The notes below the pieces were generated by a model that did not search any database, had not been told where the DNA came from, and saw only the letters and a list, made by a program, of their open reading frames with translations. 64,000 nt of DNA, from positions 1 to 64,000 of the IMG/VR virus record IMGVR_UViG_3300008516_000190; one strand, 5' to 3'. A program made the position numbers and the translations under genes. This DNA is from a virus. Shown piece by piece: positions 1 through 64,000 of the stretch; positions within the stretch are counted from its first letter, which is position 1, and every line of letters begins with the position of its first letter.

Positions 1-1
1 G

Positions 2-379
2 GGTAAAATACCGAAGACCCACATTATAAAAGCTCCGACCGGTTTCACGCCTCATATAGTACAAAGGCTGTCGAGATATATCAGCAAACAAAAAACAAAA
101 GCTCACTTTGTTCTGTTTGCTGGCGAAGATCGCGCCGACGAGTATAGGAAACATATTGAGGATTATTATGAAGACGGCGCCAAAGTAGAAGTCCAAACAA
201 TATCTCGTGAAGACGAAAGCGTGAGCGCCACAAGGGTACGAAAGGCTTTGCTAGACAGTAACGAAGAGAATTTCAAAAGATTAATGCCCACGACTTTGTG
301 GAATGAATACGACAATCTAAAAAAGTTGATTGCAGCTAGCAGTAATCAGCTTAGTGATGATAAGATAATAAAAACCTAG
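2..379 (+). CDS. Cytidylyltransferase-like nucleotidyltransferase, C-terminal part (5' truncated by window)
   Basis: Open in frame from base 2 to a TAG at 377-379, 125 residues, with no start inside the window. It carries a KAPTGFTPHIV stretch and the C-terminal S-A-T-x-V-R-K-A-L motif, the usual ISxTxxR signature of the HIGH-type cytidylyltransferase superfamily (NMN adenylyltransferase, FAD synthetase, phosphopantetheine adenylyltransferase). These enzymes transfer a nucleotide from ATP or CTP. The N-terminal HxGH motif would lie upstream, so activity and substrate cannot be judged. It ends 16 bases before the next gene. Fold assignment is fairly good; the specific enzyme is unknown. Confidence 0.65.
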   Translation, partial: GKIPKTHIIKAPTGFTPHIVQRLSRYISKQKTKAHFVLFAGEDRADEYRKHIEDYYEDGAKVEVQTISREDESVSATRVRKALLDSNEENFKRLMPTTLWNEYDNLKKLIAASSNQLSDDKIIKT

Positions 380-395
380 GTAAGGAGAAATGCGC

Positions 396-836
396 ATGCA
401 ACTCGATAAGTTTATGGACATGCTCGAGGAAAAGTCAGAGAAAGGCGCAGAGCAAGCTCTGACAGAGGCCATGATGCATGGTGAGAACGTGCCTGATGCC
501 ATCAAGAAAAAGTATGGTTTTAAGTGGGCATACGTTCCCGAGAAATACAACATCGTGATCGGTCTCAAGCAGGACAGTAATGACTTCGAAAACGATAAGT
601 GGGAAATTATCGCAATGGAGCCAAAGTCCAAAGAAGCTGTTGCAGCAAAGAAAGGAATGGGAGCCGAATTTGGTGAAAGCGTGAGTGAAGCAATCGATGC
701 TACCACATTCGTTGAGGTATCAAAAAGCGGTGATATGAACTTTCTGAAGTTACTTGAGACAATCAAGGATCTGCTTGAGAACAAAACGATCGGTGTTCTC
801 AACACGACAGCCGCAAAGCTTAAGACTAAAAAGTAA
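396..836 (+). CDS. Conserved-looking phage protein of unknown function
   Basis: 146 residues, no recognised domain, Lys/Glu-rich with helical ends. I chose the second ATG (396) because the AAGGAG at 382-387 is 8 bases from it but only 2 bases from the ATG at 390. It lies 8 bases before the VWA gene and is probably co-transcribed with the VWA/MoxR/metallopeptidase set. A long antisense frame over the same DNA (317-844, minus) lacks any translation signal and is taken as a shadow. Confidence 0.75.
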   Translation: MQLDKFMDMLEEKSEKGAEQALTEAMMHGENVPDAIKKKYGFKWAYVPEKYNIVIGLKQDSNDFENDKWEIIAMEPKSKEAVAAKKGMGAEFGESVSEAIDATTFVEVSKSGDMNFLKLLETIKDLLENKTIGVLNTTAAKLKTKK

Positions 837-844
837 GGTAGCAA

Positions 845-1951
845 ATGCCAACCTATACTTTCGATGAACTAACACCTATAGTGCCCGGTCAGCCGCAAGG
901 CGCGCCGGGCGAAGGTGGTGCCGTACAGGCCCCCGAAGATGTTGAGGTATGGCCTTTTGGCCCTCCTCCGGCCGGACAGCCACAACCCGGAGAAGGCGAG
1001 GATAAAAAGGGTGTCGAGGAGCTGCCGGCAGAAGGTAAACCAGGAAAAGGTAAGCCCGGAGAGGCCAAACCTAAAGAGGGCGAAAAGAAACGTGGCACTC
1101 TAACCGATACCGAAAAAATAATCGACAAGAGCGACGGCACAGCCAGAGGTGTTATAAAACGGGTTTATGATGAAGCTAAACGCAAAACTCATCGTATGGG
1201 AGGTAAGGCAGGTAAAGAGGCCGGAAACAGTTTACAAGTTTTTGGACCTTTGATTGATGCCAAAATCGATTGGCCAAGATTGCTCAAACAAAAAGTCAGA
1301 TTTTTTGCCGATAAGGTCGGTAAGAAATTAAAACAGCATCCAAGCTATCTTATGTATCCATGGAAGGCACAAGCACAGGTCGGTATTATAGCGAAGGCGC
1401 CTCTAAGAAAACCAAAAAAGAATTATATCTACATGATATTCGCATTTGATACTTCTGGTTCTATCACTGCTGACGACATGCAAAACGTAGTCAACGAACT
1501 CAACTCTGTAGCCAAGACGTTTGAGGCGGCAGCAGGTGGTGTTTCTGGTAAAGTGTTTGCTATGGAGTGGGATACTACGGTACACCAATTCATGGAATTT
1601 AAACCGAGCAAAAAGATAGAAGTCAAGGGTGGTGGAGGCACTGACCCTGGCTCTATATTTAGATATATCGACGAAACTTTAATCAAAGAAGAGAAAGACG
1701 GCAAATTTTTGCTACAGTTGGGTCCATCGGACACGCAGGTAGTTAGGTCTTTGCTGGGCACTAAATACTCAACAGCACCATTTCTGGTGATCTTCACCGA
1801 TGGCGGCTTTAGTCCGATGACGAAACAGACTTTAGGAAAAGTCTATGGCACGAGTGAAGATAATATTTTTTACGTAATAACTCAAGACCCTAACACCAGA
1901 TACCCGAAGAAAGACGGTAATCATATAATGTACGACCAGCCGAAGTTTTAG
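845..1951 (+). CDS. VWA-domain protein, partner of MoxR AAA+ ATPase
   Basis: 368 residues. Residues 1-90 are a low-complexity Pro/Gly/Glu/Lys segment, probably disordered. A von Willebrand A-type domain follows, with a complete MIDAS start DTSGS at about 202-206, a GGGGTDP segment and a later FTDGGFSP strand. VWA proteins of this kind (the VWA-like DUF2201 class, compare ViaA/RavA and MoxR systems) act as metal-dependent adaptors that present targets to an AAA+ ATPase. The next two genes encode exactly such an ATPase and a metallopeptidase-domain protein. In the second copy at 21385-22689 the VWA and peptidase domains are fused, so this locus is a split version. Target unknown. Confidence 0.82.
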   Translation: MPTYTFDELTPIVPGQPQGAPGEGGAVQAPEDVEVWPFGPPPAGQPQPGEGEDKKGVEELPAEGKPGKGKPGEAKPKEGEKKRGTLTDTEKIIDKSDGTARGVIKRVYDEAKRKTHRMGGKAGKEAGNSLQVFGPLIDAKIDWPRLLKQKVRFFADKVGKKLKQHPSYLMYPWKAQAQVGIIAKAPLRKPKKNYIYMIFAFDTSGSITADDMQNVVNELNSVAKTFEAAAGGVSGKVFAMEWDTTVHQFMEFKPSKKIEVKGGGGTDPGSIFRYIDETLIKEEKDGKFLLQLGPSDTQVVRSLLGTKYSTAPFLVIFTDGGFSPMTKQTLGKVYGTSEDNIFYVITQDPNTRYPKKDGNHIMYDQPKF

Positions 1952-1961
1952 GAGGAATACA

Positions 1962-4274
1962 ATGGCTCTCGGATTTGATCATCTACTTGATAAAATGAAT
2001 GATGAACTAAACGAAGTTGACATTCCGGCCACAGCTCAAAAGATGGGCGCAGGGGTTAAAAAGGCTCTTGCGGCTGTTCCTGTTGCCTTGAGAAAAATAT
2101 ATGAAAAAATGTCAAAAGCAGTCAAGGCTATTGAGCCAGCCTGGTTCAGATTTCATGCTGCGATATGTAAGTTAGTAAATAACAAATATGCCCTCTATAA
2201 CAATCGCGGCGAAAAGGTCACACCAGACCTCGATTACATGAAGCGCGTCACCTATAGCGGCAAAAAGAAAGTGCCGATGTATCAACACGAGAGCAGCAAG
2301 AATGGCAAAATAAAAGGCCATTTGCAGCCAGATGGTAGTGTTGCTGTAGCCAAGATGCACCCAAGAGGCGGGGTCCCTATATTCTATTTAGGGCCTACAC
2401 TGTGGGCACCCGCCAAGGTAGGTGTCGCCGAAGACGCCATAAGCGATGCAGACAGAATTCTTTTAGAAAAGATTTGTTTGGAAGTTATGGCACCCAAAGA
2501 GGCAGAGAAGGAATACATGGGCGTCAGAAAACAAGCCGAGGCTGAGTTCAACATTCAAAGCATGGCCGCAGAGCTTAGTAAAAGAAAAGACGTTCCGGTT
2601 GCTGAAAGTATAATTACAGTCGGCGACCTGGAAGAAACACTCGAAGATATGGCAGACATAGTCGAAGCAGGCGCAGCTGGCGAAAAGCGAAAGCTGTCAA
2701 TGCTTCTTTATGGTCCTCCTGGTGTTGGCAAATCCGAAGTCATTACAGAATTTTTTGAGAAGAGAGGCTGGGAAGTAACATTGCTCCAAATACAGCACGT
2801 GCCTATTGAAACTCTCGCTGGTTTTCCTGTTATAGACATGGAAGGAAAAATGACAGGGCGCAAGGGTGTTACAATGCAGGTGTCGGATGTAATGCCAGAG
2901 CAAGGCAGCACGAAGAAGCACTTATTGTTCTTGGATGAGTTCAACGCTGGTTCTCAAGAACAAATGAAAGCAGCCATGAACCTGGCGCTTACAGGTAAAA
3001 TAGGAACATATGTTTTACCAAAAAATACAATCGCTATCGCAGCCGGCAACGCGGGCGAAGTAGACAACGCGACCGCAGTCAACGAGCTCGACGCTCCTAC
3101 TCTTAGACGTTTTATGTACAAGATGAGAATGGAGTACAGCTTACCAGATTGGCTAAAGTTCTCCAAGAAAGACACCATCATCGATTACAAAAACAAGAAA
3201 ATCAACACAGGGCCTGTTCTTTCTATCATAACATCTAACCTACTAAAATGGACAGAAGAAAGCAAGGATCCTCAAGCGGCCTTTCAGAAAGTCATGAAGG
3301 GTTTCGGCGGCGAAGCCGAATCAGGCTGGTTAGATCCAGCAACATGGACTTCTGTAGATAGGATGACCAAACTAAAGGGCTTGAAAGAGTACAGCGCTCT
3401 TGAAGACGCTCAGAAAAAGAATTATCAGGAATTAGGCAAGAAATCATTCAAGGACATGAAAGATGTAGAGGCCGTCGGAGCAAGAGCGTATATTGTAGCC
3501 AGTCAAGCCGACTTGTTTAAATCCGTTGCTCCTAGACTTCTAGGCAAAGATTCTGAAGAACTAGTATCCGAAATGGTACTCAACTATGAAGAACTCAAAA
3601 AGCAAGCGGTTTCATCCAGAGATGTCCTATTAAATTACAAGGGTGTTCGCGAGAAAATCAAAGGCAAGTCCATCGACCATGAAATTATGATGAATGAAAT
3701 GGCACAGGAAATCGCCAACTTCGGTTCCAAAACGGCCATGAAGAAATATATGAAGGAAAAGGGTATTAAATATTACGAATCAGCAAAAAGCGATCCTTTG
3801 ACTCAAGCCCTCATGAACGTTGGTCAATTCGTTAAGGACCTAGACATAGGCGCTGAAATTATTACAGCCCACTTTGAGTCATTGGCTCCTGCTCTTGAAA
3901 TGAAGAATCAGCTGGCCATAGATTATAAAGCAGGCCTGTTGCAGCTCGGCATTGATCGCATCAAGGCTGGATGGGATGGCTTCATGCAGTCTATCGATAA
4001 GCAGTTTGAGCAAATAGCAACTGGAGATGATAAAAAGAAGTACATGCAAATGATGAAGTCTGGAGAAACTTATGAGCCTATCGAAAAGGCAGCCGTAAGA
4101 ATTAAAGATCCAGAGCTCAAACAGCGGTTCATTAATACCGAGACAAAGAACTTTATCCTTCACGAGAGAAAGAAAAAGAAAACCAAAAAGGAAGAGGCTA
4201 TTTCTCCTCTAACTCCCGATATAACAATCACAGAAGATATGCTCAAACTCGCAGGAGTAAAGCGTGAGTCTTAA
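1962..4274 (+). CDS. MoxR-like AAA+ ATPase, long form
   Basis: 770 residues, preceded by a strong GGAGG Shine-Dalgarno. Walker A GPPGVGKS lies at residues 251-258 and Walker B LLFLDEFN near 320-327, followed by an AGNAG sensor-1-like stretch and TLRRF typical of MoxR/RavA-type ATPases. About 240 residues precede the AAA+ core and about 300 Lys/Glu-rich helical residues follow it, much longer than usual MoxR (about 330). It presumably remodels proteins together with the VWA protein just upstream and the metallopeptidase-domain protein that overlaps its end by 11 bases. Fold and partner assignment are good; the phage process served is unknown. Confidence 0.85.
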   Translation: MALGFDHLLDKMNDELNEVDIPATAQKMGAGVKKALAAVPVALRKIYEKMSKAVKAIEPAWFRFHAAICKLVNNKYALYNNRGEKVTPDLDYMKRVTYSGKKKVPMYQHESSKNGKIKGHLQPDGSVAVAKMHPRGGVPIFYLGPTLWAPAKVGVAEDAISDADRILLEKICLEVMAPKEAEKEYMGVRKQAEAEFNIQSMAAELSKRKDVPVAESIITVGDLEETLEDMADIVEAGAAGEKRKLSMLLYGPPGVGKSEVITEFFEKRGWEVTLLQIQHVPIETLAGFPVIDMEGKMTGRKGVTMQVSDVMPEQGSTKKHLLFLDEFNAGSQEQMKAAMNLALTGKIGTYVLPKNTIAIAAGNAGEVDNATAVNELDAPTLRRFMYKMRMEYSLPDWLKFSKKDTIIDYKNKKINTGPVLSIITSNLLKWTEESKDPQAAFQKVMKGFGGEAESGWLDPATWTSVDRMTKLKGLKEYSALEDAQKKNYQELGKKSFKDMKDVEAVGARAYIVASQADLFKSVAPRLLGKDSEELVSEMVLNYEELKKQAVSSRDVLLNYKGVREKIKGKSIDHEIMMNEMAQEIANFGSKTAMKKYMKEKGIKYYESAKSDPLTQALMNVGQFVKDLDIGAEIITAHFESLAPALEMKNQLAIDYKAGLLQLGIDRIKAGWDGFMQSIDKQFEQIATGDDKKKYMQMMKSGETYEPIEKAAVRIKDPELKQRFINTETKNFILHERKKKKTKKEEAISPLTPDITITEDMLKLAGVKRES

Positions 4275-5010
4275 GAGTTTACTTGAACGAATGAATGAGC
4301 GGGTACAAGATCCATTTGTCGAGATCGGCAACCTGCTGTTAGAACAAGAAGAAACAAGACCTCCAGAAAAATTGCGCGCGATGATACAGCATCTCATTCC
4401 GAGGGATGCTTTATTCGCCACTTTTCTTTTAAAGTGTAGATTTATCAAAAACCACCCTGACGTACAAACCGCGGGCGTTAATATACAGGACGGCAAAATA
4501 AACTTTTACTACAACGAAGCTTTTATCGATACGTTCCCACCCGAACAACTAATGTTTATCATCGCTCATGAGTTTTATCATATTGCAAGACTTCATTTAG
4601 ATAGAGCGGCTAGACGAAAACTCTCAAACGATTTGTATAACGTCGCCGGCGATATGATCATAAATGAAAACATTCTTGGCGAACTCAAGAGTGTTGCTGG
4701 TCTTCTTCTTAAAATGCCTACAGGCAAGTATGCCGGTCTGAGAATAGATAAAGGATATGCCAAGAAAGTAAAAGATCCAAAGCTATGGACCACTGAGGGT
4801 TTGTATAAGCATTTGGAAAAAGAACAAAAGAAGAGGCAACAAGGTCAACCTAAACCCCCAAGCAAGAAAGATCTAATGGTCCCGGGCCGCGTCGTTCGCA
4901 TCGGCGATGACGAGAAATACGGCGCTATTGAAAAAGTAAACAAAGACGGAACATACGAAATTAAGCCTATCTCCAAGACTGAAGCTAAAAAGCGCGTCAA
5001 GCCCGCATAA
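4264..5010 (+). CDS. Putative metallopeptidase-domain protein (DUF2201 N-terminal type)
   Basis: 248 residues from a GTG start; AGGAG at 4252-4256 lies 7 bases upstream, inside the end of the MoxR gene, indicating translational coupling. An HEFYH zinc-metallopeptidase motif (HExxH) sits at residues 102-106, followed by a GDMIINE segment that is also found, as ADMIIND, in the fused protein at 21385-22689. This is the N-terminal half of the DUF2201 metallopeptidase-VWA architecture, here separate from the VWA half encoded at 845-1951. The C-terminal 60 residues are a charged tail and a small beta segment (MVPGRVVRIGDD). Peptidase activity is inferred from the motif only. Confidence 0.78.
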   Translation: MSLKSLLERMNERVQDPFVEIGNLLLEQEETRPPEKLRAMIQHLIPRDALFATFLLKCRFIKNHPDVQTAGVNIQDGKINFYYNEAFIDTFPPEQLMFIIAHEFYHIARLHLDRAARRKLSNDLYNVAGDMIINENILGELKSVAGLLLKMPTGKYAGLRIDKGYAKKVKDPKLWTTEGLYKHLEKEQKKRQQGQPKPPSKKDLMVPGRVVRIGDDEKYGAIEKVNKDGTYEIKPISKTEAKKRVKPA

Positions 5011-5025
5011 ATATATTCTTCCCAC

Positions 5026-5038
5026 AAAGATAAATAGC
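5026..5038 (+). promoter_or_regulatory. AAAGATAAATAGC box, candidate late promoter
   Basis: The box lies in the 42-base gap between the metallopeptidase gene and the ligase-like gene, with its AAGATAA core at 5027-5033, 20 bases before ATG 5053. The same core recurs in other short gaps (15717, 18820, 37336, 39418, 43904, 45460, and 40890 on the minus strand). It resembles the single-box late promoters of T4-like phages (TATAAATA). Function is inferred from recurrence and position. Confidence 0.5.
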
Positions 5039-5052
5039 AGAGGTGTCTCAAC

Positions 5053-6375
5053 ATGAATAACGCTCAACTGTTTGAAGGCGGAGCGGCAGGTCACATGGCC
5101 CACCCATATGAAGTTCTGTCCCCTTCAAGATTTATCGGATTTATAAACGATCTGCTAAAAGGTCGCACCGAAGCTTACGAAAAAGTAGATGGCGCCAACC
5201 TTATGGTTGGTTTTGACAATTACAATAACGTAGTGTATGTTAGAAGCAAGAAAGCCAAACCCTCTGCCAACATAGATGAAAAATTCCCAATTACCCATCC
5301 GGGCTCCGATGCTTTTAGGGCCGGTTTCAAAGCAATCAAAAAAGGTTTCAGGAAGCTCTCCGAAGAAGATAAAAAGAAATACGGCCTAGATAGAAATTTC
5401 ATAAATTGTGAAATCATATTTGGCTTTGTGCCGAACATAGTACCATACAGCGAGACAAAAAACTATGTTGTCTTTCATGGTTATGTAGATCCAGAGAAAG
5501 ATTTTGAGCCGGTAGATGCCGAATACAATCTAAACGACCTTGCAGATGTGATCGGTCAGATGAGTGTAATATCCGATGTAGTCAGTTATATAGGCACCCC
5601 GGCAGATGTAGATAGGGTAGTTGGTAAAAGAACAAGTGCTTGGGAGTTCAAAGGTCCCATCAAAATAGACAAAGAGGACATAGGAAAAACACTTGAACCT
5701 GTTTTGAAAGCCTGGAAAAATATTGGTGAAATAAAACAACTGCGCGCAGAAAAGGATCCAGAAAAACAGTTTGAGTTAATGCGCACAATAGCAGACAAAG
5801 TCGGTTCTATTATCCTCACCAAAATGGTTTCCAAGCTGGCTGGGCCAGAAGTAGAGGTCCCACCGGAACATCCAAGAATAGAAGGGTTGGTTGTTAAATA
5901 CCGCAAGGGTCTTGATAGAGAAACCCTGTTAAAAATTACCGGGGACTTTAGGGAACTCAATCAAGCACTTTGGGGACCGTTGAGAGACGAGTTGGATCCT
6001 ATCATGAAAAGTTTCAACATGTTCATGCTCAATGATGTTTTCGGCATTTCTAAAATAAGCAAGTTTGGCCCAAAAACCATGAATAAATATAAAAGCACCG
6101 ATGATCTATTTAGAGCGCGCAGTACTAAGAAACTTGGCATACCATATAATAAACAAAAAATCAACGACAGGATAGATGACACCATCAGAAAACTCGAGGG
6201 TATGTGGAATAGATACGAAGGCACCAAGAGTATGAAAGCTGAGGATATCAAAAAAGCGTTATTGATAAACGGTTATAAGCTCAGAAAGGTCAAGCATAAT
6301 ATAAACAAGGCCGACCTGTTAGGTAAAGCTTTCAAGGCCTATATGCTCAACATGTGGGGTTGGGGTAAAGTATGA
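5053..6375 (+). CDS. RNA-ligase-like nucleotidyltransferase
   Basis: 440 residues. It has the covalent nucleotidyltransferase motif I K44-V-D-G47, a motif III-like INCEIIFGFVPN stretch and a motif IV-like EGLVVKY. The start reads GGAAGHMAHPYE, a feature I associate with a family of T4-like and marine phage proteins annotated as nucleotidyltransferase or ligase. Such enzymes form a lysyl-AMP intermediate and seal RNA or DNA nicks. The C-terminal 150 residues are charged and helical. The active-site lysine is present, so it could be catalytic; whether it acts on RNA or DNA is not visible. It is followed by an ATGA overlap with the next gene. Confidence 0.72.
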   Translation: MNNAQLFEGGAAGHMAHPYEVLSPSRFIGFINDLLKGRTEAYEKVDGANLMVGFDNYNNVVYVRSKKAKPSANIDEKFPITHPGSDAFRAGFKAIKKGFRKLSEEDKKKYGLDRNFINCEIIFGFVPNIVPYSETKNYVVFHGYVDPEKDFEPVDAEYNLNDLADVIGQMSVISDVVSYIGTPADVDRVVGKRTSAWEFKGPIKIDKEDIGKTLEPVLKAWKNIGEIKQLRAEKDPEKQFELMRTIADKVGSIILTKMVSKLAGPEVEVPPEHPRIEGLVVKYRKGLDRETLLKITGDFRELNQALWGPLRDELDPIMKSFNMFMLNDVFGISKISKFGPKTMNKYKSTDDLFRARSTKKLGIPYNKQKINDRIDDTIRKLEGMWNRYEGTKSMKAEDIKKALLINGYKLRKVKHNINKADLLGKAFKAYMLNMWGWGKV

Positions 6376-6635
6376 AAAAGGGAGATGTAGTATACTTTCT
6401 TTTCACAGGATGGGGCGTAAACGAAAAACCCAGCTGGGCCATATGGAAGGTGAATATTAATTCCATTGTGGGTACTGTATCCAGCGTAAAGATGATAGAA
6501 AAAGTAGGTGCCTATTTTTTCAGATTTAGAAAAAACGCGTCTCATTACGCGAGGCCAAAAGATCTGTTCAAAACCGCAGCCGAGGCGAAAATTAATTTAG
6601 TAAGGCGACTTATAGAAGAACGAATAGCAGAATGA
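6372..6635 (+). CDS. Small unknown protein, paralog of 8038-8307
   Basis: 87 residues starting MKKGDVVYF and ending with an EAKINLVRRLIEERI helix. The protein at 8038-8307 has the same plan: MKKGxxVYxL start, an SW pair near residue 21, a Y-A-x-P-x-D-L-F motif and an EAKINxxxRLIExR end. The pair flanks the LKR-like gene and one very small gene. It overlaps the preceding gene by ATGA and the next by ATGA. The N-terminal strand-rich part suggests a small beta-barrel fold; function unknown. Confidence 0.75.
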   Translation: MKKGDVVYFLFTGWGVNEKPSWAIWKVNINSIVGTVSSVKMIEKVGAYFFRFRKNASHYARPKDLFKTAAEAKINLVRRLIEERIAE

Positions 6636-6811
6636 CCAAGACAGAGTTTGGAAAAGAGATAGCTGAGCTTGCTAAAGATTTATTACCGTGGATGAGAATG
6701 GTAGAACGCTTAGTGTGGGTAGAAGACGAAGAAGTTAGACCCATTATAAAAAAGCTTGAAGAGCTAGCAGGAGAAGAGGTAGAAGAGAAAGAAATATTTA
6801 ATATAACATAG
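6632..6811 (+). CDS. Very small acidic protein, unknown function
   Basis: 59 residues, MTKTEFGKEIAEL start, Glu-rich helical C-terminus. The start overlaps the preceding stop as ATGA, the usual coupling in this genome, and the stop is 9 bases before the next start. No homolog recognised. Support is the tight fit between neighbours and phage-like junctions rather than any domain. Confidence 0.6.
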   Translation: MTKTEFGKEIAELAKDLLPWMRMVERLVWVEDEEVRPIIKKLEELAGEEVEEKEIFNIT

Positions 6812-6820
6812 GATTTAAAA

Positions 6821-8014
6821 GTGAACAAGATTGGTATTAGACGAGAGAATCATCCCGGCGAGACCCGATCCCCTCTTATGCCTGCTAACGTAGAATCATT
6901 ATTGCTCGATTTTGGTATTGATGTAGAAGTACAGAAGTCAAAAGAAAGAGCGTTTAAGGATAAGGAGTATGCGCAAGTAGGAGCAAGATTGGTGAAGCAC
7001 TTAAGTCAAGATTGTGTAGTCTTTGGTATAAAAGATGTTGCTCTAAAGTTTATTCAGAAGCATTCAACTTACTTTTTCTTTTCACATACGCACTTGGCGC
7101 AAGAATGTAATCGGGCAATGTTACAAAAGTTAATGCGGTCAGGGTGTAATCTCTTTGACTATGAATTGATGACCACTGCTGCAGGCGAAAAACTTTCGAC
7201 ATTTGGCAGATTCGCTGGCATAGTGGGTATGGTAGAGGTGTTAAGACTTTTAGGTAAGCAGTTTTTAAAGGAAGATCTTTGTACACCTTTTGTGAATCTC
7301 TTTACCGCGCGGCTATATCAAAACGTTAAGCTTTTAAAACATAATCTTCAACGGCAGGTGTGTGGATCATTTCCAAGGAGTTTAACATCCTTTATAATTG
7401 GGATTGTGGGGAATGGTCGTATGGCAAAGGGCGCCTTAGAAGTGCTGAATTGTTTATCTTGTCGTTATATAAAACCTGAGGAGTTATTTGCCATCTCTGC
7501 GAAGAAACGGTTTCGAGCACAGCAGGATATCTATGTAACTCAGTTTACGAGAGAACACACAAAGGATCGAGGACTTGGCAGATTTTTACCTTACCTCACA
7601 GTTTTGATTAATGCAACATCCTGGAAACCGTGGGAACCACCAATTCTAGAAAAGTTAATGTTTCAGAATAGATTGAATTCTAGGCTTAGGATTATTGGAG
7701 ATTTTACGTGTGATATAAATGGTGGAAATAAGTTAGTAAATAGAACAACCACATTTAAAGATCCTATTTATTGGTGGAAACCAAAGAGAGCAAATGGCAA
7801 AAAGATTATGATTATGGCGATTGATAATCTACCGAGTGGGTTGGCTCGAGAGTCAAGCGAATCGTTCAGTAAGAATTTATCAGATTTCATTCCTTTGATT
7901 TATAAAACAGATTTTTATAACGACTCTCAGGTGAGTCATTTGCCGGTCTATATAAAGAATGGAATGATCCTATTCAAAGGATGCTTAACCGCCAAATTTG
8001 AATATTTACGATAA
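6821..8014 (+). CDS. Lysine-ketoglutarate reductase / saccharopine dehydrogenase-like (AlaDH/PNT superfamily)
   Basis: 397 residues from GTG, with AGGA at 6810-6813 as Shine-Dalgarno. Family signatures run the full length: IGIRREN near the N-terminus (family IxxRRE...PLxPxH), FFSHTHLAQE, a DYE...TFGRFAGIVGM block, a Rossmann-like GIVGNGRMAKGALE, CDINGG and IDNLPSGLARESSESF. These match in order the LKR domain of alpha-aminoadipic semialdehyde synthase. LKR condenses lysine and 2-oxoglutarate to saccharopine using NADPH. It is a metabolic gene not expected in a phage. Neighbours are phage-type small genes, and paralogs at 6372 and 8038 bracket it. Whether it makes saccharopine or has another imine-reducing role cannot be told. 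Confidence 0.78.
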   Translation: MNKIGIRRENHPGETRSPLMPANVESLLLDFGIDVEVQKSKERAFKDKEYAQVGARLVKHLSQDCVVFGIKDVALKFIQKHSTYFFFSHTHLAQECNRAMLQKLMRSGCNLFDYELMTTAAGEKLSTFGRFAGIVGMVEVLRLLGKQFLKEDLCTPFVNLFTARLYQNVKLLKHNLQRQVCGSFPRSLTSFIIGIVGNGRMAKGALEVLNCLSCRYIKPEELFAISAKKRFRAQQDIYVTQFTREHTKDRGLGRFLPYLTVLINATSWKPWEPPILEKLMFQNRLNSRLRIIGDFTCDINGGNKLVNRTTTFKDPIYWWKPKRANGKKIMIMAIDNLPSGLARESSESFSKNLSDFIPLIYKTDFYNDSQVSHLPVYIKNGMILFKGCLTAKFEYLR

Positions 8015-8037
8015 TTTATGGAGGTTTCAAAAAGCTC

Positions 8038-8307
8038 ATGAAAAAGGGCGAAAAAGTATATTTACTATACCACAGTTTGCCACTAAATAACAAGCTGAGT
8101 TGGCACGTAGCTGAGGCTGAAGTTGATTTTATTTCTAAATCAAAACCGTTGATCTCAGTAAATATCATCAAAGGGCTGAGCGATGGACATCTAGATATTG
8201 AAAAGAAAATATATGCACACCCGGATGATTTGTTCGAAACATTATATGAAGCAAAAATCAACATGATTAAACGCTTGATAGAAAGTCGACATGAAGATAA
8301 GACATGA
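8038..8307 (+). CDS. Small unknown protein, paralog of 6372-6635
   Basis: 89 residues with the same layout as the protein at 6372-6635: MKKGEKVYLLY start, SW near residue 22, YAHPDDLF and an EAKINMIKRLIESR helix. GGAGG at 8020-8024 is unusually far (13 bases) from the ATG. It overlaps the next gene by ATGA. Function unknown. Confidence 0.72.
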   Translation: MKKGEKVYLLYHSLPLNNKLSWHVAEAEVDFISKSKPLISVNIIKGLSDGHLDIEKKIYAHPDDLFETLYEAKINMIKRLIESRHEDKT

Positions 8308-8603
8308 CAATAGACAAATTTGTAGATTTGATATTACAACACAAAGAAGAACTAAAAGAGAAATTCGGAGGGTTTTGGTTTATTGATGATATCGAGACCG
8401 CTGAAGATAATGCTATCAGCAATCTAACATATGGAACGGGCGCAACCGATCCGCGTGACTTGGAGCCTAACGCGTTAGGTGAAGAAATCTATGAAATATT
8501 AAAATGGGATTGGGAACAGTGGATGAGGAAGAATCAAGCGAAGGAAACTTTTATAATAGCCCAATTCCACGAAGGCGCCTGGCCGCCGATGAAAAAATTA
8601 TGA
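8304..8603 (+). CDS. Small unknown phage protein
   Basis: 99 residues, acidic, with Trp-rich segments (GGFWFID, WDWEQWM). ATGA overlaps on both sides place it firmly in the run of coupled small genes from 8038 to 9294. No recognised domain. Confidence 0.65.
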   Translation: MTIDKFVDLILQHKEELKEKFGGFWFIDDIETAEDNAISNLTYGTGATDPRDLEPNALGEEIYEILKWDWEQWMRKNQAKETFIIAQFHEGAWPPMKKL

Positions 8604-8929
8604 AAATAAGATTGCCAAAGAAATTACATTTAATGATAATGTTTGAAGATCAACTACCTGTACAGGGCCCAGTTGTGCGCGAATTAGAGCATGTTTTAAA
8701 AAAGATAGCCTACATGCATAACTTGGGGTTCAAAGAAATAGTCAAAGGATCTCGGCGTTCTGTAATGAGCACTGGTCGCATCAAGAGAACGGTATATCAA
8801 ATACGCGCGGAGTTTGCTGGACGAAACGAGGAATGGCTACTGGGCTACTTATCGTGGTCCCTATTGACCGGGGCATTGGAAGATTTTTACACAATGAGCA
8901 GGGAAGGCAGGGAGACAACTTACGAATGA
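8600..8929 (+). CDS. Small basic unknown protein
   Basis: 109 residues. I chose ATG 8600 because it overlaps the upstream stop as ATGA; the frame is open back to 8504 but that part is out-of-frame sequence of the previous gene. Lys/Arg-rich N-terminal half with hydrophobic stretches, helical C-terminus. No recognised domain. Confidence 0.62.
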   Translation: MKIRLPKKLHLMIMFEDQLPVQGPVVRELEHVLKKIAYMHNLGFKEIVKGSRRSVMSTGRIKRTVYQIRAEFAGRNEEWLLGYLSWSLLTGALEDFYTMSREGRETTYE

Positions 8930-9294
8930 AACCAATAAAGAGACAGACGATACATGATATGTTCGATCTTTATCCCGATGAAGACTTGTTAAGTATTTTA
9001 TTTTGGATAACTGGGTCGATGTCTAAGCGCACGAGCCACGACGATCTAGCTGTAAAAATAGGTTTAGATCACGATAGCAGTATAGAGCGGGCTAGGTCAT
9101 GGTTTAAACAGTATGAGGGCTATCGTCTATATATAGTATATGAAAAACACCGTAGGATGTTTTTTCCATCAGCAATAGTAATCGCAGTAAAGAAAGGTTC
9201 GTATAAAGATATAGCAAAATATTTCGAAGCATTCGGCGCGAAATTAAGACAATTTCATCATGTCGAAGCTTTGAAAAAAATTCACGAGTCCTAA
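8926..9294 (+). CDS. Unknown phage protein
   Basis: 122 residues starting MKPIKRQTIHDMF at an ATGA overlap (8926); the frame extends to 8833 but the coupled start is preferred. Mixed alpha/beta pattern with IYIV and AIVIAVKKG strands resembling a small ferredoxin-like or KH-like fold, but that is only an impression. Two bases separate it from the next gene. Confidence 0.62.
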   Translation: MKPIKRQTIHDMFDLYPDEDLLSILFWITGSMSKRTSHDDLAVKIGLDHDSSIERARSWFKQYEGYRLYIVYEKHRRMFFPSAIVIAVKKGSYKDIAKYFEAFGAKLRQFHHVEALKKIHES

Positions 9295-9296
9295 TT

Positions 9297-9929
9297 ATGT
9301 ACGACGACGATGAAATGAATTTTGATGATTTTATGTACTTTGCGAAACACCGCGCGCTTAGCAACAAGTATATCAAAAATTTTGTGTATACTTATCACGA
9401 AATAATGGCAGAAGTAGAACTGGAAGCCGAGGCGGAGGCCTGGCAAGACGCGCTAGCTACAATGAATAAAATAACAAACGCTGTCATCCTGTCAGGCTAT
9501 CTGTTATATGAACCCACGCGCGAGGATAATTATTTATACATTGATACGGATCTTTTTGATAATTACAAAAAACTCGTCTATGCGTTAGCCAAATACGAAA
9601 AGGAGTATCCAGTAAAGCAACGTACTCTCCCGAGCATGAAGCCATCCAGTTATAAAGTGTATGCCAGAAAAATAACAGACAAACTAGACATGGACCCAAG
9701 TTTCGCAGATATGATTGGGACGTCTGAGCTTGCCAGGAAAAAGATAATACAGACTAAGAAAAATTTACCTTACTTGGAGAAAAAAGTAGAAGAGGCTATT
9801 TTTGAAATAGACAGTAAATACGCAGATTGGCTGCAAAAATATATCGATGAGGAACTTGAGAATTGGGGAGATTTTGACATAACAAAAAACCCAAAGCTTG
9901 AATTTATAAAATATACATTTGAACAATGA
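9297..9929 (+). CDS. Acidic unknown protein with shared C-terminal NPKxExIKY motif
   Basis: 210 residues, strongly acidic and helical. Its end reads DITKNPKLEFIKYTFEQ, closely matched by DISNNPKMELIKYL at the end of the protein at 12943-13605 and more loosely by SLSELIKYVLEQ at the end of the protein at 12395-12946. The LamG protein and one small gene lie between them. The shared tail suggests common ancestry or a common binding partner. No known domain. Confidence 0.68.
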   Translation: MYDDDEMNFDDFMYFAKHRALSNKYIKNFVYTYHEIMAEVELEAEAEAWQDALATMNKITNAVILSGYLLYEPTREDNYLYIDTDLFDNYKKLVYALAKYEKEYPVKQRTLPSMKPSSYKVYARKITDKLDMDPSFADMIGTSELARKKIIQTKKNLPYLEKKVEEAIFEIDSKYADWLQKYIDEELENWGDFDITKNPKLEFIKYTFEQ

Positions 9930-9934
9930 AACAC

Positions 9935-9941
9935 AAGATAA
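9935..9941 (+). promoter_or_regulatory. AAGATAA box, possible late promoter
   Basis: In the 73-base gap before the LamG gene, followed by an AT-rich AATATATAAAA stretch and then a GGGAGG at about 9955-9960 that has no start codon at proper spacing. The core matches the recurring AAGATAA element, but it is 61 bases from the start, farther than in other cases. Confidence 0.3.
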
Positions 9942-10002
9942 AATATATAAAACTGGGAGGTAACAGTATACATAAGCTAACTAATCTTACTAGGTGAAAA
10001 AT

Positions 10003-12129
10003 ATGCCAACCAGAATAGCTCAATGGAATAGCGATACACAATTTAATTTTGGAAGTCCTACAAAAAGCAACGTAGAAGTTATTGGTAGTGGCGATAGCGC
10101 CTATCTAGGACTTGCAAAAAAAACTGGTAGTAGTGACGACATTCCGTTCACTACCTCAGCAAATTATACTTATGATGATACAAAAATAGAGATAGCTAAT
10201 GAAGTTGCCAAGTTAAAGCCCGCGGCTGGTGGCGATAATAATTGGTCATTTACGACAAGTGGCAATTACACGTTTGATGGAGCTAAGATTGAAGTAACCG
10301 GAGGTGTAGCGCGATTAAAAGGAATTCCACTAAATCCTTATGCGTGGTATCATTTAAACGAATCTTCTGGAACCAATGTTCCTGATTCTTCTGGGAATGG
10401 TAGGAATGGAACAACTCAAAATATGGAAGATGCAGATTGGGTTACTGGAAAATTAAATAATTGTTTGCAATTTGATGGAGTTAATGAATGGATAAATTGT
10501 GGAAATATAGCTAGTTTTGAAAAAACAGATGAGTTTAGTTTTGAAGGTTGGTTTAAATTACAGAATACTGATGGACATCAACGTCTCTTCAAAAAAGGAG
10601 GAGTTTTACAAGGATTTAATATTTATTGGAATGATGGAACCGAAGAACTTAGATTTTTTATTAGGGATGCCAACTCTAATGTTATACAAGTTGCGACAAG
10701 TATTATTTTAGATGATGATAATTATCATCATATTGTTGTTACTTATGATGGTAGTTCTACAGCTAATGGCATGCATATTTACATAGATAATATAGAAAAT
10801 TCATATATTCTTAATAATAACACATTAACAGGAACTACTGTTAATAGTGAATATTTAAATATTTCTACTAGTATCGATACAATAAAAGGACAAGTTGATG
10901 AAATAGTTATTTACGATCAAGAACTTAGTGCTTCTTATGTGAATTATAGATATAATGGAGGAGCTGGAACAGAATTAATGCCTGATACTTACGCAATTGA
11001 TAATCCAGATGTTTACCCTAATTCTGGCTATGCTTTTGCTACTGTGTTAGGTGTATTCACAGAAACATCTACTAAACCGGCGGGCTCAGGGATAAAACAT
11101 CAAATTAGCTCTGATAATGGAGCCACTTGGAAATGGTGGAATGGCGCCGCTTGGACCGCTATCACGGGAGGGCAAACTGATTCTTGGTATTATGCTAGTG
11201 AATCTAATGTCGCAAGTATAATTAATTCTAATATTTCTACACTTGCAAGTTCTGGGGTTTTCAAATTTAGAGCTTTTATGCATTCAGACGTAGGAATAGT
11301 TACGCCAGAATTAGATAATATTTATGTAGCTGAAGATGTGGTGTATCCTTTGGGAAACCATGAAATAGCAATGAATACTGATATTGATCCTGCGGAGATA
11401 TTTGCATGGCTTTCTGTTGTAGAGACTTTTACTATTCCAGCAAATACGACTGTTCTCAGACAGTACTCAGTTAATAGTGGTGGGAGTTGGAACGAATCAT
11501 GGCTTACGTTGACACAGTTGGAAACAGCAATGCAAAGTATGGGCAGTCCTGATAAAATACGACTTAAGTGGCAGTTATCTACAACAGATATAAATGTTAC
11601 TCCTGAATTGGATAATGTGGAAATAACTTCCAGCGCGGGTTATGAAAGTAGTGGCTATTACGAAAGTTTTGCCTATCAACCTGAAGATAATACAAATGGG
11701 GTGTATTTAGATAGTGTATCTTTTTATGCTGAAACTCCATCAGGAACAGGACTATCGATAGAGGTGAGACACGTTGATCATCCACTAGAAGTTGGATATA
11801 AACCGTATAACAGTGGTGATGATATTAAATACTGTGGAAATATAATTCAGTTTAAAGCAACAATGATTAGTACAGGAGAGAATACTCCAAAATTAAATTG
11901 GCTAGGAATCTATTTTCACGCCTTGGTTGGTGTTTTAAGATCTATAGATAATACAATATCGTCTGGTGTAGAAACAATAGACAGAGTAGATTTAGATGTT
12001 GATATAATTAGAAAAATATCAGAAAACAAAATTACGAGAAATGGAGACATCATAACGATATACGAGGACGATAATGTTACCGTATGGAAAAAGTTCGATT
12101 TGAGTCTAGGCGGCAGGGTGGCATTATGA
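10003..12129 (+). CDS. LamG-domain tail/adhesin-like structural protein
   Basis: 708 residues. I chose ATG 10003, 7 bases after AGGTG; a GTG at 9994 lies inside that Shine-Dalgarno. The N-terminal 90 residues hold two similar beta segments (SANYTYDDTKIEI and SGNYTFDGAKIEV). A concanavalin-like LamG/laminin-G jelly roll follows at about 105-330 (AWYHLNESSG...DSSGNGRNGT, FSFEGWFKL, HHIVVTYDG, GQVDEIVIYD). The rest is beta-rich, with repeated TPELDNI/TPELDNV segments at about 435-545. LamG domains bind glycans or proteins, so a receptor-binding or decorating role is likely. The LamG region is visibly more AT-rich than its neighbours, suggesting separate origin. Confidence 0.75.
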   Translation: MPTRIAQWNSDTQFNFGSPTKSNVEVIGSGDSAYLGLAKKTGSSDDIPFTTSANYTYDDTKIEIANEVAKLKPAAGGDNNWSFTTSGNYTFDGAKIEVTGGVARLKGIPLNPYAWYHLNESSGTNVPDSSGNGRNGTTQNMEDADWVTGKLNNCLQFDGVNEWINCGNIASFEKTDEFSFEGWFKLQNTDGHQRLFKKGGVLQGFNIYWNDGTEELRFFIRDANSNVIQVATSIILDDDNYHHIVVTYDGSSTANGMHIYIDNIENSYILNNNTLTGTTVNSEYLNISTSIDTIKGQVDEIVIYDQELSASYVNYRYNGGAGTELMPDTYAIDNPDVYPNSGYAFATVLGVFTETSTKPAGSGIKHQISSDNGATWKWWNGAAWTAITGGQTDSWYYASESNVASIINSNISTLASSGVFKFRAFMHSDVGIVTPELDNIYVAEDVVYPLGNHEIAMNTDIDPAEIFAWLSVVETFTIPANTTVLRQYSVNSGGSWNESWLTLTQLETAMQSMGSPDKIRLKWQLSTTDINVTPELDNVEITSSAGYESSGYYESFAYQPEDNTNGVYLDSVSFYAETPSGTGLSIEVRHVDHPLEVGYKPYNSGDDIKYCGNIIQFKATMISTGENTPKLNWLGIYFHALVGVLRSIDNTISSGVETIDRVDLDVDIIRKISENKITRNGDIITIYEDDNVTVWKKFDLSLGGRVAL

Positions 12130-12380
12130 TACCTTTTATTAATTCTAATGTTGGTATTGCATTCATATATTGGGAAGCAGCTGTCGAAATTCCTGAACCT
12201 GTTGACGTGATTGGAGGCGGAGTAGGTTATGTCCCCCCGCTCGATGTTCGTGTTCGACCAGAAGACGATTGGCTAGTGATTGAAACGGCGCTTATTGAAG
12301 TGACTCCTTCAGATGGCGTTAAGTGTAAAGCTAAACTAATTAAAAGAGGTGTCGCGGTTAGGCTAGTCAAACCAACTTAA
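12126..12380 (+). CDS. Small unknown protein after the LamG gene
   Basis: 84 residues from ATG 12126, which overlaps the LamG gene stop as ATGA. Mostly beta-strand pattern with a GGGVGYVPP turn. Probably an accessory to the LamG structural protein by position; no recognised domain. Confidence 0.6.
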   Translation: MIPFINSNVGIAFIYWEAAVEIPEPVDVIGGGVGYVPPLDVRVRPEDDWLVIETALIEVTPSDGVKCKAKLIKRGVAVRLVKPT

Positions 12381-12394
12381 CGACAAAATAAATA

Positions 12395-12946
12395 ATGATT
12401 AAAATATTTAAAGATAAATCCACGAAGTTAAACTTTAAGCTAAATATTGTTGGCAGCGCCTCTACTCCAACTGTAAAATTGGTGTTACCGACTTCCGAAA
12501 GCTTGAGCACGACGATTACGGCAATGGTTGAAGGCGATTCCGCCAAAGTTGTTGTTCCTCCGCTCATAGAGTTTGGAGACTCGTTTAAAATATATGACAT
12601 GGCTTTATTAGAGGTTATTGTTGACGGTAATTATTTTACTCCTTGGAAAGGATCTGTTGAAATAGCAGAGTCAATCAAGATTTCAGCATCGCTGGTTCAA
12701 GAGGCTAATGAGGAAATACAAGACCAGACTATAACTGTCGACGCGACGGTAGAGAAAGAGAACAAAGAACTAAAGCTTGAAGATCTTAATGTCGAGTGTT
12801 TTCAGGAACGATTCGATGAATTTTTAAAAGATATTGATAGCAAGGTAGATGAACAGTGTACAAGTCCCCAGAAAAACTTTAAAAATGTAAAAATTGATAA
12901 GAGAAAATCATTAAGCGAATTAATAAAATACGTGTTGGAACAATGA
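12395..12946 (+). CDS. Unknown protein with beta-rich N-terminus and acidic tail
   Basis: 183 residues. The N-terminal 100 residues are an Ig-like or carbohydrate-binding-like beta pattern (LNFKLNIVG, TVKLVLPT, SVEIAESIKI). The rest is acidic and helical. The segment FDEFLKDIDSKVDE resembles YDEFLEEIASKMDV in the next protein, and the end (SELIKYVLEQ) resembles the ends of the 9297 and 12943 products. ATGA overlap with the next gene. Confidence 0.65.
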   Translation: MIKIFKDKSTKLNFKLNIVGSASTPTVKLVLPTSESLSTTITAMVEGDSAKVVVPPLIEFGDSFKIYDMALLEVIVDGNYFTPWKGSVEIAESIKISASLVQEANEEIQDQTITVDATVEKENKELKLEDLNVECFQERFDEFLKDIDSKVDEQCTSPQKNFKNVKIDKRKSLSELIKYVLEQ

Positions 12947-13605
12947 TAAACATAAAAGCTTTTTATATAAGAGTAACCACTGACGAAAAACTGCTGCCCG
13001 TTGAAGAGCGTAACGATATATGGGAAGCCGTCGTCGACGCCAGTATGGCATATCAGAATGATATAGCCGAACGAATATATGAAGATACGGGCTCTCACAC
13101 TCTCACCGCGCTACTACTAAACGAAATGGTGGGTCTGCCTTTGGGCAAGGAAAAAGAAGCCATGAAAGAGGCCATGCGTCGGTTTAAAGATTTAGTACGA
13201 GATGCCGACGACTTTCGCAAGGGTCTTGTCAATTCTATAGTACAAGCCAGCAGGGAAGAGGGCGAAGCGCTGAAACCCGAAGATGTTGATGTCAATGACC
13301 TTCAGGAAAGTTACGATGAGTTTTTAGAAGAGATCGCGAGCAAGATGGATGTAGACGAGCTAGGTCTTTGGGAAAGCGTCAAGCTTGACATAGAACATGG
13401 CGATTTACACATAGAAGACATAGAAAAAACATGGAATGATATAAGCTGGTATCAAAAACAAATAAACAGACATGTTAGTAATTTTGACCAAATGTATGAT
13501 TTTGGCGAATCATGTCAGGAGGTTTTTCAAGATTACCTAAAGATAGATATAAGCAATAATCCTAAAATGGAGTTGATAAAGTATTTAACAGGGAGTGGCA
13601 AATGA
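12943..13605 (+). CDS. Acidic helical unknown protein, related to 9297 and 12395 products
   Basis: 220 residues, almost entirely helical and acidic. It contains the YDEFLEEIASKMD segment shared with the preceding protein and the NPKMELIKYL C-terminal motif shared with the 9297 product. ATGA overlaps at both ends. Function unknown. Confidence 0.65.
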   Translation: MINIKAFYIRVTTDEKLLPVEERNDIWEAVVDASMAYQNDIAERIYEDTGSHTLTALLLNEMVGLPLGKEKEAMKEAMRRFKDLVRDADDFRKGLVNSIVQASREEGEALKPEDVDVNDLQESYDEFLEEIASKMDVDELGLWESVKLDIEHGDLHIEDIEKTWNDISWYQKQINRHVSNFDQMYDFGESCQEVFQDYLKIDISNNPKMELIKYLTGSGK

Positions 13606-13964
13606 CTTTGATGGAAGCCTACAGACAGTCACTACGACCTACACGGGAGGGGTATCGTATGCTTTATCACATGGAAGATCTACCCAAGTTATCTATTAGC
13701 AGCTCCAATGATGCCATCAGAAAGTTCATCGAGAGGCACAACGACCGACAGATCGTTTTGGTCAGCGACTATGGCCCTTTACTGCGCAGCGATGCTTTGA
13801 TTGTTGCAGCTGAACGGGGAGAAGTAGAAAAGTTGCGCAAGAAGATGAATAAACATAATATAAGAATAATAGAAGTAAACGATTACGAGGAAGCCATGGA
13901 ATGGAAAGCTGACATGAAGTCTGACTGGGAACAAAGCATATATGACCGCCACAAATCTAATTGA
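13602..13964 (+). CDS. Small unknown protein
   Basis: 120 residues starting at an ATGA overlap. The centre has a VLVSDYGPLLRSDALIVAAERG segment pattern with alternating strand and helix, reminiscent of a small Rossmann-like half. No family recognised. Overlaps the next gene by 23 bases. Confidence 0.6.
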   Translation: MTLMEAYRQSLRPTREGYRMLYHMEDLPKLSISSSNDAIRKFIERHNDRQIVLVSDYGPLLRSDALIVAAERGEVEKLRKKMNKHNIRIIEVNDYEEAMEWKADMKSDWEQSIYDRHKSN

Positions 13965-14586
13965 TGCCATAATAAAATGGCCCAATAAAATGCCGAGCTG
14001 GATGGTGAGCGTTGTCGATGGCGCGGTCGATAGTTTCATGGATGATATCTATAATATCGTGGAAGATGTCAGTCCTTTCGTGAACTATATCTTTTATGAA
14101 ACGGTAAACAAACCGGCCGCGACTCGATCTGTTGGTGCCATTGTAGACACTGTTTGGGAAGCTCAACAAAAAGTTACAAAAATACTCAATGATATGAAAG
14201 AGATAGAAGACGGCGACTGGATTGACATGGAAGAGCTCGAGAAAGAAGCCAAGGAAAATGATTGGTCTGACGATACCAAGTATGAATACGTGAATGACGA
14301 AATAGGCTTTGCGGCTGATGAGTATTGGGAAAATCTTAAAACAGAGTATGGTGAAGAAGTTGTTAATGCTTTCCGAAAAGATAAGAATATGAATTGGAGC
14401 TATGCGTATGAACTGTCGCGCATTGCCTCCAGGATTGAACAAGAGTTAGGAAAGTATGTAAGTGATGATACCATGGAAGAAGCACTACAAGACGCCTGGA
14501 ACAACAACGTGGAGTATGACGAAGAAATGATGAGTTGGAGCGAACCTATTAAACCTCAAATAATAAACTCGAGTTTTGAAGAATGA
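13942..14586 (+). CDS. Acidic unknown protein
   Basis: 214 residues, helical, Trp-rich and acidic, with an EEMMSW segment near the C-terminus. The first ATG at 13942 has only a weak GGGA upstream and gives a 23-base overlap; an in-frame ATG at 13990 is possible. Ends in an ATGA overlap. A 161-residue antisense frame over the same DNA is a shadow. Confidence 0.62.
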   Translation: MTATNLIDAIIKWPNKMPSWMVSVVDGAVDSFMDDIYNIVEDVSPFVNYIFYETVNKPAATRSVGAIVDTVWEAQQKVTKILNDMKEIEDGDWIDMEELEKEAKENDWSDDTKYEYVNDEIGFAADEYWENLKTEYGEEVVNAFRKDKNMNWSYAYELSRIASRIEQELGKYVSDDTMEEALQDAWNNNVEYDEEMMSWSEPIKPQIINSSFEE

Positions 14587-15359
14587 ATATAACAGAAGCG
14601 ATAAGTGAAAAATTTAAGGATGTAAACGCCGCCAAGGTTATGTCAAACCAACCCACGGCTTTTGTCAAGACGCTAGTCAAAGAGCTGAAAAGTCGCATAG
14701 GGCCAATAGACAACGAAACAGAAGGCGAGTCTGGAATGTGGGACCCTATTTTTTATCGCAAAGGAGGCGGTCCACTTAGGACTAATTTTCCTAAAGCGCG
14801 TTTGGTAGTTCATTTTAAGTGGGTAGACACAAAGAGGCCGCCGTTGACGCATCTATATTTAAACATGGAGGAGCCATTCAAGTTAGAAGTCAACAATGTC
14901 AAAAAGCTCTTGGACCTTACCCGTATGACCGTCGCTGAGACGATAGATAAGATCATTGAGTACGGGCAGCAAAGAGGTGGCGGCGAAATAAAAGACATGC
15001 CCACAAAGTCCATTAATAAAATCCTGGATAAATATGGCCTTGAACTCAAAGGAGAACATTACCGCAGCATGTCAGATGAATACGACCTGTCGTTCGCACT
15101 CAAGAAGAAAGACGGTGTAAGTTTTAAGAACAGTGAAAGACCCCTGGCGTGGATGGTGTTACCTAAATTAATACACTGGTTCAACAGTAAGAATTTCTAT
15201 ATGTATAGGTTAGGCTTTGCGGGGGGCGATGATTACTTTTACATACAAGGCCGCAAAGAGATGGACGCCAGAGAGCGAAATAAAAAAGAATTAGCATCGA
15301 TAGCGAAATATAAAACAAACACAGTGAAAGATCTGATAGGAGATCATAATGCCGGTTAA
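14583..15359 (+). CDS. Unknown phage protein
   Basis: 258 residues starting at an ATGA overlap. Mixed fold; a central QQRGGGEIKDMPTKS loop and a late FAGGDDYFYIQGRKEMDA segment are the most distinctive parts. No known family recognised. Its end overlaps the next, membrane-protein gene by 11 bases. Confidence 0.65.
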   Translation: MNITEAISEKFKDVNAAKVMSNQPTAFVKTLVKELKSRIGPIDNETEGESGMWDPIFYRKGGGPLRTNFPKARLVVHFKWVDTKRPPLTHLYLNMEEPFKLEVNNVKKLLDLTRMTVAETIDKIIEYGQQRGGGEIKDMPTKSINKILDKYGLELKGEHYRSMSDEYDLSFALKKKDGVSFKNSERPLAWMVLPKLIHWFNSKNFYMYRLGFAGGDDYFYIQGRKEMDARERNKKELASIAKYKTNTVKDLIGDHNAG

Positions 15360-15684
15360 TCCAAGCCAAACGACTATAAAAAAGATAGCAGCTGTCGCAG
15401 TACAAGAAGTTGAGATGAAGAGATTGTCTCAAGAGAAAAAAATGAGATCGCGCAAGTGGATCTCGTGGTCTGTCTGGTTCCTTATAACGGCCGTAAGCTT
15501 GTTTATCGTTTATCGTTCCGGTAGCGACACAGTACTAGACATTAATTTGGTAATCAAGATGTTTGGCATAGTTACCATTATCTATATTTTAGGAAACGTG
15601 GTTGAGAAGTTCGTACTTCTCTTTGCGAGCAAGTTGGCTGATATAATTGGAGAAAAACTCAGTAGCTTTGTTGACATGTCATAA
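15349..15684 (+). CDS. Small two-helix membrane protein
   Basis: 111 residues. A basic N-terminal segment with a coiled-coil-like QEVEMKRLSQEKK is followed by two predicted membrane helices at about 38-56 and 69-90, then an amphipathic tail. Size and topology would fit a holin, but no lysin gene is adjacent, so it is only a membrane protein of unknown role. Overlaps the preceding gene by 11 bases. Confidence 0.6.
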   Translation: MPVNPSQTTIKKIAAVAVQEVEMKRLSQEKKMRSRKWISWSVWFLITAVSLFIVYRSGSDTVLDINLVIKMFGIVTIIYILGNVVEKFVLLFASKLADIIGEKLSSFVDMS

Positions 15685-15716
15685 TTGAGCCATTAAGCAT
15701 AATGGGTGTTCAGGCA

Positions 15717-15723
15717 AAGATAA
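15717..15723 (+). promoter_or_regulatory. AAGATAA box, candidate late promoter
   Basis: In the 63-base gap after the membrane protein gene, 24 bases before ATG 15748; context GCAAAGATAATCG. It matches the recurring gap element. Confidence 0.45.
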
Positions 15724-15747
15724 TCGAAACGACCCAGGGTAGTTGAA

Positions 15748-16149
15748 ATGAAATTCAAAAGCGCATTATCGGAAGCTACGAAAATCATCAGTGTAGATCT
15801 AGGAAGATCGGATGACCCAATGGCTAATCCGAAAGCCGGTGTGCACACCACCAAAGTCGTCCGCATGGACAAGAGCAAGGAAAGAATTATCCCGAAAATC
15901 ATGGACAAGAAAGAAATGGCCGCTATGGAATACTATGTTCCCGATTTGCCTGAGGGAGCGTGGCAAAGCATACCTAAAGAGTTCAGACGTTTTTATCATG
16001 ATTTCATGAACAGCTACCCAGAAGTTACTTTTCAACCCCATCCATATATGGCCAAATTTAGTAGTGCCGTAAAGAGAATGAAAAAGAAATATCCAGGTGT
16101 AGATTGGGACAAGATATTTCCGAAGGTGAAGCAAATAGGCAATTGGTAA
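15748..16149 (+). CDS. Unknown basic protein
   Basis: 133 residues, Lys-rich, no recognised domain. A weak AGGGTAG Shine-Dalgarno precedes the ATG. It stands alone between two short gaps, with a candidate promoter box upstream. The C-terminal part is helical and basic (VKRMKKKYPGVDWDK). Confidence 0.65.
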   Translation: MKFKSALSEATKIISVDLGRSDDPMANPKAGVHTTKVVRMDKSKERIIPKIMDKKEMAAMEYYVPDLPEGAWQSIPKEFRRFYHDFMNSYPEVTFQPHPYMAKFSSAVKRMKKKYPGVDWDKIFPKVKQIGNW

Positions 16150-16184
16150 TCCTCTAAGCTTGTATATATTTCATCGGAGAAAAC

Positions 16185-16901
16185 ATGAGCACGGTAGCTG
16201 TCGTCGGTGCAAGATATCTATCTACTAAATATGAAACAGAAGCGCTTGCCGAGTATAATGGCAAGTCTTTTTTGTGGTGGGCTATACATCACGCCGTGAA
16301 ATTGAACTTCGCAGATAGAATAGCTGTTGCGGCATCAGACAATACAATTGTTAAATATGCAGAACAATTTCCGGGTGTCGAAATAGAAATAATGCCATAT
16401 GGTCCGTGCGCGACTGAAAAAATATATCGGTACTACACAAATCATCGCTTTTTTGATTATTATATTTCTTGGCCCGCCTCCGAAACATCATTGAGCCCCA
16501 AAGAAATCAATACATTGTGGCCGACAGTTGAAGAATATCTCAAAAACAATCCCTACGAAATAGCCACGATATACTCTAAGTTTTACTCCAGAGAAGATTT
16601 AGAAACAAGCTCATCGTGCAAGGTGGTTGCGTCCCACGATAATCACGCATTGTACTTCTCTCGCAATGTCATCCCCGTAAGCGAAGAGGGATACATCAAA
16701 GAGCTTGAGCTTTATAAAAAACACATAGGCTTATTTGTGTTTACCAGTCAATATTTAAGCAAACACGGTGCAGAACTGTGGTTTAACTGGGATTCATTTG
16801 CTCAAGAACACGAAGGCCTCGAACAAAATAGGTTTGTTGACTATGGAACTCCCACAAAACTGTTTGAGATAGATACCTCGAATAAATTGGATTCCACTTG
16901 A
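16185..16901 (+). CDS. KdsB-like (CMP-Kdo synthetase family) nucleotidyltransferase, possibly degenerate
   Basis: 238 residues, similar length to KdsB (about 250). CGGAG Shine-Dalgarno at about 16173. Matching features are GARYLSTK (family PARYxSTR), IAVAASDN (family VVATDD), HALYFSRNVIP (family ALYFSRxPIP), KHIGLFVFTSQYL (family HIGIYAYRxxFL) and HEGLEQNRFVDYG (family LEQLRxLExG). KdsB activates Kdo with CTP for LPS or capsule. However, the Mg-binding QGDEP loop appears replaced by WPASETS, and the PGK after the first motif is missing. It may be inactive or act on another sugar acid. The GT-like gene downstream suggests surface or glycan modification. Confidence 0.65.
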   Translation: MSTVAVVGARYLSTKYETEALAEYNGKSFLWWAIHHAVKLNFADRIAVAASDNTIVKYAEQFPGVEIEIMPYGPCATEKIYRYYTNHRFFDYYISWPASETSLSPKEINTLWPTVEEYLKNNPYEIATIYSKFYSREDLETSSSCKVVASHDNHALYFSRNVIPVSEEGYIKELELYKKHIGLFVFTSQYLSKHGAELWFNWDSFAQEHEGLEQNRFVDYGTPTKLFEIDTSNKLDST

Positions 16902-16929
16902 AGCATACATAGTTCCATAGGAGAATGAA

Positions 16930-17670
16930 ATGCACCCTGTTTTTTATATTACCGGCTGCACAGATCAAGATCTACAGGAAGAGTGTTCGTTCGAGATTAC
17001 CAACAAGTTCTACGCCTCAAAAATTACAGTGTGCGATGATTGCAATAAACAAATAAAATACGTATTCGAAATCAACAAACATGTTCATGTATGCCGTTTG
17101 TGCGCGGCCATCAGGTGCGCCGCTGCGTCTGGAATGAACGACTGGGAGAAGTTGTCTTTAGGTGAACAAAGAAGCCAGGAACGTTCTGTTATAGACGACA
17201 ATAGCTATTTCACACAAAAACCTTTTAATATGAAACCCTGCACAATACAGGAAAATCTACGCAAACATCCATTTCTATACACAGCCACACAACATCAAAA
17301 GGCGCATCCTGAAATAAAAAGAATAATAGAACTCGGCAAGACATGTGAGTTAGAAGAAAGACATATAAGTAATCTTAAGTGGCTCATTGCAAACTTAGAC
17401 AGCTTTGCGAATGCCACATGGTTGTACGAACTTCAAAAGAAAATCTTATTACTGTCTATGTGTACGAGTCATTTTCGAGGATATTACAACAGCTTACTCA
17501 AATATAGCGTCAAGCATCAATACCTTACCGAGAAACAATACAAGTCGGTCATAAAAAACTGGGAAAGGTTCCGAAACCTTGTGGCCAAGAAAATCCTAAA
17601 AGGAAATTTTACAATTAAAAGGAGTTGGAACGGCGCCCCAGTAGCACTATACAACGGACGATACACGTAA
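16930..17670 (+). CDS. Unknown protein with N-terminal Cys4 zinc-finger-like motif
   Basis: 246 residues, AGGAG Shine-Dalgarno. A likely zinc-binding site is formed by CDDC near residue 35 and CRLC near residue 56. The rest is helical and basic with aromatic patches. It sits between the KdsB-like and GT-like genes, whose start overlaps its stop as TAATG, so all three may be one unit. No family recognised. Confidence 0.65.
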   Translation: MHPVFYITGCTDQDLQEECSFEITNKFYASKITVCDDCNKQIKYVFEINKHVHVCRLCAAIRCAAASGMNDWEKLSLGEQRSQERSVIDDNSYFTQKPFNMKPCTIQENLRKHPFLYTATQHQKAHPEIKRIIELGKTCELEERHISNLKWLIANLDSFANATWLYELQKKILLLSMCTSHFRGYYNSLLKYSVKHQYLTEKQYKSVIKNWERFRNLVAKKILKGNFTIKRSWNGAPVALYNGRYT

Positions 17671-18803
17671 TGAATATACTACACAAAGCAGCATACGACA
17701 CCAAATATTATGTAACCGATGAGACATTCAAGTTACCAGGAATGTTGAATATTATAAACAGCAACGGAAAAGCTCGCGATGATGGTTATTTTTTGTTCAA
17801 ATTCCAGAACAAATCTCCAGAAGAAAAGAAATGGTACTACCAAGCGTGGAAGAAAGCGCTTGCGAATGAGCCTATAATCAGCCCATCGGGCGAGGCTGTG
17901 CTGTGGCTTATAGATAGTCCTCGCATGACACACATGGCAATCAATGAGATTGTGGAAGCCGAGAGGCTTGGATACTACAATATTATAATAATGTGCGGGC
18001 AGAATGTCGACGGTGGCTTTTTTCAGGTTAAAGACGTTTCTCCAATGGTAGATTTTATCAAGAAAACCATCAAACAATACAGGGTCAAAGCTCTGATAAC
18101 TCCTTGTTTGAACAAGGTGCACAATCAAATACTGCCCCAGATAGATATATTAAAAATAGGCATACAACACGGTTATGGGACCTGGGTTGAAAAGAAAATG
18201 ATTCCTTTTGTGGACCATCATTTCAACTTTGGTGAAATCAGTCACAGGGAGTTTGATAATCCTAACTCCAATATAGCCGGTTATTCTCCTACCAAGTTGT
18301 TTGATATTTATCCCGCTGAACAAGGAGGTTATATTTTATATCTGACACAAGGCAAGGGTATAACAAACAAAATAAACATACTTGGCAAACTCAATCTTTT
18401 GAAACTCACGGAGGATTTCAAGCTCCCTATTATAATCAAGGAGCACGCCGACTGTGAGGGAGAGTTCAAAGGTGTGGTAAACAAGGTTTACAGCGAAAAC
18501 GAAATCAACTCAGTAGAACTCATGAGGAAGGCGAGAGTCGTTGTAACTAGTTGGTCTGGAGCCGGTGTTGAATCAATATTTCTAAATAAACCTACTGTTA
18601 TACTAGACACTCAAAATGACCAGGGTAAGTTTTACAGCACCTCGGGACTTGTTGTTCCGCTGGACTATAACAAGCTCCGAGAAAGAGTGGCATATTTTCT
18701 AAGCGGTAAGAGCATAAACACAAATGATTTCAGGAGGCGCATAAATCACGCTTCTGGAAAAGTCGCGAGTAATATTATACTTTCTGCTTTACAAAACAAG
18801 TGA
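17670..18803 (+). CDS. GT-B-like transferase, resembling CDP-glycerol glycerophosphotransferase / KpsS-type proteins
   Basis: 377 residues from ATG 17670 (TAATG overlap); the frame is open from 17625 but the upstream part belongs to the other gene. Features are GIQHGYGTWVEKK, KEHADCEGEFKG and SWSGAGVESIFLNKPTVIL, a pattern like the nucleotide-binding end of TagF-type polyol phosphate and capsule Kdo transferases (S/T-x-x-S...E-x-x-x-x-x-K-P-x-I). No membrane helix. With the upstream KdsB-like protein it could modify surface glycan or virion components. The family is inferred from motif style, not from a strong signature. Confidence 0.5.
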   Translation: MNILHKAAYDTKYYVTDETFKLPGMLNIINSNGKARDDGYFLFKFQNKSPEEKKWYYQAWKKALANEPIISPSGEAVLWLIDSPRMTHMAINEIVEAERLGYYNIIIMCGQNVDGGFFQVKDVSPMVDFIKKTIKQYRVKALITPCLNKVHNQILPQIDILKIGIQHGYGTWVEKKMIPFVDHHFNFGEISHREFDNPNSNIAGYSPTKLFDIYPAEQGGYILYLTQGKGITNKINILGKLNLLKLTEDFKLPIIIKEHADCEGEFKGVVNKVYSENEINSVELMRKARVVVTSWSGAGVESIFLNKPTVILDTQNDQGKFYSTSGLVVPLDYNKLRERVAYFLSGKSINTNDFRRRINHASGKVASNIILSALQNK

Positions 18804-18816
18804 TAAGTGTTATTAT
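18788..18816 (+). promoter_or_regulatory. Sigma-70-type promoter TTTACA-N17-TATTAT
   Basis: -35 TTTACA at 18788-18793 and -10 TATTAT at 18811-18816 with an exact 17-base spacer; predicted +1 is about 18823. It overlaps the end of the GT-like gene and drives the gene at 18845. An AAGATAA box (18820-18826) lies immediately downstream, so the two promoter classes overlap here. Confidence 0.55.
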
Positions 18817-18819
18817 TAT

Positions 18820-18826
18820 AAGATAA
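18820..18826 (+). promoter_or_regulatory. AAGATAA box, candidate late promoter
   Basis: Context ATAAGATAATAGC, 18 bases before ATG 18845, overlapping the predicted start point of a sigma-70-type promoter. It matches the recurring gap element. Confidence 0.42.
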
Positions 18827-18844
18827 TAGCAACGAGGTACAAGC

Positions 18845-19405
18845 ATGAAAGCTATTTACAGCTCCGAAAAACCGGAACTTAAGACATCCCCCGATCATTA
18901 TTTCGGATTACCAAACGTTGTAGCTTTCTCATACAAGTCCGGTAATCTTTTGTACGCAGATAAAGATAAAAACAAAACCACATTATTTCTCAACGGAAAG
19001 GCGATTGCTAACATAGCAGAAGTCTTATCTAAAAGAGTCACCCACAGCAACATGATGAAGCATTATAATGATGCTATGAAATCCAACGAAGACAAGGCTA
19101 ACTGGATACGAGGTAGAACCAACTCGGCAAGAACTCAAATCAACCTATGGGGACAGCCCGATTCAAACGTTATTGAAGCCATACTGCGAGCTCTCGGTAA
19201 GAATGATGTACTCAATAAACAGGACGAATACAAGGTTGGCACCATCTCCAAAACAGGCGGTTCTAATATCTACGAAGTTGAACCGGCCAAAGCTCCCGAA
19301 GTTCAGATAAAACCTCACAAAGAAATCCGCAAGAGACTTTATAAAAAGCTCGGACTGGAATCAAAAATCAAAAAATTCATCAAAATATTACGCGAAAGTC
19401 TCTGA
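18845..19405 (+). CDS. Unknown protein
   Basis: 186 residues with GAGG upstream of ATG. N-terminal beta segment (NVVAFSYKSGNLLYAD), helical middle, basic C-terminus. No family recognised. It is bounded on both sides by promoter-like sequences, so it may form its own transcription unit. Confidence 0.62.
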   Translation: MKAIYSSEKPELKTSPDHYFGLPNVVAFSYKSGNLLYADKDKNKTTLFLNGKAIANIAEVLSKRVTHSNMMKHYNDAMKSNEDKANWIRGRTNSARTQINLWGQPDSNVIEAILRALGKNDVLNKQDEYKVGTISKTGGSNIYEVEPAKAPEVQIKPHKEIRKRLYKKLGLESKIKKFIKILRESL

Positions 19406-19411
19406 TTTTCC

Positions 19412-19440
19412 TTTACAATCCTTCTGTTTTGTATTATAAT
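19412..19440 (+). promoter_or_regulatory. Sigma-70-type promoter TTTACA-N17-TATAAT
   Basis: -35 TTTACA at 19412-19417 and -10 TATAAT at 19435-19440, spacer exactly 17. Predicted +1 about 19447, giving a 30-base leader with an AGGAGGG Shine-Dalgarno before ATG 19477. Near-consensus for host housekeeping RNA polymerase. It likely drives the small gene, the unknown at 19648 and perhaps the second MoxR module. Confidence 0.75.
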
Positions 19441-19476
19441 AAAGTATGTTCGATAAACTTTCAGGAGGGTTTAAAA

Positions 19477-19647
19477 ATGACTAACAAAAACTACCAACAC
19501 GATAAGGTTAAAAACACCAAGAAGATGAATTTCATTCCGGTCACAAACATTCCTAAGCCAAAGCCTCCTAAGTATTGGAAGCCCACAAAGGAAGAGATTG
19601 AACGGAACTCACTTCTTCGAGAAGCCTATGAAGTTGAGGAGAAGTAA
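19477..19647 (+). CDS. Very small Lys/Pro-rich protein
   Basis: 56 residues. ATG 19477 is preceded by a very strong AGGAGGG; an in-frame upstream start (19429) would lie within the -10 region and is rejected. Contains an IPKPKPPKYWKPTKEE segment. First gene after a strong promoter, so probably highly expressed. No recognised family. Confidence 0.68.
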   Translation: MTNKNYQHDKVKNTKKMNFIPVTNIPKPKPPKYWKPTKEEIERNSLLREAYEVEEK

Positions 19648-20253
19648 ATGAATTCACAAGAAATAGCAGAACAAGCACTTGCTGAGGCTATAATAGGCCC
19701 ATACACCTTAGCTAAAGATGACAAGACATTTATTCAACACTTGATGAAAGATTTTTCCATACCCGAAGCCGCGATTGTTGTGATTGTAGAAGCATCAAAA
19801 CAAACTCGGCTCACAAATGCTGTACTTGAAAATGTCCACTGGTTCGCGATGACTTATTTGGTTCCTAAGATGTATAAAAAGTACCTGACCAAAATCAAAG
19901 TGTCTCGGGCGCCTCTTGATTCGATCGAACTGAACTCTTATCTGGATTTTCTGAAGGCTATATCAGACGCCTGTGAATCAATCAGAAAGTCTCTTCCGGA
20001 TTGTTTAAAACCCAAAAGCAATTGGCTGATGGATGCTTATTTCGAAAAATATCCGATAGAAGCGAAGCGCGTGGATGTACAAAACAAAGCCGGTTGGTAT
20101 CCAAAATCGCCCATAATGAATTTATATGAAACCAAAATCAGAGGTCCTCTAAACAAACTGGCGAAAGCTAAGTCTCGGCGGAATCTCATAAACAAGCGAA
20201 AGGCCCATATGAATAAATACAAGAACTATAGGCCTTCATTAGGTAGCTATTGA
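19648..20253 (+). CDS. Unknown helical protein
   Basis: 201 residues, starting directly after the preceding stop. Helical, with a basic C-terminal 35 residues (AKSRRNLINKRK) that could bind nucleic acid. It lies just upstream of the second MoxR module, possibly in the same transcript. No family recognised. Confidence 0.62.
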   Translation: MNSQEIAEQALAEAIIGPYTLAKDDKTFIQHLMKDFSIPEAAIVVIVEASKQTRLTNAVLENVHWFAMTYLVPKMYKKYLTKIKVSRAPLDSIELNSYLDFLKAISDACESIRKSLPDCLKPKSNWLMDAYFEKYPIEAKRVDVQNKAGWYPKSPIMNLYETKIRGPLNKLAKAKSRRNLINKRKAHMNKYKNYRPSLGSY

Positions 20254-20290
20254 AACATACATATAACAAACCAACACAAGGAGTAAACAA

Positions 20291-21385
20291 GTGGCAAATC
20301 CCCAGCAAGTAAAAAAGAAACTTGATCTGGTCCTTCCTTTGGAAGGAAAGCAAACAGTCACCCCTTTTATTCATGGAGTGCCTGGTATTGGCAAGTCGGC
20401 AATCGTCAAGCAAATTGCCGAGGAACGAGGCATCCTATTTATAGACCTTAGGCTGTCACAACACGAAGCATCCGACATCAAGGGTATTCCTTACCCGGTT
20501 CCGGAAGAAAGTATCTCAAGATGGCTTCCTCCGGAGTTCCTACCTTTCAAGACAACCACAAAGTATCAGGGAACATCAGGCATCCTGTTTCTCGACGAGC
20601 TAAACAGAGCTGCACCAGATGTACTGCAAACGGTTTTCCAGCTGGTTCTTGACAGACAGGTTGGAAACCTTGAACTCGTCGACGAGTGGCACATTGTCTG
20701 TGCTGGTAACTTGGGAGCAGAAGATGGCTGTGATGTTGTTGATTTAGATCCGGCTCTCAACAACAGGTTCATTCATTTCTTCATGGATCCTGACCTGCCA
20801 AGTTGGCTAAAGTGGGCCGAAAAGAACAGCATCAATGAAGATGTTGTCGCTTTCCTTGGCGCCAAGCCAGCTTACCTGTACAAAAAAACCAAGACTAAAA
20901 GCGATGACGAGTTTCTTATTACTCCTCGTAGTTGGGAAAAGTTTTCTGACCTTATCGCGATGAATAGCGACTTGGGTATCAAAAAGGTTACCAACATCCT
21001 CGCGGCCGATATAATCTCTGACGCCGCGGTTCATTTCATGAAGTATCTGGAGGAAAAAAACCTGGTCGATCCAAAGGACATCCTCAACAAGTACGACGAG
21101 GTCAAACCGAAGCTCGAGAAGATGGCACGTGAGCAACGATATGCCGCCAACCAGGAGCTGGTTGTTACCATCAGCAAAATGAAAAAGATCATGGAGAAGC
21201 ATCTGGAAAACCTCCACCGCTACATGACAGATTACATGGAGGATGACATTCACATGGCTTTCCTCAAGGAAGTGGCCAAAAAGACCGACAGTCCAGATGG
21301 AAACCATTTCATTGACAAGTATCTCGACAAGTTTGATGACGAATCAGACAAGGTCATCGAGTTGATGTCAAAGGAGCAGAAATAA
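20291..21385 (+). CDS. MoxR-like AAA+ ATPase, second copy
   Basis: 364 residues from GTG with AGGAG 8 bases upstream. Walker A GVPGIGKS at 29-36, Walker B ILFLDELNRA near 97-106, CAGN sensor-1 segment, LNNRF arginine-finger-like end of the AAA+ core. Normal MoxR length, unlike the long copy at 1962-4274. The next gene overlaps as TAATG and encodes a fused metallopeptidase-VWA protein, the standard MoxR partner. The two MoxR proteins differ too much to be a recent duplication. Confidence 0.85.
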   Translation: MANPQQVKKKLDLVLPLEGKQTVTPFIHGVPGIGKSAIVKQIAEERGILFIDLRLSQHEASDIKGIPYPVPEESISRWLPPEFLPFKTTTKYQGTSGILFLDELNRAAPDVLQTVFQLVLDRQVGNLELVDEWHIVCAGNLGAEDGCDVVDLDPALNNRFIHFFMDPDLPSWLKWAEKNSINEDVVAFLGAKPAYLYKKTKTKSDDEFLITPRSWEKFSDLIAMNSDLGIKKVTNILAADIISDAAVHFMKYLEEKNLVDPKDILNKYDEVKPKLEKMAREQRYAANQELVVTISKMKKIMEKHLENLHRYMTDYMEDDIHMAFLKEVAKKTDSPDGNHFIDKYLDKFDDESDKVIELMSKEQK

Positions 21386-22689
21386 TGAAGCGGGCCAGAA
21401 TACCCAGGAAGATTGAAATCATTTCAACAAAGTGGGTTCAAGAGGCCCCTTTCTTCTCTGAGTTCACTCTTAGGTTTTACTATCACGAGTGCGGCCCAGG
21501 CGAATTGCCGATGCCCACAATGGGTGTTGGCGTTGAAAAGGGACGCCTGAACCTGTATTACGATAAAGAATTTGTCAATAAATGCCCGAGTGATATCCTT
21601 GAGTTTGTCATGATCCATGAGATCATGCACGTAATTTCCCTTCATACGGAGCGAGCCATGCCAGAAAAAATGGTGTGGAACATCGCAGCCGATATGATTA
21701 TCAACGATAGCATTACCACTCTCAAAATAGCCGGCCGGCCGATCAAGTGCTGGGATCAGGGAACATACTTCTCTCATGCTGTAGATGAAGGCTATCAAGG
21801 AGAAAAGATTTCTGAACCTCTGTACGAATGGTTGCTGAAAAAGTATGAGCAGTATAAACAAAAATACGGCTCGGAAATGCAGCAAGCTGGCCTTAAAGGT
21901 CCTGGTGATGGAAAAGGTGGACAGGGAGATCAAGATGGACAGGGAGATCAAGACCAAGATGGAAAAGGCAAAGGTGGTGGAGATGACGAATCTCCTCTAA
22001 AAAAGATGTTCAAGCAGATGGATGTACACGATTGGATACAGAAGCAGATGACTGAGATGGATAAAAAGGTCGTCGAAGAGATCGTCAAAAGCGCCAGGAT
22101 GCGTAGTTGGGGTTCAATGTCTGGTGAAATGGTTGAAAAACTGGATGAGCTTACCAGGGATAAAGCTCTAAACTGGAAACAGCTACTACGAAAATACACA
22201 AACAACTGGACATGGGGCAAAGGCCCGGTTCGTTTCCGAACCTGGAACAAGAGAAACCGGCGACAGCTTCCACTGCCTGGATATAAACGGCCTCACAACG
22301 AACTGGTTGTGGCTGTTGATACGTCTGGTTCCATTGACCAGGAATATTTCCAGATGTTCTTCAAAGAAATCGAAACAATAGCCAAGGACAAGGACAGGCT
22401 TACTATCCTTGAGTGTGATACTCAAATCAACAAGGTGTATTACAAATATCGTCGCGGAGATTACAAGAAGATAGAACTTCACGGTCGCGGCGGTACATCA
22501 TTCGGTCCTGTGTTTGATTGGATGAAAGAGCACAAAAAAGATAAAGCGCTTCTCGTGTATTTCACTGACCTGTGGGCTGACTGGAACTTTGAGATTCATA
22601 ACATCCGTTGTATTTGGTGCACTCCCTCGGATGGAGAAGATGCACCCAGAAACAAAGGGCTCACGGTTCATATAAAGAAAGACAAGTGA
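21385..22689 (+). CDS. DUF2201-type metallopeptidase-VWA fusion protein
   Basis: 434 residues. The N-terminal metallopeptidase domain has HEIMH at 78-82 and ADMIIND; a Gly/Asp/Gln-rich linker lies near 172-195 (GQGDQDGQGDQ); the C-terminal VWA-like domain begins with DTSGS at 312-316 and includes GRGGTSFGP and an FTDLW strand. It is the complete form of the architecture split between 4264-5010 and 845-1951. Together with the MoxR ATPase it should form an ATP-driven remodelling or proteolytic system. Its last 17 codons and the following 32 bases are duplicated 300 bases downstream. Confidence 0.83.
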   Translation: MKRARIPRKIEIISTKWVQEAPFFSEFTLRFYYHECGPGELPMPTMGVGVEKGRLNLYYDKEFVNKCPSDILEFVMIHEIMHVISLHTERAMPEKMVWNIAADMIINDSITTLKIAGRPIKCWDQGTYFSHAVDEGYQGEKISEPLYEWLLKKYEQYKQKYGSEMQQAGLKGPGDGKGGQGDQDGQGDQDQDGKGKGGGDDESPLKKMFKQMDVHDWIQKQMTEMDKKVVEEIVKSARMRSWGSMSGEMVEKLDELTRDKALNWKQLLRKYTNNWTWGKGPVRFRTWNKRNRRQLPLPGYKRPHNELVVAVDTSGSIDQEYFQMFFKEIETIAKDKDRLTILECDTQINKVYYKYRRGDYKKIELHGRGGTSFGPVFDWMKEHKKDKALLVYFTDLWADWNFEIHNIRCIWCTPSDGEDAPRNKGLTVHIKKDK

Positions 22690-22718
22690 GAAGAAATAGA
22701 AAAGTATTCGTAGCGAAG
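22631..22718 (+). repeat. Direct repeat copy 1 (88 bp, partner at 22931-23018)
   Basis: 88 bases repeated exactly 300 bases downstream with three mismatches (22634, 22659, 22663). Copy 1 spans the end of the metallopeptidase-VWA gene, its stop, and a GTGAG start that now runs into a stop after 19 codons. The gene at 22732 lies between the copies. Confidence 0.92.
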
Positions 22719-22731
22719 TTGGGGGGAGAGG

Positions 22732-22989
22732 ATGAAGCGGTATAATGCAAAGATAATTTTGGGAATTGGGAATCCATATACGGATATGTATATAGCCGAT
22801 GAGGTGGATACATGGATAGCAGAAAAGATAGCCGAATTGAAATGGAAAATTCAAGATGCAGAAGGAGATAGAAGTTTACAGATGTTTCATTATGAGGAAT
22901 TTGTAACCGAACTTGAGCGGATAGTAAAGGATGTAGAAGATGCACCCAGAAACAAAGGACTCGCGGTTCATATAAAGAAAGACAAGTGA
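22732..22989 (+). CDS. Small inserted gene with borrowed C-terminus
   Basis: 85 residues preceded by GGGGGAG. The first 68 residues are unique; the last 17 (EDAPRNKGL...HIKKDK) come from the duplicated tail of the metallopeptidase-VWA gene. It appears to be a cassette inserted between that gene and the membrane protein gene at 22986, bringing a second copy of the tail so that the GTGA overlap start downstream is preserved. Function unknown. Confidence 0.62.
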   Translation: MKRYNAKIILGIGNPYTDMYIADEVDTWIAEKIAELKWKIQDAEGDRSLQMFHYEEFVTELERIVKDVEDAPRNKGLAVHIKKDK

Positions 22990-23018
22990 GAAGAAATAGA
23001 AAAGTATTCGTAGCGAAG
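22931..23018 (+). repeat. Direct repeat copy 2 (88 bp, partner at 22631-22718)
   Basis: About 96.6% identical to copy 1 (85 of 88). Here the repeat includes the end of the inserted small gene and the start of the membrane protein gene at 22986. Confidence 0.92.
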
Positions 23019-23198
23019 AACCTTTTGAAAAATCCGAACTGGGTAAAACCCAGGCCGATTCGTAAAGGTATAAAAACAACCGCGAGGTGCTCATTTGGAT
23101 TTATTATGCTGATACCCATGGTGTTTCTCGTCTTCGTTTTATTCGTCGTGTTGAGAATCATGGGAATATTCGGCGCCATTGAAGACATAGATTACTAA
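22986..23198 (+). CDS. Small membrane protein with N-terminal AKNLL motif
   Basis: 70 residues from GTG, overlapping the upstream stop as GTGA. MRRNRKVFVAKNLLKNP start, basic, then one membrane helix at about 35-58. The N-terminal VAKNLL resembles the AKxLLL module at the start of many small proteins in this window. The first 11 codons are also present, truncated, in repeat copy 1. Confidence 0.62.
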   Translation: MRRNRKVFVAKNLLKNPNWVKPRPIRKGIKTTARCSFGFIMLIPMVFLVFVLFVVLRIMGIFGAIEDIDY

Positions 23199-23209
23199 GG
23201 ATAACACTA

Positions 23210-23650
23210 ATGGAAGAATCATCTGGCTGTATTGTTGTACAGGATTATGATGGAGTTCCGCACATTCTCATGGTACATGGAGCGGGCAACTGGAAGATAA
23301 AACGATTCGGATTTCCTAAAGGCAATATTGACCGCGGCGAAAAGTTAGAACAAACCGCCATAAGAGAAACCAAGGAAGAAACTGGCATCACCCCCGAGAT
23401 CATCAAATATCTCGGGCACGTTGACAGGCACTATGGCAAGAAAAAGCGAGTTCATGCATATCTCGCCAAAGTAAAGGCCGGTCAGATAGATGACAAAAAG
23501 CACACTGTTGGATATGATAAGAGCGAGGTTGATGTTTCCAAGTTCTACCCGGTGGATCAAGCTGTAGAAATGGCTTATACGTATCAAAAGCCGCTGTTAA
23601 AAAAAGCCAAAATTGAGATAGAAAAAATATATGAAAGAACTCAGTCGTAA
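23210..23650 (+). CDS. Nudix hydrolase
   Basis: 146 residues with a complete Nudix box: G-x5-E-x7-RE-x2-EE-x-G-I, beginning at GNIDRGE near residue 39. Preceded by FPKG as in Ap4A/mRNA-decapping type Nudix proteins. It hydrolyses nucleoside diphosphate-X compounds; possible substrates are Ap4A, oxidised dNTPs, NAD derivatives or 5'-triphosphate RNA, none resolvable here. A CTAAGGATAA variant of the promoter box lies 8-17 bases upstream. Confidence 0.85.
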   Translation: MEESSGCIVVQDYDGVPHILMVHGAGNWKIKRFGFPKGNIDRGEKLEQTAIRETKEETGITPEIIKYLGHVDRHYGKKKRVHAYLAKVKAGQIDDKKHTVGYDKSEVDVSKFYPVDQAVEMAYTYQKPLLKKAKIEIEKIYERTQS

Positions 23651-23807
23651 AAGCAAAGCAGTATGGGCCAAGGCTTTTCTCAAGAAGCCATTAAAAACAA
23701 AGTACCTTTTTAGGCTTATTGGAGATGCCTGGCAGATGCGTGTCAAAATAGACGAAGAGAAAAGGCATACTAAAATTGAACAAGATCAGAAACTTCGACG
23801 ACTTTGA
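23631..23807 (+). CDS. Very small basic protein with AKAFL motif
   Basis: 58 residues from ATG 23631, overlapping the Nudix gene end by 20 bases. Start MKELSRKSKAVWAKAFLKKP, a variant of the N-terminal AKxLLL module. Basic and helical. Overlaps the next small frame by 32 bases. Supported by context and the module only. Confidence 0.48.
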   Translation: MKELSRKSKAVWAKAFLKKPLKTKYLFRLIGDAWQMRVKIDEEKRHTKIEQDQKLRRL

Positions 23808-23958
23808 TGTTTGGTACAGAAAAGAGGTAGCCAAGCGTCTTCTTTTAGAAGAAAAAAAAGTCTCAATGGGAACTTTTATAGAAAGGTGGCTGAGAAATGA
23901 CAAAGCCCCAGTTCGCGAAATATCTTCTGACCGATCGAATAAAGAGATTGATAGCTGA
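23776..23958 (+). CDS. Very small protein with AKRLLL motif
   Basis: 60 residues, apparently from a TTG start. VWYRKEVAKRLLLEEKK near the N-terminus matches the module shared by many small genes nearby. It overlaps neighbours on both sides (32 and 62 bases). The rare start and overlaps make the exact extent uncertain. Confidence 0.42.
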   Translation: MNKIRNFDDFDVWYRKEVAKRLLLEEKKVSMGTFIERWLRNDKAPVREISSDRSNKEIDS

Positions 23959-24091
23959 ATTAAAAGACGTGGCAATCAACAGCAGCCATGTTGTTGAAGA
24001 TCACGTAAAAGCCGACAAACTGCTTCTGGAATATATTAACGAACCTGAAGTCTCATACTGGTTCGATGAGATAGATAAATGGTACGAGTGA
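23897..24091 (+). CDS. Small acidic protein with N-terminal AKYLL motif
   Basis: 64 residues, MTKPQFAKYLLTDRIKRL start; acidic helical remainder. Carries the AKxLLx module within the first 12 residues. It overlaps the previous frame by 62 bases and the next by GTGA. Function unknown. Confidence 0.52.
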   Translation: MTKPQFAKYLLTDRIKRLIAELKDVAINSSHVVEDHVKADKLLLEYINEPEVSYWFDEIDKWYE

Positions 24092-24180
24092 GCGGCAACA
24101 AGAAACTCCGACGGGATTATGCCAAGCAGCTTCTTAAAGGCGAAAAAATAGACTCGTCATATGCGAGTTTGATGGCATGA
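24088..24180 (+). CDS. Micro-protein consisting mostly of the AKQLL module
   Basis: 30 residues from GTG 24088 (GTGA overlap). RRDYAKQLLKGEK is nearly all that is present besides a short tail. Too short to trust alone; support is the repeated module, the coupled start and the coupled stop (ATGA with the next frame). Confidence 0.4.
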   Translation: MSGNKKLRRDYAKQLLKGEKIDSSYASLMA

Positions 24181-24287
24181 TACACAGAACCACGACTCAT
24201 TTGGAATCAAAACACGGTATGACTCACAAGGAGGCACTCGAAGAGGCCACACGAAGAACGAAGCACTTCTATGGCTTTACGTTCTGA
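24177..24287 (+). CDS. Micro-protein, unknown
   Basis: 36 residues, start in an ATGA overlap. An internal MTHKEALEEATRRTKHFYGF helix begins at a second ATG preceded by AAAACACGG. No module, no known family. It is the last frame before a strong promoter. Confidence 0.38.
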   Translation: MIHRTTTHLESKHGMTHKEALEEATRRTKHFYGFTF

Positions 24288-24314
24288 CAAATGAAAGTCA
24301 CACCGTTTTTTAAC

Positions 24315-24343
24315 TTTACAAACCTCCCTAACTGTGATATACT
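24315..24343 (+). promoter_or_regulatory. Sigma-70-type promoter TTTACA-N17-TATACT, leaderless geometry
   Basis: -35 TTTACA at 24315-24320, -10 TATACT at 24338-24343, spacer 17. The usual +1, seven bases after the -10, falls on 24350, the A of the downstream ATG, so the transcript should lack a 5' leader. There is no Shine-Dalgarno before that ATG. Confidence 0.72.
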
Positions 24344-24349
24344 TATATC

Positions 24350-24691
24350 ATGAAAACTTATACCAAAGAAGAAATCAAAGAGTTACTATCAAAATCAGAC
24401 AAGGCTGTTGAAAGAGGAATACTGGCCATTTACGGCAAACAAGCAGTTTCCGAGCAAGTTGCTGAATCCACTCTATATAGCAATGGGGTCGGTTTTAGTG
24501 CTTTTGATGCCAAGCGCGGCAGTTATTATGCAGAATGGCTCAAAAATGGCCGACATCTCACCAGCGAGCATATTGAAAAAGGTCGTAATCTTATAGTGAA
24601 ATACTCTAAACAGCTTGCTGACATAGCCAACGAAAAACAAATCGAAAAAAGAAACACAGCAAAATCACTTCTAGGGAGTTCCAATGAATAA
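24350..24691 (+). CDS. Unknown protein, probably translated from a leaderless mRNA
   Basis: 113 residues. The central GVGFSAFDAKRGSYYAEWL and LTSEHIEKGRNLIVKYSKQLADIAN segments recall a short domain I have seen in phage and plasmid proteins of unknown function. It ends NTAKSLLG, an echo of the AKxLL module, here at the C-terminus. First gene of a new transcription unit; a promoter lies directly upstream. Confidence 0.68.
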   Translation: MKTYTKEEIKELLSKSDKAVERGILAIYGKQAVSEQVAESTLYSNGVGFSAFDAKRGSYYAEWLKNGRHLTSEHIEKGRNLIVKYSKQLADIANEKQIEKRNTAKSLLGSSNE

Positions 24692-24869
24692 TCCTTATAT
24701 ACTACACAAACCAATGTTGGTAGATAGTGGCTGCAAGGCTTTCTGTAACTGTTACCCAAATAACTGTAAAGACTGTCTGTCTAAAGACTTGGCTCATTTG
24801 CTTTATGTCGCGGGCGCCATAAGACCTTCTGAACTCATGAATATGGGCTCTGATTACCCTGAAGCATAG
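24684..24869 (+). CDS. Small Cys-rich protein
   Basis: 61 residues with five cysteines in CKAFCNC and CKDC between about residues 17 and 31, suggesting a small zinc knuckle. Overlaps the previous gene by 8 bases. Nothing else recognised. Confidence 0.52.
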   Translation: MNNPYILHKPMLVDSGCKAFCNCYPNNCKDCLSKDLAHLLYVAGAIRPSELMNMGSDYPEA

Positions 24870-24878
24870 ATATATACA

Positions 24879-25127
24879 ATGGATTATAAGTCGGCAGAAG
24901 CCAAAAATCTTCTGTTGGGAAGAGATATTCACTCATGCGAAGGATGCCGGCATTATATTTTCACCATGGGATTGGATTACGGATTTTCTTTTTGCAAGCT
25001 TCCTGGCAGAAAAAGAATATTGCGGAAAAAGAAATACAAACGTTTGAAGTTGGAACATGCCGGGACTTGTGATGAAATCCTGAACCACGATGGGAAATGC
25101 GAATGGTTTCAGCCAAAGCAGAAATAG
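24879..25127 (+). CDS. Small zinc-ribbon-like protein with N-terminal AKNLLL module
   Basis: 82 residues; SAEAKNLLLGRDIHSCEGC at the start, then FCKLPG, a basic loop, GTCDE and GKCEWF. The conserved order CxxC...C...C...C suggests metal binding. Belongs to the AKxLLLxxxCxxC group found here and at 34.1-35.0 kb. The end overlaps the next gene by 31 bases. Confidence 0.62.
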   Translation: MDYKSAEAKNLLLGRDIHSCEGCRHYIFTMGLDYGFSFCKLPGRKRILRKKKYKRLKLEHAGTCDEILNHDGKCEWFQPKQK

Positions 25128-25342
25128 CCAAGGGGCTTTTACTTAAAAACTGTGAGACGTGTGGATGGCGAACTCGGGGGAGTATTATGGATTCCGGCTA
25201 CCCTGTTTGGTGCGTTCCAGAATACCGGGAACCAGATCGAAAGAGAACACTCGAGAGACGTGTGTCTGATGTGCCAACGACTAGAACATGCGAACACTAT
25301 AAAGAGTTAAAAGCTTTGAGGGAGGAGTTGAGTGGAACTTAA
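25097..25342 (+). CDS. Small zinc-ribbon-like protein with AKGLLL module
   Basis: 81 residues; KAEIAKGLLLKNCETCGW at the N-terminus, then WCVPEYREP and TRTCEHY. Same layout as the previous protein and the 34 kb group: module, CxxC, about 20 residues, C, about 25 residues, C. Function unknown. Confidence 0.62.
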   Translation: MRMVSAKAEIAKGLLLKNCETCGWRTRGSIMDSGYPVWCVPEYREPDRKRTLERRVSDVPTTRTCEHYKELKALREELSGT

Positions 25343-25604
25343 AAACTCTGAGCTCGCGAGATATATGCTCACAAAAGAGTGTGATGAAAGAGTTTTTTTC
25401 TGTACCAGCGACAACCATTACAAGGTTTGGATGGTTTCGGTAAAAGGCAATCAGGTGATCACCAAGTGGGGGCGTATAGAGCTGAATAAAAAACTCCAGG
25501 TTAAGGTCAAAGATTTTCATGATTCTTGGGACGCAAAACATTATGCCATTGAAAAAATAAACGAAAAACTGTACACTAAGGATTACGAGGAGCTCAGTAT
25601 CTAA
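25332..25604 (+). CDS. WGR-domain protein with N-terminal ARYML module
   Basis: 90 residues from GTG with GGAGG nearby. Residues 1-16 are a divergent AKxLLL module (SELARYMLTKEC). Residues 27-85 form a WGR domain (NHYKVWMVSV...ITKWGRIELN... F...A...I.EK). WGR domains occur in PARP proteins and bacterial MolR-type regulators, where they contact nucleic acid ends or partner domains. A free-standing one joined to the local N-terminal module is unusual. The stop overlaps the next start as TAATG. Confidence 0.72.
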   Translation: MELKNSELARYMLTKECDERVFFCTSDNHYKVWMVSVKGNQVITKWGRIELNKKLQVKVKDFHDSWDAKHYAIEKINEKLYTKDYEELSI

Positions 25605-26626
25605 TGGATAAACAAATGAAGGATCAAAGCTTAACATTCTGGACAACCGGAGAACACCTGACTAAAATTATGAGGGATCTCTGGGAAGAAAGAAGTTGTA
25701 TACATGCTTTTAAAACAGCAAAAGAGGGTCTGGGAATGAATGAAGAACAAGCTATTAGTTTGTTCGAAGGCCGCATGAAACTAGGTGGAGATACTCGCAA
25801 CGATCCAAATCTTTATTCAGAAACCGACAATTACAAGGGAATCACTACTGATGAGATGATGGACTGGTTCGAAAAGAAATATATCGAGCTAAGGACCGAT
25901 AAACTTAAATATGATCTCACCCTTAGAAACAACATGATTAAATATCTTGGTCTTGGTCGGGGAGTTGGAATACTTGATACACAAACAGAAGCCAAAAACG
26001 CCGCCTTGAGTATGGAGAAAAAAACATTTGAATATTTGAGAAATTTAATGTTTCTTTATAACATATCAAACAGATCCATTACGGATTTTGAAAACAAAGT
26101 CGAAGAGGCGTTAAGAAATGCCGAGTTCAGCAAAGATGCGAGTTATATAAAAGACGATCTAGATGCTCAAAACGCAAAAACGCTTTTTGATGCATCAATA
26201 AGAAAGCTTAACGAGAGCATAGCGGCCGGCCCCAGGACGACAGATGAGTTTATCGAAAATGAAACAAAAATAGATAGCCTTGGAGCAACAAAGGGAAAAC
26301 CGAAAGATTCTTCTTCTGGATGGCTTAGCCCCGATGGAGATTTTTATCCTTGTCCTTATATGGGACACATTGTTCTTATGGAAGCATTAGCAGAAGAGGG
26401 AATTGTGGAAAACGTCACACAGGAGAACGATTTAGAACGACAGAACTGGGTTAAGATTTCATCCTTTAGAATGTATAATTTAGATGGCGACTTTTCCAAC
26501 AGACAAAAGGACTTCATATTTGATTTTATAACAGCACACGATTTGGACAAGATTGAAATAAATCATCATGTTGTAAAGTCCGAAAACGTATTTAGTTATC
26601 TTGATGAGCAAGTAAAATCTGTTTAA
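25604..26626 (+). CDS. Unknown phage protein with C-terminal GWLSPDGDFYPC domain
   Basis: 340 residues. The N-terminal 230 residues are helical and charged. The C-terminal part begins SSGWLSPDGDFYPCPYMGH and continues with a winged-helix-like alternation (LAEEGI...WVKISSF...RQKDFIFDFI). The WxSPxGxFYP motif is common in phage proteins of unknown role. Twelve bases separate it from the M24 peptidase gene, which seems to start a different, host-like block. Confidence 0.65.
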   Translation: MDKQMKDQSLTFWTTGEHLTKIMRDLWEERSCIHAFKTAKEGLGMNEEQAISLFEGRMKLGGDTRNDPNLYSETDNYKGITTDEMMDWFEKKYIELRTDKLKYDLTLRNNMIKYLGLGRGVGILDTQTEAKNAALSMEKKTFEYLRNLMFLYNISNRSITDFENKVEEALRNAEFSKDASYIKDDLDAQNAKTLFDASIRKLNESIAAGPRTTDEFIENETKIDSLGATKGKPKDSSSGWLSPDGDFYPCPYMGHIVLMEALAEEGIVENVTQENDLERQNWVKISSFRMYNLDGDFSNRQKDFIFDFITAHDLDKIEINHHVVKSENVFSYLDEQVKSV

Positions 26627-26638
26627 AAGGATCGGCAT

Positions 26639-27727
26639 GTGATTAAAGACGAGTGTAAACCGAGGATTAAGAATATCATAGACGGAATGCCAGGCAACTG
26701 TGACGCAATATTTCTCTGGAGCGATATGATTGTAGATAAGAATCTCACGTATGTAACGGGCTTTACTTCCTCCAAAAGCGAGGGGGCTGCAGTACTCCTG
26801 GAGAAAAGCGGGAAGATTACATTATTTTCACCAAGTCGAGATCAAGAGCTAAATCGACGCCAGGCAAGCTATGACGAATTTGTAGTTTGGAGTAAAATAC
26901 AAGAGCGAGATGAAATGCTTAAGAAAATCCTCCCAAAGTTCTATAAGATAGGACTTTGCTTTGGCTCTCTTTTACACAGCTCTTATCGTACAATAGAGGA
27001 AATCTTTGTAGCTCGTAACTCAATTTTCGATGTAACGGATCTTTTTGCAAAGCGCAGAAGTATCAAATCTCCGGATGAGATAGATAAAATAAAACGCGCA
27101 TGCGAAATAGTTAGTAGACTAACTGTAATATTACCTACATTTTTACATGAGGGAATGAGCGAGATGGATTTAGCGGCCGAGGTGGAGTATCATATGAAGA
27201 AGATGGGTTCAGATGATCCTGCGTTCTCTACCATCGTGGCCTTTGAAAAGAATACCAGTGTACCTCACCACTCTTCTGGAACCACCACCCTAATGAAAGA
27301 TGATGTAGTACTCATTGATTTTGGTGCTGAGGTCGAGGGCTACAAGTCTGATATTACTCAGGTATATTTTATGGGAACTCCAGATCGATGGAAAAAACAT
27401 ATGTACAATAAAGTTCTTGAAGCGCAGCTGCTTGCCATTAGCATGATTAAACCTGGGATTAAGTCGGAAGATGTAATAAAAGAGGCGAAGAAAATAACAA
27501 CTGGATATGGGAGATATAAGAACAGCTGGATTCATGGACTTGGGCATGGTATTGGGCTTGACATTCATGACAGCCAATATCCTGACGTGTTTGAAGAAAA
27601 CATGGTTTTAACAGTAGAACCAGGTATCTATTTACCTGGTGATTATGGGGTTCGTCTTGAGGATGACATTCTTGTAACAAAGGGCGGGTGCGAGGTTCTC
27701 ACGCATACACTTAAAAAGCGCTGGTAA
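26639..27727 (+). CDS. M24-family metallopeptidase (Xaa-Pro peptidase-like)
   Basis: 362 residues from GTG with AAGGA upstream. N-terminal creatinase-like domain, then the pita-bread fold with all five metal ligands: D227, D238, H303, E327 and E341, plus H299 in the HGLGH segment. Such enzymes remove N-terminal residues, often before proline, in the cytoplasm. No signal peptide. It is followed 25 bases later by a peptide importer of the YejBEF type, suggesting breakdown of imported peptides. Base composition resembles the transporter genes rather than the phage small genes. Confidence 0.85.
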   Translation: MIKDECKPRIKNIIDGMPGNCDAIFLWSDMIVDKNLTYVTGFTSSKSEGAAVLLEKSGKITLFSPSRDQELNRRQASYDEFVVWSKIQERDEMLKKILPKFYKIGLCFGSLLHSSYRTIEEIFVARNSIFDVTDLFAKRRSIKSPDEIDKIKRACEIVSRLTVILPTFLHEGMSEMDLAAEVEYHMKKMGSDDPAFSTIVAFEKNTSVPHHSSGTTTLMKDDVVLIDFGAEVEGYKSDITQVYFMGTPDRWKKHMYNKVLEAQLLAISMIKPGIKSEDVIKEAKKITTGYGRYKNSWIHGLGHGIGLDIHDSQYPDVFEENMVLTVEPGIYLPGDYGVRLEDDILVTKGGCEVLTHTLKKRW

Positions 27728-27752
27728 ATGTAACTGACCCCTCAAGGTTATT

Positions 27753-29330
27753 ATGAGCTTACTCACTATAAAGAATCTATTTGTAAAGTTTGAGATGCCT
27801 CAACAGCGCATTGATGCTGTCCGAGGTGTCTCTTTTGACATTAAAAAAGGAGAAACTTTTGCTCTCGTAGGGGAAAGTGGAGCAGGTAAGTCGGCCACCG
27901 CTCATGCGATTATGCAACTGTTACCTGCTTATACGAGATACGATGGCTCAATAATATTAAAGAACAACAATGTTTTTGAATGTTCCGAGGAGAGATTGAG
28001 AAAGATTAGAGGAAATGATGTTTCTATAATATTCCAAGAGCCTATGACATCGCTTAATCCTCTCCATACAATCGAGAAGCAAATCGGTGAGATTATCGAT
28101 CTTCATCAAGATGTAACAGGGGGCGAAAGAAGGGCAAGAACGATCGAGTTGTTGGATCAGGTTCAGCTAGATCATGCCGAGCAGCGCTTGAGTTCATTTC
28201 CGCACCAGTTGTCTGGCGGTCAGAGACAGCGAGTTATGATAGCCTTAGCTCTCGCAAACAAGCCAGATTTATTAATAGCAGACGAACCCACAACCGCTCT
28301 GGATGTCACGATACAGCGAGAGATATTGAAGCTCATAAGAGAGCTTCGCGACAAGTTACATATGTCAATGTTGTTAATCACGCACGATCTTTATATAGTA
28401 GAAAAAATGGCTGACCGTATTGGCGTAATGAAAGATGGGGAGATTGTAGAAAGCGGGGATAATCTTAGTATTTTTAAACATCCTCAACACTCATATACAA
28501 AGTATTTGCTTGCGTCTATTCCAAAGCAAAAGCCTATAGAAACTACCAAGAAAAAACTAGTTTTAGAAACCAACGATCTTAAAGTACATTATCCTATATA
28601 TAAAGGCATGTTCAGGAAAGTAAAAGGATATGTGAAAGCTGTTGATGGAATCACGATTAAAATCAAAGAGGGAGAGACGGTCGGTTTGGTTGGAGAAAGC
28701 GGATCGGGCAAAACCTCGTTTGGGTTAGCGGTTTTGAGATTGATTTCTAGTAAAGGCCAGATCAAGTTTCAAGGCGTAGAATTAAACAATCTTCTAAGTG
28801 GAGAAATGAGACCTTACAGACAAGAAATTCAAATTGTGTTTCAAGATCCTTTCGCAAGCCTTAACCCTCGTTTAACTGTAGGCCAAATTATAGAAGAAGG
28901 ATTATCCGCTCACAACATTAAGGGTTGTTGGAATGATATGGTATGGCAAACTTTAATCAAAGTAGGCTTGGAGCCAGACATCCGAAATAGATATCCACAC
29001 GAGTTTAGTGGAGGTCAAAGACAACGCATATGTATAGCTAGAGCGCTAGTGTTAAAACCCAAACTTTTAATTCTAGATGAGCCTACATCAGCTTTGGATC
29101 GATCAATTCAAAATCAGCTGATAGATCTCTTATTAGAGTTGCAGCGCACCTATAAACTGGCATATTTATTTATAAGTCACGATCTTCGCGTTGTAAAGGC
29201 GATGAGTCATTTGATTATCGTTATTAAAGATGGTGTAGTTATGGAGGAGGGCAAGGCTGGAGAGGTCCTTGAGAAACCAAAGAGCGTATATACACAAGCT
29301 CTAGTTAAGGCTGCATTTGATATAATTTAG
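27753..29330 (+). CDS. yejF: YejF-like double ATPase of peptide/microcin C ABC importer
   Basis: 525 residues, close to E. coli YejF (529). Two complete ABC modules: Walker A GESGAGKS at 40-47 and GESGSGKT at about 313-320, signatures LSGGQRQR and FSGGQRQR, Walker B LLIADEPT and LLILDEPT, with C-terminal Dpp/Opp-type extensions after each. Drives import by hydrolysing ATP on the inner face of the inner membrane. The paired permeases YejB and YejE are at 29691 and 32067. Order here is F-B-E rather than A-B-E-F, and no binding protein YejA is in the window. Confidence 0.88.
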   Translation: MSLLTIKNLFVKFEMPQQRIDAVRGVSFDIKKGETFALVGESGAGKSATAHAIMQLLPAYTRYDGSIILKNNNVFECSEERLRKIRGNDVSIIFQEPMTSLNPLHTIEKQIGEIIDLHQDVTGGERRARTIELLDQVQLDHAEQRLSSFPHQLSGGQRQRVMIALALANKPDLLIADEPTTALDVTIQREILKLIRELRDKLHMSMLLITHDLYIVEKMADRIGVMKDGEIVESGDNLSIFKHPQHSYTKYLLASIPKQKPIETTKKKLVLETNDLKVHYPIYKGMFRKVKGYVKAVDGITIKIKEGETVGLVGESGSGKTSFGLAVLRLISSKGQIKFQGVELNNLLSGEMRPYRQEIQIVFQDPFASLNPRLTVGQIIEEGLSAHNIKGCWNDMVWQTLIKVGLEPDIRNRYPHEFSGGQRQRICIARALVLKPKLLILDEPTSALDRSIQNQLIDLLLELQRTYKLAYLFISHDLRVVKAMSHLIIVIKDGVVMEEGKAGEVLEKPKSVYTQALVKAAFDII

Positions 29331-29343
29331 GAGGTTTTTAAAA

Positions 29344-29694
29344 ATGAGTTGGTTAAAAAGTGTGTCCACAACCTTACGTTTTGTGATTATTTTTGTTATT
29401 GTGGTTCTTGTTTTTGTCGCCGTACTCTTTATCGCAAGTAGGCTTCAATTTGATCAACCAGAAATGGCACAGGCTCAAGAGGTTAGTGAGCCCATGTTAA
29501 CCGAGCCCACCGTTGTGATTGACGGAGTAGCGACTACAACTTGGATTGATATTGATGTACCATACAGGAGTGCCTCTGTTATAGAAACATGTAAATCTTG
29601 GTCGCTTGAAGATGGTGGGGTGCTGGTTGTTCGAACTAAGGACGATAGGGTTATTATAATAGGTGGGGACTTTTTAGCAAGGATTGTGAAGTGA
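29344..29694 (+). CDS. Single-pass membrane protein inserted between yejF and yejB
   Basis: 116 residues with a very strong AGGAGG 8 bases upstream. Membrane helix at about 12-33, then an exported domain of about 80 residues with a TCKSWSLEDGG segment and VVRTKDDRVIIIGGDF strands. Not part of known Yej operons. It ends in a GTGA overlap with yejB. It could be a phage accessory that modulates the transporter; function unknown. Confidence 0.68.
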   Translation: MSWLKSVSTTLRFVIIFVIVVLVFVAVLFIASRLQFDQPEMAQAQEVSEPMLTEPTVVIDGVATTTWIDIDVPYRSASVIETCKSWSLEDGGVLVVRTKDDRVIIIGGDFLARIVK

Positions 29695-30794
29695 TATCCT
29701 ATATCCTCAGACGCTTGGGTCTTATTATTCCTACACTAATTGGGATTATGATTATTAATTTTTTCATAATACAATCGGCCCCAGGTGGTCCTGTTGAAAA
29801 AACGATTGCTCGGCTCAAAGGCGTTGATGTTGCAGTTACTGAAAGAATAACGAAAGGTGGTGGTGGCGAGGTTAGTCAAACAAAAACAGACAAGCAGGTT
29901 GGGATGGAGTCAAAGTATCGAGGAGCTCAAGGATTGGATCCCGAACTGATTATGGAAATTGAAGAGATGTATGGTTTTGATAAACCACTTTATAAACGGT
30001 TTTTTATTATGATGTGGAATTACATAAGGTTTGATTTTGGAACCAGCTATTACAGAGACAGAAAAGTTCTTGATTTGGTTTTAGAGAAAATGCCAGTGTC
30101 AATCTCGTTGGGTATATGGACAACGCTATTGACTTATCTAATCTCAATTCCACTAGGCATCAAGAAAGCAATAAGAGATGGAACAAAATTCGATTTATGG
30201 AGTTCATTTGTTGTAACAATTGGTTATGCAATACCCAGTTTCTTATTTGCCATTATGTTGATAATACTCTTCTCTGGCGGGAGCTTTTTGAATATATTTC
30301 CTTTAAGAGGATTGGTCTCAGATGGGTGGGCCACCTTTTCATTTGGCATGAAGATAGCCGATTACTTTTGGCATTTGGTACTACCTATATTTGCGATGAC
30401 AATAGGCGGGTTTGCAGGCCTTACTATATTCACAAAGAACGCGTTTTTGGCTGAAATAAGCAAGCAGTATGTAATCACAGCTCAATCAAAAGGCCTCAAG
30501 CAGAAGAAAATTCTTTATGGTCACGTGTTTAGAAATGCCATGTTGATTATTATTGCCGGGTTTCCATCTGCATTTATAAGCGTTCTATTCACCGGTTCTG
30601 TTTTAATAGAAGTAATTTTCTCTCTTGATGGGCTAGGGCTCTTGGGGTTCGAGTCGGCCTTGGGCAGGGATTATGCGGTAATGTTTGCGACACTATATGT
30701 ATTTAGTCTCATGGGTTTATTTCTAAAACTAATCGGAGATCTAATGTATATGTTCATAGATCCTCGTATTGACTTTGAAACTAGAGAGGTTTGA
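29691..30794 (+). CDS. yejB: YejB-like permease of peptide/microcin C ABC importer
   Basis: 367 residues from GTG (E. coli YejB is about 364). Start YILRRLGLIIPTLIGIM, INFFIIQSAPGGPVE, the YejB-type insert before the first large loop, six membrane helices, an EAA-like loop (YVITAQSKGLKQKKILYGHVFRNA) and the end DPRIDFETREV. Inner-membrane channel half, partner of YejE. The last 16 codons are duplicated at 30952-31002 after an inserted small gene. Confidence 0.87.
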   Translation: MISYILRRLGLIIPTLIGIMIINFFIIQSAPGGPVEKTIARLKGVDVAVTERITKGGGGEVSQTKTDKQVGMESKYRGAQGLDPELIMEIEEMYGFDKPLYKRFFIMMWNYIRFDFGTSYYRDRKVLDLVLEKMPVSISLGIWTTLLTYLISIPLGIKKAIRDGTKFDLWSSFVVTIGYAIPSFLFAIMLIILFSGGSFLNIFPLRGLVSDGWATFSFGMKIADYFWHLVLPIFAMTIGGFAGLTIFTKNAFLAEISKQYVITAQSKGLKQKKILYGHVFRNAMLIIIAGFPSAFISVLFTGSVLIEVIFSLDGLGLLGFESALGRDYAVMFATLYVFSLMGLFLKLIGDLMYMFIDPRIDFETREV

Positions 30795-30952
30795 TGGAAA
30801 GATTAAAGAAAATATGGAATCGTTTGGTGAAATGTAAGCATCAGTGGAAACGTGGCATGTATTATGCTATATGGGGAGGAACTCTGCGCATAGCTATTTT
30901 TCGATGTGAGAAATGCGGTAGAGAAAAAAAAGATAGGTGGTTGTGGTTGTGA
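30794..30952 (+). CDS. Very small Cys/His protein inserted after yejB
   Basis: 52 residues starting in a TGATG overlap with the yejB stop. CKHQW near residue 14 and CEKCG near residue 38 give a C-H-C-C zinc-ribbon pattern seen in many small phage proteins. It is followed directly by a copy of the yejB tail, so it looks like an inserted cassette. Confidence 0.6.
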   Translation: MERLKKIWNRLVKCKHQWKRGMYYAIWGGTLRIAIFRCEKCGREKKDRWLWL

Positions 30953-31002
30953 TGTATATGTTCATAGATCCTCGTATTGACTTTGAAACGCGCGAGGTGT
31001 AA
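30952..31002 (+). pseudogene. Duplicate of the last 16 codons of yejB
   Basis: Encodes the same 16-residue C-terminus as yejB (MYMFIDPRIDFETREV) from an ATG overlapping the preceding stop. The DNA matches 30744-30793 except for silent changes (ACT AGA to ACG CGC, GTT to GTG) and a TAA instead of TGA stop. Silent-only divergence suggests the copy came from a different yejB allele rather than local slippage. A remnant, probably without function as a peptide. Confidence 0.78.
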
Positions 31003-31037
31003 AAAGTGAGATTAAAAATAAACCAAGGTGGTTGAAA

Positions 31038-31280
31038 ATGGAAGTGTACATAGTTATTACAGAAGATACCCATACTGATGTCTCCGTAGAAGTTTTTAAG
31101 CATCTTATTGATGCGCGTGAGCGAGTGGCTGAGATTCAAGATCTTTATGGTGACAAATATGAGTGGCAGGTGAAAGTAATTAAGGGCTGGGCCTACTATG
31201 TGAGAACATATAGCGATTGTGTTTCAATACGGATTGAAAAAAAGAAACTAAAGGAGATGCGTCATGAAAAGATTGAGTAG
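31038..31280 (+). CDS. Small unknown protein in the Yej operon
   Basis: 80 residues from ATG 31038, AAGGTGG 7 bases upstream; the frame extends to a TTG at 31032. Alternating beta/alpha pattern (VYIVITEDTHTDVSVEVFKHLIDARERVAEI). Phage-like; no family recognised. Confidence 0.6.
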   Translation: MEVYIVITEDTHTDVSVEVFKHLIDARERVAEIQDLYGDKYEWQVKVIKGWAYYVRTYSDCVSIRIEKKKLKEMRHEKIE

Positions 31281-31398
31281 GATCATAGGAAGATGGTTTA
31301 AGTACACTTTTCGGTTCCATCATGTGTACTACAAGGGTTATATGGATCGGAAAATGAGAAAGCATTGCCGGCCGTCCTATATAAATGGCGGGTATTAA
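31264..31398 (+). CDS. Very small basic aromatic protein
   Basis: 44 residues, MKRLSRIIGRWFKYTF start, rich in Arg, Lys, His and Tyr. Overlaps the previous gene by 17 bases; GGAG 8 bases upstream. An amphipathic, possibly membrane-associating peptide. Function unknown. Confidence 0.48.
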   Translation: MKRLSRIIGRWFKYTFRFHHVYYKGYMDRKMRKHCRPSYINGGY

Positions 31399-31427
31399 AA
31401 GTAAATACTTAATTAAGGAAAGTAGAG

Positions 31428-31622
31428 ATGAGTTGTAATCATATGACTAAAGAACAGCTTGAAGCAAAGATTGCTTGGAATGAGAAGTACCTGGCAGAAG
31501 GCGCACAACATATTGCCAACCTAGAAGCAATGATTGAGTGGGAAAAGTCTCATTTGACTAAGCACGCAGAGTTTCACGCAAAGAGCGTGAAACGACTTGC
31601 TGAGATAAATGAGACGTCTTAA
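31428..31622 (+). CDS. Small coiled-coil protein
   Basis: 64 residues, almost one long amphipathic helix (KEQLEAKIAWNEKYL...ANLEAMIEWEKSHLTKH). AAGGAAAG 9 bases upstream. Possibly a dimerising adaptor; no known family. Confidence 0.55.
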   Translation: MSCNHMTKEQLEAKIAWNEKYLAEGAQHIANLEAMIEWEKSHLTKHAEFHAKSVKRLAEINETS

Positions 31623-31637
31623 TAAAGGGGTCATGAC

Positions 31638-32057
31638 ATGACAAAACGCGGCCGTGATATATTATTTATCTCATTTCTTATAGGTTTTGCGGTGATTGTA
31701 GGAAGTGTGGCAAAATATCCGAACCACTTTTCATCCAAGAAGGCCTATGAGAAACAGGGCATTATGTCTCCCTTACAGATTGAATTAAGAGATTGGACCC
31801 AGGTTGGTTCGCTGGTTTCAGTTTCGTATGTTTTGACTAACAAGGGAAGCGAAGTGGTAATAGGATGGACGATGGAGTACTTGTATGTCTATATGAATAC
31901 GCAGAACAAGCAGGTAGTGCAGCATCTAAAAGTATATCACCAAGGCAATAGACGTGTTGACTCGCGCGAAGAGTATTTTGGTGTATTTGTGTTTACTGAA
32001 CATCGAGAGGTCGTGGAAATTAAAATTTGGGGAGTGACCGAAGCAGTCCTGGAATAA
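31638..32057 (+). CDS. Membrane-anchored or secreted unknown protein in the Yej operon
   Basis: 139 residues with an N-terminal signal-anchor (about 8-25) and an exported beta-rich domain with the look of an Ig-like or FxLD fold (VSVSYVLTNKGSEVVIGWTM, YFGVFVFTEHREVVEIKIWG). It lies just upstream of yejE, where a bacterial Yej operon has no such gene. It might be a periplasmic accessory of the importer in place of YejA, but it is far too small to be YejA-like. Function unknown. Confidence 0.6.
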   Translation: MTKRGRDILFISFLIGFAVIVGSVAKYPNHFSSKKAYEKQGIMSPLQIELRDWTQVGSLVSVSYVLTNKGSEVVIGWTMEYLYVYMNTQNKQVVQHLKVYHQGNRRVDSREEYFGVFVFTEHREVVEIKIWGVTEAVLE

Positions 32058-32066
32058 GGATTAGGG

Positions 32067-33095
32067 ATGAAAGAACTAAGCCTGGTAGCAAGAAGAAGAT
32101 TAGATAATTTTATAGCAAACAGAAGGGCGTACTGGTCGCTCTGGATATTCCTTTTTCTTTTTGTTTTTTCACTTTTTGCCGAGTTCATAGCAAACGATAG
32201 TCCTCTGCTTATAAGATACGCAGATCGGTTTTACTTTCCAATAACCAAAAATTATACGGAGATGGATTTCGGCGGGACATTAAACATAAAGGCAGATTAT
32301 CATGATCCATATCTTGAAGAGTTGATAAAAAACAACGGCTGGATTATCTGGCCAGCGATTAAGTATAAATTTGATACAATTGATTATATAATGACGGAAC
32401 CAGCACCAACTAAACCTTCTCTGAGACATTGGCTGGGAACCGATGACCAAGGTCATGATGTAGTCGCGCTGGTGATTTACGGTTTCAGGATATCTGTAAT
32501 TTTCGGACTTGTATTGACCACATGTAGTTCTGCTATCGGAATAATGGCAGGAGCGGTTCAGGGTTATTTTGGTGGTAGAGTTGATCTATTGATGCAAAGG
32601 TTCATTGAAATCTGGGGCTCGATACCAACATTGTTTTTGATAATAATTATTACTAGTATTATTACTCCAAACTTTGCGTTGCTGTTGTTAATCTTACTTT
32701 TGTTTTCATGGCTGTCGTTAGTTGGGGTAGTGCGCGCAGAATTTTTACGGACCCGAAATTTTGAGTATGTTAAAGCCGCAAGAGCCTTGGGTGTCAAAGA
32801 TTTTAAGATTATGTTTAAGCATATACTTCCTAACGCAATGGTTGCTACGTTAACGTTTTTGCCGTTCATTCTAAATGGTTCCATCGTCGCTCTTACTTCT
32901 CTTGATTTTCTGGGATTCGGGCTTCCAGCCGGATCTCCTTCGTTAGGGAGATTACTGGCTCAAGGAAAGGCCAATTTGCAGGCGCCTTGGTTAGGAATTA
33001 CTTCATTTGTGGTGCTTTCGGTTTTACTTTCACTTCTCATCTTTGTTGGAGAAGGCGTGAGAGATGCGTTTGATTCGCGGAAGAACTTATCATGA
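32067..33095 (+). CDS. yejE: YejE-like permease of peptide/microcin C ABC importer
   Basis: 342 residues (E. coli YejE is 341). N-terminal YWSLWIFLFLFVFSLFAEF and the YejE-specific periplasmic loop (KNYTEMDFGG, DPYLEELIKNNGW), HWLGTDDQGHDVVALVIYG, the EAA loop (YVKAARALGVKDFKIMFKHILPN) and the end EGVRDAFDSRK all fit YejE rather than generic DppC/OppC. Second half of the channel with YejB. Intact, no frameshift. Separated from yejB by 1.27 kb of small genes. Confidence 0.9.
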   Translation: MKELSLVARRRLDNFIANRRAYWSLWIFLFLFVFSLFAEFIANDSPLLIRYADRFYFPITKNYTEMDFGGTLNIKADYHDPYLEELIKNNGWIIWPAIKYKFDTIDYIMTEPAPTKPSLRHWLGTDDQGHDVVALVIYGFRISVIFGLVLTTCSSAIGIMAGAVQGYFGGRVDLLMQRFIEIWGSIPTLFLIIIITSIITPNFALLLLILLLFSWLSLVGVVRAEFLRTRNFEYVKAARALGVKDFKIMFKHILPNAMVATLTFLPFILNGSIVALTSLDFLGFGLPAGSPSLGRLLAQGKANLQAPWLGITSFVVLSVLLSLLIFVGEGVRDAFDSRKNLS

Positions 33096-33123
33096 TAATA
33101 ATTTACAGGAGAAGGGGCTGTTT

Positions 33124-33531
33124 ATGAAAAAGGAGAAAGAAGCAAGCGTATGGAGCGGCATTATTATTTGGATCGGCGTAGGTGCTTTGTTGGCCATAGG
33201 GCTGTGTATGTTTCACAATCACGAGCTCATGACGTGGTATATTAAAGTTGCGCTGTATGCGGCTTTTATGTATTGTATGATGAAGGTCGGCGGTCACGCT
33301 TACAAAATAGTGTATAGCTGGCGCATCAGGTATCCTAAACATTGGGAAGAGCGCATAATGATGCGTATATCTAAAAAGATTAAAAAGGCCACCGAACAAA
33401 TAGTTTTGGCCAGACATTATCAGGAAGAAAACTATAAAAAAACTGATGCATACAAAAAAAGATTTGATCCATTCAATATGGATTTGAATAAAATAATGGA
33501 AAAGGGTAAACAAGATGGAAATGTACTTTAG
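33124..33531 (+). CDS. Small two-helix membrane protein
   Basis: 135 residues from ATG 33124 (AGGAG/AAGGGG upstream; the frame is open back to 33064 inside yejE). Two membrane helices at about 10-31 and 36-58, then a basic helical cytoplasmic tail of about 75 residues. Overlaps the exonuclease gene by 17 bases. Not recognisably holin, though topology is compatible. Confidence 0.6.
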   Translation: MKKEKEASVWSGIIIWIGVGALLAIGLCMFHNHELMTWYIKVALYAAFMYCMMKVGGHAYKIVYSWRIRYPKHWEERIMMRISKKIKKATEQIVLARHYQEENYKKTDAYKKRFDPFNMDLNKIMEKGKQDGNVL

Positions 33532-34114
33532 TGTTGACGTAGAAGCAGACGGTCCCATACCTGGTCCTAACTCTATGTTGAGCATTGCGGCCGCGGCATT
33601 TGACCGTGAAGGAAACATGGTAGGAACATTTGAAGCTAATCTCAAGGAACTTCCGGATGCAGAGCAGGATCCTAATACCATGAAGTTCTGGAGTCGCAAC
33701 AAAGAGGCGTGGGATGAATGCCGAAAGAATCCCGGAGATCCGGAAGAAGTAATGAAACGGTTTCACAAGTGGGTCACTGCAACCGCTTTGAAGTTTAACT
33801 GCAAACCCGTGCTCGTTGCTTTTCCCGCAGGTTTTGATTTCACTTTTGTATACTGGTATCTCATAAGATTCATGAAGCATTCGCCATTTTCGTTTTCTGC
33901 GCTGGACATGAAAACTTTTGCAATGTTTTTGATAAATTGCGAGTACCGAAAAGTAACAAAAGCCAGGATGCCAGGCCGGTGGATGAATACGGCACACAAG
34001 CACACTCACAAGGCTATTGATGATGCTATTGAACAAGGACACATATTCATAAACATGATACGCGAATACAGGTCCTTTATCAGTATGCTTTCTAATCCTG
34101 AAACTATGCCATGA
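33515..34114 (+). CDS. DEDDh-type 3'-5' exonuclease
   Basis: 199 residues. Exo I D8-V-E10 (FSVDVEADG), Exo II D108 (AFPAGFDFTF), Exo III H165 and D169 (HKAID). The complete DEDDh set suggests an active RNase T/DnaQ/oligoribonuclease-like enzyme that trims RNA or DNA 3' ends with two metal ions. Single domain, no polymerase. In the phage it may act on tRNA ends, RNA fragments or proofreading; note the CCA-adding enzyme 0.9 kb downstream. Confidence 0.82.
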   Translation: MEMYFSVDVEADGPIPGPNSMLSIAAAAFDREGNMVGTFEANLKELPDAEQDPNTMKFWSRNKEAWDECRKNPGDPEEVMKRFHKWVTATALKFNCKPVLVAFPAGFDFTFVYWYLIRFMKHSPFSFSALDMKTFAMFLINCEYRKVTKARMPGRWMNTAHKHTHKAIDDAIEQGHIFINMIREYRSFISMLSNPETMP

Positions 34115-34314
34115 TAAGCAAGAGCGTTGTAGCTAAAAAATTATTGTTGGACAAAAACTGTTGCAAGTGCCTTTACGGATACCGACGTCTTCATCCAAAA
34201 ACACATAAATACCAATACTTATGCATGTTGCGTTCGCGGCAGAGTGGTGTAGACGAAAATATTTCCAATGATTATACATGTCGGGACTTTTACCGCGGTT
34301 ATAAAACGAAATGA
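34111..34314 (+). CDS. Small zinc-ribbon-like protein with AKKLLL module
   Basis: 67 residues, MISKSVVAKKLLLDKNCCKCLY start, then LCMLRSRQSG and YTCRDFY. Layout is module, CxxC, Cys near 37, Cys near 57. First of four adjacent genes of the same design, with overlaps of 4, 4 and 32 bases. Overlaps the exonuclease stop by ATGA. Function unknown. Confidence 0.68.
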   Translation: MISKSVVAKKLLLDKNCCKCLYGYRRLHPKTHKYQYLCMLRSRQSGVDENISNDYTCRDFYRGYKTK

Positions 34315-34538
34315 GAGATAGATTTACAAAAGAGTGCGCAAAAAAATTATTATTAGGTAAAACATGTCAGAGGTGCATACATTTTTATCATTTAGATGCA
34401 TACGGCAATAATATAGGGCATTATTGCGCGCACCCGCTTTGGAGTAACAATAAAAATCATGACTTTATTGGTAAAGTTTGTAAAATAAATGTCATGGGAA
34501 CATGTGATTTTTGGGAAGGTTCAAAACGTATAGTATGA
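34311..34538 (+). CDS. Small zinc-ribbon-like protein with AKKLLL module
   Basis: 75 residues; KECAKKLLLGKTCQRC at the N-terminus, then HYCAHP, KVCKIN and GTCDFWEG. The GTCDFW end matches GTCDE/GKCEWF of the 24879 product. ATGA overlaps both sides. Second of four tandem relatives. Confidence 0.68.
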   Translation: MRDRFTKECAKKLLLGKTCQRCIHFYHLDAYGNNIGHYCAHPLWSNNKNHDFIGKVCKINVMGTCDFWEGSKRIV

Positions 34539-34843
34539 AAAAAGCGAACGTCGCCAAAAAACTGCTATTAGATAAAGGATGTATAAATTGCCTCTATTGT
34601 ATAAAGGGCTCTTTTGAATATAAAGACTGGTATTGTCGACTTGAAGAAAGAAACACATTTTTACACGACAGCGGAATGTGTGATGTCCCAAAAGAACTGT
34701 TTTGTGAAGATTACTATCCTCATGTGAATGACGCCCATAAGCGTGATGACTTCTGGCAACATGTGGAACGTACGCATAAAAAATACATATCTCTTATGCG
34801 GAAAAAACATAATGGCAAACTGGACACGCAAGAAAAAAGCTAA
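34535..34843 (+). CDS. Small zinc-ribbon-like protein with AKKLLL module and basic tail
   Basis: 102 residues from ATG 34535 (ATGA overlap; the frame extends to 34511). ANVAKKLLLDKGCINCLYC start, WYCRLEER, a GMCDVPKELFCEDYYP segment, then a basic helical tail (KKYISLMRKKHNGK). Third of four tandem relatives. Confidence 0.65.
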   Translation: MKKANVAKKLLLDKGCINCLYCIKGSFEYKDWYCRLEERNTFLHDSGMCDVPKELFCEDYYPHVNDAHKRDDFWQHVERTHKKYISLMRKKHNGKLDTQEKS

Positions 34844-35021
34844 AATGCTTTTGATGAATAAAACATGCTTGACGTGTCGTTGGCGTGTGAATATTCCAAT
34901 TGGCACCACTTCTAAGTGTATTAACTTAAACGTGTATCGATCACCAAAGATACCCACCTGCGCGCAGTGGAAACCCGTCATTTCTTCTGGCCGATCGGCC
35001 TTTACAGGACGAGCAATATAG
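34812..35021 (+). CDS. Small zinc-ribbon-like protein with AKMLLM module
   Basis: 69 residues from ATG 34812, overlapping the previous gene by 32 bases; the frame is open to 34728. TRKKKAKMLLMNKTCLTCRW start, SKCINL and PTCAQWKP. Fourth and most divergent tandem relative. Its end overlaps the promoter of the CCA gene. Confidence 0.62.
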   Translation: MANWTRKKKAKMLLMNKTCLTCRWRVNIPIGTTSKCINLNVYRSPKIPTCAQWKPVISSGRSAFTGRAI

Positions 35022-35029
35022 GTTATAAT
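35001..35029 (+). promoter_or_regulatory. Sigma-70-type promoter TTTACA-N17-TATAAT, leaderless geometry
   Basis: -35 TTTACA at 35001-35006, -10 TATAAT at 35024-35029, spacer 17. Predicted +1 is 35036, the A of the CCA gene ATG, with no Shine-Dalgarno possible. Same geometry as the promoter at 24315-24343. Confidence 0.75.
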
Positions 35030-35035
35030 ATAAAC

Positions 35036-36349
35036 ATGAAAGACAAAGCACTAAACATCGTCAAAAAACTTCAAGACAATGGCTATGATGCTGTATATGC
35101 CGGCGGTTCTGTCCGCGATATGCTTCTCGGCCACAAGCCTCATGATTATGACATCGCCACCAATGCTCTTCCGGAAAAGGTTGAGGAGCTTTTTGACCTC
35201 ACCCTTCCCATCGGTAAAACTTTCGGTGTTGTTGTGGTTATGATGGACGGCGACCCTTTTGAGGTGGCCACCTTCAGAACCGACGGTGAGTATTTGGACG
35301 GCCGTCACCCTTCTAAAGTAACCTATGCTACCATTCAAGAGGATGCCGAGCGCAGGGACTTTACTATCAACGCCATGTTTTATGATCCTATCGAAGACCA
35401 TTTCATCGATCTGGTTGACGGCAAGAAAGACCTGGAAAACAAAAACTTAAGGTTTGTCGGCGACTCTCAAAAAAGAATCGATGAGGATAAGTTGAGAATG
35501 CTACGGGCCGTTAGGTTCGCAGTTCGTTTTGATATGAAGATTGAAGACGAGTCTTTTCAGGCTATCGTCCGCAACTCTCATAAAATCCATGAGGTTTCTA
35601 ACGAGAGGATCCAGGATGAGTTGTCCAAGCTGTTCAGGCTTGGTGAATCTACAAGAGCGTTGGATCTCCTATGGTCTTCTGGTCTTCTTAAACAAGTTCT
35701 TCCGGAAGTCGCAAACATGAAGGGCTGTCCACAAGAACCCAAGTGGCATCCAGAGGGTGATGTTTTTGAGCATACCAAGATTGTAATGGACCTTCTTTTC
35801 GAGGAGAACGAGGACCTCAAAGACGAGACCATTTGGGCGACTCTGCTTCATGACATCGGGAAGCCTCCGGTGACTGTCTATGAGAACGGCAGAGTCAGAA
35901 GTCGCGCTCATGAGTTTGTTGGGGCTGACATGGCCAAAGAGCGGCTCAAAGAGCTTAAGTTTTCAACCAAGTTCATTGAGTTGGTATATAATTTGATTCA
36001 TGACCATATGCGCATTAAGAAAGCAACCAAGATGCGTACCGCTAAACTCAAGAGAATGCTCGCTCAGCCTTATTTGGTTGAGTTGATGCAACTATGTCGT
36101 GCCGATTCTCTTTCTTCTACCAAGATGATTGAGTGGTACGATTATATTAACGAGAAACTCGACACTTTTGAGCCCGAAGAGATTAAGCCTCCACGACTAA
36201 TCGACGGTCATGATTTGATCGAACTCGGTCTTGAACCAGGGCCTATCTTCCGGGAGCTTTTGGAAGATGTAACCGACAAGCAACTCGAAGATGTTCTGAA
36301 AAGCAAGGAAGATGCTATCAGATATATCAAAGAGAAGATTGACAACTAA
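35036..36349 (+). CDS. cca: CCA tRNA nucleotidyltransferase with HD domain
   Basis: 437 residues from ATG 35036. Class II polymerase-beta-type head GGSVRD at 23-28 and DYD at 37-39, RRDFTINAMFYDP, the RMLRAVRFAVRF neck helix, then an HD hydrolase domain with H272-D273 (LLHDIGKP). Adds or repairs the 3' CCA of tRNAs; the HD domain, as in E. coli Cca, may carry phosphohydrolase/phosphatase activity. The gene has its own promoter and its own terminator, so it is an independent, moron-like unit. The upstream open frame from 34967 is not used in this view. Confidence 0.9.
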   Translation: MKDKALNIVKKLQDNGYDAVYAGGSVRDMLLGHKPHDYDIATNALPEKVEELFDLTLPIGKTFGVVVVMMDGDPFEVATFRTDGEYLDGRHPSKVTYATIQEDAERRDFTINAMFYDPIEDHFIDLVDGKKDLENKNLRFVGDSQKRIDEDKLRMLRAVRFAVRFDMKIEDESFQAIVRNSHKIHEVSNERIQDELSKLFRLGESTRALDLLWSSGLLKQVLPEVANMKGCPQEPKWHPEGDVFEHTKIVMDLLFEENEDLKDETIWATLLHDIGKPPVTVYENGRVRSRAHEFVGADMAKERLKELKFSTKFIELVYNLIHDHMRIKKATKMRTAKLKRMLAQPYLVELMQLCRADSLSSTKMIEWYDYINEKLDTFEPEEIKPPRLIDGHDLIELGLEPGPIFRELLEDVTDKQLEDVLKSKEDAIRYIKEKIDN

Positions 36350-36381
36350 GGCAGCTCCTTAGGGAGCTGTCTTTTTTTTTT
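36350..36381 (+). terminator. Intrinsic terminator after cca
   Basis: Nine-base-pair stem (36350-36358 with 36363-36371, one G-U) around a TTAG loop, followed by ten T (36372-36381). It starts immediately after the TAA. Confidence 0.92.
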
Positions 36382-36401
36382 GTCATGACATATATAATAG
36401 C

Positions 36402-36953
36402 ATGAGATACATGTATAAAAAGATTATATACGTAGATATGGATGATGTTCTGGCAGACATGATCGTGGGCATCGTCGATGGATACAACGAATTAATGGGC
36501 ACTAATCGGCGCCCGGAAGAAATATATCAATGGGAATTTTATAGATGCTTCGGTCATAACGACGAAGAGGGTTTTGAGATTCTTACTAAAATATTCTCTA
36601 AAAAGGGCTTTTGGTTCAATCTCGAGCCAAAACCAGATGCCGCGGAAGTATTAAAACTGCTCAACGAAAAATATCAAGTATATGTTTGTACCGCCCCGTT
36701 TCCATGCAAAAACTGTATCCCCGAGAAAATACAGTGGCTGAATAAATACTTTCCTTTTATCAAAAATGAACAAATGATATTCATTACCGACAAGTGGCGA
36801 TTAAAAGGAAACTACATGATTGATGATAGACCTTTGTGTTTGCGCCGCTTTTCGGGAACAGGGATACTCTTTAGAACCCCCGCCAACCGTAATTACAACG
36901 CCTTCGAACACACATTTGAAAACTGGAATCAAATAAAAGACTTCCTCATCTAA
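36402..36953 (+). CDS. 5'(3')-deoxyribonucleotidase-like HAD phosphatase
   Basis: 183 residues. HAD motif I VDMDDVLAD with D12 and D14, a four-helix-type cap insert, motif II VYVCTAPF, and late K...IDDRP. This is the NT5C family, which removes phosphate from deoxynucleoside monophosphates. It likely tunes dNMP/dNTP pools in infection. A TATAAT at 36393-36398 lies 3 bases before ATG 36402; a second in-frame ATG at 36411 might be the real start if transcription begins near 36405. No Shine-Dalgarno is seen. Confidence 0.82.
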   Translation: MRYMYKKIIYVDMDDVLADMIVGIVDGYNELMGTNRRPEEIYQWEFYRCFGHNDEEGFEILTKIFSKKGFWFNLEPKPDAAEVLKLLNEKYQVYVCTAPFPCKNCIPEKIQWLNKYFPFIKNEQMIFITDKWRLKGNYMIDDRPLCLRRFSGTGILFRTPANRNYNAFEHTFENWNQIKDFLI

Positions 36954-36959
36954 AGATAA
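36953..36959 (+). promoter_or_regulatory. AAGATAA box, candidate late promoter
   Basis: Overlaps the stop of the nucleotidase gene and lies 7 bases before ATG 36967. If the box marks position -10, the transcript would begin at about the ATG. Confidence 0.35.
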
Positions 36960-36966
36960 CCTTGTG

Positions 36967-37320
36967 ATGAAAAGAAAACCAATAAACTACAAAGATTTCG
37001 ACGAAGAAGATACAGCGCTCACCATAGACGACAAAAGAGAGCAGCATGTCCTTGCTATCATTTCGCACAAGGAACGCGTCGCTCTTACGGAACCAGGAGC
37101 ACAGGGCCTTCCTTATATGAAGCGATCAATAGGGCTGGCTGCTCAAATGCTTGGCCTTCCTGACGCACAAAAAATAAGTGTCACTGTCGATACAGACTAC
37201 TCTCCTGTTAAGTATAATATTGAGAATAAGCGCGACAAGATAAAGTATCTGTATGAAAATGGTCGTGCGATGTGGAAGCGCGCTTATATTGTAACTTTTT
37301 TAAAGTTTTATAAAGACTAA
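36967..37320 (+). CDS. Unknown protein
   Basis: 117 residues from ATG 36967 (a GTG sits one codon earlier). Acidic N-terminus (DFDEEDTALTIDDKRE), then a mixed alpha/beta region. No Shine-Dalgarno; an AAGATAA box is immediately upstream. No family recognised. Confidence 0.6.
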   Translation: MKRKPINYKDFDEEDTALTIDDKREQHVLAIISHKERVALTEPGAQGLPYMKRSIGLAAQMLGLPDAQKISVTVDTDYSPVKYNIENKRDKIKYLYENGRAMWKRAYIVTFLKFYKD

Positions 37321-37335
37321 TACTTCTTTCCAATA

Positions 37336-37342
37336 AAGATAA
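37336..37342 (+). promoter_or_regulatory. AAGATAA box, candidate late promoter
   Basis: In the 58-base gap before ATG 37379, context ATAAAGATAAATGA, with an AGGAG Shine-Dalgarno downstream at 37369-37373. It closely matches the box at 5026-5038. Confidence 0.5.
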
Positions 37343-37378
37343 ATGAAATAACACCAAGTCGACAATTAGGAGTGTACA

Positions 37379-37825
37379 ATGAGCGTGGAGAAAGCATATC
37401 TGTTGAACTTTGGTGCCCTCTTGTCCGATGGGATAATAAAGGCAATAAAGAAAGACCACGAAATATCTAATGTTGAACAGGTACACATTAGAGCCTCTCT
37501 CAATCTCAAGAAGCACAGCACTTATATACAAGTACATGACATCGTAGAAAAAAATAAGGATTATTTCTGCTCCGGTGTTCCTGTTGTGGTCAATCTGCCG
37601 GGTTTACCAGTTTATGTGGCTCATCTGTTAACTGAAATCAGCGCGCTTACGTCCAAGTTGCCTGTCATAGTTGAGTGTGTAAAAGACTATGACTCGGACG
37701 GCATATTTAGCGATTTCAAATACAAGAGGCTTTACGATCTTGACAGAGAAAGAAGTTGGAGCAGAGAGAACTACAAAAGAAATCCTCAGGCTCGCTACGA
37801 TGACGAGAAAGATAGTAAACAATAA
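37379..37825 (+). CDS. Unknown protein, faint resemblance to Csx15-type CRISPR-associated proteins
   Basis: 148 residues with AGGAG upstream. A compact domain at 5-105: AYLLNFGALLSDG start, then GVPVVVNLPGLPVYVAHLL followed by ALTSKLPVIVECVKD. The order 'LNF...L', 'P-x-x-VN-x-PGL', 'LL-x-E', 'LPxI' recalls the small Csx15 family linked to type III CRISPR signalling, though without the usual HG pair. The C-terminal 40 residues are charged and disordered-looking. The resemblance is by eye only; function unproven. Confidence 0.55.
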   Translation: MSVEKAYLLNFGALLSDGIIKAIKKDHEISNVEQVHIRASLNLKKHSTYIQVHDIVEKNKDYFCSGVPVVVNLPGLPVYVAHLLTEISALTSKLPVIVECVKDYDSDGIFSDFKYKRLYDLDRERSWSRENYKRNPQARYDDEKDSKQ

Positions 37826-37842
37826 TCTCCGAGATCACATTA

Positions 37843-38589
37843 ATGAAAATAAGCAAAATACTCAAAGCCGCGGCAATAGGTATCGTTGGCGCACACGCTA
37901 TCAAAACATTTCACACTAAGCGATATACGGCTCCAGGTTACTCTATAAAACCGGCTGGAACAAGCGACTTCGCTCCAGCTGAACTCAACAAGCCCATTCC
38001 AAAGAAAAAACCAGGCGCCAACCCTTTGACAGTAACGTTTGTTTATTCCGGCGACCACATGGGCACTATGATATTCAAGTGGGATTATTTGTGGATAACT
38101 CCCAAAGAAAAGTTGATATATACTCGCAATGACATAATATCCTGGTTGAAAGACAGGATCCTATCCAACTCAGACAAAAAAAGCAAATATATAGTCATAA
38201 AAAAACTGGACGACAGAACTATAACTTTCGCTTTTGATCATAACACCTGGTTTAAAGATACTCTGAAAAATGCCAAGGCGACAATCGGTTATATCCCAAA
38301 CAAAGTGTTTATTAAGTGGACAGTTCCGATACCAGATTTGCCAATGACGAAATACTCCCGGGCTTTTCTCACCACTTTTCTCTGTAGGAATCTGAATACC
38401 TATTTCAGAAAGAACCGGTCAGCTATGAAGTTTCAAAAGTATTACAAGTGGCTCGATAAAGTCAATCCTGATTTCTTTCACTACAATGTTGATTGGTTCA
38501 AGTTAGAGTGGATTTTGACCCTCAAAAACACAGTAATACTTGGCACATTAGCCACGGCCTTCGGTGTCAAAAAAGCCCTCAAACCATAA
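37843..38589 (+). CDS. Unknown protein
   Basis: 248 residues, basic, with an N-terminal hydrophobic helix (ISKILKAAAIGIVGAHAI) that could be a signal or membrane anchor and a second near the C-terminus (TVILGTLATAFGV). The middle is beta-rich with many Trp/Tyr/Lys. No family recognised. Confidence 0.6.
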   Translation: MKISKILKAAAIGIVGAHAIKTFHTKRYTAPGYSIKPAGTSDFAPAELNKPIPKKKPGANPLTVTFVYSGDHMGTMIFKWDYLWITPKEKLIYTRNDIISWLKDRILSNSDKKSKYIVIKKLDDRTITFAFDHNTWFKDTLKNAKATIGYIPNKVFIKWTVPIPDLPMTKYSRAFLTTFLCRNLNTYFRKNRSAMKFQKYYKWLDKVNPDFFHYNVDWFKLEWILTLKNTVILGTLATAFGVKKALKP

Positions 38590-38604
38590 AGCATATATAA
38601 CTAT

Positions 38605-38934
38605 GTGAATAATATCGACCTCCTGCACATTAAGGAAATAGCAATAGAAGCAGATAATTTTATTCGCCTTTTGTACCGTGGGCAGCACAGCCCTTACGCT
38701 CTTTTATACGAACAAGTACACGCGGCTATAGACTTAAGTATTGGGAGAACGAGAATAGAAATACCTTTTATTGTTTTTGATAATCCTACCCAGAACGGCT
38801 CATATGAAAAATTTTCTGATATACATTTCACCTATGATAGAACAAAAGACAGAACCGAAATGTTAAACGATCTAATAAATAGCACCAAAAAGGAAATTGA
38901 AAAATACAATGATTCAGAGCAAGCACAAGGGTAA
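38605..38934 (+). CDS. Unknown acidic protein
   Basis: 109 residues from GTG; no Shine-Dalgarno. An AAAGCATATATAA element is 4 bases upstream, a motif also seen near 39883 and (as AAAGCATATATAG) near 41739. Helical ends with a central beta segment (TRIEIPFIVFDNP). Overlaps the nuclease gene by 26 bases. Confidence 0.58.
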   Translation: MNNIDLLHIKEIAIEADNFIRLLYRGQHSPYALLYEQVHAAIDLSIGRTRIEIPFIVFDNPTQNGSYEKFSDIHFTYDRTKDRTEMLNDLINSTKKEIEKYNDSEQAQG

Positions 38935-39403
38935 CGCCTTCGAGCGTCAGGTTTGCGGGATATTAAAAGAAAGATTTAATCAACCATTTAATCGTGTTCC
39001 TACGTCTGGCGCAATAGGAACAGCACAAAAAGATATACTCACCGAAGAAGCCAAGGGTATCTTAACCGGTGATATAATCTGCCCCAAGAACTTCAGATTT
39101 TCAGTTGAATGTAAATCTCGCAAAGAGTTTAGTCTTTGGGGTCTGCTTGGCGACGCCAAGGAAACAGAATGGCTTGATTGGTGGAAACAAGCTTGTGAAG
39201 ATGCCCACAGAGCGAATAAACAGCCCATTGTAATAGTAAAATATAATAATAGAAAAATACTTGCCTTTATAGACGGAGAAAACGAAGCGATATTGTATAA
39301 TGCCAGCGTTAGATTTGTCAAGTATGAAGACTTTTTAGTGTGCCTGCTTGACAATATACTAAAATTTCCAAACGAATCTTTCTTCAAACAGCAGCAATCG
39401 TGA
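38909..39403 (+). CDS. PD-(D/E)XK nuclease, Holliday-junction-resolvase-like
   Basis: 164 residues from ATG 38909 (a TTG at 38897 is possible). KHKGNAFERQVCGIL supplies the first conserved Glu, then a TGDIICP and FSVECKSRKEF, the D...ExK core. This pattern is typical of small resolvase-like endonucleases that cut branched DNA during phage replication or packaging. No extra domain. Moderate confidence on resolvase, better on the nuclease fold. Confidence 0.68.
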   Translation: MIQSKHKGNAFERQVCGILKERFNQPFNRVPTSGAIGTAQKDILTEEAKGILTGDIICPKNFRFSVECKSRKEFSLWGLLGDAKETEWLDWWKQACEDAHRANKQPIVIVKYNNRKILAFIDGENEAILYNASVRFVKYEDFLVCLLDNILKFPNESFFKQQQS

Positions 39404-39573
39404 GCTATTGTATCACTAAGATAATCCTTGCTGACGATGACTGACAGTTAGGCGTCACCTTGCGGCCGGCGCTTGACGATCACATATAATTCAGTTTCTC
39501 CCCGCGCGAAGTGTTTTCCGGTGTTGTATTAGATAACCCTCGCGCGGGTATTTTTTTGGCCAAAGATAATGTT
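39404..39573 (+). other. 170-base gap with candidate promoter, hairpin and possible small RNA
   Basis: Contains an AAGATAA box at 39418-39424, a GC-rich middle, and a terminator-like inverted repeat near the end, followed by a second AAGATAA box at 39563-39569. A GTG-started frame from 39511 crosses the hairpin and is disfavoured. No tRNA features recognised. A roughly 120-base transcript ending at the hairpin is possible but unproven. Confidence 0.35.
39501..39557 (+). terminator. Terminator-like inverted repeat with long loop
   Basis: Perfect 9-bp arms CCCGCGCGA (39501-39509) and TCGCGCGGG (39540-39548) around a 30-base loop, followed by TA and seven T (39551-39557). The long loop is unusual for an intrinsic terminator, but the GC-rich stem and T-run fit. 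Confidence 0.5.
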
Positions 39574-39882
39574 ATGAAGTCAGCAACCATACCTGGAAAC
39601 AAATGGGAAGACCCAAAAACATTTACAGTTGGTGAGGTATATTGGGGAGAAACCCAACGGCCAGCTGGTGGTTTGTTCGGTTCAGATATACTTATACAGA
39701 TAACAGACGTCAAGGATGGAAGAATATACTGGCGTGATATATTCCGAGGCACAACCGGCAGTTTTGTGTCGAAGCAATTCACCAGGTTGAGCAAATCGAG
39801 CCTTCTTGTGAGCACCAGTCAAGGAAAGAGAGATCTGCTTGTTAAGTTCTTTATTATGGATTTGTCATATCTGACCAAATGA
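39574..39882 (+). CDS. Unknown small protein
   Basis: 102 residues from ATG 39574, chosen over the GTG at 39511 because that start lies in the terminator-like loop. Beta-rich (FTVGEVYWGE, DILIQITDVKDGRIYWRD). An AAGATAA box ends 4 bases before the ATG and there is no Shine-Dalgarno. No family recognised. Confidence 0.55.
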   Translation: MKSATIPGNKWEDPKTFTVGEVYWGETQRPAGGLFGSDILIQITDVKDGRIYWRDIFRGTTGSFVSKQFTRLSKSSLLVSTSQGKRDLLVKFFIMDLSYLTK

Positions 39883-39913
39883 CAAAGCATATATAATCTC
39901 ATCAGGATGTGAT

Positions 39914-40588
39914 ATGTACTTATCCCCAAGTTTAATTAAAACCTACGAAATATGTAAATTACAGTATAAGTGGCGCTATGTTGACAGGATTGAAAAACCG
40001 CAGCCAGAGACCGACGCTTTAGTTTTTGGCAGTTATGTACACCGCTTCATGGAACTCTATGAGCATAAAAAGGTCAGTGATATCTTACAACAGCTCAAGA
40101 GAGAGTTTAACATTCCCAAGCGCATGGAAAGTAATCTCATAATGGCCATAGGTAATACTGTCAAATATATTAAACAATACGAAGGCTACAAGGGTGAGAA
40201 CGAGCAAAAAATAAAAACCAACGTCGGCAACCTGTATCTGGCGGGAAAAAGCGACAAGATTTACACCACTGACGAGGGTTTGATTATTATAGACTTTAAA
40301 ACTTCCAAAAAATTCTGGAAGGGGATGAACGATCTACAACTAAAGTTTTATTCGTTGGTGTTATCGAAAGAAAGAAGCATCCCTCCAGAGCAAATAGAAA
40401 CTATCGTATATTACAGCTTTCTGGGTTCTATAGATTCCAACACGTACACATCAGATGAAATAGACTACTTTTTAGAATACTTGAAAGATGTTGCGAATAG
40501 GATAAATAAAACCAGGAGTTGGACACCTACTAAAAACAGATTGTGTGATTTTTGTGCCTATAAAGAAGATTGTCCTGCGTGGGAATAA
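39914..40588 (+). CDS. Cas4/RecB-like nuclease with Fe-S cluster cysteines
   Basis: 224 residues. LSPSLIKTYEICKLQYKWRY start with C14, GSYVHRFME, GKSDKIY...IIIDFKTSK (the D...DxK core) and the C-terminal C211-x2-C214-x5-C220. One N-terminal plus three C-terminal cysteines is the 4Fe-4S arrangement of Cas4 and AddB-type nucleases. Expected to be a 5' or end-processing DNA exonuclease in recombination or replication. Stand-alone, with no cas genes nearby, as in other phages. Confidence 0.82.
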   Translation: MYLSPSLIKTYEICKLQYKWRYVDRIEKPQPETDALVFGSYVHRFMELYEHKKVSDILQQLKREFNIPKRMESNLIMAIGNTVKYIKQYEGYKGENEQKIKTNVGNLYLAGKSDKIYTTDEGLIIIDFKTSKKFWKGMNDLQLKFYSLVLSKERSIPPEQIETIVYYSFLGSIDSNTYTSDEIDYFLEYLKDVANRINKTRSWTPTKNRLCDFCAYKEDCPAWE

Positions 40589-40593
40589 TCACA

Positions 40594-40875
40594 TTAGAAC
40601 ATCCACTTAACAAAACGTTTAGCTACTTCTATATTAATCTTCTTGTTTATTTGATCCTTATCGTCAATCGTTAGCTCTTCCCATCCCCAACCGTACGTCC
40701 CTGATGGCGCCATTTGAGTAAGACCATAGGGCTTCAAAAAAATATACATTTCGTTTGTACGTTCGCCGGGAAGCCAATCGGGCCTCTTGGCGAAAATGAT
40801 GCCGATTTCTTTGGGCTCGCGGATAAACACCAACATCTCACCAAACTTTATAATATCACCCTTTGTGAAGTCCAT
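40594..40875 (-). CDS. Unknown small protein, the only leftward gene
   Basis: 93 residues, reading leftward. GAGGT Shine-Dalgarno upstream on the minus strand and an AAAGATAA box 14 bases before the start on the same strand. MDFTKGDIIKFGEMLVF start resembles the MKKGDxVYF start of the small proteins at 6372 and 8038. It fills an otherwise empty 350-base gap. The + strand frame 40714-40941 has no translation signal and is rejected. Confidence 0.7.
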   Translation of the reverse strand: MDFTKGDIIKFGEMLVFIREPKEIGIIFAKRPDWLPGERTNEMYIFLKPYGLTQMAPSGTYGWGWEELTIDDKDQINKKINIEVAKRFVKWMF

Positions 40876-40889
40876 AATTTACCTCAATT

Positions 40890-40896
40890 TTATCTT
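40890..40896 (-). promoter_or_regulatory. AAGATAA box on the minus strand
   Basis: Reads AAAGATAA leftward, 14 bases before the start of the only minus-strand gene. Its orientation with the gene supports a promoter role for the box. Confidence 0.55.
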
Positions 40897-40937
40897 TGCG
40901 GATACATAGATATAGAGGAAAAAAAGGAGGACATCAA

Positions 40938-41345
40938 ATGAGCAGTTTGTTTAGGTTTAGATTGAAATTGTCTACATTTTTCCGAAAACATTGGCTTGTG
41001 ATTTCCGTGATTGTGGTTGTTTTTTTCATCCTGCTTTGCATAATAAGTTCTGTTAGAAACGAACGAGACGCTGAAAAGTATCCAGGACTCACTACCGCAG
41101 TACAAGAAAACCCTGTGAAAAAAGCACCTGAAGTCAAAGAAGAGGAACAATACGAAGGAGCGGCAGCTTCTTTAAGGATGTCTATGGAGTATGCCTATAT
41201 GGAGGGCCAAAGGGATTACATCGAAGGTGAAATTAAAATAGTAGAAATAAACGGGGATTATAAATGGATCGAGTCGCCCTGGGAGGGAGGCGGGGATACC
41301 GTACACAATTATCTATCGGAATACATCAAGGAGTATGAACAATAA
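40938..41345 (+). CDS. Single-pass membrane protein
   Basis: 135 residues from ATG 40938 with AGGAGG 8 bases upstream (the frame is open to 40896). Basic N-terminus, membrane helix at about 20-39, then an acidic, mostly exported or cytoplasmic tail of about 95 residues with an EYAYMEGQRDYIEGE segment. Could be a spanin-like or exclusion protein; no lysis cassette is nearby. Function unknown. Confidence 0.65.
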   Translation: MSSLFRFRLKLSTFFRKHWLVISVIVVVFFILLCIISSVRNERDAEKYPGLTTAVQENPVKKAPEVKEEEQYEGAAASLRMSMEYAYMEGQRDYIEGEIKIVEINGDYKWIESPWEGGGDTVHNYLSEYIKEYEQ

Positions 41346-41365
41346 ACATAGAGCAGTTCAACGAA

Positions 41366-41548
41366 ATGAGAGATATGTTCCGGAAAACCAATTGGTACCT
41401 GGAACAATTACGCAGGGCCATCGTAAACGAAGGTAATATATTGTGCGGTTGTGGCAAGTGCTCAGAGAGACGTAAATGCTGGGGATCCAATTTTAAATAT
41501 ATGTGCTATGTGGAGTCTAAACGAAAATGTATAAACTTAAAGAAGTAA
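41366..41548 (+). CDS. Very small Cys-rich protein
   Basis: 60 residues with CGCGKC, CW and CYVESKRKC (six cysteines in about 30 residues). Weak start context, overlaps the next gene by 22 bases. Possibly a zinc knuckle; no family recognised. Confidence 0.45.
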   Translation: MRDMFRKTNWYLEQLRRAIVNEGNILCGCGKCSERRKCWGSNFKYMCYVESKRKCINLKK

Positions 41549-41751
41549 AACACCGATGTAGAAGAGTCGCCTCTATTTTGTTTGGCATCTGCTGTAGTGC
41601 TATCACGGGTGCAATAAGCGCGGTATTTCTTATGATGTTCACAGTTCCATTCACCGTTCGAAACGTCCTCTTGTATGTTTTCCTAAACTTTGCTATCATC
41701 CCAGTCAGCGCTTTTTTGTTTTATAAGCTAAAGTTCAGAAAGCATATATAG
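41527..41751 (+). CDS. Small two-helix membrane protein
   Basis: 74 residues; basic start, membrane helices at about 15-37 and 44-66, basic end. Overlaps the preceding gene. An AAAGCATATATA element overlaps its last codons. Function unknown. Confidence 0.55.
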   Translation: MYKLKEVKHRCRRVASILFGICCSAITGAISAVFLMMFTVPFTVRNVLLYVFLNFAIIPVSAFLFYKLKFRKHI

Positions 41752-41778
41752 TATATACACAAGCAAACCGGAGTTAAG

Positions 41779-43380
41779 ATGCCAAAGTACCTGAAAATAA
41801 CGCACCATGGCGACGTATGGCTATATGACCTCGATGAAGTCGAAAACTCAATAACTGGCCTCAATCAAAGAGCTCTCACACGAAACATATTCAAAGAAGC
41901 CAAAAGAGAAGTAATAGATATAAAAGAGGGCTTGGAAGAAAACAAGAACCACCTGGAAGATTGCCGCACAGGCCTGTTGCGTCTTCGTGATCGAGTAGAT
42001 GCCATATTTACATCGCCTCCCTATTGTGCAGGCAAAGCTTATGAAGATGGAAAAAGCAAAGAATATTCCTATGACGACAGCCAACCTTATGAAGATTATC
42101 TAATACAAATGAAGGAATGGATGTCCTCGGCTTATGTTGCTCTCAAAGATGGCGGAGTGTTCGGCCTCAACATATCAAACATAATGGCCGAAGGACAGAA
42201 GCGTCCGACTGGAATTGATTTGCTGAATATAGCCGTAGATGTCGGTTTTACATTTCAAGAGCAAATCATGTGGGTCAAACCTCTCGGTGCTGGCAAACAA
42301 AGAACTGGCTCCTACATCCTTTCTTACCAGAAATATCAAGACAGGCTAAAGGCAATAAAGAAATTCAAGGACCTGCCTGAGCCAGCACAAAAGCTGAGCG
42401 AATACAAGGATCTAAAAAAAGCTTTGCTGGCGAAACTACGAGAACTCAAAAAAGATGGCAATGAGGATACGGATGAATATCGCAACCTGGATAACGACAG
42501 GCTTGAGCTTAACAATAACATTCGCGTATTAGAATTATTATCCGAGAATAAAAAGCAAAAAGAAATAAAACAAACCCTCAAAGACGAGGCCTCGCAAGTT
42601 TACAGACCAAATCCGATTACAGAGTATATCTGGATACTTACCAAAGGTGATGATATAACAAACCACACGTGTATTGATTTGAAACAGGTGAAAGATCAGC
42701 TTTATAACGTTTGGTATGATAAAACCACATTAGACATCAAAGAAAAGTTAAAAAAAAGTATGACCGGAAGCGATTTGGACAAAAAGATAATTAAAGATAA
42801 TATAGCAAGTGTGTCATTAAACTACGTTAATAAAGTTTTAGAGGGTTATAGCGAAACTATTTCAGATTTGGCTGAAAAAGCCTTGCTTAAGGTGAGGCCG
42901 AAGCTAAAAAAAGAGAGCGATTTAACCCCTACTAAAATCAATCGCGCTCTTAAACAGATTTACGAAGACAACGTAACACAGCTGAAAACAAAAATGGCAT
43001 CACAGGTTTCGAGGTCTTTGATAAGTGCTATTAAGAAAGGCGAAGAGGAGACAAAAGAAGCGTTGGCGGAGAGCTTCGCCGTGTTTTGGCGGCAGTTTAC
43101 CGACAACTGGGACATCGCGCCCACCAACACAAAAGTCCGCAATCATCCTGCCCCCTTTTCGGTTGACTTACCAATGAGATTTATTGAATTGTATTTGCCT
43201 GAAGATGGTCTTATTGTGGATCCTTTTGTTGGTTCGGGATCCAGTGCACAGGCTGCTGTCAGGCTAAACAATAAATATAATAGAAAATACCGTTGGCTTG
43301 GTTTCGATATCTCACAAGAATATATCGATTTGGCGAATAAATTTATTCAAGGTGAAAATAATGGAAATAATGGATGCTGA
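41779..43380 (+). CDS. DNA methyltransferase, beta-class N4-cytosine/N6-adenine type
   Basis: 533 residues, CGGAG Shine-Dalgarno. Catalytic motif IV TSPPY at 78-82 precedes the SAM-binding motif I DPFVGSGSS at 481-489, the permuted order of beta-class enzymes. Between them, a helical, charged segment of roughly 230 residues (about 180-440) is inserted, with no recognised domain; it may be a target-recognition or dimer arm. SPPY is compatible with either N4C or N6A modification. No partner restriction enzyme is adjacent, so it is likely an orphan used for self-protection or regulation. Confidence 0.82.
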   Translation: MPKYLKITHHGDVWLYDLDEVENSITGLNQRALTRNIFKEAKREVIDIKEGLEENKNHLEDCRTGLLRLRDRVDAIFTSPPYCAGKAYEDGKSKEYSYDDSQPYEDYLIQMKEWMSSAYVALKDGGVFGLNISNIMAEGQKRPTGIDLLNIAVDVGFTFQEQIMWVKPLGAGKQRTGSYILSYQKYQDRLKAIKKFKDLPEPAQKLSEYKDLKKALLAKLRELKKDGNEDTDEYRNLDNDRLELNNNIRVLELLSENKKQKEIKQTLKDEASQVYRPNPITEYIWILTKGDDITNHTCIDLKQVKDQLYNVWYDKTTLDIKEKLKKSMTGSDLDKKIIKDNIASVSLNYVNKVLEGYSETISDLAEKALLKVRPKLKKESDLTPTKINRALKQIYEDNVTQLKTKMASQVSRSLISAIKKGEEETKEALAESFAVFWRQFTDNWDIAPTNTKVRNHPAPFSVDLPMRFIELYLPEDGLIVDPFVGSGSSAQAAVRLNNKYNRKYRWLGFDISQEYIDLANKFIQGENNGNNGC

Positions 43381-43795
43381 GACAAACAGACTCATCAGTG
43401 TAGAATCCCGCATGCGCGCCGAAATGGCAGTTTCCTGGAGCAGTTTGACAAAAATGGTGGATCTGTTAATAGATTTAAGTGAGCAAACCGAGCCGCAATC
43501 GGCTGTTGCTGTGGGTAAATATAGATTCCAAAGAAATCAATACAGACCAGAAGGCAGTCGAGACATCGTAAGAGTGTACGAAGTTTTTTCTGAAGAAGGC
43601 GATCGGTTGGCGGAGGTTGTCTTTCGTGGCAATACATATATAAGTAGTGAGATAGATGAAAGTTCTACCAAGGCGATGCAAGAAGCAATTACTGCGTTGA
43701 AAAACATGCTCAAATTGCAGCTGCAATCCGCCGGTGAAAGAATGCGAAAAGAAAGAGATAAGCTAAATAAAATACTTAACCTATCAACCACATAG
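43361..43795 (+). CDS. Unknown protein after the methyltransferase
   Basis: 144 residues from ATG 43361 with AGGTGA upstream, overlapping the methyltransferase end by 20 bases; the frame is open from 43298. Helical N- and C-termini with a central beta segment (DIVRVYEVFSEEGDRLAEVVF). Followed by two hairpins and a promoter box, so it ends a transcription unit. Confidence 0.6.
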   Translation: MEIMDAETNRLISVESRMRAEMAVSWSSLTKMVDLLIDLSEQTEPQSAVAVGKYRFQRNQYRPEGSRDIVRVYEVFSEEGDRLAEVVFRGNTYISSEIDESSTKAMQEAITALKNMLKLQLQSAGERMRKERDKLNKILNLSTT

Positions 43796-43805
43796 CTTCT
43801 CCTAG

Positions 43806-43826
43806 CCCGGCCGTACGTAGGTCGGG
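43806..43826 (+). other. Hairpin with palindromic loop
   Basis: Stem CCCGGCC (43806-43812) with GGTCGGG (43820-43826), one G-U pair, loop GTACGTA. Lies between the stop at 43795 and the terminator; no T-run of its own. It may protect the transcript end or bind a protein. Confidence 0.5.
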
Positions 43827-43843
43827 GAAACTCCTCCTGTCTT

Positions 43844-43879
43844 ATGTTCCGTGTGTTTAGGCGCACGGAACATTTTTTT
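43844..43879 (+). terminator. Strong intrinsic terminator
   Basis: Ten perfect base pairs (43844-43853 with 43864-43873), extendable by two more across the loop, then T 43873-43879. It separates the nucleic-acid gene block from the PAS/tail block. Confidence 0.92.
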
Positions 43880-43903
43880 GCGCATACAGAATGATAATCA
43901 CCT

Positions 43904-43910
43904 AAGATAA
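43904..43910 (+). promoter_or_regulatory. AAGATAA box, candidate late promoter
   Basis: 25 bases after the strong terminator and 25 bases before ATG 43936, which has an AGGGAGG Shine-Dalgarno. The position just after a terminator supports a promoter role. Confidence 0.55.
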
Positions 43911-43935
43911 GTTTGTAGACCATAGGGAGGAAATT

Positions 43936-44499
43936 ATGCTACATTTTGGAAGATTACCAATAGGGGTAGTTGTTTTAAGTGAAGCTGGAAAAATAATCCA
44001 GGCCAATAAAAAAGCCCGAGATTATTATGGTATGAATAAAAATGCGGCTGAGGACTATAGTGCCACTGATTTTTTCCCTGATGATGATTCTCTCAAAGAG
44101 TATTATGGGATAATCAAGCAAGATGCAACAGGACAAGTTGTCGTTATGGTCAACGATACAGCATTGGTGTTGCACATAGGATATCTCATCAAAGGCGAGG
44201 AAAAGTCTGTTATCCTTCTGATGATAGAAGCTGAACACCTAGAGAAAATACGAGAGGCCGTCAAACATCCAAACAAGATTTCAGAGCTGTTCCCTGACTT
44301 GATCTTGAACATCAAAGCGCTGTTGGATCAGATATATGGTTATTCTCAACTGTTGAAAATAAAACTAAAAGAGCCCGAAACCTACAAAATCGTCGATGAC
44401 CTTGATCTTGTCTTGAAACAAGCCGTCGCTCTGCTGGGTAAAGTATACAAGTTGATACTTGAAAATGAAGAAAAATCCAAGTCTAAGACAGAAGTATAA
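43936..44499 (+). CDS. PAS-domain protein with degenerate histidine-kinase dimerisation region
   Basis: 187 residues. Residues 3-100 are a PAS domain (LPIGVVVLSEAGKIIQANKK start, ATDFFPDDD, VVVMVNDTALVLHIGYLI). Residues 115-180 resemble the HisKA/DHp hairpin: FPDLILNIKALLDQIYGYSQLLK aligns with the H-E-L-R-x-P-L-x-x-I-x-G-Y-x-x-L-L box, but the phospho-accepting His is replaced and no ATPase domain follows. It could pair with or block a host sensor kinase, or simply use the fold to dimerise. It has its own promoter-like box. The HNH gene overlaps its end by 35 bases. Confidence 0.65.
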   Translation: MLHFGRLPIGVVVLSEAGKIIQANKKARDYYGMNKNAAEDYSATDFFPDDDSLKEYYGIIKQDATGQVVVMVNDTALVLHIGYLIKGEEKSVILLMIEAEHLEKIREAVKHPNKISELFPDLILNIKALLDQIYGYSQLLKIKLKEPETYKIVDDLDLVLKQAVALLGKVYKLILENEEKSKSKTEV

Positions 44500-44815
44500 T
44501 ATACACTTTCACGGCAAAGCGAAGTACGGCAAAGATTGGCCTAAAATAAGAGCCCGTATAGTAAGACGTGACGGTGGCCGGTGTAAAATATGTGAAGAGA
44601 AAAAAGGTCTTCACGTTCATCATATTATCCCTTTCAAAATATCTCACAGCAACGAAGATTTGAATTTAGTTACTCTTTGTCGGAAGTGCCACCCCAAGGT
44701 AGAAAAGGTCGCATGGATGATGTTACAAGAAGGCGCTCACAGGTATCAAATATACAAAGCCGCGTGGGGATACATTAACAATGAGCGTCAAAAGTTATTG
44801 TTGGAGCGTAAGTAA
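44465..44815 (+). CDS. HNH endonuclease
   Basis: 116 residues from ATG 44465 (a TTG at 44459 is possible). C40-x2-C43, HVHHIIPF with H52-H53, the N residues in the NLVTL segment and C72-x2-C75-H76 make a complete HNH site with structural zinc. Possibly a free-standing homing nuclease or a DNA-processing enzyme. It overlaps the PAS gene by 35 bases and the next gene by TAATG. Confidence 0.8.
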   Translation: MKKNPSLRQKYNIHFHGKAKYGKDWPKIRARIVRRDGGRCKICEEKKGLHVHHIIPFKISHSNEDLNLVTLCRKCHPKVEKVAWMMLQEGAHRYQIYKAAWGYINNERQKLLLERK

Positions 44816-45429
44816 TGGGACTTTGGCAGCGCATTATGGGTTTAATCTTCAGACGCAGCTTTAGATCTGGAGTAATTCCATTCAGCCCAGGCCGCATATA
44901 TCAATGCACATATAGATCTGGCGTACCAGGTTATATTATACATGACCCAAGACCTACTGTATTTGTATTGAGCTCTGACCAAATGTACACTACCGGATTG
45001 AATACGCACTACTTAGGGGCATTGCAATACAGTCTAGCCAATTGGGTTATATCAGCAAGGGATTCAGGAGTTCCATTGAACGGTTTGGTGATATATCAAT
45101 TGCTAAAGAAAACTTATCCAGCTATCCCAAGATTAAGCTTTCGCCGTTATTTTACCAAAAACCTTAGGGGTAGATTGGTCAGTTCAGGAATGTCAAATGT
45201 TCCAGAGCCTCATGCCAATCAGTCCATCGCGGAGCCTTGGATAAGAAAAATCAATCAAACAATTTATAACCCTGCAGTCAAGACGCCAGCCGACACCAAA
45301 GCCATGGCACAGAATATCGTCGACACCTCCAGAAGGACTCAGTACAATCCCACTCCTGGGGCTCCGTTTGCACAAAGAACGCAGTATGAGCCACCATCAT
45401 TAACTCCTCCTCCAATGCCAGAAGTATAA
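44815..45429 (+). CDS. Structural-region protein with GLNTHYL motif
   Basis: 204 residues. The segment RPTVFVLSSDQMYTTGLNTHYLG resembles a short domain found in T4-like phages (F-x-L...GLNxHYLP). The last 70 residues are Pro/Gln/Thr-rich and disordered. It opens the tail block and probably belongs to the virion or its assembly. Confidence 0.55.
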   Translation: MGLWQRIMGLIFRRSFRSGVIPFSPGRIYQCTYRSGVPGYIIHDPRPTVFVLSSDQMYTTGLNTHYLGALQYSLANWVISARDSGVPLNGLVIYQLLKKTYPAIPRLSFRRYFTKNLRGRLVSSGMSNVPEPHANQSIAEPWIRKINQTIYNPAVKTPADTKAMAQNIVDTSRRTQYNPTPGAPFAQRTQYEPPSLTPPPMPEV

Positions 45430-45459
45430 CAAAACTACGATGATTTTTTCTCTCGCTTG

Positions 45460-45466
45460 AAGATAA
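45460..45466 (+). promoter_or_regulatory. AAGATAA box, candidate late promoter
   Basis: In the 56-base gap before ATG 45486, context TTGAAGATAATAGG, with GGTGAGGA downstream. It matches the recurring element and is placed at the head of the tail gene run. Confidence 0.5.
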
Positions 45467-45485
45467 TAGGTGAGGATATAACACT

Positions 45486-47525
45486 ATGGCTATCAAGTTC
45501 ACTTCAGACCAATACCAGAAAGCCAAGGAAAAAGTATACGAAACATCTACCGCAAAGAAACTGAAGAGCCTTGAAGAGAAAAGCAAGGATCAAATCGCGC
45601 GACAAAACGCATTCGATCCTAACGATAAACGCGTAGCTCAATTCTGGCAAGACCCAAACACTGGGGAATACCTAAGACCTACATATCCTTTTAAGCCGTT
45701 TATAGAAATTAAATTTTTGTCAGACGCTAGCGCAGATGAACTCACATACAGCCAGAATTTGTTTAGAATACCATATAATTTCGTTACTAACTTTTCAGTA
45801 AGCACATATCCTTATCCAAAATGCAGCTTGACTATTTCGGATCAAGAATTCACATATATCGAAAGGTTTGCTTTAACAGCTCTCGCGCTATACAATGAGA
45901 CCATATTAAAAAGACAACAAGGTTACTGGCAAGCTGAGGGCGAACCGTTTGTGGCTCCAGGTTTTGCTAAAATAAGATGGGGCTGGGAAGGCGTTAGTCA
46001 ACCCATATCCAGCGACTGGATTACCATGATTCTTATAGGTTTCAAATATAACATTCGAGCCACATGGCTAGATATAAGCCTTGATATGATTGGCAACAGC
46101 CAATATTTTTTTGATATTACCAAACTGGGCACGAGAACCGACGTCGTTAAGCCTGTAGATCCAAATACTGGGGCGGAAAAAGATAACGGCACCTTGCAGG
46201 AATTCGTTATAGCTATGCTTAAAAGATTTAGCCTTCAGAACGAAGTTCATTATTATATACCAGAAGAGTTCAACAGAAGCATGACTGTCTCGGATTTCAA
46301 AGGATATACTAATCAATTTCGCAAAAGTGAAACAACACTGATGTCGTTTATCAACAAAGCACTAAGTCTCCAATTGGAGGATACAGATACCCGTAAAGCG
46401 AAAATAACCACAATAGAGATAACGACATATCGCCCTGAGGATAAATATTTTGAGAAATATGGTCTCGTCAAAAAGTGGATATTAAAGCCGCCTCTCGAGA
46501 AACGAACAAAAGTAGCCAGGATTTACGAGTGGCGCAATACCCCAACATCTGTAATACAGAGCTTGGAGGCCAATATACCAGAGGGTTATTTCTTGGGTTA
46601 TGCAAGCCTGAGTTTCATGGGCTTTACATTAGATGACAATGGTAATATTGCCGAACATGTGGTAAGATTTGATCCTAGTAAATCCGAAGGCCTTGTTTCA
46701 TTAAGCACTCTTAATTCTGAAGTACAAACGCAGCACCAAAAGGAAAGACACATAACAGAACAGGGTGAGGACCCGGATTCTGTGATGAGACTCCAGGCGG
46801 CACAGGCTAAAATAAATCAAAATGAAAAAGGATACGATGATTTATATGCGCCTATGAATAAATTTCTTGACAAATATGCCGTTAAAGACGACAATGGTCA
46901 TATAGTCAAGGATGATCAAGGCAATTATATATTAAGAGAAATCGAAACCGACACCATTGTGGATGCTGAAACCGGCGAAACAAGACCAAAGACAACTGGA
47001 GATTTAAGGGAAGAGTATGCGGCTATAGACAATCAGGTTCAACAGTCCATCAATAAAAGAGATTCCGAGAACGCAGAGGTTAGACAGCGGCAAGTTGAAG
47101 GAGAAAAACAAATAGAGCAAGAATGGAACACATATATCAAGAATCACAGCGAGTTTCTCCCAATTCCACTCAACACCCAAAGCGCAGATGGATTAGACTT
47201 GGATGAAAAAGCGCAGAGAGATCAATGGCTGCTTGAGCGCTTGATGATTAATATAAATGAAGACATGGTTCTTACACTTAGATTAACTATTTTGGGAGAT
47301 CCATTTCTTGATGGAACACATGTAGATTTTAACACAGAAAGAGTGAGGGTTATTGTGCATAGGCCGGATGGAAAACCGTCATTACTAACCAACTATTATT
47401 TATTTGTACCGGCTGATGTGACGCACAATATAACCAGAGCCGGATATACAACCTCAATGACGTTGATGACCGCAAGGGATGCCCAAGAGGAAGCGATGAA
47501 AACGTCACTGGAACAACAGGAGTAA
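45486..47525 (+). CDS. Baseplate hub/tail structural protein
   Basis: 679 residues. The N-terminal half is beta-rich and fits hub domains (NFSVSTYPYPKCSLTISD, WISSDWITMILIG-like strands). A helical, acidic, Glu/Gln-rich insert lies at about 420-570. The C-terminal LTLRLTILGDPFLDG...VIVHRPDGK...VTHNITRAGYTTSMTLM recalls the end of gpD/gp27-like hub proteins, where H-x-I-x-x-x-x-Y-x-T closes the tube-like domain. Directly precedes the tape measure gene. Hub is the best guess; a tail-tube-initiator role is also possible. Confidence 0.6.
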   Translation: MAIKFTSDQYQKAKEKVYETSTAKKLKSLEEKSKDQIARQNAFDPNDKRVAQFWQDPNTGEYLRPTYPFKPFIEIKFLSDASADELTYSQNLFRIPYNFVTNFSVSTYPYPKCSLTISDQEFTYIERFALTALALYNETILKRQQGYWQAEGEPFVAPGFAKIRWGWEGVSQPISSDWITMILIGFKYNIRATWLDISLDMIGNSQYFFDITKLGTRTDVVKPVDPNTGAEKDNGTLQEFVIAMLKRFSLQNEVHYYIPEEFNRSMTVSDFKGYTNQFRKSETTLMSFINKALSLQLEDTDTRKAKITTIEITTYRPEDKYFEKYGLVKKWILKPPLEKRTKVARIYEWRNTPTSVIQSLEANIPEGYFLGYASLSFMGFTLDDNGNIAEHVVRFDPSKSEGLVSLSTLNSEVQTQHQKERHITEQGEDPDSVMRLQAAQAKINQNEKGYDDLYAPMNKFLDKYAVKDDNGHIVKDDQGNYILREIETDTIVDAETGETRPKTTGDLREEYAAIDNQVQQSINKRDSENAEVRQRQVEGEKQIEQEWNTYIKNHSEFLPIPLNTQSADGLDLDEKAQRDQWLLERLMININEDMVLTLRLTILGDPFLDGTHVDFNTERVRVIVHRPDGKPSLLTNYYLFVPADVTHNITRAGYTTSMTLMTARDAQEEAMKTSLEQQE

Positions 47526-47529
47526 GTAG

Positions 47530-50500
47530 ATGCCCGCAGGCGACACGATGACAACCAACTTGGATTTCATGCTTAATGTAGAAAGCAATCTTACAGAACT
47601 GGGCCGAATGTTCCAGGCTGTTGGTGGTCAAATCAGAAGTCAATTGAGTATTATCGAAGACTCGACCAAAAAGTGGGGCGTTAGTTTAGGTGATGTTTTG
47701 AGCATTCAGTTGGCTTCGGGCATACAAGGGCTTACTGTAGAAGTTAAGAAATTAGTATCGATATTTCAACAAGTGCACGGCGTCACGGCCGACGCTCTGA
47801 CCACGGCCATCGACAAAACAGATGAGCTTAGCGAAAAAACCGTGGAAATGGCCGACCAGCAGATGAAGGATGCAGAAGAGCGCGCCGAAGTATTACAGAA
47901 AGAAATTAAAATGGAAGAGGTGCGTAGAGATATAGCTGAAGATTTCAACAAAGCGCAAGAAGACAGTCGCAAAACTCTTGGTCCCTTTGGCGACCTGGTC
48001 GATAAAGTGGGGCTGACAGTCAACAAGGTATTCGGCACTCAACAAGAAGTACTAAAAGAGGGCGCCAGAGCCGCCGATTTGGCACAAACCGCTCTTACCA
48101 ATATGGAACACGAATCTGAAAATGTATTCAAACGCCTCCAGAAAAGATTAAAATCTGCCGGAGAAGAAGGTGGTACACTTGGCCTCGCAATAAGAGGCCT
48201 GGGAACCGCCTTTAAGATTGCCGGTCGATCTGCTGTCATTATGGGAAGAACTATGGCGTCTTCATTCAAAGCCGCGCACAAAATGGCCAAGGTGATGTGG
48301 ACAGCTATAATGGGACCACTGGCTCCAGTCATCAAATTGATGAAATGGTTTGTAGGTATACTAGGTGGACTTTCGTTCGTAACTGCCATACAAGGAGCCA
48401 TGGACTTAGATGCCGCCGTTAACGATATTGCGCGAACAATGACTGGTGGTGTTGAGTCTGCCGAAGCTTTTCGAAAAACCAGCAATAGATTAATGACAGA
48501 TATTAAGAACTCAGCCATGGAGGCTGGTGCTGCAGTTCAAGATATGGCTGCTGTCTATCAAGGACTGGCCGCCATGCACATTCCTGTTGAAGATCTCAAG
48601 GGTTTAGCTGACCTATCTTGGGAAGCAGCCAAGGGCCTTGGAATGAGCTTTGAACAAACGAGCCAGTTGGTAGGAACACTACAACACGTAGGTCGCTTGA
48701 GCCAAACTGAAATCAGAGGCATGTTGAATCAGTTTGCCTCCTTACAGCAAACATTAGGATTGTCAGCAGCCGAAACACAGGCTCTGGCACAGAACATAAC
48801 AGAATCAACACGTAGATTGAAATCAATGGGCGCTACCCAGCGTCAGATACAACAATATTCAAGAGAAACAACAAGATTGGCAGCAACATTTATTCAAGTA
48901 GGCCTGGAGGCCGATGCGGCCGCAGCCAAAGTTAAAGACCTGTTTGACCCTGAATCCCTCGAACAAAACATAGCGTTATATTCTCAGTTAGGCATGAGCG
49001 TCACAGACGCAACTGCTATCATGCAGGGCGCAGGTGAAATACCAGAAGATATGGCGGCCAAGTTCGTTTCACTATCCAAGCGGATTGTGGCGATGGGTCC
49101 AATAGCAGGTAGAGCCTACGCCAAAACAATGAATATGTCTTACGGCATGGCCCAGCAGCTCGCGAGCCTCACCGCAGACCAAGCGGGTGAAGTCAACAAG
49201 TTAATGGGTCGTGCTGGCGAGGCACAAGAAGATGTTTTGGCAAAACAAAGAGAACGACAACAAAAACAATTGAAGGAACAGTTCGAACAGGCCAAAAACA
49301 GAATGGCCCTACTGTTCATGGAAACACTTCAGCCGATATTAGAGGTTATCCGCGAAATAATGGTGCATGTTAACAAACTCCTCAAAGACATGGCTCCTTA
49401 TGTAAAAGAGTTGGCTGTTTATATCGGCCAAGCTATGCAAAGTGTTTCCAAAATTATTCCTCCGATATTTGAAATGATTAAACGCTTGACAGATTTGTTT
49501 TTTGCTGGTGCCGAGGAATCTATTTTCTCTAAAATAGTAAAAATAGTGGAGCAAATCGTAGACATGGCCATGGGGTTTATGCCAATCGTAGAACAGATAC
49601 TAACCACTCTTATAGACGCCTTCATGACTGTCGTACCGCCAATACTAAGCGCCGTAATGAAAATAATCGAAGCATTGAGCCCCGCGATTTCGGCCGTATT
49701 GAGTTTTGTCAGCCGAATCATAACACCTATTGCGGAACTGTTTACAGACCTAATAGACGAACTAATCCCGGTAATTGCTCCGCTTGGTAAAGTATTGGCG
49801 CAAATATTTAAAACATTCGGGAAAATAATTTCCAATATGCTGGCTCAACTTAAGGGACCTTTGACTAAGATTATCAAAGCTGTTGTGAATATCATAAACG
49901 CCATATTACCTGCTATAATGAGAATTATAAAAGCATTAGAACCGATATTTGATGTTATAGCGAAAATCGCCGCTAAGATTGGTGATATTATCGGTGAGCT
50001 GCTGTTTGAACTCGCCCCAGCTTTTGAAATGGCAGCCAATATAGTAGCCATGGTATTTGAAATGCTAGGTCCTATTCTAGAAGCTCTTATAGATGCTCTA
50101 ATACCAGCATTGGATGCCATGATGCCGTTATTCGATCTCGGCATAAAAATGGCAGAAATGCTAATGCACGTTTTCGGGCCGTTGATTAAATATGCACTTA
50201 ATCTAGTTGTCATAATCGTGAGGATAATCTCCGCGGCCATAGAAGGTATCGCAAAAGTCATGGAGCGAGCATTTGGCTGGATCAGCGACATAATAGACAA
50301 GCTTCCTAAGAGAGAGAAAGCCGCGGCTAAAGCGGCGGCCAAAGCATCTGAAGAAAGAAAAGGCTTTTTGGCGGATTTATTAAAGGGTCTCGATTGGAGC
50401 TTCGACGTAGAAGGGGCCGCAGCAGAAGGGTACGGCTACGAGCCACCAGGATTAGATCTGCCGGATCAAGGCGACCGTCCTTGGAAGGCTGGAGAAACAA

Positions 50501-50748
50501 GAGTTAAAGCTACTGACTATGCAGCTCAAGTAGAAAAACAAACAATGACCGCCGAATCGGCGAAACAGATAGAACAAGAAACTGCTGAAAAGATGGTCAG
50601 CAGAATGGACAGGAATGCTAAATTAACAGAGCAATCAACAGAAGCGATGAGAGTTGCGGCAAACTTAATGGCGGACATAGCACAGGATACATCAAGGATG
50701 GTTATCGTGCTTGAGAACAACTTGCCAGAACTCGTTAAACGCTCGTAA
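47530..50748 (+). CDS. Tail tape measure protein
   Basis: 1072 residues, AGGAG upstream. A TP901-like core at about 295-560 (LDAAVNDIARTMTGGVESAEAF, MAAVYQGLAAMHI, GLADLSWEAAKGLGMSFEQ) is flanked by coiled coils and a 300-residue Ile/Val/Ala-rich C-terminal helical stretch (about 605-930) with many hydrophobic segments. Length and composition are typical of tape measure proteins, which set tail length and pass through the membrane. By the usual 1.5 angstrom per residue it would give a tail near 160 nm. Confidence 0.85.
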   Translation: MPAGDTMTTNLDFMLNVESNLTELGRMFQAVGGQIRSQLSIIEDSTKKWGVSLGDVLSIQLASGIQGLTVEVKKLVSIFQQVHGVTADALTTAIDKTDELSEKTVEMADQQMKDAEERAEVLQKEIKMEEVRRDIAEDFNKAQEDSRKTLGPFGDLVDKVGLTVNKVFGTQQEVLKEGARAADLAQTALTNMEHESENVFKRLQKRLKSAGEEGGTLGLAIRGLGTAFKIAGRSAVIMGRTMASSFKAAHKMAKVMWTAIMGPLAPVIKLMKWFVGILGGLSFVTAIQGAMDLDAAVNDIARTMTGGVESAEAFRKTSNRLMTDIKNSAMEAGAAVQDMAAVYQGLAAMHIPVEDLKGLADLSWEAAKGLGMSFEQTSQLVGTLQHVGRLSQTEIRGMLNQFASLQQTLGLSAAETQALAQNITESTRRLKSMGATQRQIQQYSRETTRLAATFIQVGLEADAAAAKVKDLFDPESLEQNIALYSQLGMSVTDATAIMQGAGEIPEDMAAKFVSLSKRIVAMGPIAGRAYAKTMNMSYGMAQQLASLTADQAGEVNKLMGRAGEAQEDVLAKQRERQQKQLKEQFEQAKNRMALLFMETLQPILEVIREIMVHVNKLLKDMAPYVKELAVYIGQAMQSVSKIIPPIFEMIKRLTDLFFAGAEESIFSKIVKIVEQIVDMAMGFMPIVEQILTTLIDAFMTVVPPILSAVMKIIEALSPAISAVLSFVSRIITPIAELFTDLIDELIPVIAPLGKVLAQIFKTFGKIISNMLAQLKGPLTKIIKAVVNIINAILPAIMRIIKALEPIFDVIAKIAAKIGDIIGELLFELAPAFEMAANIVAMVFEMLGPILEALIDALIPALDAMMPLFDLGIKMAEMLMHVFGPLIKYALNLVVIIVRIISAAIEGIAKVMERAFGWISDIIDKLPKREKAAAKAAAKASEERKGFLADLLKGLDWSFDVEGAAAEGYGYEPPGLDLPDQGDRPWKAGETRVKATDYAAQVEKQTMTAESAKQIEQETAEKMVSRMDRNAKLTEQSTEAMRVAANLMADIAQDTSRMVIVLENNLPELVKRS

Positions 50749-50759
50749 GAGGTAATAAA

Positions 50760-53700
50760 ATGCCTGATGAAAACGATCTCACAACTCCTCCAGATCTCGG
50801 TAGTTATGGTTACTCGGTTGATGGAGTAGATCGATCGGAAGACGCGCGCAAAGAAGAACAGATTGTAAGTATACCGACCGATCGCGATATCAAAGAAGAC
50901 CAAAACATCAGTGAAGCGGGCCCACAAACCAAAAAGGAACAGGAAGACATAGTTATAACGCCGGGAGAGGGCAAAACCGAAATAGAGGTAACACCTCCAG
51001 AAGCAACCAATAAAGAAGAACAGGAAATAATACCGGCTTCCGAAGGCGAGCAGAAAGAAACGGTCAATGTGGCCGAAGCCGCTGAGCGTTCCAAAAAAGA
51101 AGAGATAGAGACAAACATTTCAGGCGACTATATATGGAAACAACTAAGAAATATCAACATGGCCGCAAGTGACGCCGCCAAAACAGAGACCAGCATAGAA
51201 GAAGAAGATGTTGTCCGCGGCGCCAAATCGGAGCAGCAGCTTTCTGACGTAGTAGACAGAACGGTGAAGCAGGAAGAGGTAATAGATGTATTAAGAGAGC
51301 AGCAAAAATCAGATCTTACAATCACGGCAGATGCCAACCTCAACAAGACTGAATTAGAAATAGCTCCTGCTGCAGAAGGTGAAGAAAAAACAGAAATAGA
51401 AATAGTGTCCCCTGATGGCGACGAAAAATCCATAGTTGAGATAGCCGAAGCCGATGAACATAAGTTCAAGGAAGATCTTGATGTGGAGGATAGACCGCAT
51501 CAATTCAAGGATCAAGTGGATGTTATCGTTTACGAGCATCTAACAAAAGACTTCGTAGACATTTATACGCCGGAACATGAAGCGAAAACAGAGCAGACGG
51601 TTGAAGAAGTAGAACATCTGGCTAAAACAGAAGAGACTATTCCAGAGCTTCAACACTTAGCCAAAGAGCTTCAAGAGATACTTCCTTCTGAACTACAAAC
51701 CAACAAAGAAGATCAGGAAATCAATTGGGATGATGTTATAGAGAACATCAAAAATGTGGTGGCAAATCAAAAGATTATAGACATAGAGCAGTTCAGCAGA
51801 GACAAAATTCAGGAGCTTTATGGCGATAAGCCATTGGGAGAAATATATAATAAAAATGCAAAAACCGAGGAAAATGTTATAACAATAAGCCGCGGAGATT
51901 TGGAAGCGGATTTGAATTATATTAGAAACAACCCGGCACAGGACAGCAGCTCCGTAAAACCACTAAGCGCACAAGAAGTAATGGCCGCATTGGTAGCGGA
52001 AGTAGCTGCTCACGTCAGCAAGGAAGAACTAAATATAGCTGATGCAGAATTTGAGCTACCTCCGGGAACAGATACGTATTTGACGGACGTGTTTCATCAG
52101 ACAGATAAAGGCATAAAAGCAGAAACGTTAGAACAATTATTTACTAACATTCGTGTTCAAGTGGACAATCGCGAGGAGCAGGGATATTCAACTATTATAT
52201 CTCCAGACAATTTTTCGGAGGCCGTAACAATCGAAGGCCCTGCGGTATCCTCTAACGAACGCATACCATCAGTCACGGTTGGTTCTCCTGCAAAAAGCGA
52301 TAACGAACTCGAATACACGTTTACCGCAAGAGAAGCACAAAAGGAAGAGATAGAAGCTGTTATACCTGGCGTTCAAGAACAAGGACCTGCAGATCAAATC
52401 AGACCAAAACCTGAAAGTCCCAGCGGAAGAGTAAACGTTACAGGCGTCACATCGGGCGGAGGGCTAAGAGATACATTTAACACATTTGACGCGGCCGACG
52501 CTTCTCTTATCAAAACCGAGGCTCAAACTCCTAACTATACATTCAAACCGCTGGATACTCCTTTGGCTGGAACAAATAAACCCGGCACACAAGAAGATGG
52601 CGGTATGATGATAGGAGCGCATAACGCCAAGTTGGATCAAGTTGAGCCATTAGAACAGATAGATAGAACTGTTCACGAAGAAAAAATAACTCCAGGACAA
52701 AACGAGAACGGCTTGACTGATCGAGGTATGCTACCAGATGCCAGTGTAGTCAAAGGCACCGAAGGGGATCCGAAAATTGAACTGGACATAACAAGAAATA
52801 CAGATGTAGATCCCGCAATAAATCCTTATTCAAAGAACCTCACTGGACTAACAGAAGAGTCAATGTTGACTGATGCAAGTCAAATAAAAGATTCTCCTAA
52901 TTATGATACATTAGTTGAGAATGTGGATGCCGAAGGCAATGAAAAAGTGTTCAGCGCATTTGCCAAAGATCCCGATGAACATTCCCCATTGGATGTCGAT
53001 CTGGATGTCAGCATGGCCGCTTATGCTGGAGCGACCAAAGGGACACAAGACGCACCAAGAATACCCGTCGATGTTTTAACTGTAAACGAGGATCCTGACA
53101 GAGACTTTACAAAGGACGCTCCTGAGTATCCATTCGATCCATCGGGGTTTGTGACTCCAGCTCCGACTATTTTACCGGGCGAAAGCGTGCCATTAGAAAC
53201 GTTTCCAAAAGGCACACTCACCAAAGACAGTGGCGATAACCAGGTCATCATTACTTATCTAGATGATAGAAGTTATGATGAGCGCAGAAATGCGGCTGGT
53301 TATGTTAGAACATACAGAGCCGAAGCCGGTATGGGATTTGAAAAGAAACTTCCATTGGATTTACATTTGACAAACATACCAGGATTTAGAACAACAGCAG
53401 AGGCCGCTGGTAGCCTAGGGGTTAATCCCAGAAACCTAAACAACATACCCGAAGAAGTCAGGATAGCATACGGCGGACCTTTTACCATAGGCCAGAACTT
53501 GCCATACTATGACATGTATTTTTCGTTGAATAAATTATCCAGACCAGTGGGTCCTCGTGGAGCCATGGCGGATTGGGCAAAAACCGGCATAAAAAACTTA
53601 TTCAAGCCAGGTGACAGTCAAGGTCAGAATGCGGAACCTGGCAAGGTTCCAAAAACATCTGAAGCCAATCTAGACAAAGTAAAACCTAGAGTCCTAACAA

Positions 53701-54635
53701 TAGGCGGAAAGAGCCTGAGAGGTTACGGCTATTTGGAGGTGTTCAGCAAGGGCAACATCAAAGACGCCGAAGGCAACCCGATGAACATAGCCGAAGAGGC
53801 TGGAGATCAGGATCACATTTACAAGGGCCGTAAGAAATACACACCATGGGGAAGCGGCGCGGTTGGATATGGCGGCCAAGAGCCGTTGAATATACCGGCA
53901 AGACTGCCATTTCAATTTACTCCAGAGATCACTGGCGATTCCAAATCGGCCAGCTGGGCGCCACTTCAGATTCTTGGCCGCTCAAACAGTCTTTATACAT
54001 ATACAGGTTCTGAAAACAGGACACTGTCAATGAACCTTACTTATGCGGTATTAGAGCCAGCACCCGTCAGTGATTCGGCCAAGCGCATAGATTTGGCATC
54101 AACTACCATTGCGGACTTGGCTAGATCTGCTATAGACAAGGACATTCTGAGTTCGGGTGCCAAAACGCTTGAGAGATATCTTGCTAATGATTATCAAGGC
54201 ATGGAAGACCTTCAAGGTTGGGATGAAAACACAGTCTACTGGATTCTTAATACTATCAGAGGTTTGGTGGTTCCACAATACCACCGGGAAGACGCAACAG
54301 CACCAGCTGTAGTTAGACTGGTATACGGTAATTACTTTAAGAAGCGCGTGAGCTTGAGAGATAAAAACGGCGAGTATGTCCAAAAAACAGATATAGATCC
54401 ATTGTTTATTATAAATCAAGTTGCGGTAACATTTGAGGGCCAAATAAATCAAGAAACGAAACGATATCAAATAGTAAAAATCGCATTGAGTATGATAGAA
54501 GTAGATGAGGATATCTTCACTTTCGAGGGCATGGCAGACCTGTCTGGCTATTTACCATACAAACAACAACTCCAGAACCCAAGCTTGAAACAATCTGTTC
54601 TCGACAAAATCGGTGGAATTGGTGGTCTTTTCTAA
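50760..54635 (+). CDS. Large baseplate/tail protein with long charged repeat region
   Basis: 1291 residues, AGAGGT upstream. Residues 1-600 are acidic and low-complexity, built of quasi-repeats near 18-22 residues with a K-T/E-E then I/V-x-I/V-x-P/A core (KTEIEVTPPE, NKEEQEIIPASEG, NKTELEIAPAAEG, EKTEIEIVSPDG). Residues 600-860 hold TDRGMLPDAS/TEESMLTDAS-type repeats. The C-terminal 300 residues are a folded tail domain (ARLPFQFTPEITGDSK...QILGRSNSLYTYTGSENRTLSMNLTY; VTFEGQINQETKRYQIVKI). The folded end fits the LysM-type/baseplate protein that precedes gp53 in large myoviruses. The repeat region could be a flexible scaffold. Confidence 0.6.
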   Translation: MPDENDLTTPPDLGSYGYSVDGVDRSEDARKEEQIVSIPTDRDIKEDQNISEAGPQTKKEQEDIVITPGEGKTEIEVTPPEATNKEEQEIIPASEGEQKETVNVAEAAERSKKEEIETNISGDYIWKQLRNINMAASDAAKTETSIEEEDVVRGAKSEQQLSDVVDRTVKQEEVIDVLREQQKSDLTITADANLNKTELEIAPAAEGEEKTEIEIVSPDGDEKSIVEIAEADEHKFKEDLDVEDRPHQFKDQVDVIVYEHLTKDFVDIYTPEHEAKTEQTVEEVEHLAKTEETIPELQHLAKELQEILPSELQTNKEDQEINWDDVIENIKNVVANQKIIDIEQFSRDKIQELYGDKPLGEIYNKNAKTEENVITISRGDLEADLNYIRNNPAQDSSSVKPLSAQEVMAALVAEVAAHVSKEELNIADAEFELPPGTDTYLTDVFHQTDKGIKAETLEQLFTNIRVQVDNREEQGYSTIISPDNFSEAVTIEGPAVSSNERIPSVTVGSPAKSDNELEYTFTAREAQKEEIEAVIPGVQEQGPADQIRPKPESPSGRVNVTGVTSGGGLRDTFNTFDAADASLIKTEAQTPNYTFKPLDTPLAGTNKPGTQEDGGMMIGAHNAKLDQVEPLEQIDRTVHEEKITPGQNENGLTDRGMLPDASVVKGTEGDPKIELDITRNTDVDPAINPYSKNLTGLTEESMLTDASQIKDSPNYDTLVENVDAEGNEKVFSAFAKDPDEHSPLDVDLDVSMAAYAGATKGTQDAPRIPVDVLTVNEDPDRDFTKDAPEYPFDPSGFVTPAPTILPGESVPLETFPKGTLTKDSGDNQVIITYLDDRSYDERRNAAGYVRTYRAEAGMGFEKKLPLDLHLTNIPGFRTTAEAAGSLGVNPRNLNNIPEEVRIAYGGPFTIGQNLPYYDMYFSLNKLSRPVGPRGAMADWAKTGIKNLFKPGDSQGQNAEPGKVPKTSEANLDKVKPRVLTIGGKSLRGYGYLEVFSKGNIKDAEGNPMNIAEEAGDQDHIYKGRKKYTPWGSGAVGYGGQEPLNIPARLPFQFTPEITGDSKSASWAPLQILGRSNSLYTYTGSENRTLSMNLTYAVLEPAPVSDSAKRIDLASTTIADLARSAIDKDILSSGAKTLERYLANDYQGMEDLQGWDENTVYWILNTIRGLVVPQYHREDATAPAVVRLVYGNYFKKRVSLRDKNGEYVQKTDIDPLFIINQVAVTFEGQINQETKRYQIVKIALSMIEVDEDIFTFEGMADLSGYLPYKQQLQNPSLKQSVLDKIGGIGGLF

Positions 54636-54645
54636 GGAGTAAGCT

Positions 54646-54999
54646 ATGGCTATAACAAAGAAAACAACGTCGGGCAAACAAAATAATCTATACGATACCT
54701 ACAACCGTTTTCAATATTATACAATCATATACGACGAAGTGGTGTCTGATTTCAGAATAGGGTTGGGATATAATAATCTACCGAGTTATCCCGAAGGTCC
54801 TGAGGATACTTATTATGTTATAGAAAAGTATTTAGCGGGAAGACCAGATCTTATTTCTTTGAAGTTCTATGGAACAACAAAACTGTGGTGGGTCATAGCA
54901 AAGGAAAACAATATTGAGCATCCAGTAAGAGATTTAGATTCGGGCATAACCGTCAGAATTCCAGATGCCTTTAGAGTGCTAGGTTCTTCAGGAGCGTAA
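54646..54999 (+). CDS. gp53-like baseplate wedge protein
   Basis: 117 residues, AAGGAG upstream. YYVIEKYLAGRPDLISLKFYGTTKLWWVIA matches the gp53/LysM-like wedge family signature (GRxDLIS, YG, LWWxIAxxN). In T4, gp53 closes the inner baseplate between wedges and hub. Followed 3 bases later by the spike gene. Confidence 0.78.
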   Translation: MAITKKTTSGKQNNLYDTYNRFQYYTIIYDEVVSDFRIGLGYNNLPSYPEGPEDTYYVIEKYLAGRPDLISLKFYGTTKLWWVIAKENNIEHPVRDLDSGITVRIPDAFRVLGSSGA

Positions 55000-55002
55000 T
55001 GC

Positions 55003-56523
55003 GTGGAAGCCATTGTCCGTCCAGCATCAAGAGAACATCTTACCAAGCGATACCTGCCAACCGAAAAGCAGACGCTTAGCCAGGGCCAGTATAACGCCAT
55101 TTATCGTGGCAAAGTAATAAACACAAACGATCCGCAAAACAGAGGCCGCATTCTCATAAGAACATTTAAATTTGACTCTGTGAACGAACTGGATGAGAAC
55201 TACGAGTGGGCATTCGTTTTAAACTTATTGGGAGGCCCTCAAAACTCAGGTATACATATTATACCACCAATAGGCTCTGTTGGCTTTGTTGGATATCTCG
55301 ACGCCGATGGCGCCACTGCTATTTGGCTGGGTGGCTCGAACCTTAAAGAGTTTCCTGTTGAAGAGGACGAGGAGGTTCTGTATACTATTCCATCTCTTCC
55401 CGTAGAAATGGATGATGATCCGACTACAATAGTTTGGAAGACACAGTATCCAACAAGGGAAAATGATGTAACTAATACGGATATCGGCGCAGATAGCGAT
55501 GAATCAGAAACGTGGATTAAATCTGAGAACTTACTTAAGCTGTCTGAAGACGAGTTCACTATATTAAAATATAATCAAGGCCGCACAAGTAAAGACAGTT
55601 ACGCGATAGGATATACATACAACTTCGAATCTTATACTATTGAAGATGATGTAATGCTTGAAGGCGAAATAGCTGACGATGAGGATACAACAGATCCACT
55701 AAATCTTAATTATTCTAATTTCTTCAGAATTCAAGATGAGGAAACCAGGTGGTTTTATAGAACAAAAGTAACGAAAAAAAATGAATCCCAAGAAGAAGTA
55801 GGGTTTTCTGCATATAGCAGTATTTGGATGGATGATGATGGTGTTCATATTGGCGATATATGGAATAATTTAATTAATACCACTCGAGATGGAATATCTA
55901 TCGTTTCCACGGGCAGCGCTGGAGCAGGTGTGTTTTCTCTAGAAGATGATTGGGGCAACTTCGTCAAGATGCAGCAAAGTGGAATGTGGTTGCACGGCGC
56001 AAACGAGCAGGATAATCCGCAAGTCTCAGATCCATCAGGAACATATGAATATGGTAATGATTTTGAAGTGCTCAGATTCAACAACGAAACTCCCGGTTTA
56101 TTAATCAACACATTGGGTAGTGTTGAAATGACAAGGTTGGATACCGGCGGCAGCACTAAAGAATACCTACACATAAATGAGGGATTGCTGCAACTCAGTA
56201 CGGCTAACGCACAAGGCGCAATTACCATAGAGCCTATGTTGGTTACTATAACGGACAGTTTGGGTGTATTTAGGCTAGACGCTAATGATACAAAATCCGA
56301 CAGCATGAACTTCAAGGTAAACGCCAGCGCAAACGTAGAAATCATAGGCAACGCTAAAGTCAAAATAATAGGCAACGCGAAGGTTGAAATAGGAAATTTG
56401 GTAGATTTAGGCGCCGCGATTGGAGATATACTAAACAAGACAGCTATGATAATATCTCCTCCTGGCACATCAGGAGGCCCTTGTACAATTCCATTCGCAG
56501 GTCAAGTATTAGCTAAAGGTTAA
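55003..56523 (+). CDS. gp5/VgrG-like baseplate spike protein
   Basis: 506 residues from GTG. N-terminal OB-fold (YRGKVINTNDPQNRGRILIRT ... IPPIGSVGFVGYLDADG ... IWLGG), the Phage_base_V type. A middle beta domain follows, then a C-terminal beta-helix of short repeats (NFKVNASANVEIIGNAKVKIIGN) ending in a PPGTSGGPCTIPF cap. Forms the membrane-piercing trimer at the tail tip. No lysozyme domain is seen, unlike T4 gp5. Confidence 0.82.
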   Translation: MEAIVRPASREHLTKRYLPTEKQTLSQGQYNAIYRGKVINTNDPQNRGRILIRTFKFDSVNELDENYEWAFVLNLLGGPQNSGIHIIPPIGSVGFVGYLDADGATAIWLGGSNLKEFPVEEDEEVLYTIPSLPVEMDDDPTTIVWKTQYPTRENDVTNTDIGADSDESETWIKSENLLKLSEDEFTILKYNQGRTSKDSYAIGYTYNFESYTIEDDVMLEGEIADDEDTTDPLNLNYSNFFRIQDEETRWFYRTKVTKKNESQEEVGFSAYSSIWMDDDGVHIGDIWNNLINTTRDGISIVSTGSAGAGVFSLEDDWGNFVKMQQSGMWLHGANEQDNPQVSDPSGTYEYGNDFEVLRFNNETPGLLINTLGSVEMTRLDTGGSTKEYLHINEGLLQLSTANAQGAITIEPMLVTITDSLGVFRLDANDTKSDSMNFKVNASANVEIIGNAKVKIIGNAKVEIGNLVDLGAAIGDILNKTAMIISPPGTSGGPCTIPFAGQVLAKG

Positions 56524-56526
56524 AAA

Positions 56527-58473
56527 ATGGCACTAACAGAGTTACAAATAAAAAAGGAGTCTATCAAGAAAGATACCAGATTAAACAAATTTAGCGTCTG
56601 GTATATGGATACTCAACAGAAAGAAGCATTTGCGCAATCGGATCAGGTGAATGGCGAACTCTTCACAGGCGTAGAAAATGCTATAATAAAGTACTATGGT
56701 GAAAGAAACCATTTAAACGGTCAGACAGTCAGCAAGTTCATGGGCACATGGGGACCATTAGCATCCCTTTCGGGTACTTCTCCATGGATTCTTTCTATGA
56801 CAGCTCCTGATTATGATACCTTTCCAACAATAACCGAAGGGTATCTGGACATGAATGTTTACAAGCTTTGCGAGCAGATGTATCGCAATCAACAATCAGG
56901 CAGCGGCACAGCGGGCATGGTGGCGCTGATAAACAACTTGGCTACTTATTCCGATCAGCTACAAAATGGCTGGATATTTTCCGGGGCAGCAGGAAGCACA
57001 AGATACAGCGCTCCTGTGGGCTCTACTGTTACGTTGAAGCTTAATCCAGATTGGCCAACGCCTCCTAAGTACTTAGGAGTTATAGTTAATATTCCTGGAG
57101 CGGGATCTCCGCCTCTGACGAATGGTAAATACTATATCGAGGCAAATGGAGTTAAATTCTTGGGTACATTAACCGCGTCAATGGCGTTGAATATGTCTAC
57201 TGGAACTTATTATTTTAAAGGTTATTATACCGTGGTTCCGGAACACGAAGAAGGTGGCAACTGGAATCCAGATTGGGTAGGTGGTCCTCACAATGCCGTT
57301 ATACAGAATTATTACAAATGGACTAATAATCAAAGAGTTAACAACGGTGATTGGTGGTCGAATCAGGGCGGCGCAGGTTGGCAGGAGTTCCCAACAGCGC
57401 TGAGTACATACTATAATGGCATGACGACTCTGATAACAGACATTAACGCCTTGGTACCAGTTTTAGAAGATATTATAGCTTATTATAAAAGCGATATAAC
57501 ACTTTTGGGCGAGACTACACCAACATGGGAAGTTCTTGGTGGTACTGGAACATGGGACAATCCGGGGGATATTGCAATAGGTTGGACGGAGACAAACGAT
57601 TTTTATAGCGAAGTTACAACTGGTGGCGGCAGTGGCTCTTGGGCGAGTCAACTAACTGCTCATTTACCTGCCAGTTCTACATCGCACGGTGCCGGCTATA
57701 GCGATGCTGAAATCGGGGCTGTAAATACTATAGCCGGCGACTCCAAAACAAAGATAAACAGCAGAACGTCAGAGATTAATGGAAACGACATCCTCGGTAC
57801 TCTTACTCCGGCGACAAAAAACGGTGCGTTTGCTGGTTTGAGAGCGCTCAGATATCTTTGGACAGATTCGAGATTAAACAAAAGTGGTGGGACTTTAGTT
57901 AAACACAACGCAACCATTCAAGGCGTTGATATATTAACAGGAAAAGTAAACTTGTTGGATCAACAGCTTGAGTCTTTGAGGATACCATATGAGGAGCGCG
58001 AGCCGAGAACCGATGAGGTTGACTGCAGTCGAATGGAGTATACAGACAGGATAAGAATCTCGTGGAAAATGGTTATGCAGACAGCACAATACGAGATTCA
58101 TCGTTTTGATGCTGGCACCGGTGATGCCGGTAGGCTTTACAATACTCCAGATGGACCAGCTGACAATCTGTTTTCTTTGATAGACACAATTGATGCGCTG
58201 GATGCAGATGAGCTACCTGTAACTAAATATGATGATTTAGATCTGACACTTACGGTTGGACACTATTACTATTATAAAATCAAAATTCTCAATGATGGTA
58301 CAGGATTCCCACCGCCGTATGATGAGAACGACGAGTCTACGACGGGTCAGCCGAGCAGTGAGAGTTTTTTGAGTTTGAATTTTTACGATAGTAAAGTGTG
58401 GCGAGCAATAGTAGACGGTTCGCTTGTTATACTTGATGGATTTCTTAACTCTGGAGCGATTAAACCATCGTGA
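56527..58473 (+). CDS. Baseplate-region structural protein, unknown role
   Basis: 648 residues, beginning 3 bases after the spike stop. Gly/Thr/Tyr/Trp-rich, beta-dominated middle; a C-terminal FnIII-like segment at about 495-620 (DRIRISWKMVMQTAQYEIHRFD ... LTLTVGHYYYYKIKIL). Might be a baseplate peripheral or fibre-linking protein. No family recognised by name. Confidence 0.6.
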   Translation: MALTELQIKKESIKKDTRLNKFSVWYMDTQQKEAFAQSDQVNGELFTGVENAIIKYYGERNHLNGQTVSKFMGTWGPLASLSGTSPWILSMTAPDYDTFPTITEGYLDMNVYKLCEQMYRNQQSGSGTAGMVALINNLATYSDQLQNGWIFSGAAGSTRYSAPVGSTVTLKLNPDWPTPPKYLGVIVNIPGAGSPPLTNGKYYIEANGVKFLGTLTASMALNMSTGTYYFKGYYTVVPEHEEGGNWNPDWVGGPHNAVIQNYYKWTNNQRVNNGDWWSNQGGAGWQEFPTALSTYYNGMTTLITDINALVPVLEDIIAYYKSDITLLGETTPTWEVLGGTGTWDNPGDIAIGWTETNDFYSEVTTGGGSGSWASQLTAHLPASSTSHGAGYSDAEIGAVNTIAGDSKTKINSRTSEINGNDILGTLTPATKNGAFAGLRALRYLWTDSRLNKSGGTLVKHNATIQGVDILTGKVNLLDQQLESLRIPYEEREPRTDEVDCSRMEYTDRIRISWKMVMQTAQYEIHRFDAGTGDAGRLYNTPDGPADNLFSLIDTIDALDADELPVTKYDDLDLTLTVGHYYYYKIKILNDGTGFPPPYDENDESTTGQPSSESFLSLNFYDSKVWRAIVDGSLVILDGFLNSGAIKPS

Positions 58474-58769
58474 AAGCAACATTAAAAAAGTGGGTATCCA
58501 TAGGCACCACAAGCAACAGGCCAGCAGTTTACATGACGCCCATAAAGATGAAAGATGGTACGAGCTTGTATTTTTATTTAACATCTGGCACCGCGGTTGA
58601 GGCCGTCAGTCTTCACCTTGCTTTTGGCCTAAATAATAAGTATGTGACCGAACTGGATGAGCTAAGCAACGAGGGGAACGAACTGGTCAGAGCTTTCAAA
58701 AAAAAGGCTGCTTATCATAAACAGTGGGCGTTGAAAGATTTTATTAGTAATTATAATTTGTATATTTGA
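58470..58769 (+). CDS. Small unknown protein before the paralog array
   Basis: 99 residues from GTG in a GTGA overlap. Basic, beta-rich front half and helical end (FKKKAAYHKQWALKDFISNYN). It stands between structural genes and the paralog array but lacks the YYKWY start. Confidence 0.62.
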   Translation: MKATLKKWVSIGTTSNRPAVYMTPIKMKDGTSLYFYLTSGTAVEAVSLHLAFGLNNKYVTELDELSNEGNELVRAFKKKAAYHKQWALKDFISNYNLYI

Positions 58770-58779
58770 AGAGGCATAA

Positions 58780-59043
58780 ATGATTCCTACGGGCGAGTGG
58801 CTTCGATCTCCAAAAAGCAGATTAGAGATGTACTGGTATCTTATATTGCCAGGTTGGCCGGCTTATAAATCCTTAGGTATATATTACTTTACAGAGGATG
58901 AGCGAGTGCGCGCCGGAAAATATGAACCTCCGACATACGTAAACGAACTCGAACCAGGTATGCCACGGAAATTTAAGCTTAGCGATTCTCGAGATAAGTT
59001 GCGCGCGATAAAAAAGGTATTCTCAATACACGGGTCACAATAA
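58780..59043 (+). CDS. Small unknown protein, possible distant array member
   Basis: 87 residues, GAAGAGG upstream. EWLRSPKSRLEMYWYLIL at the start and DSRDKLRAIKKVF near the end resemble the general plan of the following array proteins (charged, aromatic strand, C-terminal helix). Relationship uncertain. Confidence 0.58.
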   Translation: MIPTGEWLRSPKSRLEMYWYLILPGWPAYKSLGIYYFTEDERVRAGKYEPPTYVNELEPGMPRKFKLSDSRDKLRAIKKVFSIHGSQ

Positions 59044-59346
59044 ATGGCTGATTACTATAAATGGTATAAGCAAGAGGTAAATAAGCATTACATTCTGGGC
59101 TTTAAAGGGCCAGGACCAGGCATAAGCTACCGTTTTTGTGCTATGGTCATAAAACCCAATAACGAGGGGTACGTTAGTTTAGACTTCGCATCGGCTAAAG
59201 GTTGGGCCGATAGCGGCCCATGGCCCGCTATTAGCTACCCTGCGAAAGAAACACAAGACAGGCTTTTTGAAGTGATGCGAAGACTCAAATTGAAACACAA
59301 TTTGATAGAAGAGATGTTTGGATACTATGGAATGAAAAGTGGCTGA
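59044..59346 (+). CDS. Paralog array member 1 (type A)
   Basis: 100 residues, MADYYKWYKQE start. The type A end is RRLKLKHNLIEEMFGYY, matched almost word for word by the protein at 59644 (RRLKLKHNLIDDIFKYH). DNA around 59274 and 59859 is also nearly identical. Stop overlaps the next GTG by 8 bases (GTGGCTGA). Role unknown; embedded in the baseplate block. Confidence 0.72.
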   Translation: MADYYKWYKQEVNKHYILGFKGPGPGISYRFCAMVIKPNNEGYVSLDFASAKGWADSGPWPAISYPAKETQDRLFEVMRRLKLKHNLIEEMFGYYGMKSG

Positions 59347-59644
59347 TTACTATAAATGGTATAGAGAAGACAGGAGAGGAGGGTCAAAGCGAGACTTAAA
59401 GTCCTTCTTGTTTGGTATAAAAAGGCCAAAATCAAAAAACATGCGCGAGCCGTGGGTGTATCTCACTTTGGAAACATCGGAGGATGAATTATCAAGACTT
59501 TGGATTAATGACGAGTACGTGAGCCCGAGAGAGTTGATCGTCCGACGCGAATGCAAATCGGATAAAGAATATCTCGGCCGATATTTGAAAGGAAACAAGG
59601 GCAAATTTATAGTACAATATTTTAATATGTTTGGACCTGGATAA
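59339..59644 (+). CDS. Paralog array member 2 (type B)
   Basis: 101 residues from GTG, MADYYKWYRED start. Type B features are WVYLTLETSEDELSRLWIN and YLGRYLKGNKGKFIVQYFNMFGP, shared with the proteins at 59927 and 60229. TAATG junction with the next gene. Confidence 0.72.
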   Translation: MADYYKWYREDRRGGSKRDLKSFLFGIKRPKSKNMREPWVYLTLETSEDELSRLWINDEYVSPRELIVRRECKSDKEYLGRYLKGNKGKFIVQYFNMFGPG

Positions 59645-59934
59645 TGGCTGACTATTACAAGTGGTATAGGCAGGATAGAAACAACTTTTACCTTCTGGCC
59701 ATCAACGTGCCAGTACCGGGTAAAGGCGGCCACGGTTATACCATGGTCATAACACCAAAGATTGATGATGGACACATTAGTCCGCAATTTTTAGGACCTC
59801 AATATTGGTCCCTGGTTAAAGAGCCTTCTAAAAAAACACAAGACGAGCTTTTCAAAACGATGCGAAGACTTAAATTGAAACACAATTTAATAGACGATAT
59901 ATTTAAGTATCACACCGAGATACGAAATGGCTGA
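59644..59934 (+). CDS. Paralog array member 3 (type A)
   Basis: 96 residues, MADYYKWYRQD start, centre GYTMVITPK and end MRRLKLKHNLIDDIFKYH, close to member 1. Its end overlaps the next start by 8 bases (ATGGCTGA), the same junction as between members 1 and 2, which points to duplication of an A-B gene pair. Confidence 0.72.
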   Translation: MADYYKWYRQDRNNFYLLAINVPVPGKGGHGYTMVITPKIDDGHISPQFLGPQYWSLVKEPSKKTQDELFKTMRRLKLKHNLIDDIFKYHTEIRNG

Positions 59935-60229
59935 GTATTATAAATGGTATAAACGAGAGGAAGAAGTATTAAGTGGACACAAAAAGATTTTCATGTTCGC
60001 GATAAGAACGCCTAAACACGGCTACTCTGACGATACGTGGGCGTATATCACTTTGCAGACGAGTGATGATGATTTTGGAAGGATTTGGATTCATTCGCTG
60101 CTCTCGAAACCGGAAAAGTTGCCCTTCGCGCGCGCAACAAAAAAAGATGAAGAGCATATTTGGCGACATCTGAAAGGCAACAAAAGAAATATTGTATTAG
60201 CATATTTCAATAAGTTTGGAACTGAATAA
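59927..60229 (+). CDS. Paralog array member 4 (type B)
   Basis: 100 residues, MAEYYKWYKRE start, WAYITLQTSDDDFGRIWI and HLKGNKRNIVLAYFNKFG. Clear relative of members 2 and 5. TAATG junction with the next gene. Confidence 0.72.
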   Translation: MAEYYKWYKREEEVLSGHKKIFMFAIRTPKHGYSDDTWAYITLQTSDDDFGRIWIHSLLSKPEKLPFARATKKDEEHIWRHLKGNKRNIVLAYFNKFGTE

Positions 60230-60525
60230 TGATTAAATACCACACGTGGTATCAAGAACATCGGTTATATAAAAACGAAAGAACTTTCTTATTTGCCATA
60301 AAAACACCCAAAAATTCGTTACTGATGCCGTGGGCGTATATCAATTTAGTAACAAGTGATGATAAATTAACAAAACTTTGGATTAATACCGGGCTTATAA
60401 AACCAGAAAATATGGTTGTCTGCGACGAGTCTTCGTCAGATAAAAAATACGTCGCGAGATATCTGAAGGGCAACAAAGGTAAAATTATAGAAAATTACTT
60501 TTGGCTGTTTGGACCGAGACAATGA
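60229..60525 (+). CDS. Paralog array member 5 (type B)
   Basis: 98 residues, MIKYHTWYQEH start, WAYINLVTSDDKLTKLWIN and YLKGNKGKIIENYFWLFGP. A type B gene without a following type A partner. ATGA overlap with the next gene. Confidence 0.72.
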   Translation: MIKYHTWYQEHRLYKNERTFLFAIKTPKNSLLMPWAYINLVTSDDKLTKLWINTGLIKPENMVVCDESSSDKKYVARYLKGNKGKIIENYFWLFGPRQ

Positions 60526-60818
60526 CGGAACTTGTAAAATGGTACGGTACGGCCAAAAGTCTACATTCGACAGATGAAAAAACACGCTGGTATCTGCTGC
60601 TTGGAATACATAAAAAAGGCGCAGGATACTTGGTTGCAGAAGTTGGCGAATCCGGTGATCTATATGTCACCGATAATACTTTGGATTTAAAATATTTTCT
60701 TTCGTTGTTCCTTGAAAAGTGGGGGTACAAAGAATTAAGCAAAGAAGAAGCCAATAAATTAGGTCTATATCGTAGATATATAAAAACTGGAATATTAGTA
60801 GGAGCCCTGGAGCTATAA
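60522..60818 (+). CDS. Paralog array member 6 (type C)
   Basis: 98 residues from ATG 60522 (ATGA overlap; the frame is open to 60501). MTELVKWYGTAKS start, RWYLLLGIHKKGAGYLVAEVGESG. Shares this layout with member 7 and only the KWY start with types A and B. Confidence 0.68.
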   Translation: MTELVKWYGTAKSLHSTDEKTRWYLLLGIHKKGAGYLVAEVGESGDLYVTDNTLDLKYFLSLFLEKWGYKELSKEEANKLGLYRRYIKTGILVGALEL

Positions 60819-60823
60819 TGAAA

Positions 60824-60839
60824 GGACCTGGATAATGGC
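60824..60839 (+). repeat. 16-bp relic of the 59633-59648 gene junction
   Basis: GGACCTGGATAATGGC is identical at 59633-59648 (end of member 2 and start of member 3) and here, where it encodes only a five-codon relic (MKGPG) before the start of member 7. This looks like a scar of gene duplication or deletion in the array. Confidence 0.75.
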
Positions 60840-61107
60840 AGAGGTTGGAAAGTGGCATAACGCAAAAAGAGTAACACAAGATAGATCAGAAGTGTGTTAC
60901 TACTTACCACTCGGCATACACATAAAGAAGTTTGGCCATATGATTGCCGAACTGAACGATTATGGCAAAATGAATGTAGGTGGTTATTCGTCCGATCCGA
61001 ATGTCTGGGATGATTTAAAAACAGGTAAGAAACAAATAGAGGCAAAATCTTTGTATAGCAGAGATACAAAAACCGAAATAATAACACAAATGTTGGAGTT
61101 CGCATGA
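60835..61107 (+). CDS. Paralog array member 7 (type C)
   Basis: 90 residues, MAEVGKWHNAKR start, YYLPLGIHIKKFGHMIAELNDYG, matching member 6. Lies directly before gene 25 with an ATGA overlap. Confidence 0.68.
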   Translation: MAEVGKWHNAKRVTQDRSEVCYYLPLGIHIKKFGHMIAELNDYGKMNVGGYSSDPNVWDDLKTGKKQIEAKSLYSRDTKTEIITQMLEFA

Positions 61108-61457
61108 GAGGACCCGGATTCTATAGTGAAGCTTTTTTCAAAATAAAAGCAAACGAGGCACTCATAAAAGAATCTATTACGCGCATCCTTATGACTACGC
61201 CCGGCGAACGCGTAGGCAGGCCTCAGTTTGGAAGCAACTTGAGAAAATTATTATTTGAATCTCAAGCCGATATATATATCAATGACGTTAAAAGAATGAT
61301 TGAAAACGCGCTTAACAGGTATGAACCGCGCGTTAATTTACAGGATATAATTATTACCGCAGAAGGCAATAATTTATTTATTAAATTACAATTCAATGAA
61401 GTTGGTAATCCGTTGAATGAAAACTTTTTAGAGTACGAATTCGAATTAGAAGGTTAA
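61104..61457 (+). CDS. gp25-like baseplate wedge protein
   Basis: 117 residues. GPW/gp25 family signature: ESITRILMTTPGERVGRPQFGSNLRKLLFE, then a C-terminal beta part. In T4 gp25 nucleates sheath assembly at the baseplate, with a conserved EPR motif; here YEPRVNL supplies it. ATGA overlap with the preceding gene. Confidence 0.9.
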   Translation: MRGPGFYSEAFFKIKANEALIKESITRILMTTPGERVGRPQFGSNLRKLLFESQADIYINDVKRMIENALNRYEPRVNLQDIIITAEGNNLFIKLQFNEVGNPLNENFLEYEFELEG

Positions 61458-61461
61458 TAAT

Positions 61462-63708
61462 ATGGCAACTGATGACCTTATTGCTCTACCCAGATTTTCT
61501 TATACGGCTCTGGACTTTGAAACAATAGTAACTGACATTAAACGTGTCGTTCGTGAAAATCCGGAATACAACGAAAACTGGGAAGACTTTTTAGAATCTA
61601 ACGCAGGCAGAATGCTGATAGAGATATCCGCATACACTATGGATTTGCTGGCATTCCGAGTTGATTGGAAGGCTAACGAATCATACCTGGCAACCGCTAC
61701 GCAAACGCAATCTGTTATTGAGCTATTGAAGCTTATTAATTACAGACTGACACTGCCAGGCGCGGCCTCTGTCATAACTGATGCTGTTCTATCAAACTGG
61801 GTGGAGCCGTTTGATTTACCGGTTCTCTTGGCGCTCACCGGTACAGACAGAAATGGAGATACTGCAAACTTCGAATTAATTCTAAAAGATTCCGATGGAG
61901 ATTTTATATACTTCGGAGATGATGCTATTGTCACACTAAACACAGGCACCATTACCAGTCAGACTCTTAATTTCACAGGCGACGACGCTTTGACATTTTA
62001 CGAGGGCAGTACTAAAACTCAAGAAGAAACTATGACTGGCACAGATAACGAGCTTTTGGTTTTAGCCGAATCTCCCGTAGCGGATGGCAGTATTCAAATT
62101 TGGACGCTTAACGCTACAGGTGAGGAAGTAGAAAAGCTCCCCGAGGTTAACAGCTTCGTATCTGAGGAAGCCCAACTGAAAGAAGATGGTTCTCCATTGT
62201 TGGTGCCTCCTTATGTGGTGGATGTCGACGCCAACAGTGCGACGACAATTAAATTCGCCAGCTCTGACATCGCCAATGTGTTTGCCGCAGGCGATACAAT
62301 CAAAATATATTATAGAGTCGGCGGCGGAACATCTGGTAATGTAGTCACAGGAGCCATAAAAGAAACCAAGTCTTATGTTGTTGGCGGCAATCCGGTAATG
62401 ATTACATTCACCAATAACGAAGCTGGCGCCAACGGCACAAATGCTGAAACAGTCGATGAAGCGAGACGAAGAGCTCCATTATATGTGACCACAGCGGACA
62501 AGACTGTTACTCCGTTGGATTATAAACGAATACTTATATCTCATTCAAATGTAATGTTGGCAGTTGTCTATGGTAAAGTGAACGAGCCTGCGGAAATAGC
62601 AGACGAATATGGATATACAATACCGACATTCGAGAGTTGGATCTATATTGTTCCTTCTTATGTTAATTGGTCGTCCTTGGATCCAAGAACTGAATACAAT
62701 ACTCAATTACAGATAACTAAACCTTATGAAGTGAAAAGTGATGTGTTTACTTTTCCAGCAATGAGCCTTTTAACCGGTACGATATCATTCGACCCGTCTG
62801 GAGTGGAACCAACTAAAGTAACAGGAGCCGGCACACTGTTTAGCTCTGAGCTATCTGTTGATGACGTTATCTCCATTCCAGGAACTGGCACAGGTTCTGA
62901 GATATATCTAGGGGTAGTAGCGTCAATCGAAACTGGTGTAGATGATGTGCTGTACTTGAAAGAAGCACCAAGCTTCGCGGCCGTAAATCAAAACTATGGC
63001 ATAAGTTCATACACGCTACAGCTTCCTAGTGAGTACATTCCGGTATATCAAAGATACCCCGCTATTGATGTGGCGGTTGGCCTGTCTCCTTACCTGCAGA
63101 ATGTCGATTACATATTCGACTACGCACGAGGTCTCTTGACCAGATATGAACAAATGGGTGGTTATGGTATCCCGGCCGGACAAGCCTTAACAATAACCTG
63201 GTGGTGGTGGGATCAAGTAACAGACGCCGCCTCCGATATTACTACATTTGAAAATTATTTGGCAAACAAGAAGATGCTATGTATAGATAATGTATACTTA
63301 GATACACTATATACCGCTTTCGACGTCAAAGGCACAGTATACGTAGAAAAGAACTACAACCAAGAACTGGTTAAGGAACAAGTAAACGCTTTGATGTTTC
63401 TTAACTATAGCCTATTAAATCGAGACTATGCTGAACCGATTGTGCTGCCAGAAATAATAGCGTTAGTTCAGTCAATCGCTGGTGTCAGATATTTACAGGT
63501 AGCTTACTTTGGAAAAGATTATGAAACCTATAAAGCGGATCCAGTCACTCCACCAGCGACAGCGAAGAATTATGGATTAGACAATATAGAAACCAAATAT
63601 AACGAGATAATGGTTGTTTCGAATAACGAATTTGAAGGCGCATCTCTTCTGGTGGCATCTCAAATACATGGTGTAATGTTTGATTATGTGGAAGTAGGTG
63701 GTGAATAA
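61462..63708 (+). CDS. gp6/J-like baseplate wedge protein
   Basis: 748 residues. N-terminal ALDFETIVTDIKRVVRENPEY...NWEDFLESNAGRMLIEISAYTMDLLAF is the Baseplate_J/gp6 start; NNEAGANGTNAETVDEARRRAP and TADKTVTPLDYKRILISHSNVM are the core J-domain motifs. The following beta domains are longer than in P2 gpJ. Wedge ring component, partner of gp25. TAATG overlap with the next gene. Confidence 0.9.
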   Translation: MATDDLIALPRFSYTALDFETIVTDIKRVVRENPEYNENWEDFLESNAGRMLIEISAYTMDLLAFRVDWKANESYLATATQTQSVIELLKLINYRLTLPGAASVITDAVLSNWVEPFDLPVLLALTGTDRNGDTANFELILKDSDGDFIYFGDDAIVTLNTGTITSQTLNFTGDDALTFYEGSTKTQEETMTGTDNELLVLAESPVADGSIQIWTLNATGEEVEKLPEVNSFVSEEAQLKEDGSPLLVPPYVVDVDANSATTIKFASSDIANVFAAGDTIKIYYRVGGGTSGNVVTGAIKETKSYVVGGNPVMITFTNNEAGANGTNAETVDEARRRAPLYVTTADKTVTPLDYKRILISHSNVMLAVVYGKVNEPAEIADEYGYTIPTFESWIYIVPSYVNWSSLDPRTEYNTQLQITKPYEVKSDVFTFPAMSLLTGTISFDPSGVEPTKVTGAGTLFSSELSVDDVISIPGTGTGSEIYLGVVASIETGVDDVLYLKEAPSFAAVNQNYGISSYTLQLPSEYIPVYQRYPAIDVAVGLSPYLQNVDYIFDYARGLLTRYEQMGGYGIPAGQALTITWWWWDQVTDAASDITTFENYLANKKMLCIDNVYLDTLYTAFDVKGTVYVEKNYNQELVKEQVNALMFLNYSLLNRDYAEPIVLPEIIALVQSIAGVRYLQVAYFGKDYETYKADPVTPPATAKNYGLDNIETKYNEIMVVSNNEFEGASLLVASQIHGVMFDYVEVGGE

Positions 63709-64000
63709 TGGCAGACAAAGCTCTGGCGTTGATAAATAGTGCAGCTATCCAATACCTGCTCGAGGACTTTACTAACATCACAGAACCCGATCTGCGAGCT
63801 GTCGCGTCGCTATTGGATACAGAAGATGCAGAGGGATATATTACCAACACAACTACTCAAAATCTGTATCTGGATGAAACATTGATGCAGCGCATGGCCG
63901 ATAAAGCTAGCTATCCGCTATACAACCCAGATGGAACCGTGTATGTTTCAGGCGAGCGTGGTATTACAAGCCGATATTTATATACTTACATGTGTTATGT
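63708..64000 (+). CDS. Baseplate/tail protein, N-terminal part (3' truncated by window)
   Basis: At least 97 residues, open at the window edge. MADKALALINSAAIQYLLEDFT start, then NLYLDETLMQRMADKASYPLYNPDG. By position after the gp6/J-like gene it should be another wedge or tail-fibre-connecting protein; no signature in the visible part. Confidence 0.6.
   Translation, partial: MADKALALINSAAIQYLLEDFTNITEPDLRAVASLLDTEDAEGYITNTTTQNLYLDETLMQRMADKASYPLYNPDGTVYVSGERGITSRYLYTYMCY

Follow-up and report, generated by a model that had tools for sequence, protein, structure and literature searches.

A YejBEF peptide-importer core and an adjoining M24 peptidase in a large phage, with affinity to one Spirochaetota order

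Cyanophages carry PstS-type binding proteins, which are part of a host ABC importer, with the membrane subunits absent. A peptide ABC importer flanked by phage genes, DppABCDF, is present in the deposited annotation of Fusobacterium phage vB_FnuS_FNU4 (OQ808964). In cells, the YejABEF system, usually encoded in the order yejA-B-E-F, is thought to import peptides of 7–13 residues (available sections of PMC10924461), and its YejBEF core is able to work with an unlinked binding protein (SBP), YepA (available sections of PMC9790009). No report of a phage-borne Yej system was recognised in the open-licence PMC literature, by titles and abstract openings.

We analysed 64,000 nucleotides of a phage genome (IMG/VR record IMGVR_UViG_3300008516_000190; hereafter, the window). 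Between positions 26639 and 33095, the ORF list contains three unbroken, full-length reading frames, yejF, yejB and yejE, all within 5.4 kb. The features of the block are as follows.

26639–27727, + strand: M24 metallopeptidase with Creatinase_N, 362 aa, GTG start, Xaa-Pro dipeptidase/aminopeptidase type (Pfam, structure relative)
27753–29330, + strand: YejF, double ABC ATPase, 525 aa (two ABC_tran stretches, NCBIfam, tree)
29344–29694, + strand: 116-aa ORF, N-terminal hydrophobic segment followed by a soluble part as read by eye (no Pfam family over cut-off)
29691–30794, + strand: YejB permease, 367 aa (NCBIfam score over cut-off)
30744–30794, + strand: yejB 3′ end, copy 1 of a 51-base duplication (sequence comparison)
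30791–30952, + strand: 53-aa ORF separating the two copies of the yejB end (ORF list)
30952–31002, + strand: yejB 3′ end, copy 2, encoding the same 16 residues and stop
31032–31622, + strand: three small ORFs of 82, 44 and 64 aa (mechanical ORF calls only)
31638–32057, + strand: 139-aa ORF, N-terminal hydrophobic segment as read by eye (no Pfam family over cut-off)
32067–33095, + strand: YejE permease, 342 aa (NCBIfam score over cut-off)

Both permeases score within their NCBIfam subfamilies: YejB reaches 523.8 bits against NF011712 (cut-off 445) and YejE 499.4 bits against NF011596 (cut-off 439). YejF scores 652.3 bits against NF011713, the top of 194 families, yet falls below the equivalog cut-off of 834; it is orthologous by tree to YejF of yejABEF operons and carries two ATPase domains on one chain. 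Matches as strong as these are not chance. Identity to E. coli YejB, YejE and YejF is 57, 62 and 50%, respectively, and identity to cellular relatives (a Spirochaetota order described below and E. coli) is 57–75% for the permeases and 50–64% for YejF. The initial annotation, which had proposed an unbroken YejF-size double ATPase with YejB- and YejE-like permeases, is thus borne out by the ORFs, the best NCBIfam matches and the E. coli identities. The NCBIfam scan assigns the genes to Yej in preference to the Opp, Dpp and Nik families, and the trees, which contained Yej rows only, agree. Of 300 columns invariant in 33 cellular YejBEF sets, the phage proteins retain 298 (117/118 in YejF, 94/95 in YejB and 87/87 in YejE), the median leave-one-out value among the 33 sets themselves; the single altered column in YejB is R265Q. 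The AlphaFold model of YejB is poor (mean pLDDT 51.5), and the codon scores of yejB and yejE are lower than those of 31 other genes of the phage.

The interval 26639–27727, previously taken as the start of the importer, does not code for a transporter component: its product is an M24 peptidase, and the gene lies directly upstream of yejF on the same strand. The protein scores 198.6 bits for Pfam Peptidase_M24 (cut-off 23) and 43 bits for Creatinase_N (cut-off 22), and its best solved relative is 1wy2, an Xaa-Pro dipeptidase (E 4e-52). Its scores are below every NCBIfam equivalog cut-off (best NF040821, 185.3 versus 630), and it is not classed as a PepQ or PepP equivalog. With both domains over their Pfam cut-offs, and with five residues that we take to be the metal-binding ones aligning with 1wy2 and with the orthologues of the Spirochaetota order, it is classed as an M24B Xaa-Pro peptidase.

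The gene order in the phage is M24-F-x-B-x-E, so that the subunit genes run F-B-E instead of in the A-B-E-F order of a complete YejABEF system, and the stretch from yejF to yejE holds six ORFs besides yejB. Spacing is at most 25 bases from the 340-aa ORF preceding the M24 gene through yejB. All differences between the duplicated yejB 3′ ends are synonymous. Promoter-like sites numbered 40, compared with 33.9 (sd 5.9) in shuffled sequences, and no Rfam families were found in the window or in L010–L012.

The block has phage genes on both flanks, with a polymerase and SSB upstream and tail genes downstream; as host-derived genes inside a phage genome, the yej and M24 genes are candidate auxiliary metabolic genes. 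Its neighbours (an ATPase/phrog_1314 gene pair, a NUDIX protein, an RNase T-like exonuclease, a CCA nucleotidyltransferase and an NT5C nucleotidase) are not recognisably structural, and the first recognisable tail gene, the tape measure, starts at 47530; the earlier placement of the importer in a structural region is not supported. Another host-like gene, at 6821–8014, has a weak match in 1 of 392 Spirochaetota genomes, outside the order discussed below. The whole 82-kb record recurs within a second IMG/VR record, 130,931 bp long, from which it differs by one mismatch and two small indels. The longer record is identical over the yej block (0 mismatches) and shows no trace of the chimeric join that the initial annotation had asked to be checked.

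This 131-kb record is probably incomplete, because it contains no match to phrog_2, which we take to be the large terminase; terminase, portal and major capsid families were likewise absent among the phage ORFs scanned. No match to the SBP_bac_5 family that includes yejA (PF00496) was found in either the 82-kb or the 131-kb record. The initial annotation's claim that the importer comes without YejA thus holds for 131 kb but is not supported for the complete genome, and because yejA is absent from those 131 kb, we file the system as a YejBEF core and not as YejABEF. A search for phage kin by means of the baseplate protein retrieved only the phage itself in IMG/VR; the other relative of this protein is in one 595-kb uncultured phage (23%).

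In a tree of the concatenated YejBEF proteins, the phage joins six genomes of one Spirochaetota order (that of G002, G005 and G041) with support of 100/100, and the single-gene trees of YejF (99) and YejE (100) give the same affinity. The phage proteins are about 30% diverged from the nearest genomes; genomes of the order have yejA adjoining yejBEF. The M24 peptidase points the same way: six of the eight genomes examined from this order have an orthologue, at 37–45% identity, and among 392 Spirochaetota genomes relatives at E<=1e-70 are confined to six, every one from the yej-donor order. In G005, the only single-contig genome of that order, the M24 gene and yej are 1.09 Mb apart; therefore, by this comparison, the phage seems to unite two host loci, and their union seems secondary. 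When a 20-kb piece of the window was compared with the 392 Spirochaetota genomes, no convincing DNA match to a host emerged: 32 genomes had one match each at E<=0.01, of 23–51 bases, which we take as chance, and one of these (G049) falls in the donor order. The Yej donor would belong to one Spirochaetota order, and the host perhaps does too.

We propose that the block serves a large tailed phage as an auxiliary metabolic module, built from two host loci, in which YejBEF imports peptides together with host YejA and the M24 enzyme digests them; we put the probability of this reading at about one half. During infection, the phage YejB, YejE and YejF would form a complex in the inner membrane of the host, to which a YejA-type binding protein encoded by the host would deliver peptides from the periplasm. 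The M24 enzyme would complete the breakdown of what is imported, Xaa-Pro-containing peptides among it, and so provide amino acids from which virus proteins are made. In the phage lineage, the module would have been joined from separate loci and reordered. The retained invariant columns, the same layout in the second record, the tight spacing, the tree support and the distribution of M24 relatives favour this module. Against it count the missing SBP, as an ABC importer may not work without one, the six unrelated small ORFs separating the subunits, the low codon scores of yejB and yejE, the position of YejF and the M24 protein under NCBIfam equivalog cut-offs, and the lack of a convincing DNA match between the 20 kb scanned and a Spirochaetota host. 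Reliance on host YejA, as the initial annotation had suggested, is plausible given the position of yejA beside yejBEF in the donor order and the YepA precedent. The interpretation in the initial annotation is thus supported in part: for Yej identity, the absence of a join and the plausibility of host YejA, but not for the structural region or the genome-wide absence of YejA; the adjacent peptidase, the permuted order, the Spirochaetota affinity and the Dpp precedent are points beyond it.

More tentatively, the membrane core and peptidase from unlinked loci would plug into host YejA or a YejA-like SBP as a maintained trait of the lineage and not a one-off capture. Because the copies of the yejB end differ purely synonymously, they hint that a second allele of phage yejB exists, and such an allele would make the module a maintained trait.

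A complete Yej system, with yejA in the unsequenced part of the phage genome and no need for a host SBP, is unlikely. The probable incompleteness of the record and the already scattered and permuted genes are compatible with it, but SBP_bac_5 is missing from 131 kb although the other three subunits lie so close together. It is also doubtful that the block serves protection, the extra YejBEF clearing membrane-active or other antimicrobial peptides from the periplasm and the M24 enzyme helping to degrade them so that the cell survives to lysis. According to the available sections of PMC10924461 and PMC10128002, loss of Yej in Salmonella and Brucella mutants raises sensitivity to antimicrobial peptides, and it has been hypothesised that the peptides are imported and then degraded, which the coupling of importer and peptidase in the phage would suit. 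By the same sections, however, Yej import also sensitises cells to microcin C and phazolicin; moreover, the sequence indicates no single substrate, and a general Xaa-Pro peptidase is equally compatible with nutrition.

Recycling of muropeptides released during infection is improbable: YejBEF with another SBP can import them, and the phage encodes a transglycosylase-like protein, but the available sections of PMC9790009 report YepA from Alphaproteobacteria only, and an M24 partner would be unsuited to peptidoglycan peptides. Still less probable is passive cargo, host genes captured by chance and without a role. Without close phage kin, maintenance across phages is not demonstrable, and the codon scores of yejB and yejE are low for this phage; the intact frames and conserved residues despite the divergence, the permuted order among tightly spaced phage ORFs and the peptidase from a second locus argue against it. 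A chimeric assembly, or a provirus border with host DNA, is rejected because the two records (possibly from one project) agree over the block and the genes are not arranged as in cells, with small ORFs interleaved and phage genes on either side, even though two other IMG/VR matches do resemble host flanks.

Those two matches, L098 and L099, were the only others in a pattern-based IMG/VR scan (alignment A1). We take L098 as the host flank of a provirus, with yejABEF and an FMN oxidoreductase adjoining an integrase and a Zot-domain gene, and L099 as another, in which terminase genes are followed by a shortened yejA and by a yejB that runs off the contig. Among GenBank 'phage' records, the stretch seen of Acinetobacter MD-2021a, with a Yej-like permease, looks chromosomal, MT836541 has yejA-yejB amid cellular-looking ORFs, the stretch of MaAM05 with pcnB, trpG and prs looks cellular, and MT835876 has a 61% YejE match.

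A YejBEF core and peptidase without a nearby SBP suggest that the phage alters host peptide nutrition by leaning on a host SBP, and the sequences suggest that infection by this virus increases how much peptide the cell takes up and degrades. The block offers a testable case of one importer shared between two genomes, in a little-known large phage linked to a Spirochaetota order, and bears on whether infection alters sensitivity to peptide antibiotics. It is the reverse of the cyanophage PstS case, in which the binding protein comes without membrane subunits. Compared with cellular YejABEF of the Spirochaetota order and E. coli, the phage YejB, YejE and YejF are orthologous by tree and keep the conserved residues; they differ in lacking yejA within 131 kb, in the order F-B-E, in the interleaved ORFs and in the attached M24 gene. 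Like YejBEF-YepA of Agrobacterium (available sections of PMC9790009), the core would be usable with an SBP encoded elsewhere, but that system is bacterial, its core operon retains yejA and its substrate is muropeptide. Because FNU4 has a full Dpp importer, a phage-borne peptide importer is not new as a kind; the Dpp genes include the SBP, form one contiguous block with two separate ATPase genes and have no annotated peptidase, in all of which the phage described here differs.

The window covers bases 1–64,000 of a virus record of 82,129 bases. The block at 26639–33095 is composed of open reading frames (ORFs) that all lie on the plus strand, among them the core of a Yej-type peptide importer (permeases YejB and YejE, double ATPase YejF):

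26639–27727, plus strand, M24 peptidase
27753–29330, plus strand, YejF (the YejF model is the best match, at a score below that model's equivalog cut-off)
29344–29694, plus strand, ORF of 116 residues
29691–30794, plus strand, YejB (NCBI subfamily cut-off exceeded)
between YejB and the 139-residue ORF, plus strand, ORFs of 53, 82, 44 and 64 residues
31638–32057, plus strand, ORF of 139 residues
32067–33095, plus strand, YejE (NCBI subfamily cut-off exceeded)

The initial annotation had read this block as YejBEF; the three Yej genes do lie within it, together with the peptidase, which it had left unnamed. From a 340-residue ORF upstream of the peptidase as far as yejB, spacing is at most 25 bases, with 4-base overlaps between the 116-residue ORF and yejB and between yejB and the 53-residue ORF, and up to the 3′ end of yejE the widest gap measures 79 bases. 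We infer that the whole block forms a single transcript; promoter-like sites were no more numerous than in shuffled sequence.

The final 16 codons of yejB and its stop are repeated 208 bases downstream, beyond the 53-residue ORF. The encoded residues and stop are identical in the two copies, which differ at synonymous positions alone, all in the last codons. The repeat looks like a small insert with the gene end restored from another allele, and we infer that a second yejB allele exists. The gene at 21385–22689 likewise has a duplicated 3′ end (22629–22718 and 22929–23018; 90 bases, 96.7%), with a small ORF between the copies. Genes for an ATPase (phrog_1297) and a phrog_1314 protein are present twice in the window (845–5010 and 20291–22689); in the set at 845–5010 the phrog_1314 match is divided between two ORFs flanking the ATPase. 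Runs of small ORFs at about 23897–25342 and 34111–34981, in which a common AKxLLL-like start and paired cysteines were seen by eye, apparently form one paralogous family.

The Yej proteins are well conserved. Of 300 columns invariant in 33 cellular YejB, YejE and YejF sets, the phage retains 298 (YejB 94/95, YejE 87/87 and YejF 117/118), departing at YejB R265Q and YejF M165L. This fraction, 0.993, equals the median of the cellular rows when each was left out in turn (minimum 0.971). At columns invariant in six sets of one Spirochaetota order, the apparent donor, the phage retains 585/630 (92.9%), and the six members themselves range from 630/638 (98.7%) down to 630/704 (89.5%) when left out. 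In the alignment, both ATPase domains of YejF carry the usual motifs. Third-position GC of the peptidase and the three yej genes (0.36–0.39) falls inside the spread of 31 other phage genes (0.22–0.55). Codon scores of the peptidase gene (−1.148) and yejF (−1.143) exceed the minimum among these 31 genes (−1.162; mean −1.089, s.d. 0.042), whereas yejB (−1.176) and yejE (−1.206) lie under it, which may reflect either membrane proteins or recent arrival.

Family scores, together with trees built from Yej sequences alone, bear out the assignment to Yej made in the initial annotation. In quick single-gene trees of hand-picked and spirochaete sequences (51, 49 and 44 rows for YejB, YejE and YejF), the phage groups with one Spirochaetota set, with supports of 93 (unstarred), 100 (starred) and 99 (starred), respectively. 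A more careful concatenated tree of 34 rows (the phage, 28 hand-picked from 71 other candidate rows and 5 further genomes of the order) unites the phage with six order members at 100/100 and places it as their sister at 89/84, so that it may be either sister to them or nested among them. YejB at E ≤ 1e-90 was found in 20 of 392 Spirochaetota genomes, including all 8 order members, which give the top identities (69–74%; one, G063, has a YejB cut to 202 residues). YejE is present in 7 of the 8 (69–75%).

The gene order of the phage is permuted relative to the cellular loci listed. We compared 87 loci: 80 from a genome scan that returned at least 80, 5 from GenBank phages or plasmids and 2 from IMG/VR. 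Wherever yej genes stood together the order was A-B-E-F, except for B-E-F-A in two loci (L055 and L084), a yejE on the opposite strand in L080, and L074, a B-E-F set with no yejA within 21 kb, showing that a core lacking adjacent yejA exists in a cellular metagenome-assembled genome too; several other contigs were cut or had one subunit out of view. In none of the 87 does yejF precede yejB, and none gave a match to the phage M24 gene at E ≤ 1e-8 within the part of the locus viewed.

The peptidase points to the same order. Across the 392 genomes, M24 at E ≤ 1e-70 occurs in six, all among the 8 order members (37–45%). GenBank phage records give at best 33% over at least 89% of the protein, with partial matches to 38% (20 of 26 records listed), and plasmid matches reach 31–34% among five listed. 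In G005, an order genome on a single contig of 3,530,966 bases, the M24 gene starts at 1,265,677 and yejB at 171,978; in G002, G018, G041, G049 and G063 the two lie on separate contigs and may yet be linked. To gauge how host-like the phage genes are in general, the CCA enzyme encoded nearby was searched in the same genomes: at E ≤ 1e-30 it matched 385 of 392 (33–48% among matches listed), and three of the best five were order members, though only narrowly ahead (E 1e-74 to 6e-72), with two order members giving no match. The CCA enzyme thus leans weakly to the order too, without the sharp restriction of M24 and Yej. The simplest reading of these comparisons is that the phage joined two host loci into one module.

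The block is supported by a second record of the phage, IMGVR_UViG_3300028837_002886 (130,931 bases), to which the entire 82-kb record aligns in three blocks with a single mismatch, although the two records are perhaps not independent; the initial annotation had raised the possibility of a chimeric assembly. Two stretches of the window's record in the tail-gene region, of 112 bases (58160–58271) and 55 bases (80068–80122; 16068–16122 in L003, a piece of the window's record), are absent from the second record. The latter reaches 49 kb farther upstream, encoding a Toprim protein, a split DNA polymerase III alpha, a single-strand binding protein, a radical SAM protein, an AICARFT-like protein, a helicase and several further proteins. 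These include a tubulin/FtsZ-like GTPase with no PHROG match (L011:8919–9917, minus; Pfam Tubulin E 1.7e-10), a eukaryote-type topoisomerase IB (L010:5722–7386, minus; three Pfam domains, best E 5e-61) and a phage-encoded PAS–histidine kinase–receiver protein of 668 residues (L012:796–2802, minus). The polymerase halves lie ~4.9 kb apart (L012:5662–6882 and L100:73–2181, both minus): the first stops directly before the catalytic motif, PDIDIDF, and the second has ~80 other residues, then PDIDIDF. Similar ORFs of 205 and 213 residues (L012:7402–8019 and L010:10319–10960, both plus) have signal-peptide-like starts by eye and match no Pfam family above its cut-off.

Tail genes are recognizable from 47.5 kb onward. 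No match to phrog_2, the large terminase, was found in the phage, and the subset of ORFs scanned yielded no family of terminase, portal or major capsid proteins; the genome is therefore probably incomplete. Accordingly, the absence of yejA reported in the initial annotation holds for 131 kb, in which no SBP_bac_5 (PF00496) substrate-binding protein was matched, but may not extend to the whole genome. All six operons of the order in which every gene is visible are A-B-E-F (yejA is cut in one), so a host from this order would have yejA available.

According to published work, YejABEF imports microcin C, tentatively handles peptides of 7–13 residues, and its loss increases antimicrobial peptide sensitivity in Salmonella and Brucella, with import followed by degradation as a hypothesis (PMC10924461); it also imports phazolicin and shields rhizobia from NCR peptides (PMC10128002), and Agrobacterium YejBEF takes up muropeptides through an unlinked binding protein, YepA (PMC9790009). 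Based on this literature and the gene neighbourhood, we propose that the phage YejBEF core, with a host binding protein, would import peptides that the M24 peptidase would then cut in the cytoplasm. The sequence fits both nutrition and detoxification; we prefer nutrition, since the importer is broad and the peptidase found with it is a general Xaa-Pro enzyme.

Among GenBank phage records, the viewed stretch of MaAM05 (MW495066; a Microcystis phage by name), with pcnB, trpG, prs and a GsiC-type permease, looks cellular and was set aside. Fusobacterium phage vB_FnuS_FNU4 (OQ808964, 10245–15664) carries a complete annotated dipeptide importer, DppABCDF, which lies between a gene annotated as a DNA-ejection protein and, on its other flank, genes for a methylase and an integrase. 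A phage-borne peptide importer is thus not categorically new; what appears new, in the collections searched, is the Yej type inside a phage, the lack of a binding protein over 131 kb, the permuted gene order and a peptidase drawn from a second locus.
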